From the IMG/VR virus record IMGVR_UViG_3300020205_005029, positions 1 to 29,586 of that record: DNA of 29,586 bases, one strand, 5' to 3'. Positions within the stretch are counted from its first letter, which is position 1. Each line of letters starts with the position of its first letter. Source of the DNA: a virus. Under the pieces are notes generated by a model, which did no database searches, was not told the origin of the DNA, and was given only the letters and a program-made list of their open reading frames with translations. Shown here piece after piece: positions 1 to 29,586 of this stretch. Position numbers and translations under genes: made by a program.

Positions 1-713
1 ATGGACAATTTATTGTAGATGAAGAATCTAAAACAGTAGAATACCCCCATTATGTAAAATACCGTCAAATTAAATTAGATGGATTAGTAGATCTACTTAA
101 TTCAGCATTGGTAACAGGTGGAGATGATGTACCTGAAGGACACTATGCTGAAGAAAACATGAAAGCAACAGTTGTTCCAAATCGTAACAAAATCTTTGCT
201 TCAATTACTCAAGCAGTTGCACTTTCAATCGCTGATAAAACAGGTGAACAGTGTGATATTGCAATGGGAATTCACAGCGGAGACCACTCGATCTATCCTG
301 ATTGCCGTCAAGAATTTAGAGATGCTGATGATCATGCCTTTAGAGTAGGTAATTGGGGTTCGGAAAAAGTAGGTTATTTTACACCATATCTTGAAGGTGA
401 TAAATTTACTATTTTACAAGATGGAGAAGTATTATGTGGTGAATTAGGTTTAGACTTTAATGAAGTTTATTCTCGTACAAACACTTCATATAAACCAATC
501 TACCATGAATTAGCTTATGAAGAAGGAGATACAGTTGTTGGAGTAGAATGGTGGTTCTCTGATTATAAATCAGCAAGTTCTGTGGAGCGTGTAGAGGCTT
601 TTATTAAATTAGGACGTCCTGATCCTGTATTATATGCAGACGAAGAAGGTCCTGTAACATGGGAACATGTAGTAAGTGAAGTATCTAAAGTACTAGCTAG
701 CCATGCAGGATAA
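1..713 (+). CDS. QueC-like 7-deazaguanine enzyme, C-terminal part, zinc cysteines lost (5' partial)
   Basis: The frame is open from base 3 to the TAG-less end at 713 and enters from outside the window, so the N-terminal ATP-pyrophosphatase loop is not seen. Family motifs are clear: GHYAEENMKATVVPNRN (from about base 138) and HSGDHSIYPDCRQEF (about 273-317) are QueC signatures. QueC normally turns 7-carboxy-7-deazaguanine (CDG) into preQ0 using ATP and ammonia. Here the C-terminal zinc site is gone: the usual TWSCY is TNTSY (Ser codon at 486) and the usual CGxCxTCVER is DYKSASSVER (561-590), with Asp or Ser at each Cys position. About 24 residues separate the two halves of the site, more than usual. 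Membership of the QueC family is secure; QueC activity is doubtful. A QueC-derived enzyme acting on CDG in another way, such as the proposed phage CDG decarboxylase DpdL, is an alternative. Confidence 0.85.
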   Translation, partial: GQFIVDEESKTVEYPHYVKYRQIKLDGLVDLLNSALVTGGDDVPEGHYAEENMKATVVPNRNKIFASITQAVALSIADKTGEQCDIAMGIHSGDHSIYPDCRQEFRDADDHAFRVGNWGSEKVGYFTPYLEGDKFTILQDGEVLCGELGLDFNEVYSRTNTSYKPIYHELAYEEGDTVVGVEWWFSDYKSASSVERVEAFIKLGRPDPVLYADEEGPVTWEHVVSEVSKVLASHAG

Positions 714-882
714 AAGTATTATTAATTGGGAACTACATCAAAAGCTAATGGCAAAGAAAAGAACAATTAAAGTATGTACCGGGGTAGGATTGAATATGTT
801 CTTCCCCGAGTACGTAACTATCGAATTACAGGATATAGATACAGAAATTAAAAAACCTAAAACAACAAAGAAAAATGGGTAG
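703..882 (+). CDS. Small basic hypothetical protein, 59 aa
   Basis: An uninterrupted frame runs from ATG 703 to TAG 880-882. It overlaps the end of the QueC-like gene by 11 bases and the start of queD by 8, the tight packing seen throughout this operon. The product begins MQDKSIINWELHQKL and ends with a Lys-rich tail (EIKKPKTTKKNG). Its middle, CTGVGLNMFFPEYVTIEL, looks like a small folded core. A second ATG at 748 (MAKKRTIKVCTG) would give a 44-residue product and is a credible alternative start. No family is recognised. Without this gene the 161 bases between the QueC-like gene and queD would be the largest gap in the cassette. Confidence 0.6.
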   Translation: MQDKSIINWELHQKLMAKKRTIKVCTGVGLNMFFPEYVTIELQDIDTEIKKPKTTKKNG

Positions 883-1351
883 ATATATTAGTACAAAGCT
901 ATTTGAAAACTATTCAGTAGCACTTAGACAGTGGAGAGCATCACATTCACATTGTGAATTATTACATGGTTATGCTTTGAAATTTAAAGTATGGTTTGCA
1001 TCAAACGAACCATTAGAGGAAAATCAACTTGATGACATGAACTGGATCGTTGATTATGGTGGGTTTAAGGATGCACCTAAAGGAAATGGTTTAAAATCTT
1101 GGATGAATTATATGTGGGATCATACATTATTGATCGAGAAGGACGATCCATACTTAGACTTTTTCGAATCGGCAGCAATGGAAGGTTTATGCGCACTTCG
1201 AGTAATGGACAAAATGGGCGCCGAATCATGTGCTAAGTTAGTATTTGATCATTTTAACGACGTTTTGTCCAAAACAGACGCCGGAAGATGTAAAGTAATC
1301 AAAGTAGAATGTTTCGAAAACGATAATAACTCTAGTATTTATGAAGGATAA
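875..1351 (+). CDS. queD: QueD-like 6-carboxytetrahydropterin synthase
   Basis: The 158-residue protein belongs to the 6-pyruvoyl-tetrahydropterin synthase/QueD family, which converts 7,8-dihydroneopterin triphosphate (from FolE) to 6-carboxy-tetrahydropterin, the QueE substrate. Visible landmarks are Cys27 at the catalytic position, LHGY (30-33) where the family has LHGH, NWIVDYGGFK (about 56-65) for the usual VDFGxLK, WDHTLLI (about 81-87) for the conserved Asp-His pair, and the C-terminal Glu segment CFENDNNSSIY. By hand alignment the first zinc His falls on Gln19 and the third on Tyr33, leaving His31; His24 or His26 may substitute. The start overlaps the preceding small gene. Assignment to the family is good; a normal zinc site is uncertain. 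Confidence 0.85.
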   Translation: MGRYISTKLFENYSVALRQWRASHSHCELLHGYALKFKVWFASNEPLEENQLDDMNWIVDYGGFKDAPKGNGLKSWMNYMWDHTLLIEKDDPYLDFFESAAMEGLCALRVMDKMGAESCAKLVFDHFNDVLSKTDAGRCKVIKVECFENDNNSSIYEG

Positions 1352-1408
1352 TTATTATATTTCCACCACCACTTTTGGTGATATTAAATTCACATATACA
1401 ATAACAAA

Positions 1409-1657
1409 ATGAAAGAAATTTTATACTTCTCTGCCCCTTGGTGTATGCCATGTAAAAACTTTAAACCTATTATGGAACGTGTAGGGCAACAATTACCTGT
1501 TAAATTTATTAACGTAGACGAAAACCCTCAATTGGCTTCACAATTTAATATTCGAAGCGTACCTACGCTTGTATTTTTAAAAGATGGTCAAGAGGCAGAC
1601 AAATCAATCGGAGTTTTAACTGAATCACAAGTAAAAGATAAATGGAATCTACTTTAG
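1409..1657 (+). CDS. Thioredoxin (small, 82 aa)
   Basis: A minimal thioredoxin fold with the redox motif WCMPC at residues 11-15 and the cis-proline segment IRSVPTLVF at about 48-56. At 82 residues it is shorter than cellular thioredoxins (about 105), lacking the N-terminal helix and strand, like other phage mini-thioredoxins. It would reduce disulfides in the cytoplasm. It sits between queD and queE and its end overlaps queE by 16 bases. The sequence does not reveal whether it serves ribonucleotide reductase, a cassette enzyme or something else. The start has an A-rich upstream region (ACAATAACAAAATG) and no Shine-Dalgarno. Confidence 0.9.
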   Translation: MKEILYFSAPWCMPCKNFKPIMERVGQQLPVKFINVDENPQLASQFNIRSVPTLVFLKDGQEADKSIGVLTESQVKDKWNLL

Positions 1658-2424
1658 GAAGAATAGAAGATTATAACAAAGTTTTACCAATTGTAGAATT
1701 GTATCGTTGCGTTCAAAGCGAGGGATCTCGTTTTGGACGTCCTACGATTGCAGTTCGTACAACAGGTTGTACTCACCGCTGCTACTTTGGAGAAGGCGGT
1801 TGGTGTGATTCTTGGTACACAAGTATCCACCCAGAAAAAGGTACGTTTACCTTTAATGATATCATCAAAATTTATGACGAAAACCCACACATCAAAGAAA
1901 TGATGTTGACGGGTGGCTCACCTACAATGCATCCTAAGCTTGTAAATGAGTTAACACATTTTGCTTATGAAAGAGGTATTCTTATTACTATTGAAACCGA
2001 AGGTTCTCATTTCCTCGCTACTGACTATCCTATATCTCTTATATCTCTCAGTCCTAAATTTGGTAATAGTATTCCCGTACTTGGAGCTGTTACGCCTCAA
2101 GGAGCGATTGTGGACCAGAAAATGATTGATCAACATAATAAGTTCCGTCTTAAAATGGATACAATCAAACAAACACTCGATTATCACTTCGATTATCATT
2201 ACAAACCAGTTTGGGATGGTACTGAAGAGAATTTAGCTGAAATTGAAGCATTTAGAGTTGCATTAGATATTCCAAAATGGAAAACTTATATCATGCCCGC
2301 GGGTGATACAAGAGAGGAATTAATTAAAATGTATCCACTTGTATTTGATATGTGTGCTGAAAAAGGATACAACATGACAGGTAGAGATCATATCATTGCA
2401 TTCGATACAAAAAGAGGAGTATGA
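1642..2424 (+). CDS. queE: QueE, 7-carboxy-7-deazaguanine synthase (radical SAM)
   Basis: QueE rearranges 6-carboxy-tetrahydropterin to CDG using a [4Fe-4S] cluster and S-adenosylmethionine. The 260-residue protein opens with the family's substrate-side segment VELYRCVQSEGSRFGRPTIAVR (18-39, with the usual xxSxQGEGxxxGxP layout), followed by the cluster cysteines Cys43, Cys47 and Cys55. That is CX3CX7C, where most radical SAM enzymes have CX3CX2C; five extra residues (YFGEGGW loop) precede the last Cys. A TGGSP motif at 90-94 takes the place of TGGEP and would contact SAM. The start overlaps the thioredoxin gene and the stop overlaps the next gene by ATGA, so translation is coupled. Confidence 0.9.
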   Translation: MESTLGRIEDYNKVLPIVELYRCVQSEGSRFGRPTIAVRTTGCTHRCYFGEGGWCDSWYTSIHPEKGTFTFNDIIKIYDENPHIKEMMLTGGSPTMHPKLVNELTHFAYERGILITIETEGSHFLATDYPISLISLSPKFGNSIPVLGAVTPQGAIVDQKMIDQHNKFRLKMDTIKQTLDYHFDYHYKPVWDGTEENLAEIEAFRVALDIPKWKTYIMPAGDTREELIKMYPLVFDMCAEKGYNMTGRDHIIAFDTKRGV

Positions 2425-2915
2425 TTCTATTTACTTCAGAGCAAATTCAAGAAAAAGTTAAAGAACTAGCCCACCGCATTTCATTTAAACATACTGTTAA
2501 TGATGATGTAGTAATGATATGTGTATTAAATGGTGGGTTTATGTTTTTTAGCGATTTAGCTAAAGAAATGTCAATTGATTTTGAAGTTGACTTTATACGA
2601 GCCAAATCATACAATGGTCAAGATCAAGGTGTAGTTCATATCTTGAAAGATATTGAAACAAACATTGAAGGAAAATATGTGTACGTAATAGATGATTTCT
2701 ATGATACTGGAAATACTTTAAATAGAATTTTAGAGCATTTATCTGCTTTGAATCCCAAATCACTTCAAATGATTACTCTCTTAACTCGAGATACTTCCCC
2801 TCTATCAGAATATCATCATATTTCAGGTTTCATGATCCAAGACCAATGGGTAGTAGGTTATGGAATGGATAATAATTCAAAAGAGCGAAATTTGGATTAT
2901 ATTTATGCACTTTAA
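2421..2915 (+). CDS. Hypoxanthine/guanine-type phosphoribosyltransferase
   Basis: This 164-residue type I phosphoribosyltransferase would join a purine-like base to PRPP to give a nucleoside monophosphate. It has VLNGGFMFFSDL (35-46, the HPRT PRPP/pyrophosphate loop), KSYNG (62-66) and the PRPP motif VYVIDDFYDTGNTL (87-100). The base-site segment is DQWVVGYGMD (139-148), where HPRTs usually have DKFVVGYGLD. The Lys that contacts the purine 6-oxo group is therefore Gln140, and the stacking Phe is Trp141. The gene overlaps queE by ATGA and precedes folE, so salvage or loading of a 7-deazaguanine base is a reasonable but unproven role; ordinary guanine salvage is the alternative. Confidence 0.88.
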   Translation: MILFTSEQIQEKVKELAHRISFKHTVNDDVVMICVLNGGFMFFSDLAKEMSIDFEVDFIRAKSYNGQDQGVVHILKDIETNIEGKYVYVIDDFYDTGNTLNRILEHLSALNPKSLQMITLLTRDTSPLSEYHHISGFMIQDQWVVGYGMDNNSKERNLDYIYAL

Positions 2916-2916
2916 C

Positions 2917-2947
2917 TTGGAGATTAAAAATATTCTTCATACATTTA
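2917..2947 (+). promoter_or_regulatory. Putative Bacteroidota-type promoter upstream of folE
   Basis: CTTG (2916-2919), a 20-base spacer, then TACATTTA (2940-2947) closely match the Bacteroidota consensus TTTG-N19-21-TAnnTTTG. It lies in the 50-base gap before folE, 18 bases upstream of its ATG. The downstream stretch ACAAAATAATAAGTTATATG closely resembles the one before the glycosyltransferase at 17086. Confidence 0.55.
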
Positions 2948-2965
2948 TACAAAATAATAAGTTAT

Positions 2966-3664
2966 ATGTCAGAAAACAATCGTAAAAAACAGCACACAGA
3001 TTTAGAATGTGTAAAAATTGGTTTTGCAAATGGTGTTGCACCTGGTTTTCCACTTACCGAGAAAGAAAAGTGGGCAATGGTAGATGAAGCAGAAGAAGCT
3101 TATGGTAAGTTCTTAACTGCATTGGGTGTAGATTGGGAAAACGATCCAAACTCATCTGATACTCCACGTCGTGTAGCAAAAGCATATGTATTTGATTTAT
3201 TTGCAGGTCGATATACTGCAATGTCCGATATTACTTCATTCCCTAGTGATGGTTATGATGGTATTGTAATTGAACGAAATATTCCTGTTACTTCAATGTG
3301 TTCACACCACCACCAAACAATTGGAGGAGTAGTTCATATTGGTTATGTAGTTGGAAACGAAGGTAGAGTAATCGGCTTATCTAAATTGAACCGTATTGTA
3401 GAACTATTTGGTCGTAGAGGTGCTATCCAAGAACAATTAACTTCAGCAATCCATAATGCAGTAAACAAAATTTGTGAATTGAACAGAGGAGTAATCGTAA
3501 CTGTAGTAGCAACCCACAACTGTGTATCTTGTAGAGGTGTAAAACACCAAGGTGCTTCAATGGTAACTACAAAAGCATCAGGTGTGTTCTTGGAAAATGA
3601 TAATCAAGCACGTAAAGAGTTCTTCGATTCAATCAAAATCAATAACGGAGGACACCAGATATGA
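2966..3664 (+). CDS. folE: GTP cyclohydrolase I
   Basis: FolE opens the imidazole ring of GTP and forms 7,8-dihydroneopterin triphosphate, the first step towards 7-deazaguanines. The 232-residue protein has all family marks: DTPRRVAKAY (65-74), SMCSHHH (110-116) with zinc ligands Cys112 and His115, VIGLSKLNRIVELFGRR (135-151), IQEQLTSAI, and HNCVSCRGVKH (184-194) with the third ligand Cys186. The first 30 residues form a poorly conserved extension with many charges. It has its own promoter-like sequence and overlaps the next gene by ATGA. With QueD, QueE and the QueC-like protein it gives a pathway from GTP to CDG or beyond. Confidence 0.96.
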   Translation: MSENNRKKQHTDLECVKIGFANGVAPGFPLTEKEKWAMVDEAEEAYGKFLTALGVDWENDPNSSDTPRRVAKAYVFDLFAGRYTAMSDITSFPSDGYDGIVIERNIPVTSMCSHHHQTIGGVVHIGYVVGNEGRVIGLSKLNRIVELFGRRGAIQEQLTSAIHNAVNKICELNRGVIVTVVATHNCVSCRGVKHQGASMVTTKASGVFLENDNQARKEFFDSIKINNGGHQI

Positions 3665-4278
3665 GCCCATTAGAAAAGAAACAAGCTGAGTTAATTTCAT
3701 TATTAGCAGGCCAAGTAGTTGATCTTTCCCTAATGTCCAAAATTGAACTTGGAGACGATGTAGTTAAGGAATGGTCTAGGTTAAATATCGAGATTAGTAA
3801 TCTAAAAGAAAACTATGTGCCATTTGTATCAGAAGTTGAAGAGTTCAATGCAGTTATGGGGAAGCCAAATAATTATGACCCGGTCATTCCCGACGAGAAG
3901 GAGTGGATGTTTGTCTATAATTTCATTTTGGAGGAACTCGAAGAATATAAGCATGCGTGTGAAACAGGCGATATTGTTGAAGTGCTTGATGCTCTATGTG
4001 ACATTACCTACGTATCGTTGGGTAACGGGGCTATGTTACATGGTCTTAAGGATAAAGTATGGCCCGCGTATCAAGAGGTTCAAGCGTCAAATCTTAGCAA
4101 AGCTTGTACAAGTGAAGAAGAGGCACAAGAAACCGTTAGAGTACGTTCCGCAGAGCAAGAGGAACCATGTCACTATGAACAGGTTGGTAAGTATTTTATC
4201 GTCTATAGAACACGCGATCGCAAGGTTATGAAGAACATTAATTACTTCAGACCTGATCTTACCCAATTTTTTAAATAA
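3661..4278 (+). CDS. MazG-like nucleoside triphosphate pyrophosphohydrolase
   Basis: The central part carries the all-alpha NTP-pyrophosphatase signature: EELEE at residues 91-95 followed by EVLDALCD (107-114), the ExxE...ExxD metal-binding layout of MazG and HisE-like enzymes. Such enzymes hydrolyse (d)NTPs to monophosphate plus pyrophosphate; phage versions are thought to adjust nucleotide or alarmone pools. At 205 residues it is longer than a bare domain, with about 55 helical residues before and a 60-residue tail (ending YFRPDLTQFFK) after. Its codon use looks less AT-rich than its neighbours (for example the stretch around 3880-4080), which may indicate a separate origin. The start overlaps folE by ATGA. 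Substrate is unknown. Confidence 0.75.
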   Translation: MSPLEKKQAELISLLAGQVVDLSLMSKIELGDDVVKEWSRLNIEISNLKENYVPFVSEVEEFNAVMGKPNNYDPVIPDEKEWMFVYNFILEELEEYKHACETGDIVEVLDALCDITYVSLGNGAMLHGLKDKVWPAYQEVQASNLSKACTSEEEAQETVRVRSAEQEEPCHYEQVGKYFIVYRTRDRKVMKNINYFRPDLTQFFK

Positions 4279-4295
4279 TATTACAAATAAGAGTT

Positions 4296-7025
4296 ATGTA
4301 TCAATCGGTTTTCTATAATAGATTACCCGGAGAAGATCAATGGAGTTACTATCTCAGGGACGATAAAAAAGGAATACACAAATTCCAGTATTGGCCCACT
4401 GTATATAAACTTGACGAAGAGGGGGAATTTGAAACACTATTTGGTGATAGATGTTCTCCCCTCCAAGGCAAGTACGATAGAAAAGATCCTACTATTCTAG
4501 AAAAAGATATTGACCGTGAACTTGTATTATTGAGGGATCTGTACTACAAGACAGATGAAATGCCTTCATATCATAATACAGTTTATTTAGATATTGAGAT
4601 TGAAATTTTAGGTGCACTTACACCAACCACCATCAAAGAAGCAAATGCTGAGATAACTGCAATTGCTTTGATTGATACTTCTACCAAGGAAAAAATATGT
4701 TTTATTTTAGACAAAGAAGGTAAAATAGAAGATATTGATCAAGATGGTAAAAAAGTAATCCCATGTGCAAGTGAAGATACTTTACTACGTAAATTTTTAT
4801 TAAAATGGGAACAAATGGATCCTACAATTGTTGTAGGTTACAACAGTGATTTCTTTGATATCCCATATTTGTATTACCGAATTAAGAAAAAACTAGGAGA
4901 TGAAGTATACCGCTTATCTCCAGTAGGTAAAATTGAAGAGGTTATATCCCAACCAAATTCCCCAATTCGTATTGGTTTAGTCAATAGTTTAGATTACATG
5001 TTACTATTGAAAAAGTATATTATGAAAGAAGAATCATCATATAAACTAGGTGATATTGGGACTAAATATGCTAAGCTAGGTAAAATTGAATATAATGGTA
5101 GTTTAGATACATTGTTTAGAGAAGACCCAAATAAATTTATTGACTACAACATTCGTGATGTTGAAATAATTGAAGCGTTAGAAGAAAAACAGAAGTTTAT
5201 TGAATTGACTATCTTAATTTCTCATTTATGTCATACACCGTACGAATCAATTTACTATAATACTGCATTAAATGAGGGTGCTATTTTAACGTATTTAAAA
5301 CGTAAAAATATTATTGCACCAAATAAACCAACAACTACAAACCCCACTATTAGGGATCTGGAATTAGGTGATCATATTGTACATCAACGAGGTACTCCTA
5401 CAATTGAAGGTACAGTATATAGCTTTGAGGATAAGCAGATTATAGTTAAAACAATGGCTGGGAAATATATTGCTCGTAACCCAAGAACAGTTAAGAAAAA
5501 AGACAGTTATGCAGGTGGCTACTTACTTGACCCTATCCCCGGATTATATTCAGATGTAAGTGACCTTGACTTTACCTCACTATACCCTTCAATTATCAAA
5601 TCATTGAATTTAGGTGTTGAAACATTGGTAGGTAGAATTGTTACAAAAAACAACTACGAACAATACAATTCACTTGAGCAGTTAAAGAAACGTGATCCCG
5701 AAGAAAAGATACATATCCAAAAACTAAACAAATATTCGTATCAACTTAAAGATGCTACTATATCTGTTGGTGCTTTAATTCGTTTAATTGAAGACAATAA
5801 TTGGACAATAGCAGCTAGTGGAGCGTTCTTTACTAATGATAAAAAAAGTATTGCTTGCGAGGTACTTGAGGATTGGTTTAATCAGCGAGAACATTATCGA
5901 GCACTTAAGAAAACCGCAGGTAAAGCGGAAGATTGGGCCAATTACAAACTATATGACTTATATCAAATGGCATTTAAGATCTTACAAAATGCATTGTATG
6001 GTACTTATGCTATCAACTCATGGCGTTTTACAGATGGATTTAAAATATGTTCTGCAGGTATTACAAATAGTGGTCAACGTTTAACTAAAGAATCTATTAT
6101 CTTTGTAAACAAATATATTTCGGATCAATTAGATATTGACCCTAGAGATTTTGTGATTGCATCCGATACCGATTCACTTTATATGGAATTGACTGATTTG
6201 CTTAAACATCGAAACCCTGATTTGAACTACGAAGATCGTGAAGAAAAAATCAAACGATTATTGGTTTTAACAGAGGAACTTCAAGATGTAGCAAATGCAA
6301 ATCTGAACAATATTACGCAGGATCTGTACAATATGACTGGTGATCACCACTTTGTATTGAAACAAGAGGTAATCGCTGAAAAAGCGTATTGGTCTGGAAA
6401 ACGCCGTTATGCAATGTATATTGTAAATAAAGAAGGTGTGCCTATTGAGGAACTAGAGATGAAGGGACTAGACATTATGAAATCGAATTTCCCCCCTTAC
6501 TTTAGAAACTTTGGAGAAGAGCTAATCAAATCCATTCTATTCAGTAAACCAAAAGAAGACATTGATAAAGACGTAATGGATTTTAAAAATTCAATGCAAA
6601 CGGTAGAGTGGATTAAGTTACTTAAACCAACTGGATTGAAAAAAATGGGTGAATATATTGAGCGTAGACCTATGGCTGGTGAATTGTTCTCTAAATTGAA
6701 ATTGAAATGTCCCGTAAATACAAAAAGTGCAATTATCTACAATGACTTTTTACGTTACAAGAAACTCAATGTAAAGTATCCTGAATTTACAATTGGAGAC
6801 AAAATGTATATTGCTTATTTGAAACCAAACCCATACCAAATTGAGGTAATCGGTTACAATGGCTACAATGATCCACCTGAAATTACTGAATTGATAAACA
6901 AGTATATTGATCGTGATGGTTTATTTGATAGTGTAATTCGAAACAAATTGGAAACAGTATACAATGACATTGGATGGGTACTCAATTTGAATCCATTTAA
7001 AGCTAAATTCTTTAATTTCAGCTAG
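4296..7025 (+). CDS. Family B DNA polymerase, T4 gp43-like
   Basis: The replicative polymerase of the phage, 909 residues. The proofreading exonuclease has all three motifs: DIE (99-101), GYNSDFFD (181-188) and YNIRD (284-288). The polymerase domain has motif A DLDFTSLYPS (423-432), motif B KILQNALYG (561-569) and motif C DTDS (624-627). All catalytic Asp and Glu residues are present, so it should be active in synthesis and proofreading. Between the exonuclease and motif A, where T4-type enzymes have a short linker before the GGxLxxPxPGLY segment, there are about 50 extra residues (about 352-402) with the look of a small beta-barrel. The gene follows the MazG-like gene by 17 bases and precedes the clamp. 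Confidence 0.97.
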   Translation: MYQSVFYNRLPGEDQWSYYLRDDKKGIHKFQYWPTVYKLDEEGEFETLFGDRCSPLQGKYDRKDPTILEKDIDRELVLLRDLYYKTDEMPSYHNTVYLDIEIEILGALTPTTIKEANAEITAIALIDTSTKEKICFILDKEGKIEDIDQDGKKVIPCASEDTLLRKFLLKWEQMDPTIVVGYNSDFFDIPYLYYRIKKKLGDEVYRLSPVGKIEEVISQPNSPIRIGLVNSLDYMLLLKKYIMKEESSYKLGDIGTKYAKLGKIEYNGSLDTLFREDPNKFIDYNIRDVEIIEALEEKQKFIELTILISHLCHTPYESIYYNTALNEGAILTYLKRKNIIAPNKPTTTNPTIRDLELGDHIVHQRGTPTIEGTVYSFEDKQIIVKTMAGKYIARNPRTVKKKDSYAGGYLLDPIPGLYSDVSDLDFTSLYPSIIKSLNLGVETLVGRIVTKNNYEQYNSLEQLKKRDPEEKIHIQKLNKYSYQLKDATISVGALIRLIEDNNWTIAASGAFFTNDKKSIACEVLEDWFNQREHYRALKKTAGKAEDWANYKLYDLYQMAFKILQNALYGTYAINSWRFTDGFKICSAGITNSGQRLTKESIIFVNKYISDQLDIDPRDFVIASDTDSLYMELTDLLKHRNPDLNYEDREEKIKRLLVLTEELQDVANANLNNITQDLYNMTGDHHFVLKQEVIAEKAYWSGKRRYAMYIVNKEGVPIEELEMKGLDIMKSNFPPYFRNFGEELIKSILFSKPKEDIDKDVMDFKNSMQTVEWIKLLKPTGLKKMGEYIERRPMAGELFSKLKLKCPVNTKSAIIYNDFLRYKKLNVKYPEFTIGDKMYIAYLKPNPYQIEVIGYNGYNDPPEITELINKYIDRDGLFDSVIRNKLETVYNDIGWVLNLNPFKAKFFNFS

Positions 7026-7045
7026 GATATTTAAAATATTTTTCT

Positions 7046-7053
7046 TATCTTTA
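7046..7053 (+). promoter_or_regulatory. Putative -7 element directly in front of the clamp gene
   Basis: TATCTTTA ends four bases before the clamp ATG (7058), the same spacing as at 12266 and 15870. No clear TTG lies 20 bases upstream (the bases there are TAG), so this copy is weaker. If used, transcription would begin at or next to the start codon. Confidence 0.35.
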
Positions 7054-7057
7054 TCAC

Positions 7058-7792
7058 ATGGTAAATAAATTAGTTCTACAATCAGTTATAAACAAATACT
7101 ACTTAGGCGAAAACGAATCCGTTAAGTGGAAAATCAAAGACAAAATATTATCTATTGACTTTATGTCTGTAAACAAAGAAGTTATAGGTAAAGTTATCCA
7201 TACAGGTTTTGATGTTGAGGATAGTGAATTAGCTATCTTTGACACTAAAAAATTACTCAATTTACTCAGCATTACTCAGGGTGATTTAATCTTTGAATTG
7301 GAAAAAGGCAAATCAGTTTACACTAAAATGAAATTTGCAGACGAGTCATTTAACTTAACTTATGCACTTGCCGATCCACTTTTGATTGGAAAAGTAGGTT
7401 CTGTAACTGAACCACAATGGGATGCAGTTTTGCCTCTAGAAAAAGAGCATGTCGATAATTTAGTTAAAGCAAAGAATGCTTTAGCAGGTATTGGCTCAAT
7501 GACACTTTCAATTGATGTTGACCTAAACGGAGACAATATATGTGTATTCACATTTGGAGATGAGCAAGGCCATAACAACAAAATCACCTACCAAATGTAT
7601 GGTACAATCAAACAAGAGAAAGTTGAAATCCCATTCAACTCAGATATGTTTAGAAACATACTCAAAGAAAACAAAGACCTAGAAAGTGGAAATATCTACT
7701 TGAGCTACCAGGGCCTAATGAAACTTGAATTCAAATCAGAAGACACAACATGCGAATACTACATGGTTCGTAGAGAAGAAAGTGCCTTCTAA
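7058..7792 (+). CDS. Sliding clamp, T4 gp45-like
   Basis: A 244-residue protein directly downstream of the polymerase and similar in length to T4 gp45 (228). It opens with an amphipathic helix (KLVLQSVINKYYL) and a run of beta strands, then shows the two-domain pattern of PCNA-type trimeric clamps: a first domain with ELAIFDTKKLLNLLSI (about 56-71) and a second with VEIPFNSDMFRNILKENKDLESGNIYLS (about 188-215). The latter matches the gp45 segment in which a strand is followed by the helix and the ring-closing strands. The clamp tethers the polymerase to DNA and, in T4, also activates late transcription by binding the late sigma and co-activator. Assignment rests on position and pattern. Confidence 0.88.
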   Translation: MVNKLVLQSVINKYYLGENESVKWKIKDKILSIDFMSVNKEVIGKVIHTGFDVEDSELAIFDTKKLLNLLSITQGDLIFELEKGKSVYTKMKFADESFNLTYALADPLLIGKVGSVTEPQWDAVLPLEKEHVDNLVKAKNALAGIGSMTLSIDVDLNGDNICVFTFGDEQGHNNKITYQMYGTIKQEKVEIPFNSDMFRNILKENKDLESGNIYLSYQGLMKLEFKSEDTTCEYYMVRREESAF

Positions 7793-7860
7793 TATGTATA
7801 ATAGAATTAGGAAATTCAAATTAGTTTTCGTATATTATAGTTATAAATTAAAAGTTAGTT

Positions 7861-8213
7861 ATGCAAGAAACAAAACGACGAGGTCGTCCTGCTCGGGACG
7901 AAAATGACACACAATCAAACTTATGTACAATTAAAGACCCCGCAATGGAGCCTTTCTACATTGTAAAGGATGCTACAAACTTTACAGTAATGGAAAGATC
8001 TGTTGCTACAAGAGGTTTTGGAGGTAGTAAAGCATCTGGTAAAGAAACTGAAAAAGTAGTAGGCTACTACAGTAACTTTGCAAATGCTGTAAACCGCATC
8101 TCAAAAGAAAAGTTTTATCAAAATCAAGGTGAGTACGAAACCATTCAAGAGTACCTCAACACTTGGAATACAGTTAAAGAAGGAATGGAATCAATGTTAA
8201 ACAAATTAGAAAT

Positions 8214-8217
<4 letters not shown>
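7861..8217 (+). CDS. Hypothetical protein with AT-hook-like N-terminus
   Basis: A 118-residue soluble protein of unrecognised family. Residues 4-12 (TKRRGRPAR) contain the GRP core flanked by basic residues typical of AT-hooks that bind the minor groove of AT-rich DNA. The rest includes EPFYIVKDATNFTVMER (about 29-45), a Gly/Ser-rich loop and a helical C-terminal half (IQEYLNTWNTVKEGMESMLNKLEI). The stop overlaps the groES start by four bases (ATGA), so it is probably co-translated with the chaperonin genes. The 68 bases upstream are very AT-rich with no clear promoter. Confidence 0.75.
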
Positions 8218-10149
<1,932 letters not shown>

Positions 10150-10150
10150 T

Positions 10151-10414
10151 ATGAAAACTGAACAAGTAGAATATAACGAACTTATCGCAACACGAGTACC
10201 CCCTGGAGATCAGTGGGTGCTCGTAAACGATAAAAGTAAAGTGATTCATAAGTCACTTACTGATGCTTTAGAGGCATGGTTTGAGGTAAACCAAGAAAAG
10301 GCAGAGTTTCGTTTAGCTCCTTTGGACAGTAAACTATATGTTATCCGAAATGAGATAAAAGAAATCCAACCCGAACCAGTTAAACGCTTTAACATTTACG
10401 GAGACCCACAGTAA
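10151..10414 (+). CDS. Hypothetical protein, 87 aa
   Basis: A small soluble protein starting one base after the groEL stop, so probably the last gene of the chaperonin transcript. It begins MKTEQVEYNELIATRVPPGDQWVLVNDKSK and contains a predicted helix (SLTDALEAWFEVNQEKAEF) between strands, a compact alpha/beta pattern. No family is recognised. Its stop codon lies inside the loop of the terminator at 10400-10429, so the last codons form the 5' arm of the hairpin. Confidence 0.7.
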   Translation: MKTEQVEYNELIATRVPPGDQWVLVNDKSKVIHKSLTDALEAWFEVNQEKAEFRLAPLDSKLYVIRNEIKEIQPEPVKRFNIYGDPQ

Positions 10415-10429
10415 CGGGTCTCCTTTTTT
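10400..10429 (+). terminator. Rho-independent terminator after the chaperonin genes
   Basis: GGAGACCC (10400-10407) pairs perfectly with GGGTCTCC (10416-10423) around an eight-base loop, followed by six T (10424-10429). The 5' arm overlaps the end of the preceding gene. Confidence 0.85.
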
Positions 10430-10431
10430 AC

Positions 10432-10443
10432 ATATTTATAATT
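10432..10443 (+). promoter_or_regulatory. Putative late-type promoter motif before 10444
   Basis: ATATTTATAATT lies immediately after the terminator and directly before ATG 10444. It shares the ATATTTATAA core with the sites at 11402 and 14315 and resembles the T4 late -10 box (TATAAATA). Only the repeated occurrence supports it. Confidence 0.3.
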
Positions 10444-11403
10444 ATGAAATTGACAGACATTCTACGCGAAATCGAAGGAGAAGAAGATGGTATGCAACAA
10501 GTAAAGGTTCGTTATGACCTTGCTGTTGAACCTGCTGATCTCGACAAAGCATTAGCTGCTTTAAACGATCCTAAAACATATGGTATCTACGCACAAAATA
10601 TGCGAGATCCAAAAGCTATTGTAAAAGCATTCGGACCTTCAATTCCTGCACAAAAAGCAGGAGCTGCTTGGAAAGATTGGGATTCTCGCTCAGATGATGA
10701 AAAAGCATTCAAAATAATTGATATCAAAAACAGAGTACCTGAAGCATGGGCTAAAGCAGAAGCTGAAGCAGAAGCAGGCTATGAAAAATGGCAAGCAGAA
10801 GGAAACGATGGTAATTTAAACGACTATTTATTTTCACTCTCAGGTAAAGAACTTCCAAAAGACATTATCGGAAAATACGGAGCCAATTACTACCCAATGA
10901 AAACACCAGACAATTTGAAAAAATATGGTGGTAAATTGGAACAAGACATTCACTATGTAGTAAAAGATGGTAAAATTGTTTTTCCTTCAACACTAGAAAA
11001 TCCATATAAAACAAAACCATACTTGTCCAAAGTATTGAAAACAATTATGGACAATGCAAAAGTAGAATATACTTTAGTAGATATTGAACAAGATGGAGGA
11101 GAAGCACCAAAAACAGTAGAAAAACCAAAAGCTGATGCTGTACCACCATTATCTGTAACTGCGGATAGTTTAGATAAAATAGACAAAATCCGTAAAACAT
11201 TCCAAAAAGAAATTGGAGATGTACCTACAGCAAAATATGAAACTGAATCCACTAAAACAGAAGATGGAATTCAATATAAATTGGTTGTAACAGGTATTTC
11301 AAAAGACCAAAGACAAAAACTTTTAGTGAAAAAAGCTACATTGAAAGAGGAAATGGATTTTGATTTTGATTTATATAGAATGAAAAAATTAGCAGGACTA
11401 TAA
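10444..11403 (+). CDS. Unrecognised protein with head-targeting-like termini, 319 aa
   Basis: The family is not recognised. The N-terminus, MKLTDILREIEGEED, resembles the short Lys-then-hydrophobic leader ending in an acidic cleavage site found on T4 internal head proteins (general form MKxxxxFIxE). The last residues, DLYRMKKLAGL, resemble the RMQxLAGI motif that opens three nearby proteins. Between them lie an Ala/Glu-rich helical stretch (EAWAKAEAEAEAGYEKW, about 99-115), a region GANYYPMKTPDNLKKYGG, and two similar-looking alpha/beta segments (about 20-60 and 240-300, both with a KVRYDL/KYETES strand followed by a helix). Gene order and a late-type upstream motif suggest a structural or head-associated protein; this is inference. 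Confidence 0.75.
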   Translation: MKLTDILREIEGEEDGMQQVKVRYDLAVEPADLDKALAALNDPKTYGIYAQNMRDPKAIVKAFGPSIPAQKAGAAWKDWDSRSDDEKAFKIIDIKNRVPEAWAKAEAEAEAGYEKWQAEGNDGNLNDYLFSLSGKELPKDIIGKYGANYYPMKTPDNLKKYGGKLEQDIHYVVKDGKIVFPSTLENPYKTKPYLSKVLKTIMDNAKVEYTLVDIEQDGGEAPKTVEKPKADAVPPLSVTADSLDKIDKIRKTFQKEIGDVPTAKYETESTKTEDGIQYKLVVTGISKDQRQKLLVKKATLKEEMDFDFDLYRMKKLAGL

Positions 11404-11415
11404 TATTTATAAATA
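11402..11415 (+). promoter_or_regulatory. Putative T4-type late promoter before 11423
   Basis: AATATTTATAAATA includes an exact TATAAATA (11408-11415), the T4 late promoter box, eight bases before ATG 11423. The site overlaps the stop codon of the preceding gene. Transcription would start almost at the ATG. Confidence 0.45.
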
Positions 11416-11422
11416 AAATAAA

Positions 11423-11500
11423 ATGACACAAGAACAATTACGTATGCAAATGTTGGCTGGTATCATCACTGAAGGTCAATATAAAGCAATACTGAATGAA
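11423..11500 (+). repeat. Conserved leader-coding segment, copy 1
   Basis: Codes for the LRMQMLAGIITE leader. It shares a 23-base identical run (11441-11463) with copy 3 (15124-15146) and is clearly related to copy 2 at 14340. Confidence 0.8.
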
Positions 11501-11875
11501 GATGAGTATAATACCTCTCAAGCAGATGCACGTTTAGGAAAATTAGCTAACCGATTACTTCAATCTGTTTCTAACAGCACCGAGGTAAAAGGTAACGGAA
11601 CAGCCGAACTTGAAGAACTTGAACCAGGCTACTACATAATCAAAACTACCAAACCAGGTAAACTTTTTAAAAAAGCAAGAACCGGTGAGTTACACCTTTA
11701 TGTAGACGCTAATCCTGATACTCTTATCATGAAAACCATTATCAATGGAAATTATGAAGGAAAAGAAGCATTAGATTGGGGAGAAGGAATGTTTGCTGAT
11801 GACGATACTATTTACGAAAAAGTGCTTGATGAAGCTTTAAAAATGGCCATGTTTGTAATGCATTCACAAAATTAA
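11423..11875 (+). CDS. Shared-leader protein A (putative capsid-targeted), 150 aa
   Basis: The first 26 residues (core LRMQMLAGIITEGQY, 6-20, then LNE at 24-26) are nearly identical to the starts of the proteins at 14340 and 15106, while the remainder differs. I-T-E at 15-17 followed by Gly matches the (I/L)-x-E site cut by T4 gp21-type prohead protease. The body has a basic strand-rich segment (GYYIIKTTKPGKLFKKARTGELHLYVD, about 70-96) and a helical acidic C-terminus (WGEGMFADDDTIYEKVLDEALKMAMFVMH). No known fold is recognised. A late-type TATAAATA lies just upstream. I infer packaging into the head with removal of the leader; the function of the mature part is unknown. Confidence 0.8.
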   Translation: MTQEQLRMQMLAGIITEGQYKAILNEDEYNTSQADARLGKLANRLLQSVSNSTEVKGNGTAELEELEPGYYIIKTTKPGKLFKKARTGELHLYVDANPDTLIMKTIINGNYEGKEALDWGEGMFADDDTIYEKVLDEALKMAMFVMHSQN

Positions 11876-11879
11876 TGTA

Positions 11880-12233
11880 ATGGACAATTTTAATTTAAAA
11901 CAATACTTATCTGAAAACAAGCTAAACGAAGCTGAAGGTAGAAATTTATACAACACAGCTGGTCAAATGATCTCTCAAGTTGGATTATTTACCCAAGAAC
12001 TAGCAGACGAATTAGAAGCAGAAGATAGAGGAAATTTATATCGTTTCTTTGACACCCCAGAAGAAAAAGCTGAGTTAATCAAAATTTCAGAAGGATATCA
12101 AGTATACTTAGCTAAAGTAAAAACAATGATGGATGAATTAATGAGTGATCCAATGCACCAAGTTGCAGTAGGTGATGCAGGTAGAAATACCAATCCATTA
12201 GAAAAAGCTTATTATAGAGCAAAAAATATTTAA
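11880..12233 (+). CDS. Unrecognised helical protein, 117 aa
   Basis: Starts four bases after the stop of the previous gene. The N-terminus, NFNLKQYLSENKLNEAE (3-19), carries two (L)-x-E sites, LSE and LNE, and resembles a short head-targeting leader, though it lacks the LRMQMLAGIITE core. The rest is predominantly helical and acidic (LADELEAEDRGNLYRFFDTPEEKAELIKI; VYLAKVKTMMDELMSDP), ending in a basic tail. No family is recognised. It is followed directly by a terminator, closing the unit that began at 10444 or 11423. Confidence 0.7.
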   Translation: MDNFNLKQYLSENKLNEAEGRNLYNTAGQMISQVGLFTQELADELEAEDRGNLYRFFDTPEEKAELIKISEGYQVYLAKVKTMMDELMSDPMHQVAVGDAGRNTNPLEKAYYRAKNI

Positions 12234-12239
12234 ATAAAG

Positions 12240-12264
12240 AGCTTGCCTAGTGCAAGCTTTTTTT
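12240..12264 (+). terminator. Rho-independent terminator overlapping a promoter
   Basis: AGCTTGC (12240-12246) pairs with GCAAGCT (12252-12258) around the loop CTAGT, followed by a seven-T run (12258-12264). The 5' arm also contains the CTTG that forms the -33 box of the gp44 promoter. Confidence 0.8.
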
Positions 12265-12273
12265 GTATAATAC
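12242..12273 (+). promoter_or_regulatory. Putative promoter of the clamp-loader gene, embedded in a terminator
   Basis: CTTG (12242-12245), a 20-base spacer and TATAATAC (12266-12273), which ends four bases before ATG 12278. The -7 element fits TAnnTTTG only in its first half. The arrangement is the same as at 15846-15877. Confidence 0.4.
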
Positions 12274-12277
12274 GGTT

Positions 12278-13186
12278 ATGAAAGAAAATACGTTATATGT
12301 AGAACGTTTTCGCCCTACATCTTTAAAACATTTTGTTGGTAATGAAAATATCAAAGACACAATCCAAAAATACCTTGATCAAGGTGATATCCAAAACTTT
12401 ATTTTCTATGGCCCACCAGGCTGTGGGAAAACAACTCTAGCTAAAATCATCGTTAAAAATCTAGATTGTGATTATCTCTATATAAACGCATCTGATGAAA
12501 ACGGAATCGATACTATTCGAGAGAAAGTAAAAGGATTCGCTAGTGCTGCCTCTTGGAAAGGTATCAAAGTAGTAATCCTAGATGAAGCAGATTTCATTAC
12601 CATTCAAGGACAAGCCGCTTTACGAAACGTAATCGAGACATTTTCTCGCTCAACACGTTTTATCTTAACTTGTAATTTTGTAGAGCGAATCATTGACCCA
12701 CTCCAATCACGTTGCCAGGTACTTAAAATTGTACCACCAACAAAAATGGATGTGTACAACCATTTAACTTGGATATTAGCTGATCAATTGAGCTTGTCAT
12801 ATCAATCAGAGGATATCAAGTCATTGATTTTAAAGTACTATCCCGATATGCGTAAAATGTTAAATGTTTTACAAATGTCTGTAAAAGATGATGCTATTGT
12901 ACTTGATGAAACAGTATTGACCTCTACAAGTTATATTAAAGAGGTATTGAAAGAACTAGCAGGCAAGAAAAACTGGATTGCTATTAGACAAATTATAGCA
13001 GATTCGAATACAAAGGACTTTGAGGAACTATATCGCTCACTATTCGAATACAGTTCAAAATATGCCCCAGGTAAAGAAGGCTCCGTTGCAATTATCTTAA
13101 ACGAGCACCTTTATCAAGCAAATTTCCGAATTGACAAAGAAATTAACGTAATGTCTGCAATTGCTAAGATAATTGAAGTAATATGA
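12278..13186 (+). CDS. Clamp-loader ATPase subunit, T4 gp44-like
   Basis: AAA+ ATPase of 302 residues that, with the small subunit, opens the sliding clamp and loads it on primed DNA. Walker A GPPGCGKTT is at 45-53, Walker B VVILDEAD at 98-105, and the arginine-finger SRC motif at 144-146. The opening VERFRPTSLKHFVGNENI is typical of replication factor C/gp44. I chose ATG 12278 over an in-frame TTG at 12263, because the earlier start lies within the T-tract of the terminator and adds five unconserved residues. The gene overlaps the next by ATGA. T4 gp44 is 319 residues. Confidence 0.96.
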   Translation: MKENTLYVERFRPTSLKHFVGNENIKDTIQKYLDQGDIQNFIFYGPPGCGKTTLAKIIVKNLDCDYLYINASDENGIDTIREKVKGFASAASWKGIKVVILDEADFITIQGQAALRNVIETFSRSTRFILTCNFVERIIDPLQSRCQVLKIVPPTKMDVYNHLTWILADQLSLSYQSEDIKSLILKYYPDMRKMLNVLQMSVKDDAIVLDETVLTSTSYIKEVLKELAGKKNWIAIRQIIADSNTKDFEELYRSLFEYSSKYAPGKEGSVAIILNEHLYQANFRIDKEINVMSAIAKIIEVI

Positions 13187-13389
13187 AGCACCTATTAAGA
13201 TATACTCTTTCGTGGGTATCTCAAAATTTGACCATACCTTTCTGGACAATCGGTCATATCCACTTGATGACAACAATATATGCTGACATACATGAAATAT
13301 TAATGTCGCTTGGAATGAACATAATTGTGGCAGCTGGGTTTATAGCTGACTTTATAGATTATAGAAAAGATAAGTTAAACAATAAATAA
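13183..13389 (+). CDS. Small membrane-associated hypothetical protein, 68 aa
   Basis: Overlaps the clamp-loader gene by ATGA. The sequence has an aromatic N-terminal half (LLRYTLSWVSQNLTIPFWTIGHIHLM) and one likely membrane segment, ILMSLGMNIIVAAGFIADFI (39-58), followed by a basic end (DYRKDKLNNK). This suggests a single- or double-pass inner-membrane protein with its C-terminus in the cytoplasm. No family is recognised; position inside the replication genes does not reveal its role. Confidence 0.65.
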   Translation: MKHLLRYTLSWVSQNLTIPFWTIGHIHLMTTIYADIHEILMSLGMNIIVAAGFIADFIDYRKDKLNNK

Positions 13390-13395
13390 AACAAA

Positions 13396-13641
13396 ATGCA
13401 AGAACAACCTAGATTAAACATTGATTTTAAAAACACAACAGCCGTTACTGGTTTTGATGGTGGACAATTGTTTGGACAAGCAGTTATCCTACGTAAAGTA
13501 TCTAAATTTTTAATTGGAGCAGATGAAGATTCACTCATCCCAATCCCAGTATTCTATGATTTGGAAAGTAAGAAAATCATCTTAGATACACTTCCACCAG
13601 ACATTCGTGAAGAATATAAAGATATTGCCCTTGACCTCTAA
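13396..13641 (+). CDS. Hypothetical protein between clamp-loader genes, 81 aa
   Basis: A small, soluble, strand-rich protein: FDGGQLFGQAVILRKVSKFLIG (20-41) and LIPIPVFYDLESKKIILDTLP (47-67) look like two beta hairpins. Preceded by an A-rich start region (AATAAATAAAACAAAATG). It overlaps the small clamp-loader gene by 35 bases if that gene starts at GTG 13607. No family is recognised. The place corresponds to where T4 keeps regulatory genes near 44-62, but no RegA similarity is visible. Confidence 0.7.
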   Translation: MQEQPRLNIDFKNTTAVTGFDGGQLFGQAVILRKVSKFLIGADEDSLIPIPVFYDLESKKIILDTLPPDIREEYKDIALDL

Positions 13642-14065
13642 GAAGCAAATAAAAGATATATGGGGGTGGTTGAATGAAATCACCCTCTATAAAACTCCCA
13701 TCGAAAATATTTCCGAAGAATCATGGGACAAATGGAACTCTTACATGATACATCGATATGTATCTATGAATATAAATTATGTTGAACTAGCTAATTATGT
13801 TCAAACTCTACCATACGAGAACAAGCAACAAACATATACAATTTATAGAGAGATGATTCCAAAAGCAAAAACGTTCTTGAAGTATGTCAAGTCAAGAACA
13901 AAGAGACAGCCTGCAACGTTGGTAGAGTACGTAGCAAAATATTTTGAATGCAGTTTAGGCGAAGCAGAAGAGTATATTGACCTTTTACGCGAACATGGTG
14001 TACGACAAGTGTTGTACTCTATGGGTATAGAGGATAAAGAAGTAACTAAGTTATTAAAGAAATGA
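13607..14065 (+). CDS. Clamp-loader small subunit, T4 gp62-like
   Basis: The segment WGWLNEITLYKTPIENISEESWDKWNSYMIHRYVSMN (about 19-55) is the hallmark of gp62-type proteins, the subunit that joins the gp44 tetramer into the clamp loader. The rest is helical, with a winged-helix-like end (LVEYVAKYFECSLGEAEEYIDLLREHG). No ATG lies upstream of this segment, so the start must be GTG 13607 or TTG 13625 or 13631; the GTG is given. The length of 152 residues compares with 187 in T4. The stop overlaps the next gene by ATGA. Order is 44, two small genes, 62, unlike the adjacent 62-44 of T4. Confidence 0.85.
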   Translation: MKNIKILPLTSKKQIKDIWGWLNEITLYKTPIENISEESWDKWNSYMIHRYVSMNINYVELANYVQTLPYENKQQTYTIYREMIPKAKTFLKYVKSRTKRQPATLVEYVAKYFECSLGEAEEYIDLLREHGVRQVLYSMGIEDKEVTKLLKK

Positions 14066-14316
14066 CCGCAAATAGAGAAACATTTGGAACAAACCCAAAC
14101 AACCCCCTTCAAACAAGATCAATCCACAAAACAGATTCAATTGTTGATTCAGTAATTGATCAATTTGTAAGTAGAGCCCGCTTTGGAAAAGAAAAATATG
14201 GTACTGATCTAGACAGAAATGATTTAAGTGTTTTAGATTGGATCGAACATGCCAAGCAAGAACATATGGATGCCATATTGTATTTGGAAAAACTTGAACG
14301 AATACTAAAGGGCTAA
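14062..14316 (+). CDS. Small MazG-like nucleotide hydrolase family protein
   Basis: The 84-residue protein contains RARFGKEKYGTDLDRNDLSVLDWIEHAKQEHMDAILYLEKLE, the pattern of a short phage protein family related to MazG-type all-alpha NTP pyrophosphohydrolases; the HAKQEHMDAILY helix carries the metal-binding-like Glu and Asp. The first 20 residues are unstructured and polar. It overlaps the gp62-like gene by ATGA. Activity and substrate are inferred from family resemblance only. It is the second MazG-like protein of the window, the other being at 3661. Confidence 0.7.
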   Translation: MTANRETFGTNPNNPLQTRSIHKTDSIVDSVIDQFVSRARFGKEKYGTDLDRNDLSVLDWIEHAKQEHMDAILYLEKLERILKG

Positions 14317-14330
14317 TATTTATAATAAAA
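14315..14330 (+). promoter_or_regulatory. Putative late-type promoter before 14340
   Basis: AATATTTATAATAAAA overlaps the stop codon of the preceding gene and lies nine bases before ATG 14340. It is almost identical to the site at 11402, which also precedes a leader-bearing gene. Confidence 0.4.
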
Positions 14331-14339
14331 TACTTTAAA

Positions 14340-14417
14340 ATGAATAAAGAAACTTTACGCATGCAAATGCTTTCAGGTATAATCACAGAAGGTGAATATG
14401 CAGCTGCTATCAACCAA
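14340..14417 (+). repeat. Conserved leader-coding segment, copy 2
   Basis: Codes for LRMQMLSGIITE. It is more diverged in DNA than copies 1 and 3, with silent changes throughout, while the protein is kept. Confidence 0.75.
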
Positions 14418-14843
14418 GAAGTTGAAGAAACTGAAAAAGATTCACTTAATGAACACTACGTTGTAGGAGGAATTGTAGGAATTGGAGCTGTTAATCAAAT
14501 CCCATCTCGCGCTAAAGCAGATTATGAAGATGCTTTTGAACATTTCTTAGGTCAAAAATATGAGTTGAAAGAAGAAATCAACGAAGAAGAAATGGGTGAA
14601 AATATAGCTGATTTTTTAAATCAAAATATGGATGAAATTACATCTCAATTAGGTGATGTTTTTTCTAACTTTGAAACCATGGGTGATCCAAAAGTAGCAA
14701 CTGCTGGTGATGGAGAAGAAGGTATAGATATTTCTTTTGATAAAGAACATATGTTAGAACTTTTCCCTGAAGGGGATCCATATAATGAAGTAGAATCAAT
14801 AGATATAGCAGGTAAAACTGTTTATTATAATGATTATCGTTAA
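14340..14843 (+). CDS. Shared-leader protein B (putative capsid-targeted), 167 aa
   Basis: Begins with the same leader as the proteins at 11423 and 15106 (LRMQMLSGIITEGEY, residues 6-20), with the I-T-E prohead-protease-like site at 15-17. A second L-x-E (SLNE, 35-38) follows. After it comes a Gly-rich hydrophobic stretch (HYVVGGIVGIGAVNQIP, 39-55) and then a strongly acidic helical body (YELKEEINEEEMGENIADFLNQNMDEITSQLGD; FDKEHMLELFPEGDPYNEVESIDI). No known domain is recognised. The acidic composition would suit a protein packed inside a head against DNA counter-ions or a DNA mimic, but neither is shown. Confidence 0.8.
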   Translation: MNKETLRMQMLSGIITEGEYAAAINQEVEETEKDSLNEHYVVGGIVGIGAVNQIPSRAKADYEDAFEHFLGQKYELKEEINEEEMGENIADFLNQNMDEITSQLGDVFSNFETMGDPKVATAGDGEEGIDISFDKEHMLELFPEGDPYNEVESIDIAGKTVYYNDYR

Positions 14844-14860
14844 TACTTTCAACTACTAAT

Positions 14861-15094
14861 ATGAACCCAAAAGACGTAATCACAGTAGATGTTCCTCTAT
14901 TTATTCGTTTACTCGAATACGCTAGAGAAGATGCCCAAACAGACATGGATTTACATGATGTGGCAGACAATATCATCTCATTAGCATCTTCAGGTAAAAC
15001 GTTAACAATGGACGACTATAGTTCTATTGTTGGATCTCAAGAAGAAATAGATGAAATTCGAAGAATGCAAGTTAGAGCTGGCATTATAAAATAA
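14861..15094 (+). CDS. Hypothetical protein with C-terminal leader-like motif, 77 aa
   Basis: A small acidic helical protein: VPLFIRLLEYAREDAQTDMDLHDVADNIISL (11-41) followed by KTLTMDDYSSIV (46-57). It ends EIRRMQVRAGIIK, which echoes the RMQMLAGII core of the shared leader, here at the C-terminus. It lies between two leader-bearing genes. No function is known to me. The repeated motif suggests it goes to the same place as its neighbours, or binds the same partner. Confidence 0.75.
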   Translation: MNPKDVITVDVPLFIRLLEYAREDAQTDMDLHDVADNIISLASSGKTLTMDDYSSIVGSQEEIDEIRRMQVRAGIIK

Positions 15095-15105
15095 AATAAA
15101 ACAAA

Positions 15106-15183
15106 ATGAATAAAGAACAACTCCGTATGCAAATGTTGGCTGGTATTATTACAGAGAGTCAATATAAATCTCGTTTAAATGAA
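15106..15183 (+). repeat. Conserved leader-coding segment, copy 3
   Basis: Bases 15124-15146 are identical to 11441-11463 (23 bases). Flanking codons differ mainly by silent changes. Confidence 0.8.
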
Positions 15184-15735
15184 ATGTCTATAGATGACAC
15201 ATTTAAAGCTGAAAAACTTGCTAATCAAGAGGTAAGTGATTATATTTCTAAAAATAATTTAGGTTCTGCAAAAAATGTTGAAAGATTAATGAATGTTTCC
15301 TATGAGGAAGGAAGAAAAATTATATCTAGGGTAACTTTATCAACAGGAGAAATACTTTATTTTGAAACCATATATGGTTCCGATTTAAATTTAATTAGTA
15401 TTAAACAAGTAGGTAATCCTTATGATTTCCCTACCAAAAACCCAAGAAAAACCAAAAGTAAAATCCCCGGAATTACTCTAAAAGTTAATAAATCAAGCGG
15501 TGAAGTCAACATGTCAAGTAGTAGTGGTGACTACGATAGCTTTATTGAAGATGATGGTACAATAAGTTTTGCAGTTGTAGATGACAACATGGATGAAGAA
15601 TTTAATGATGATAATTGGAAAGATATTTTAGGGAATGATCACGCATTTGTTAAAATAGCAAATACTATTCCTACAGAAATAGAAGCATTTGATGATTACG
15701 TACAAATTACTATTAAGGCAAGTGATTTAATGTAA
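15106..15735 (+). CDS. Shared-leader protein C (putative capsid-targeted), 209 aa
   Basis: Starts with LRMQMLAGIITESQY (6-20) and LNE (24-26), the third copy of the leader; its leader DNA has 23 bases identical to that at 11423. The body is mixed: a helical part (FKAEKLANQEVSDYISKNNLGSAKNVERLMN), a strand-rich part (GRKIISRVTLSTGEILYFETIYG), a basic proline-containing linker (FPTKNPRKTKSKIPG, about 108-122), a Ser-rich stretch and an acidic end with a strand (YVQITIKASDL). No domain is recognised. The upstream ATTATAAAATAAAATAAAACAAAATG resembles the late-type sites. Confidence 0.8.
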   Translation: MNKEQLRMQMLAGIITESQYKSRLNEMSIDDTFKAEKLANQEVSDYISKNNLGSAKNVERLMNVSYEEGRKIISRVTLSTGEILYFETIYGSDLNLISIKQVGNPYDFPTKNPRKTKSKIPGITLKVNKSSGEVNMSSSSGDYDSFIEDDGTISFAVVDDNMDEEFNDDNWKDILGNDHAFVKIANTIPTEIEAFDDYVQITIKASDLM

Positions 15736-15738
15736 TAC

Positions 15739-15754
15739 TAATATTTAAATAAAA
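15739..15754 (+). promoter_or_regulatory. Putative late-type promoter of the non-coding RNA
   Basis: TAATATTTAAATAAAA shares its first nine bases with the motifs before 11423 and 14340, and here precedes no open frame but a structured non-coding stretch. TTAAATAA replaces TATAAATA, so the match is imperfect. Confidence 0.3.
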
Positions 15755-15759
15755 TAATT

Positions 15760-15870
15760 TACGATACGGCTTAGGACCGTTTGCTAGTTATAGCAAGAGA
15801 ATACTTTTTACCGCTATCAAAGGTATTTTCAAAAGATTAAGAGAGCTTGGATTTTCCAAGCTCTTTTTTT
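15760..15870 (+). ncRNA. Candidate structured small RNA, about 110 nt
   Basis: The 146-base gap 15736-15881 has no open frame of note but four hairpins in a row. Hairpin 1 is ACGG (15766-15769) with CCGT (15777-15780). Hairpin 2 is TTGCTA (15781-15786) with TAGCAA (15791-15796), loop GTTA. Hairpin 3 is 12 pairs (two of them G-U): 15797-15808 with 15819-15830, loop TACCGCTATC. Hairpin 4 is a terminator (15841-15870). The first three abut with no spacer, which would allow coaxial stacking. The local GC content is above that of the flanking spacers. It does not look like a tRNA (no T-loop or CCA context) or a known riboswitch. The 5' end is a guess; transcription is not shown. Confidence 0.5.
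15841..15870 (+). terminator. Rho-independent terminator overlapping a promoter
   Basis: GAGCTTGG (15843-15850) pairs with CCAAGCTC (15856-15863) around ATTTT, extended by two weaker pairs, followed by seven T (15864-15870). Its 5' arm holds the -33 box and its last T starts the -7 box of the next promoter. Confidence 0.88.
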
Positions 15871-15877
15871 ATCTTTA
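15846..15877 (+). promoter_or_regulatory. Bacteroidota-type promoter of the nuclease gene, embedded in a terminator
   Basis: CTTG (15846-15849), exactly 20 bases, then TATCTTTA (15870-15877). The -7 element ends four bases before ATG 15882, predicting a start of transcription at or beside the start codon. Confidence 0.55.
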
Positions 15878-15881
15878 TAAT

Positions 15882-16817
15882 ATGAGAAAAAAACCTCCTG
15901 TTATACTCAAAGAAATAAGAGAAAAAAAACTACCCGAAATTGACTATGCAACTCAAAAGTCTATTTCATACTCTCAAATGTCTATGTTCAATGAGTGTCC
16001 TAAAAAATGGTCACTACAATATAGAGAAGGACACAAGTCATTTACCTCTTCAATTCATACTGTTTTTGGAACTGCTTTACACGAAACACTTCAACATTAC
16101 CTTACAGTAATGTATGAGCAAAGTGGAGCAGCAGCTGATCGACTTAACACCTCTGAAATGCTAGAGGAAAACCTTCGTGAAGAATATAAAAAACAATACA
16201 AAGCAAACAACAATCAACACTTTGTAACCCCAGATGAATTAAGAGAGTTCTATGAAGATGGAGTAGAAATTATTCGAGAACTATCCAAAGACAAAACAAA
16301 ATATTTCGGTAAACGAGGATGGTATTTAGTTGGATGTGAAGTACCTATTATCCTAACTCCACATTCAAAATACCAAAACGTAATGTTTCAAGGGTATTTA
16401 GATGTTGTTTTGTATCATGAACCAACAAACAAAATTAAAATCATAGATATCAAAACAAGTAGACAAGGTTGGGGTAAAAAGGAGAAATCCGACGAAAACA
16501 AACAAGCCCAACTTGTTATCTATAAAAAATATTTTTCTGAACTATACAATGTTCCAATAGAAAATATTGAAATTGAGTTTATGATTGTGAAACGTAAGGT
16601 ATTTGAAAGTGATCTTTACGTTATTAAACGTGTACAACAATTCAAACCTGCGTCTGGTAAAGTGAAACTAAACAAAGTCACTAAATCGATTGATGAATTT
16701 ATAGAACGCGCATTTGACCGCAATGGTTATAAAGAAGTAGACCATCAACCAAAATTAAATGGAAATTGTAAATGGTGCCCATTTTACAAGACTCATTTAT
16801 GTTCTGCGACCTACTAA
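15882..16817 (+). CDS. PD-(D/E)XK nuclease with probable Fe-S cluster (RecB/Cas4-like)
   Basis: The 311-residue protein has the RecB-family nuclease layout: SYSQMSMFNECPKKW (29-43), FGTALHETLQ with His67, GYLDVVL with Asp174, IKIIDIKTS with Asp189 and Lys191 (the D...DxK core), and a Gln/Tyr helix QAQLVIYKKYF (208-218). Cys39 near the start and Cys296, Cys299 and Cys307 at the end have the spacing of the [4Fe-4S] site of AddB and Cas4 type nucleases. Expected activity is a metal-dependent DNA exonuclease, used in recombination, end processing or degradation of host DNA. It stands alone between a terminator-promoter and a ribbon-helix-helix gene. No Cas genes or repeats are nearby, so a CRISPR role is not supported. 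Confidence 0.9.
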   Translation: MRKKPPVILKEIREKKLPEIDYATQKSISYSQMSMFNECPKKWSLQYREGHKSFTSSIHTVFGTALHETLQHYLTVMYEQSGAAADRLNTSEMLEENLREEYKKQYKANNNQHFVTPDELREFYEDGVEIIRELSKDKTKYFGKRGWYLVGCEVPIILTPHSKYQNVMFQGYLDVVLYHEPTNKIKIIDIKTSRQGWGKKEKSDENKQAQLVIYKKYFSELYNVPIENIEIEFMIVKRKVFESDLYVIKRVQQFKPASGKVKLNKVTKSIDEFIERAFDRNGYKEVDHQPKLNGNCKWCPFYKTHLCSATY

Positions 16818-16859
16818 TATACTACAATATGTATATCCGATAATAATAAAATAAAATTT

Positions 16860-17057
16860 ATGAGTGAAAAAAATCAACAATTAACAAGCGTCAAACTAGA
16901 CAAGGATCTGTTTGAGCAATTTAAAGTAGAGTGCATTAAACGAAAATTTAGCTTCCAAAAATTGAGTGAACGAGCTGTTCACCTTTATTTAACAAGCGAT
17001 GATTTCAGAAAACAAATTCATAATCACAGTGATTTGAATTTGGCCATTGAAGAGTAA
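16860..17057 (+). CDS. Ribbon-helix-helix protein, 65 aa
   Basis: A short protein with the pattern of an Arc/CopG/ParG-type ribbon-helix-helix: strand LTSVKLDKDL (8-17), helix FEQFKVECIKRK (18-29), turn, helix SFQKLSERAVHLYLTSD (31-47), then a polar tail. Such proteins dimerise and insert the ribbon into the DNA major groove. The promoter of the following 12.5 kb glycan operon overlaps the end of this gene (17039-17070), so a regulator of that operon is an attractive but untested idea. The upstream 42 bases are AT-rich (ATAATAATAAAATAAAATTTATG). Confidence 0.7.
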   Translation: MSEKNQQLTSVKLDKDLFEQFKVECIKRKFSFQKLSERAVHLYLTSDDFRKQIHNHSDLNLAIEE

Positions 17058-17070
17058 TTTCTTACATTTA
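17039..17070 (+). promoter_or_regulatory. Bacteroidota-type promoter of the glycan operon
   Basis: TTTG (17039-17042), exactly 20 bases, then TACATTTA (17063-17070); this is the best match in the window to TTTG-N19-21-TAnnTTTG. It lies partly within the end of the ribbon-helix-helix gene, 15 bases before ATG 17086. Confidence 0.6.
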
Positions 17071-17085
17071 AAACAAAATAGTTAT

Positions 17086-18525
17086 ATGAATTCAAGTTTT
17101 AAGTACTTACCGCAAAACGAGCGGAAAAAAATCATGCTTATTTGCGACGACATTCGAGTACACTCAGGTGTAGCAACAGTGGCCCGTGAATTAGTTTTGA
17201 ACACAGCCCAACATTTTAATTGGGTAAACATTGCAGGTGCAATTAAACACCCAGAACAAGGTAAACGTTTTGATATCTCCCAAGATACAAATACAAATAC
17301 GGGTTTAACCGACGCCTCTGTTTTCCTTTATCCAGTGGATGGATATGGTAATCCTGATTTGATTAGACAATTAATTGCAATGGAAAAACCAGATGCAATT
17401 ATGCTAATTACTGATCCACGTTATTTTGAATGGTTATTTCAAATTGAAAACGAGATTAGAAAAACAATGCCAATCATTTATCTTAACATTTGGGATGATT
17501 ACCCAGCTCCATTGTATAATAAAGCATTTTATGAGTCATGTGATGCATTGTTAGCAATTTCAAAACAAACTAAATTAATCAATGAGCTTGTTTTAGGTGA
17601 GAAAGCAAATAAGAAAGTAATTGAATATGTTCCTCATGGTTTAAATCATGAAATGTATTATCCAATTGAGAAAGAAGATGAATTGAAAGAACTTGAACAG
17701 TTCAAATCTCATTTATTTGGAGGTAAAGAAAAGGATTTTGTTGTATTCTTTAATTCAAGAAACATCAGACGTAAACAAATTCCTGATACAATGTTAGCTT
17801 TTAAAATTTTCTTAGATACATTACCAAAAGAAAAATCATCTAAGTGTGTTATGATTATGCATACTGAAGTAATAAGTGAACATGGAACTGATTTAGAAGC
17901 AGTACGTAAAATTTTATTTCCTGATTATCCTGAAGCAATTTATTTCTCTCAAAATAAGTTAGATAATAAACAATTAAACCAATTATATAATATTGCAGAT
18001 ACTCAAATCTTATTAACATCAAATGAAGGTTGGGGTCTATCATTAACAGAAGCAATATTAGCAGGAACTGTTATTATCGCTAACGTAACAGGTGGAATGC
18101 AAGACCAAATGGGATTTGAAGATGAATATGGAAATTGGTACACACCATCTCCAGAAATTCCTTCAAACCATACAGGAAGATATAAAAACCATGGTGTATG
18201 GGCATTCCCCGTATTCCCAACTAACCGTTCAATTCAAGGTTCACCTAAAACTCCATATATTTGGGATGATAGATGTAATGCAGAAGATGCAGCTGCTAGA
18301 ATTTCTGAAGTATATGCTTTGGATAAAGAAATACGAGATGGTCTTGGTAAAACAGGTCGTCATTGGGCACTAAATGAAGCAGGCTTTACAGGTGAAGCTA
18401 TGGGAGAAAGAGCAATTAACGCGATAGATCAATTATTTAACACGTGGACTCCACGAGAAAAATATGAACTAATCAACGTTAATGACGTTAAAGAAGACAC
18501 AATTGATCACGAATTTGTATATTAA
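17086..18525 (+). CDS. GT-B glycosyltransferase (GT4-like)
   Basis: A 479-residue protein with the two Rossmann halves of GT-B enzymes: IMLICDDIRVHSGVATVAREL (about 16-36) is the N-terminal glycine-loop start, and NEGWGLSLTEAILAG (about 313-327) is the C-terminal E-x7-E motif (Glu314, Glu322) that binds the nucleotide-sugar. YVPHGLNHEMYYP and FFNSRNIRRKQIPDTMLAF are typical hinge segments. It would transfer a sugar from a nucleotide donor with retention. ATG 17086 is preferred to the in-frame TTG 17047, which lies inside the previous gene and upstream of the promoter. It is the first gene of the glycan operon; acceptor unknown. Confidence 0.9.
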   Translation: MNSSFKYLPQNERKKIMLICDDIRVHSGVATVARELVLNTAQHFNWVNIAGAIKHPEQGKRFDISQDTNTNTGLTDASVFLYPVDGYGNPDLIRQLIAMEKPDAIMLITDPRYFEWLFQIENEIRKTMPIIYLNIWDDYPAPLYNKAFYESCDALLAISKQTKLINELVLGEKANKKVIEYVPHGLNHEMYYPIEKEDELKELEQFKSHLFGGKEKDFVVFFNSRNIRRKQIPDTMLAFKIFLDTLPKEKSSKCVMIMHTEVISEHGTDLEAVRKILFPDYPEAIYFSQNKLDNKQLNQLYNIADTQILLTSNEGWGLSLTEAILAGTVIIANVTGGMQDQMGFEDEYGNWYTPSPEIPSNHTGRYKNHGVWAFPVFPTNRSIQGSPKTPYIWDDRCNAEDAAARISEVYALDKEIRDGLGKTGRHWALNEAGFTGEAMGERAINAIDQLFNTWTPREKYELINVNDVKEDTIDHEFVY

Positions 18526-18531
18526 AAAGTT

Positions 18532-19824
18532 ATGGACAAACCAGTATTTGTAATTAGTTGCCCAATTGACACTTATAGTGGATATGGAGCACGTTCTCGC
18601 GATATCGTTAAAGCGATTATTGAAATGGATAAATACGATGTAAAAATCCTTTCACAACGTTGGGGAAGTACCCCATTTGGATTCATCCAAGACAACCCAG
18701 AATGGAAATTTTTAGTATCCCATTTACTCCAATCTCCACAATTACCAGCACAACCCGAAATTTGGATGCAAATTACAGTTCCAAATGAATTCCAACCAAT
18801 AGGAAAATTCAATATTGGATGTACAGCTGGAATTGAAACAACAGTAGCACCTGCTGAATGGATTGAAGGTTGTAGTCGAATGAATTTAATTCTAGGTTCT
18901 TCTGAACATACAATCAAAGTACTTAAAGAGAGTAAATTTGAAAAACGTGATCAAAAAACCAATCAAGCTGTAGGATTTATTGAATGGAAAGGAGATAGTG
19001 AAGTAATGTTTGAAGGTGCAAATACAGACATTTACAAACCAATTAAATCAACTTTTGATTTATCCAATGTAAAAGAAGAATTTGCTTATTTATTTGTAGG
19101 ACATTGGATTAATGGAAATTTGGGTGAAGATAGAAAGAATGTAGGTTTATTGATTAAAGCGTTTTATGAAACGTTTAAAAATAAAAGCAAAAAACCCGCA
19201 CTTATCTTGAAAACAACCCAAGTAGGAGCATCTTATATGGATAGAGATGAATTGATCAAACGTATTAAAGCAATTCGAGCTACAGTAAAATCAAATAACA
19301 TTCCAAACGTTTATTTGTTGCATGGTGAATTTACAGATGTAGAAATGAATCAAATTTACAATCACTCTAAAGTGAAAGCTATGGTTAGCTTGACTAGAGG
19401 TGAAGGATTTGGTCGACCATTACTTGAATTTTCACTTGTAAATAAACCAATCATTGCAACTAATTGGAGTGGACATACAGATTACCTTAACCCTGAATTC
19501 ACAACACTACTCCCAGGTACAATGACAAATGTTCATGAATCAGCTGCAAATCATATGTTAATGAAAGAAGCAGAATGGTTTAGTGTAGATACAGGTCATG
19601 TAGGTCATTATTTGAAAGATGTATTTGAAAACTATAAAGGATACGCTGAAAATGCTAAGCGACAAGGTTTTCAATCACGTACCAAGTTTTCATATGATGC
19701 CATGAAAGAAAAATTAGGTAAATTATTTGAAGAAAAAATCCCTGAATTTCCAAAACAAGTTCAATTACAATTACCTAAACTACAAAAAATTGAATTACCA
19801 AAACTTAAAAAAGTAGAACAATAA
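18532..19824 (+). CDS. GT-B glycosyltransferase (GT4-like) with repeat tail
   Basis: A 430-residue glycosyltransferase starting six bases after the previous stop. PIDTYSGYGARSRDIVKAI (11-29) is the N-terminal glycine-rich loop, EGANTDIYKP (161-170) the interdomain segment and TRGEGFGRPLLEF (288-300) the E-x7-E motif (Glu291, Glu299), followed by KPIIATNWSGHTDYL. The last 25 residues are a low-complexity tail with LPKLQKIELPKLKKVE repeating a PKL unit, which may bind a partner or the membrane. It overlaps the next gene by one base (TAATG). Acceptor unknown. Confidence 0.9.
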   Translation: MDKPVFVISCPIDTYSGYGARSRDIVKAIIEMDKYDVKILSQRWGSTPFGFIQDNPEWKFLVSHLLQSPQLPAQPEIWMQITVPNEFQPIGKFNIGCTAGIETTVAPAEWIEGCSRMNLILGSSEHTIKVLKESKFEKRDQKTNQAVGFIEWKGDSEVMFEGANTDIYKPIKSTFDLSNVKEEFAYLFVGHWINGNLGEDRKNVGLLIKAFYETFKNKSKKPALILKTTQVGASYMDRDELIKRIKAIRATVKSNNIPNVYLLHGEFTDVEMNQIYNHSKVKAMVSLTRGEGFGRPLLEFSLVNKPIIATNWSGHTDYLNPEFTTLLPGTMTNVHESAANHMLMKEAEWFSVDTGHVGHYLKDVFENYKGYAENAKRQGFQSRTKFSYDAMKEKLGKLFEEKIPEFPKQVQLQLPKLQKIELPKLKKVEQ

Positions 19825-20273
19825 TGCAACACGAAGAAATCATTAATTGTCCTAAATCCGGAGGTGACTTGTGCTATAAAGTACAAGTTGCCCCTGAAAT
19901 TTATAACTACATGAGTTTATCTTGTGGTTTTTGGACAAACTCATTTATGACTGAAGATCATGAATTTTATATGCAACAAATGGAAACATTACCTGAGTTG
20001 TATAAAGATTTAGCTTGGACTGATCCTCAAACAGGTTTGATTTGGTTACCAAATACTATCAATAACCCTGAACAAGGTATGATCTTTGCTAATGGAACAA
20101 ACTCAACTTCATGGAAATGGGCTGCTGTTAAAGCAATTGAAATTCCTGAAGGCGAAAGAAAAGAAGTTATGGGGAAACTCCAAACTCACAAAATGGATAT
20201 GAAGAACATGCAGCTTTTTGAAGAGCGTGATTATATTGAAGCTCTTTCATATATTGGAGTACTACCAAATTAA
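19824..20273 (+). CDS. Hypothetical protein in the glycan operon, 149 aa
   Basis: The family is not recognised. The N-terminus INCPKSGGDLCYKVQVAPEIYNYMSLSCGF (7-36) looks like a degenerate zinc ribbon, with only single cysteines where pairs would be expected. The middle is aromatic-rich (PELYKDLAWTDPQTGLIWLPN; TSWKWAAVKAIEIP) and the C-terminus helical (DMKNMQLFEERDYIEALSYIG). It is soluble with no signal peptide. Tight spacing on both sides places it in the operon, but nothing points to a sugar-related activity. Confidence 0.7.
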   Translation: MQHEEIINCPKSGGDLCYKVQVAPEIYNYMSLSCGFWTNSFMTEDHEFYMQQMETLPELYKDLAWTDPQTGLIWLPNTINNPEQGMIFANGTNSTSWKWAAVKAIEIPEGERKEVMGKLQTHKMDMKNMQLFEERDYIEALSYIGVLPN

Positions 20274-20278
20274 GATAT

Positions 20279-20926
20279 ATGAAAATAAGTTATGCCGTTA
20301 CAGTTTGCAATGAGTTTCTTGAAATACAGAGACTCATTACATTCTTATTAGAAAATAAAAGACCACAAGATGAGATTGTAGCCCAAATGGATCTTAATCT
20401 AGATGATCTTAAAAATCAACCAGAGGATAAGAACCAAGTGTTTGCTTATCTTATGAAACATCAAGAGCAAGGACATCTCAGAGTAATCTTTAATCCACTA
20501 AACAACGATTTTGGAGCATTTAAAAATCACCTTACCAACCAATGTAAAGGAGATTATATATTCCAAATTGATGCAGATGAATTACCTAATGAAAATCTGA
20601 TTGCTGTTTTACCTGAGTTGCTAAAAGAAAATAATGAAATTGATGTTTTTCTAGTTCCACGAGTAAACACAGTAGAAGGTTTAACTCAAGAACATATTGC
20701 AAAATGGGGATGGAGAGTAAACGATGAAGGTTGGGTTAATTGGCCTGATTACCAATGGCGTATTTGGAAAAACAAACCTGAAATCCAGTGGGTAAATAAA
20801 GTACACGAGCGTTTGGATGGCTTTAAGATGTATACAGCAATGCCAGATGTAGAATACTTTGCTTTATACCACCCAAAAACAATAGACAAACAAGAAAAAC
20901 AAAACAGTTATTACGACACATTATGA
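20279..20926 (+). CDS. Family 2 glycosyltransferase
   Basis: A 215-residue GT-A enzyme. ISYAVTVCNEFLEIQRLI (3-20) is the donor-binding start of family 2 and FQIDADELPNE (95-105) holds the DxD metal motif (98-100). The second half is short and includes WPDYQWRIWKNKPEIQWVNKVHERLDG, a pattern seen in GT2 enzymes that act on surface polysaccharides. It would use a nucleotide-sugar with inversion. Overlaps the following gene by ATGA. Confidence 0.88.
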   Translation: MKISYAVTVCNEFLEIQRLITFLLENKRPQDEIVAQMDLNLDDLKNQPEDKNQVFAYLMKHQEQGHLRVIFNPLNNDFGAFKNHLTNQCKGDYIFQIDADELPNENLIAVLPELLKENNEIDVFLVPRVNTVEGLTQEHIAKWGWRVNDEGWVNWPDYQWRIWKNKPEIQWVNKVHERLDGFKMYTAMPDVEYFALYHPKTIDKQEKQNSYYDTL

Positions 20927-21579
20927 GTTATATTGACAACTTACATGAATCAGAAGTTCAACGTAATTTAACTAGTAAAATTTGGAGATTTGATATTTTA
21001 AATTATTTAATTGATAAATATAAATTAATTAATTATCTTGAAATTGGTGTATTCAAAGGAGAAAATATTAGAGAAGTAAAAGCTTTTCATAAAGATGGAG
21101 TTGACCCTGGAGTAGAAGGCTATACCCCACCCGAAGTAAACTACCCTATGACATCAGATAAATTCTTTGAGTTGATTAAGGGACATGAAGATATCAAATA
21201 TGATATTATTTTTATAGATGGTTTACATGAATATTCTCAAGTAAAAAAAGATATTGAAAATTCACTCAACCATTTACAGCCAAATGGATTTATAGTAATG
21301 CATGATTGCAATCCTGTTAGTTATCAAGCTCAACTTCCAAATAGACAAACAGTAGCCTGGAATGGAGATGTGTGGAAAGCATTTGTTGAGTTTAAACAAA
21401 ACAATACAGATTATAAATGTTGTGTTGTTGATACTGATTTTGGAGTAGGGATTATTAAAAATAATTCAACCCCAATTCAAACAACTCCATTAATTAATAT
21501 GGACTATCAAACATTTGATTCCAATAGAAAAGATCATTTAAATTTAATTGCTTGGGATGAATTTAAAACAAATTATTAA
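20923..21579 (+). CDS. Class I SAM-dependent methyltransferase (Methyltransf_24-like)
   Basis: The 218-residue protein has the SAM-binding motif LEIGVFKGEN (39-48), FIDGLHEYSQVKKDIENSL (97-115) and GFIVMHDCNP (122-131), the usual order for the Methyltransf_24 group that often modifies sugars in polysaccharide clusters. From about this gene on, the DNA is richer in A/T runs than in the two preceding glycosyltransferase genes. Overlaps at both ends indicate coupling. A methylated sugar is the likely product; the acceptor is unknown. Confidence 0.82.
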   Translation: MSYIDNLHESEVQRNLTSKIWRFDILNYLIDKYKLINYLEIGVFKGENIREVKAFHKDGVDPGVEGYTPPEVNYPMTSDKFFELIKGHEDIKYDIIFIDGLHEYSQVKKDIENSLNHLQPNGFIVMHDCNPVSYQAQLPNRQTVAWNGDVWKAFVEFKQNNTDYKCCVVDTDFGVGIIKNNSTPIQTTPLINMDYQTFDSNRKDHLNLIAWDEFKTNY

Positions 21580-22351
21580 CCAATCAGTTTATGGTACAAT
21601 AGGTTATATTTCATCTCAAAATGATTTAAACCTATTAGAACAATATATCCTTTATAACTTACCTATTTTAAAAGAATATAAACAAATAATTGTCGCTACA
21701 AACTATTCTACTTTAGGATTAACTGATTCAAATTCACAGTTATGGAAAAAATATTTCCCTGATTGTATTTTATTAGATTCTCCTATTAATAGAGGCCATA
21801 ACATTGGAACTTCAGATTTAGATGATTTAATATTTGACTATTGTAAAGAAAATAATATTGAATGGCTTTGTAAATCTGCTAATGACGTTATTATTCAAAA
21901 AGATATATTGAATAAAGAAATAGAAGAAGCTGATTTTTATTATTTAAATGGAATGGGGTATGCTGGGGTTAAAATATATGATTTTGATCCTATTAGAATA
22001 ATAAATGAATATCTTATAGATCATTTTTATCCTCAAACAAATTTTTATTTAATTAACGTTTCTAAAACAGATTACTTAAATGATAAACAACATGTTGAAG
22101 AAGTTTATGAAAAATTTCAACAATCTAAAGGAACTGTTTGGGACCATGGATTCAAAAGTTGTGAAGGTTTATTAAGAGAATGTATTGAAAGAAATAATTT
22201 AAAAAAATACCATTTGATTACTAAAGAAAACTTTATTACATTGTTAGATGTTATATTGAAATACAATATACATGATGGTAGTCATAAAAATATAATGATA
22301 GAAAATGTATGTCATTTTCATTTTAGTGATAAATCTATAATTAAAATATGA
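21557..22351 (+). CDS. Probable glycosyltransferase-like protein
   Basis: The 264-residue protein begins with alternating strands and helices (GTIGYISSQNDLNLLEQYILYNL; YKQIIVATNY) and has WLCKSANDVIIQKDIL (about 104-119), where NDV could be the metal motif of a GT-A enzyme. No confident family call. ATG 21557 is preferred over the TTG at 21548; it overlaps the methyltransferase gene by 23 bases. Its position among glycosyltransferases supports the inference. It could instead be a sugar-binding or regulatory relative without activity. Confidence 0.6.
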   Translation: MNLKQIINQSVYGTIGYISSQNDLNLLEQYILYNLPILKEYKQIIVATNYSTLGLTDSNSQLWKKYFPDCILLDSPINRGHNIGTSDLDDLIFDYCKENNIEWLCKSANDVIIQKDILNKEIEEADFYYLNGMGYAGVKIYDFDPIRIINEYLIDHFYPQTNFYLINVSKTDYLNDKQHVEEVYEKFQQSKGTVWDHGFKSCEGLLRECIERNNLKKYHLITKENFITLLDVILKYNIHDGSHKNIMIENVCHFHFSDKSIIKI

Positions 22352-23328
22352 AAATAGCTTTTTTAACTGAAATGGGTTTTGAAGGAAAAATTCCCTCAAA
22401 CCACCCTAATATGAGAACAGAATTTGCTTGGATGTATGCTTTAGATGCTGAACATAAAAACATCCATACTTTCCCAACTATTCAAGGATATGATCATGTA
22501 TTTGTAATCTTTCCCAAAGGAAAAACATTTTTAAGTGCTGAAGGATCCTCTCTATCCAACCAACCCAACCCAGTATCTGGTTTACTTGCTTCTAATATAG
22601 TAGATGTTTTAAAACAAAACAATAAAAAAGTTTACTATATGCAAGAAGGCCCACATTGGTGGTATAATGACTATGAACTCCCAGATCAGATTAATTTCTA
22701 TAATTTGTTAGTAGGTTGTGATGCCATTTTTGCTCATAATGAATATGATACAATATACTATAAAGGATTAGTTCCAAATAAACCAGTTTATTCTTTACCT
22801 ACTCTTATGGTAGAAGATAATATATCTCATATTGTTCCTAAATATGAAGAAAAAGCTATTATAGGAGGTAATTTTGCAAGATGGTATGGTGGATTTGAAA
22901 GTTATTTAGTAGCTCAAGAATTTGGAGTTGAAATTTGGGGACAAACTTCTCATGCTATGAGAAATGGTGAAGAACAATTATTCAATCATTTACCTAGAGT
23001 AATGTGGAATGAATGGATTGAACAGTTAAGTAAATTTAAATATGCAGTACATTTGATGCCTACAATAGCAGCAGGTACATTTAGTTTAAATTGTGCTTAC
23101 CTTGGAATTCCTTGTATCGGAAACAAAAATGTAGACACTCAACGCTTATGTCACCCTGAATTATCAGTTGATATTGCTGATATAGAAAGTGCTCGAAAAT
23201 TAGCTAATAAATTAGCTACTGATCATGATTTTTATAAAAAATGTAGTCAAGAAGCTAAAGAAAATTACAATAGATACTATAAAATAGACTTGTTTAAGCA
23301 AAAGCTTTTTAGTATATTAAACTCATGA
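22348..23328 (+). CDS. GT-B-like glycosyltransferase
   Basis: A 326-residue protein with GT-B features: an N-terminal domain (MKIAFLTEMGFEG, then VYYMQEGPHWWYNDYELPDQINFYN) and a C-terminal one with YAVHLMPTIAAGTFSLNCAYLGIPCIGNKNVDTQRLCHPEL (about 231-271), equivalent to the donor-binding glycine/acidic segment followed by a 'take-over' helix. It ends with the usual long helix. The classical E-x7-E is not obvious, so the class is not certain. Overlaps its neighbours by ATGA on both sides. Confidence 0.7.
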   Translation: MKIAFLTEMGFEGKIPSNHPNMRTEFAWMYALDAEHKNIHTFPTIQGYDHVFVIFPKGKTFLSAEGSSLSNQPNPVSGLLASNIVDVLKQNNKKVYYMQEGPHWWYNDYELPDQINFYNLLVGCDAIFAHNEYDTIYYKGLVPNKPVYSLPTLMVEDNISHIVPKYEEKAIIGGNFARWYGGFESYLVAQEFGVEIWGQTSHAMRNGEEQLFNHLPRVMWNEWIEQLSKFKYAVHLMPTIAAGTFSLNCAYLGIPCIGNKNVDTQRLCHPELSVDIADIESARKLANKLATDHDFYKKCSQEAKENYNRYYKIDLFKQKLFSILNS

Positions 23329-23732
23329 AAAATGTAAAAATAGGAGATAATGTAACTATATCTCATTATACTAATTTATATGGATGTGAGTTAGGAGATA
23401 ACGTATTTATAGGTCCATTTGTAGAAATCCAATCCAATGTTAAAATTGGAAATAATTCAAGAATATCATCTCATAGTTTTATTTGCTCTGGAGTTGAAAT
23501 TGGAGAAGATTGTTTTATAGCTCATGGAGTTATGTTTACTAATGATAAATTTACTGAAGGCAGAGAAGAATGGATTGAACGATCTACAATTATTGGAAAT
23601 AATGTCCGTATAGGTTCTAATGTAACCATCCTCCCAGTTAAAATAGGAAATAATGTAGTTATAGGAGCAGGTGCTGTTGTGACAAAAGACATTCCAGATA
23701 ATACAACCGTTAAAGGAAACCCAGCAAAATGA
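23325..23732 (+). CDS. Left-handed beta-helix N-acyltransferase (WbpD/FdtC-like)
   Basis: At least six hexapeptide turns (for example IGDNVTIS, LGDNVFIGPF, IGNNSRIS, IGEDCFIAHGV, IGNNVRIGSN, IGNNVVIGAGA) form a trimeric beta helix. HGVMFTNDKF (66-75) is the extended loop typical of acetyltransferases acting on amino sugars of nucleotide-sugar substrates, such as WbpD/WlbB. The product is short (135 residues) and ends right after the GNPAK motif, without the usual helical tail. It probably acetylates the amino group installed by the DegT aminotransferase at 27670. Overlaps the next gene by ATGA. Confidence 0.88.
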   Translation: MKNVKIGDNVTISHYTNLYGCELGDNVFIGPFVEIQSNVKIGNNSRISSHSFICSGVEIGEDCFIAHGVMFTNDKFTEGREEWIERSTIIGNNVRIGSNVTILPVKIGNNVVIGAGAVVTKDIPDNTTVKGNPAK

Positions 23733-24505
23733 AAATAACAGTTATACACAATACATTTCGATTTAATCCATTAATTCGAGAATCGGTTATATTAAATTTA
23801 AAAGCATTACAAGATGCAAATGTTGATTACCAATATATTGTATTTAACGATAATGGAGACGTTGAAATTGAAAATGAAGTAAAAGATTTAGATATAGAAT
23901 ATTTTTACAGTGACTATAATTTTGGTCAAAAAATGTGCTCTGGAGGTTGGGTTGGAGCTTTACCTTTAGTTAAAGGAGATTTAATCCATAATACAGGCCA
24001 AGATGATGTATTTACTTCTTTCTTTTATAAAAATATAGTTGATATATTTAAAAAAACTAATTGTGATTTAGTTTATTGTAATGGGTTTAAAGTAGATGAA
24101 AGTCTTTGTATTACTGGGGAATTAATGGGGCCTACTCAAAATATAGACTATTCAAACCCAACCCTTCATTTTAACCATTGGCTTGGAGTCACCAATAATA
24201 AAATCACTAGAACTAATAATTTTATCCCAGCACCCGGAACAGTATATAAAGTTTCACTTCATGATGAAATTGGAAAACCTGATTTAGATAATTTTAGAGG
24301 TGTAGCTGATTTTGAATATTGGACTAGAGTTTTATTTTATAAGAAACATGTTCAATATATATCTCTTCCTTGCTGGCTTTATAGAATGTCTCAATATACA
24401 ACAACTTTAGAAGTAATTGATGGTAAATTAAATGAGAAAGATTTAGCTAGTTATTATTTAAATAAATTAAAAGAAAAATATCAAAAATTATTAGACAATG
24501 GGTAA
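23729..24505 (+). CDS. Probable family 2 glycosyltransferase
   Basis: The 258-residue protein has the GT-A N-terminus (MKITVIHNTFRFNPLIRESVILNLKAL), a predicted donor site HNTGQDDVFTSFF (88-100) with QDD as the metal motif, and a later segment RGVADFEYWTRVLFYKKHVQYISLPCWLYR typical of GT2 enzymes, where Asp before the aromatic pair is the general base region. Its stop overlaps the epimerase start by eight bases. Acceptor and donor unknown. Confidence 0.78.
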   Translation: MKITVIHNTFRFNPLIRESVILNLKALQDANVDYQYIVFNDNGDVEIENEVKDLDIEYFYSDYNFGQKMCSGGWVGALPLVKGDLIHNTGQDDVFTSFFYKNIVDIFKKTNCDLVYCNGFKVDESLCITGELMGPTQNIDYSNPTLHFNHWLGVTNNKITRTNNFIPAPGTVYKVSLHDEIGKPDLDNFRGVADFEYWTRVLFYKKHVQYISLPCWLYRMSQYTTTLEVIDGKLNEKDLASYYLNKLKEKYQKLLDNG

Positions 24506-25424
24506 TGCAATTATAACAGGTGGTGCAGGATTTATAGCTAGTCATTTAGCTGAGGCTATTCAAGATAAGTATGAGAAAATATATTTACTTGATAATTTAG
24601 TGAGAACAAATGGTTTAAGAAATGTAAAACATTTATTAGGAGATAAATTTATTTTTATTGAAGCCGAAGTAAGTGAATTTGACTTTACACAACTAGAGAA
24701 TATTGAAATTATATATCACTTAGCTGCTACAAGAATTAACAGATGTGCTAAAGATCCACTTGAAGGACATAAATTGTTAGCAGATGCTGGATTAAATGTA
24801 GTTAAACATTGTGCAGAAAATAACATTAAATTATTCTTCTCCTCAACAGCTTCAGTATACAATAATCCAAAACGTTTCCCTATTGAGGAAACAGACCCAT
24901 GTGAACCACATACTATCTATGGAGCCGCAAAATATTACACTGAAAACTTGATGAGAACATTTGCTAAATCCCATAATTTACAATACTCAATTTGTAGATT
25001 TTTTAGTGTGTATGGTGTAAAAATGGATTGTGAAGGTGCTTATACTGAAATAATTTTTAATTGGTTAAACCAAATTAATCAAGGTAAAAATCAAGTTACA
25101 GTATTTGGTAATCCGGATGAAAAAATATTAGATTTAGTTTATGTTGAAGATGTAGTTAATGCTATCTTAAAATCAACAGAAAATTGGAGTAATGAAGTAT
25201 ATAATGTATCTACTGAAACTGGAATTTCAATCACTGAATTAATTAAAGTTATTGAAAATGAATTGGATGTTAAATTAGAAGTTAGTATATTACCTGAAAA
25301 TAGAACCGACATAGAAAATAAACGAGTAGGATCAGTTCAAAAATTAAAAAGTATTGGTTGGGAACCTAAAAATTCAATTAATCAAGGTATACTAAAAACA
25401 TATAAATGGATACAAACCCTATAA
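24498..25424 (+). CDS. NAD-dependent sugar epimerase/dehydratase (extended SDR)
   Basis: A 308-residue extended short-chain dehydrogenase: NAD motif TGGAGFIAS (7-15), LAAT near 75, the SSTASVY segment (115-121) and the catalytic YGAAK (Tyr141, Lys145). The substrate half contains DLVYVEDVVNAIL, as in UDP-glucose 4-epimerase and dTDP-glucose dehydratase relatives. It would epimerise or dehydrate a nucleotide sugar. Start overlaps the previous gene by eight bases and the stop overlaps the next by 19. Exact substrate cannot be told from sequence. Confidence 0.92.
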   Translation: MGNAIITGGAGFIASHLAEAIQDKYEKIYLLDNLVRTNGLRNVKHLLGDKFIFIEAEVSEFDFTQLENIEIIYHLAATRINRCAKDPLEGHKLLADAGLNVVKHCAENNIKLFFSSTASVYNNPKRFPIEETDPCEPHTIYGAAKYYTENLMRTFAKSHNLQYSICRFFSVYGVKMDCEGAYTEIIFNWLNQINQGKNQVTVFGNPDEKILDLVYVEDVVNAILKSTENWSNEVYNVSTETGISITELIKVIENELDVKLEVSILPENRTDIENKRVGSVQKLKSIGWEPKNSINQGILKTYKWIQTL

Positions 25425-25855
25425 CACCCCCAGATTGGAAATTATTAAAAAATGAAATAGGAAAACAATTTAATGATTTTTGCATTTTAAGAGGAAAAGA
25501 ATTCATTGAATTAGGGAAAGATGTTTGGATAGGTTACTTTTGTCTCTTAGATGGTAGTGGTGGACTTAAAATAGGAAATCAAGTTTCAATTAGTTCAGGT
25601 GTTCATATTTATACTCACGATTCTAGCAATTATAGAATTCACAATACAGAAAAAGATACAGAAAACGGAACTCATATTGATAGAGCTCCTGTAGTAATAG
25701 GAGATAATGTTCAAATTGGGGCTAACAGTATTGTTTTAAAAGGTGTTACTATTGGTAATAATGTAATCATTGGAGCATTATCCCTAGTTAATTCAGATAT
25801 CCCAGATAATTGTATTGCTGTTGGAAATCCATGTAAAGTTATAAAAATGTTATGA
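25406..25855 (+). CDS. Left-handed beta-helix O-acetyltransferase (WbbJ/maltose acetyltransferase-like)
   Basis: A 149-residue hexapeptide-repeat protein. ISSGVHIYTHD (about 64-74) contains the His used in CoA-dependent O-acetyl transfer, and APVVIGDNVQIGANSIVLKGVTIGNNVIIGA is the regular helix, ended by DIPDNCIAVGNPCKVIKML. It would acetylate a sugar hydroxyl or amine from acetyl-CoA. It is the second such enzyme of the operon and belongs to a different branch from the one at 23325. Coupled at both ends. Confidence 0.87.
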   Translation: MDTNPITPPDWKLLKNEIGKQFNDFCILRGKEFIELGKDVWIGYFCLLDGSGGLKIGNQVSISSGVHIYTHDSSNYRIHNTEKDTENGTHIDRAPVVIGDNVQIGANSIVLKGVTIGNNVIIGALSLVNSDIPDNCIAVGNPCKVIKML

Positions 25856-26754
25856 TAATTAGTAAATGTCCTCTAAGAATATCTTTAGCTGGTGGATCAA
25901 CTGATTTACAATCTTATTTAGATAAATATAAGAATGGAGCAGTTATTACTTTTACTCCAAATCTTTACACTTATATTACCTTAAAACATAGTAGTACCAA
26001 ATATTATCGAATAATTTATTCTAGCATAGACAACTGCATTGACCCAGATGAAATTAAAAATGACATAGCTAGAGAAGTCATTAAATACTTTAATTTACCC
26101 CCAGTTGAAATTATTTTTACATCTGATATTCCTTCAACAGGTTCAGGATTAGCATCTTCATCATCTTATTTAATAGCTATGATAAATGCTGCTTTAGCAT
26201 TTAAAAATGAAAAATTAAATAAAATTGAGTTAGCTAAATTAGCTTTAAAGATAGAACATACTTTTAATCCATTAACAGGTTATCAAGACATTTATGGTTG
26301 TGTGTTTAATGGATTTAAAAAACTTAATTTTAATGATGTCGGATTAGATGGTATTTCATATTACGATGATTCTTTTTTTGAATATTATGACATGCATTTA
26401 ATCCCTACAGGGGTAACAAGATCATCTACTAACATATTATCTTCTTTGAATATTGATAAAATTCATAGTCTTATGAAACCTCTTCAAGATATGAATAATT
26501 ATCTCGAACAAAATAATTTTAATTCAATTTTTGAAGAAATAAATAAAGGTTGGGAGCTTAAAAAACAAACCTCTCCTGAAATAATTAATAGCAAAATAAA
26601 AAATTTAGAAAATAAATTAATTGATGTTTTAGCTAAAAGATTAATAGGAGCAGGAGCTGGTGGGTATTTTTTAGTTATAGTAGAAAAAAATAAAAAAATA
26701 AAAAATAGTATTCCTATAAAATTAGGAAATGGTTTTGAAGTAATAGAGTTTTAA
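25852..26754 (+). CDS. hddA: GHMP kinase, HddA-like heptose 7-phosphate kinase
   Basis: The 300-residue sugar kinase opens with CPLRISLAGGSTDLQSYL (6-23), the substrate motif of the D-glycero-D-manno-heptose 7-phosphate kinase group. The GHMP ATP motif is PSTGSGLASSSSY (94-106), and RLIGAGAGGYFLV (about 269-281) is the third motif. HddA phosphorylates heptose 7-phosphate at C1 on the way to GDP-heptose. GmhA, which makes heptose 7-phosphate, is encoded 2 kb downstream, which supports the call. A fucose or other sugar kinase of the same group is the main alternative. Confidence 0.82.
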   Translation: MIISKCPLRISLAGGSTDLQSYLDKYKNGAVITFTPNLYTYITLKHSSTKYYRIIYSSIDNCIDPDEIKNDIAREVIKYFNLPPVEIIFTSDIPSTGSGLASSSSYLIAMINAALAFKNEKLNKIELAKLALKIEHTFNPLTGYQDIYGCVFNGFKKLNFNDVGLDGISYYDDSFFEYYDMHLIPTGVTRSSTNILSSLNIDKIHSLMKPLQDMNNYLEQNNFNSIFEEINKGWELKKQTSPEIINSKIKNLENKLIDVLAKRLIGAGAGGYFLVIVEKNKKIKNSIPIKLGNGFEVIEF

Positions 26755-26755
26755 G

Positions 26756-27664
26756 ATGAATAAAATATTATTAATAGGTTGTGGATATTGGGGTAAAAAT
26801 TGGTATAAAACCATTATGTCCTCCCCTTATGAATTAGTAGGTGTAGTTGACCCTAACCCAGTAATTGACATTAGTGTTCCTTTATTTAAAACTATAAAGG
26901 AAGTAAATATTGAGTATACTCATGTGATTATAGCTACAAATGCTGAATTGCATTCTAGTTTAAAAAATCAACTTAATATTCCTGATTCTAATATCTTAAT
27001 AGAAAAACCTTGTGGTATATCTAATCGAACCGAATTTAACCACTGCTTTCCAGGATATATCTTTTTAAGTTCACCTCAATATAAATTTATAAAAGAAACA
27101 CTTGATCAAAATACTTTAGGTAAAATACTTTATAGTAGATTTGAACGAGCATCTATGGGTCCTAGAATTAGAACAGATGTTTCTATTATTGAAGACTATG
27201 CAATCCATGATCTATACATTTATCAAGCCCTCTTCAACCCAGAAAAAATAAATATAATTGGTGGGAATTTATTAAATTCATTTGGTGATCCAATTAAACA
27301 TGATACTTTATTTTTAGATATATCTTCTGATGAACATACTACAACATTCTTTAGTTCTTGGAGGTATCCATCTAAAACTAGAAAAATTGAAATCATTGGG
27401 GAAAATGGTAGTATAGTTTGGGAAAATGATAATGTTTATATCCATTCTTCTCACTATAAAAAAATTGATGGTTTAGATAAAAACAGAAATGTTGGATATG
27501 AATTGATAGAAACTCAACCAAAAGAAATTTCATTAGATTTATCTCAATCAAATCTCCATTTACAATTAGATGATTTTATTAATCAAGTAGATAGAAGTAA
27601 TATATTTACTAAAACTAATAATTTTATTTGGAATATTCAAATGGAGTTATTATATTCAAAATAA
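26756..27664 (+). CDS. Gfo/Idh/MocA-family sugar oxidoreductase
   Basis: A 302-residue NAD(P)-dependent dehydrogenase. GCGYWGKNWYKTI (8-20) is the nucleotide-binding loop, IEKPCGIS (82-89) the EKP motif whose Lys acts in catalysis, and EDYAIHDLYIYQ (about 144-155) carries the conserved Asp/His pair. Such enzymes oxidise the C3 hydroxyl of nucleotide sugars (WbpB type) before transamination; the DegT aminotransferase follows directly, fitting that two-step route. Starts two bases after the kinase gene. Confidence 0.9.
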   Translation: MNKILLIGCGYWGKNWYKTIMSSPYELVGVVDPNPVIDISVPLFKTIKEVNIEYTHVIIATNAELHSSLKNQLNIPDSNILIEKPCGISNRTEFNHCFPGYIFLSSPQYKFIKETLDQNTLGKILYSRFERASMGPRIRTDVSIIEDYAIHDLYIYQALFNPEKINIIGGNLLNSFGDPIKHDTLFLDISSDEHTTTFFSSWRYPSKTRKIEIIGENGSIVWENDNVYIHSSHYKKIDGLDKNRNVGYELIETQPKEISLDLSQSNLHLQLDDFINQVDRSNIFTKTNNFIWNIQMELLYSK

Positions 27665-27669
27665 AAAAT

Positions 27670-28851
27670 ATGCAAAATAAATCAATTCCTTTAGGTAGGC
27701 CCTTTTTAAATAAAGAGGCAATTTTAGATGAAATTTCAAAAGTATTAGATACTCGTTGGATTTCTGGAGGTCCAACAATTGCTAAATTTGAAGAAGCAAT
27801 TAAAGAATATAACGAAGATCCTGAAGGTCATTACGTTGCTGTTTCTGATGGGACTTGTGCTATTGAAATGTCTTTAATGTGTCTTAATAATGGTAAAAGA
27901 TATGATAAAAGTGATTTAATTATTTGTCCATCTTGGTCTTGGGTAGCAACAGGGTTTGCACCTGTACTTGTAGGAGCTACACCTTTATGGTGTGATGTAA
28001 ATGAATTTGGTGTCCCTGAAGCTAATCAAATTGAACAATTAATTCAATCCAATTTAAACTTAGTTAAAGCTATTATTGTAGTCCACCAAATGGGAGTACC
28101 ATGTGATATGGATGCAATTAATGCAATTTCTGAAAAATATAACATCCCTGTCATTGAAGACTCAGCATGTGCTTTAGGTACTGAATATAAAGGAAATAAA
28201 ATTGGTAAAGGAAGAAATTTAGTTACATATTCATTTCAAGCTAGAAAATGTTTAACTACAGGTGAAGGTGGAATGATCGTAACACGAGATGCTCAACAAT
28301 CTGAATGGTTACGTTCATACCGAGCATTTGGAACAACTATTAGTCCATTAGAAAGAGACAGAGCAACATATTTACTTAAAGAATCATTTGATAAAATCAG
28401 TGGCAACTTTAAAATTTCAGATATTACTGCTGCTGTAGGTATTGCTCAATTAACTGTTTTTGATCAAGAAGTAGAAATGCGAGATAAAGCAGGTAAATAT
28501 TATAATCATCTGATTGAAACTGAATTGGATGGTTATGCTCAAATATCTAATTTGATTCCTGATTATTGCACTCGATATAATTGGCAAAACTTCCATTTAC
28601 TATTAAATGAAAACTTTAATAGAGATCAAGTAGTAGATGCTCTTAGAAAAAAAGGAATTGGATGTAAATGGGATATCCAAGCAATCCACGTTGAACCAGT
28701 ATTTAAAAATGAATTCAATCACGTTGATTTACCACAAACAACTAAATTCCACGAATATGGGTTATGGTTACCTTTCTATGCTGAAATTACAACAGAAGAA
28801 CAAGAATATGTTATCCAAAACCTAAAAAATATTCTAAATGAACTTAAATAA
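27670..28851 (+). CDS. DegT/DnrJ/EryC1 sugar aminotransferase
   Basis: PLP-dependent aminotransferase of 393 residues that places an amino group on a keto-sugar nucleotide. TRWISGGPTIAKFEEAI (28-44) is the usual N-terminal signature, VIEDSAC (161-167) holds the Asp that contacts the PLP ring nitrogen, and FQARKCLTTGEGGM (189-202) contains Lys193, the PLP Lys. ATG 27670 is chosen over a TTG at 27628 that lies within the preceding gene. Its stop overlaps the GmhA start by 14 bases. With the Gfo/Idh enzyme and the WbpD-like acyltransferase it forms a plausible route to an N-acylated amino sugar. Confidence 0.95.
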   Translation: MQNKSIPLGRPFLNKEAILDEISKVLDTRWISGGPTIAKFEEAIKEYNEDPEGHYVAVSDGTCAIEMSLMCLNNGKRYDKSDLIICPSWSWVATGFAPVLVGATPLWCDVNEFGVPEANQIEQLIQSNLNLVKAIIVVHQMGVPCDMDAINAISEKYNIPVIEDSACALGTEYKGNKIGKGRNLVTYSFQARKCLTTGEGGMIVTRDAQQSEWLRSYRAFGTTISPLERDRATYLLKESFDKISGNFKISDITAAVGIAQLTVFDQEVEMRDKAGKYYNHLIETELDGYAQISNLIPDYCTRYNWQNFHLLLNENFNRDQVVDALRKKGIGCKWDIQAIHVEPVFKNEFNHVDLPQTTKFHEYGLWLPFYAEITTEEQEYVIQNLKNILNELK

Positions 28852-29338
28852 ACTATCCAACATAATCAACCAAATCTCATCAGAACAGGTTTCTACATTA
28901 AAACAATTAGTTTTAGATGCTACTGAAATTGTTTTGGTAGGGAATGGAGGAAGTAATGCTATAGCTTCTCACATGGCTGTAGATTATACAAAATTCCTCA
29001 ACAAGAGATGTTACGTACCTAATGCTTCGGATATGTTGAGTATGATGGCTAATGATTATGGAATAAATAACATGTATTCTAAATTCATAGAGCATAATTA
29101 TTCCCCAAACCAACTAGCTATCTTAATTTCATCTTCAGGCAATAGCGCAAACATTGTAAATGCTGCTCATAAATGTAATGAATTAAACATCCCAATGGTT
29201 TTATTAAGTGGATTTTCTCCTATGAATAACTTAAACTTATTAGAATATAACAATATTAAGATGAATTACTGGGTTGATTCTACTAATTATGGAGAAGTTG
29301 AAATGACCCATCATATATTTTTACATTCAATAGTATGA
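28838..29338 (+). CDS. gmhA: GmhA-like sedoheptulose 7-phosphate isomerase
   Basis: A 166-residue SIS-domain protein. VGNGGSNAIASHMAVDYT (34-51) and ISSSGNSANIVNAA (97-110) are the sugar-phosphate binding loops of GmhA, and YGEVEMTHHIFLH (151-163) corresponds to the catalytic Glu/His region. GmhA converts sedoheptulose 7-phosphate to D-glycero-D-manno-heptose 7-phosphate, the entry to heptose nucleotides. It is about 25 residues shorter than usual at the N-terminus. The stop overlaps the next start by ATGA. Confidence 0.9.
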   Translation: MNLNKLSNIINQISSEQVSTLKQLVLDATEIVLVGNGGSNAIASHMAVDYTKFLNKRCYVPNASDMLSMMANDYGINNMYSKFIEHNYSPNQLAILISSSGNSANIVNAAHKCNELNIPMVLLSGFSPMNNLNLLEYNNIKMNYWVDSTNYGEVEMTHHIFLHSIV

Positions 29339-29586
29339 TAAAAAACTTTGCAGTCATAGAATCTTTTACTCATTATATTCCTACTGGATTAGGGTGGATA
29401 GAAGGTTTAGATCAATTAGGTCATAATGTTTATGCTATTCCCACATCACAGTATGATTATAGCACTATGAATTTAGAAGATATAGACTGGACTATATTCA
29501 TGGGGACCCCTGACCTGCAAAAATTATCCCAATTTAAACAACTTAACCCAGATACAAAAGTAATAGTAGTATGTTTTGGATGGAAC
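29335..29586 (+). CDS. Probable glycosyltransferase, N-terminal part (3' partial)
   Basis: The frame opens with ATG 29335 inside the gmhA stop region (ATGA) and runs off the window after 84 codons. The start IKNFAVIESFTHYIPTGLGWIEGL (2-25), then GHNVYAIPTSQYDY and DWTIFMGTPDLQKL (about 51-64), has the shape of the first Rossmann half of a GT-B enzyme of the spore-coat (CgeB) kind. Position in the operon agrees. The catalytic half is not visible. Confidence 0.6.
   Translation, partial: MIKNFAVIESFTHYIPTGLGWIEGLDQLGHNVYAIPTSQYDYSTMNLEDIDWTIFMGTPDLQKLSQFKQLNPDTKVIVVCFGWN

Follow-up and report, generated by a model that had tools for sequence, protein, structure and literature searches.

We describe here a short peptide tag that is shared by otherwise unlike proteins of a T4-like virus and that, with a probability we put at about 0.8, targets them to the prohead by mimicking the C-terminal tail of the main scaffold protein. 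The DNA analysed (hereafter the window) is the whole of a 29.6 kb virus record; it is a genome fragment from a T4-like relative of Flavobacterium phage immuto. The original prediction had singled out three unlike proteins with a common start (encoded from 11423, 14340 and 15106), and had taken their shared leader, ending at an I-T-E site, to be a capsid-targeting sequence. All three open reading frames are present and begin with MTQEQLRMQMLAGIITEGQYKAILNE (11423), MNKETLRMQMLSGIITEGEYAAAINQ (14340) and MNKEQLRMQMLAGIITESQYKSRLNE (15106). I-T-E occupies residues 15-17 in every one of them, and the bodies are as diverse and unrecognised as had been supposed, with no convincing Pfam or PHROG family for any of the three. 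The common leader thus stands, but its proposed end at I-T-E does not: the shared unit spans about 26 residues and ends at L-N-E in two of the three proteins. Nor is it only a leader, as further copies that had been missed lie at the C-termini of two other proteins of the window (10444-11403 and 14861-15094). The relevant features of the window are as follows.

10433-10441, plus strand: late-promoter-like element TATTTATAA, 5' of 10444
10444-11403, plus strand: C-tagged protein, 319 aa, ending DLYRMKKLAGL at the stop codon; tag at about 11368-11400
11404-11412, plus strand: late-promoter-like element TATTTATAA, 5' of 11423
11423-11875, plus strand: N-tagged protein, 150 aa; leader is residues 1-26 (11423-11500)
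11880-12233, plus strand: protein with a second leader type, MDNFNLKQYLSEN; leader at 11880-11918
14317-14325, plus strand: late-promoter-like element TATTTATAA, 5' of 14340
14340-14843, plus strand: N-tagged protein, 167 aa; leader at 14340-14417
14861-15094, plus strand: C-tagged protein, 77 aa, ending EIRRMQVRAGIIK / IRRMQVRAGIIK at the stop codon; tag at about 15053-15091
15106-15735, plus strand: N-tagged protein, 209 aa; leader at 15106-15183, with L-N-E at residues 24-26

The leader of the 11423 protein joins a tag core (RMQMLAGII) to the I-T-E site and to L-N-E at residues 24-26, and is conserved in other contigs. In the 14340 protein the leader is followed by SLNE (residues 35-38), a Gly-rich segment and a C-terminal module. 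The 15106 protein, used as a query, found 12 loci at which the match is mostly limited to residues 1-26. A DNA pattern for the leader occurs in at least 119 IMG/VR stretches and gives three matches in prokaryote genomes totalling 257 Gb: two are internal chance matches and one is real, lying on a Fluviicola MAG contig that carries two adjacent leader genes. These counts, set against each other and taken with the coverage of residues 1-26, imply that the leader is a phage feature of about 26 residues. Among cultured phages, tblastn found the leader in Flavobacterium immuto phages only. These phages are T4-like and possess gp20, gp21 and gp23, and a gp21-type protease, a scaffold and gp23 accompany the leader there (immuto gp070 matches phrog_207 at 6e-53 and gp066 matches phrog_138 at 7e-71); leaders and gp23 also co-occur in records G001 and G002. 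The gp21-like protease expected under the original prediction is therefore found in the relatives, but not in the window, a fragment from which the capsid genes are absent. Outside the tagged genes, the window carries QueD-, QueE- and FolE-like genes at 875-3664, suggesting 7-deazaguanine DNA modification as in the DpdA-encoding immuto, and a long run of glycosyltransferase, epimerase, aminotransferase and sugar-kinase-like genes at 17047-29338, which resembles an island in immuto.

The resemblance to the scaffold is seen directly in immuto, in which the gene lying between gp21 and gp23, where T4 has its main scaffold gp22, encodes a protein ending in EIISEVSEQVSRWQKLAGIIK at its stop codon. 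The C-terminus of this presumed main prohead scaffold is RMQKLAGIIK, and the leader is a copy of that tail. The position is that of a gp22-type scaffold and the assignment rests on synteny; an hhalign comparison of the scaffold family with T4-type gp22 was non-significant (E=0.077 over 16 columns, LTExQKxxV). In 74 IMG/VR loci, found with immuto gp23, the ORF just 5' of gp23 ends in the tag motif or a near variant; 58 have the strict tail pattern, and most of the others depart from it slightly, as in RMQILAGIIKQ and RMQKLANIK. Across 15 related genomes and records, a relaxed form of the motif falls mostly at the very end of the scaffold or close to the N-terminus of other proteins, and few occurrences are internal. 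The scaffold tail is also present in several related genomes that have no cargo bearing this (type-1) leader. RWQ is present in both the scaffold tail and the leader of records G016 and G023, which is suggestive of co-variation of tail and leader within one genome, but L186 does not follow this pattern. A full-text literature search for the tag motif found no paper.

The leader set was gathered by motif patterns, so that conservation within the leader is partly by construction. A profile of the scaffold tail is free of this limitation, having been built from 12 columns of 42 unique scaffold tails, all from other contigs and including no leaders, and run on all ORFs. Among the 122 ORFs of the window its top five matches are, in order, 15106, 11423, 14861 (C-terminal), 14340 and 10444 (C-terminal), with scores from 26.6 to 17.0, and the sixth ORF scores 7.2. 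The top matches in immuto are gp083, the scaffold and gp230, with scores of 38 for gp083, 31 for gp230 and 13 for the next unrelated protein. Of 500 profiles with permuted columns, none yielded five window ORFs scoring at least 17 and only 4 yielded any such ORF, indicating that the motif in the window is not a product of chance. When 81 leader proteins were aligned with the scaffold family by hhalign, only the last 15 columns of the scaffold aligned (E=1.6e-7).

The C-tagged proteins 14861 and 10444 each have about 30 distinct homologs, most of which retain a C-terminal AGIIK tail despite their divergence. On the body side of the tag there is I-D-E in 14861 and L-K-E in 10444. The body of 14861, C-tagged in the window, is N-tagged in L039, where it forms the C-terminal part of the protein, and BLASTP between the two returns two permuted segments, one matching body to body and the other matching C-terminal tag to N-terminal leader. 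In L230 and L107, likewise, the C-terminal module of 14340 stands by itself with a leader of its own. Pairs such as 14861/L039 and 14340/L230 imply that the tag changes ends while the cargo is unchanged.

An (L/I)-x-E site at the end of the shared peptide is a feature of the T4 capsid targeting sequence (CTS) that recurs here. Alignment of the major capsid proteins of this clade with that of T4 (cut at FLTE/A, the slash marking the cut) places their own putative cut at [IL][VI][STAKV]E/[AQVT], and the IITE of the leader fits the resulting [IL][VI]xE. In a set of 22 leaders collected by a search that did not demand a cut site, 18 have [ILV][ILV][TN]E and four have no I-T-E or I-N-E directly after the tag. 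A second site of [ILV]xE type follows within 14 residues in 119 of 173 leaders, at residue +9 in 88 and often as L-N-E. The conserved GQYKAKL after I-T-E is unexplained if I-T-E is the sole cut, and cargo swaps between type-1 leaders and the second leader type described below break near L-N-E, not I-T-E, so that L-N-E is no less likely than I-T-E as the final cut. The claim that I-T-E is a T4-type protease site agrees with the putative capsid cut of the clade; in view of the swaps, the final cut may be at L-N-E, and both sites may be used. On the fit to these consensus sites, the gp21-type protease probably removes the tag by cutting at I-T-E and/or at L-N-E (residue 26). The C-termini of gp21 itself, examined at 52 loci, all contain [ILV]xE, often as SLNE, and the tails past SLNE (KYxRLxSIINxILRA) are loosely like the tag. 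From this likeness, the protease may enter the prohead via a tag-like tail.

The genomic context of the tagged genes also points towards head assembly. The element TATTTATAA or a close variant lies 5' of 88 of the 173 leader genes, compared with 4-10 in shuffles, and is mostly 9-19 nt from the start. Within the window it precedes 3 of 38 starts, all of them of tagged genes (10444, 11423 and 14340; Fisher p=0.0012), and since 14861 and 15106 come after 14340 in one gene run, the 14317 element probably serves all three. The element is commoner in the structural half of the immuto genome, for example at portal, sheath and tube genes, than in the early half (p=0.002). Over its first eight bases it is the reverse complement of the T4 late promoter TATAAATA, and TATTTATAA is likely to be the late promoter used by these phages. 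Tagged genes also occur inside the gp21-gp22-gp23 region itself (L180, L182, L186 and L203). The capsid targeting originally proposed is well supported, albeit indirectly, by the identity with the scaffold tail, the gp21-type protease and gp23 of the relatives, the tagged genes of the capsid cluster and the late-promoter-like elements.

Clustering by body sorts the 173 unique leader proteins of related phages into 89 groups, of which 69 have a single member. Most bodies are acidic, with a median pI of 4.6, and none was recognised in comparisons with Pfam, PHROGs and PADLOC, the best of the scattered weak PADLOC matches being at 1.7e-5 (LeoBC). By analogy with T4 IPI, an anti-defence effector role for the bodies is possible. 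The 14340 protein belongs to a cluster of 55, many of which are polyprotein-like and consist of leader, variable insert, SLNE, Gly-rich HYVAGGIVGIGAINQIP and exchangeable modules, some set apart by further L-N-E sites. In L043:5896-6312 (and in L064 and L077) the leader precedes a basic stretch, a hydrophobic segment and a lipobox-like Cys, so that this tagged protein is a possible lipoprotein cargo.

Besides type 1 there is another N-terminal leader, M(D/E)NFDLKK(F/Y)L(V/A)EN, borne by 29 distinct proteins, including 11880 in the window and gp076 of immuto. This leader, M(D/E)NFDLKKFLVENKLT in 11880-12233 and in immuto L003/L004, ends in L-x-E. Eight of the 29 type-2 proteins have bodies in common with type-1 leader proteins; in the best pair (L057 and L007; 74.5% over 157 aa) the homology begins right after each leader. 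One record, G018, has a type-2 protein and no type-1 leader. The type-2 sequence is possibly a second targeting leader.

From the scaffold-tail identity, the modularity, the interchange of ends, the gene context, the promoter-like elements and the fit to the protease consensus, all of them read from sequence, we infer the following route for tagged cargo. The terminal helix and hook of the scaffold (xxRMQKLAGIIK at the stop codon) would bind a prohead partner during head assembly; the inside of the gp23 shell is the likeliest candidate, with the core itself as the alternative. Cargo with the same helix and hook, whether N-terminal (helix, AGII, T-E) or C-terminal (usually a terminal AGIIK), would take the same site and so be built into the prohead by docking where the scaffold itself docks. 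Cleavage by the gp21-type protease would come next and fall between tag and cargo, at I-T-E and/or L-N-E for an N-terminal tag and at the (I/L)-x-E before a C-terminal one. The cargo would thereby be freed inside the head, and ejection into the next host may follow, with a possible effector role. The AF2 model of 14340, which is of low confidence (pLDDT 56), has a leader helix at residues 3-12, a turn and a helix at 17-38; that of 14861 (pLDDT 81, with moderate confidence for the tag) has a C-terminal helix at 60-73 and a GIIK hook. A fold search with the 14861 model returned uncharacterised phage proteins only and nothing significant in the PDB.

The main rival to a cargo function is a role in the prohead core or in head size, in which the tagged proteins would be accessory scaffolds that compete for or fill scaffold sites, the tag still targeting the prohead and the bodies acting only in assembly. 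This is possible but doubtful: some tagged genes do lie among core genes, the bodies are acidic like the scaffold, and SaPI1 CpmB alters capsid size with such a tail (PMC5644958), yet 89 dissimilar body types, their absence from some genomes and the lipoprotein-like body of L043 fit accessory cargo better. We regard as unlikely a scheme in which the tag recruits proteins to another late partner common with the scaffold, for example the gp21 protease or the chaperonin of the phage, for processing or folding and not for packaging. The gp21-type cut sites that flank the tag and the phage GroES/GroEL genes (8214-10149) near the tagged genes would suit it, but tag and cut site are separable, the C-terminal tags ending in GIIK with the site on the opposite side, and the scaffold and the tagged genes of the capsid region point to the prohead.

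Two explanations that dispense with the head altogether carry still less weight. The GIITExxYxxKL of the leader looks SHOCT-like by eye and SHOCT is weakly matched by 2 of the 81 leader proteins (E 0.01 at best), as might be expected of a generic helix-turn-helix oligomerisation module, but such a module would leave the scaffold-tail identity unexplained, and we consider it very improbable. SHOCT (PF09851) was also rejected as the identity of the leader, the one located match covering residues 92-104 of L043, off the leader and below the cut-off. Least probable of all is that the similarity reflects inherited DNA, with gene starts recombining as units of promoter and start region and the peptide functionless. 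The leader DNA of 11423 and 15106 is indeed 85% identical over 75 bp within the window, and sequence 5' of leaders is also conserved, but this explanation is contradicted by protein-level conservation in distant contigs and by the C-terminal copies.

Prohead targeting by scaffold mimicry, our preferred reading, makes the tagged system a variant of the T4 CTS kind for which a specific origin and mechanism can be proposed. The T4 CTS of IPI-IPIII is also a short N-terminal peptide on unlike small proteins that ends in (I/L)-x-E, and in T4 too the ip genes are not part of the capsid cluster and scaffold and prohead protease occur in the same phage type. The T4 CTS targets mainly via residues 4 and 7, and the internal proteins co-purify with gp22 (PMC9026906); this i, i+3 pair is paralleled by M8 and L11 of the leader. 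There is no sequence identity between the T4 CTS and the type-1 leader, the likeness to IPI-IPIII being limited by eye to spacing, and the second leader type (MENFDLKKFLVE) looks closer by eye to the T4 internal-protein leader. Here, unlike in T4, the tag copies the scaffold C-terminal tail, sits at either end and is found on dozens of body types, most of them acidic, whereas T4 internal proteins are basic. T4-type gp22 proteins (T4, Vibrio, Acinetobacter and cyanophage scaffolds) have a short C-terminal tail with one invariant Tyr, which is possibly an equivalent docking helix, and we hypothesize that the T4 CTS also mimics the gp22 tail. The 80alpha scaffold and SaPI1 CpmB have tails with an 11-residue helix and a RIIK hook, and these tails share one mode of binding to the capsid protein (PMC5644958). 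There, as here, a second protein bears the C-terminal helix and hook of the scaffold, and the tails here end in xIIK; CpmB is nonetheless a single size-determination protein, tagged at its C-terminus only, and is not a protease-released cargo, and no homology is claimed. In phage P1, the N-terminal 30 residues of DarB suffice for packaging of a reporter (PMC9024508), again an N-terminal capsid targeting signal, but the Dar proteins lack a consensus, scaffold mimicry is unreported for them and P1 apparently has no separate scaffold.

The binding partner and origin of the T4 targeting peptide are not settled in the literature covered, and the scaffold-tail match offers a directly testable answer. 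With this match, a simple sequence profile can also serve to catalogue candidate cargo of the head in environmental phages; the list already runs to 173 unique proteins of 89 body types, some of which may counter host defences. In engineered packaging in phage P22, cargo is fused to the scaffold, and the scaffold-tail tag would, if our reading is true, be a natural counterpart of this. More tentatively, capsid targeting sequences across T4-like phages may in general be portable mimics of the scaffold C-terminal helix. In this clade the mimicry would be near-exact, so that a tag at either end could make any protein head cargo, giving an open-ended and fast-evolving injected set freed by the prohead protease. 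A large group of T4-like phages appears to load its heads with many unrelated small proteins, each bearing a copy of the scaffold tail, which suggests how head-targeting signals may arise.
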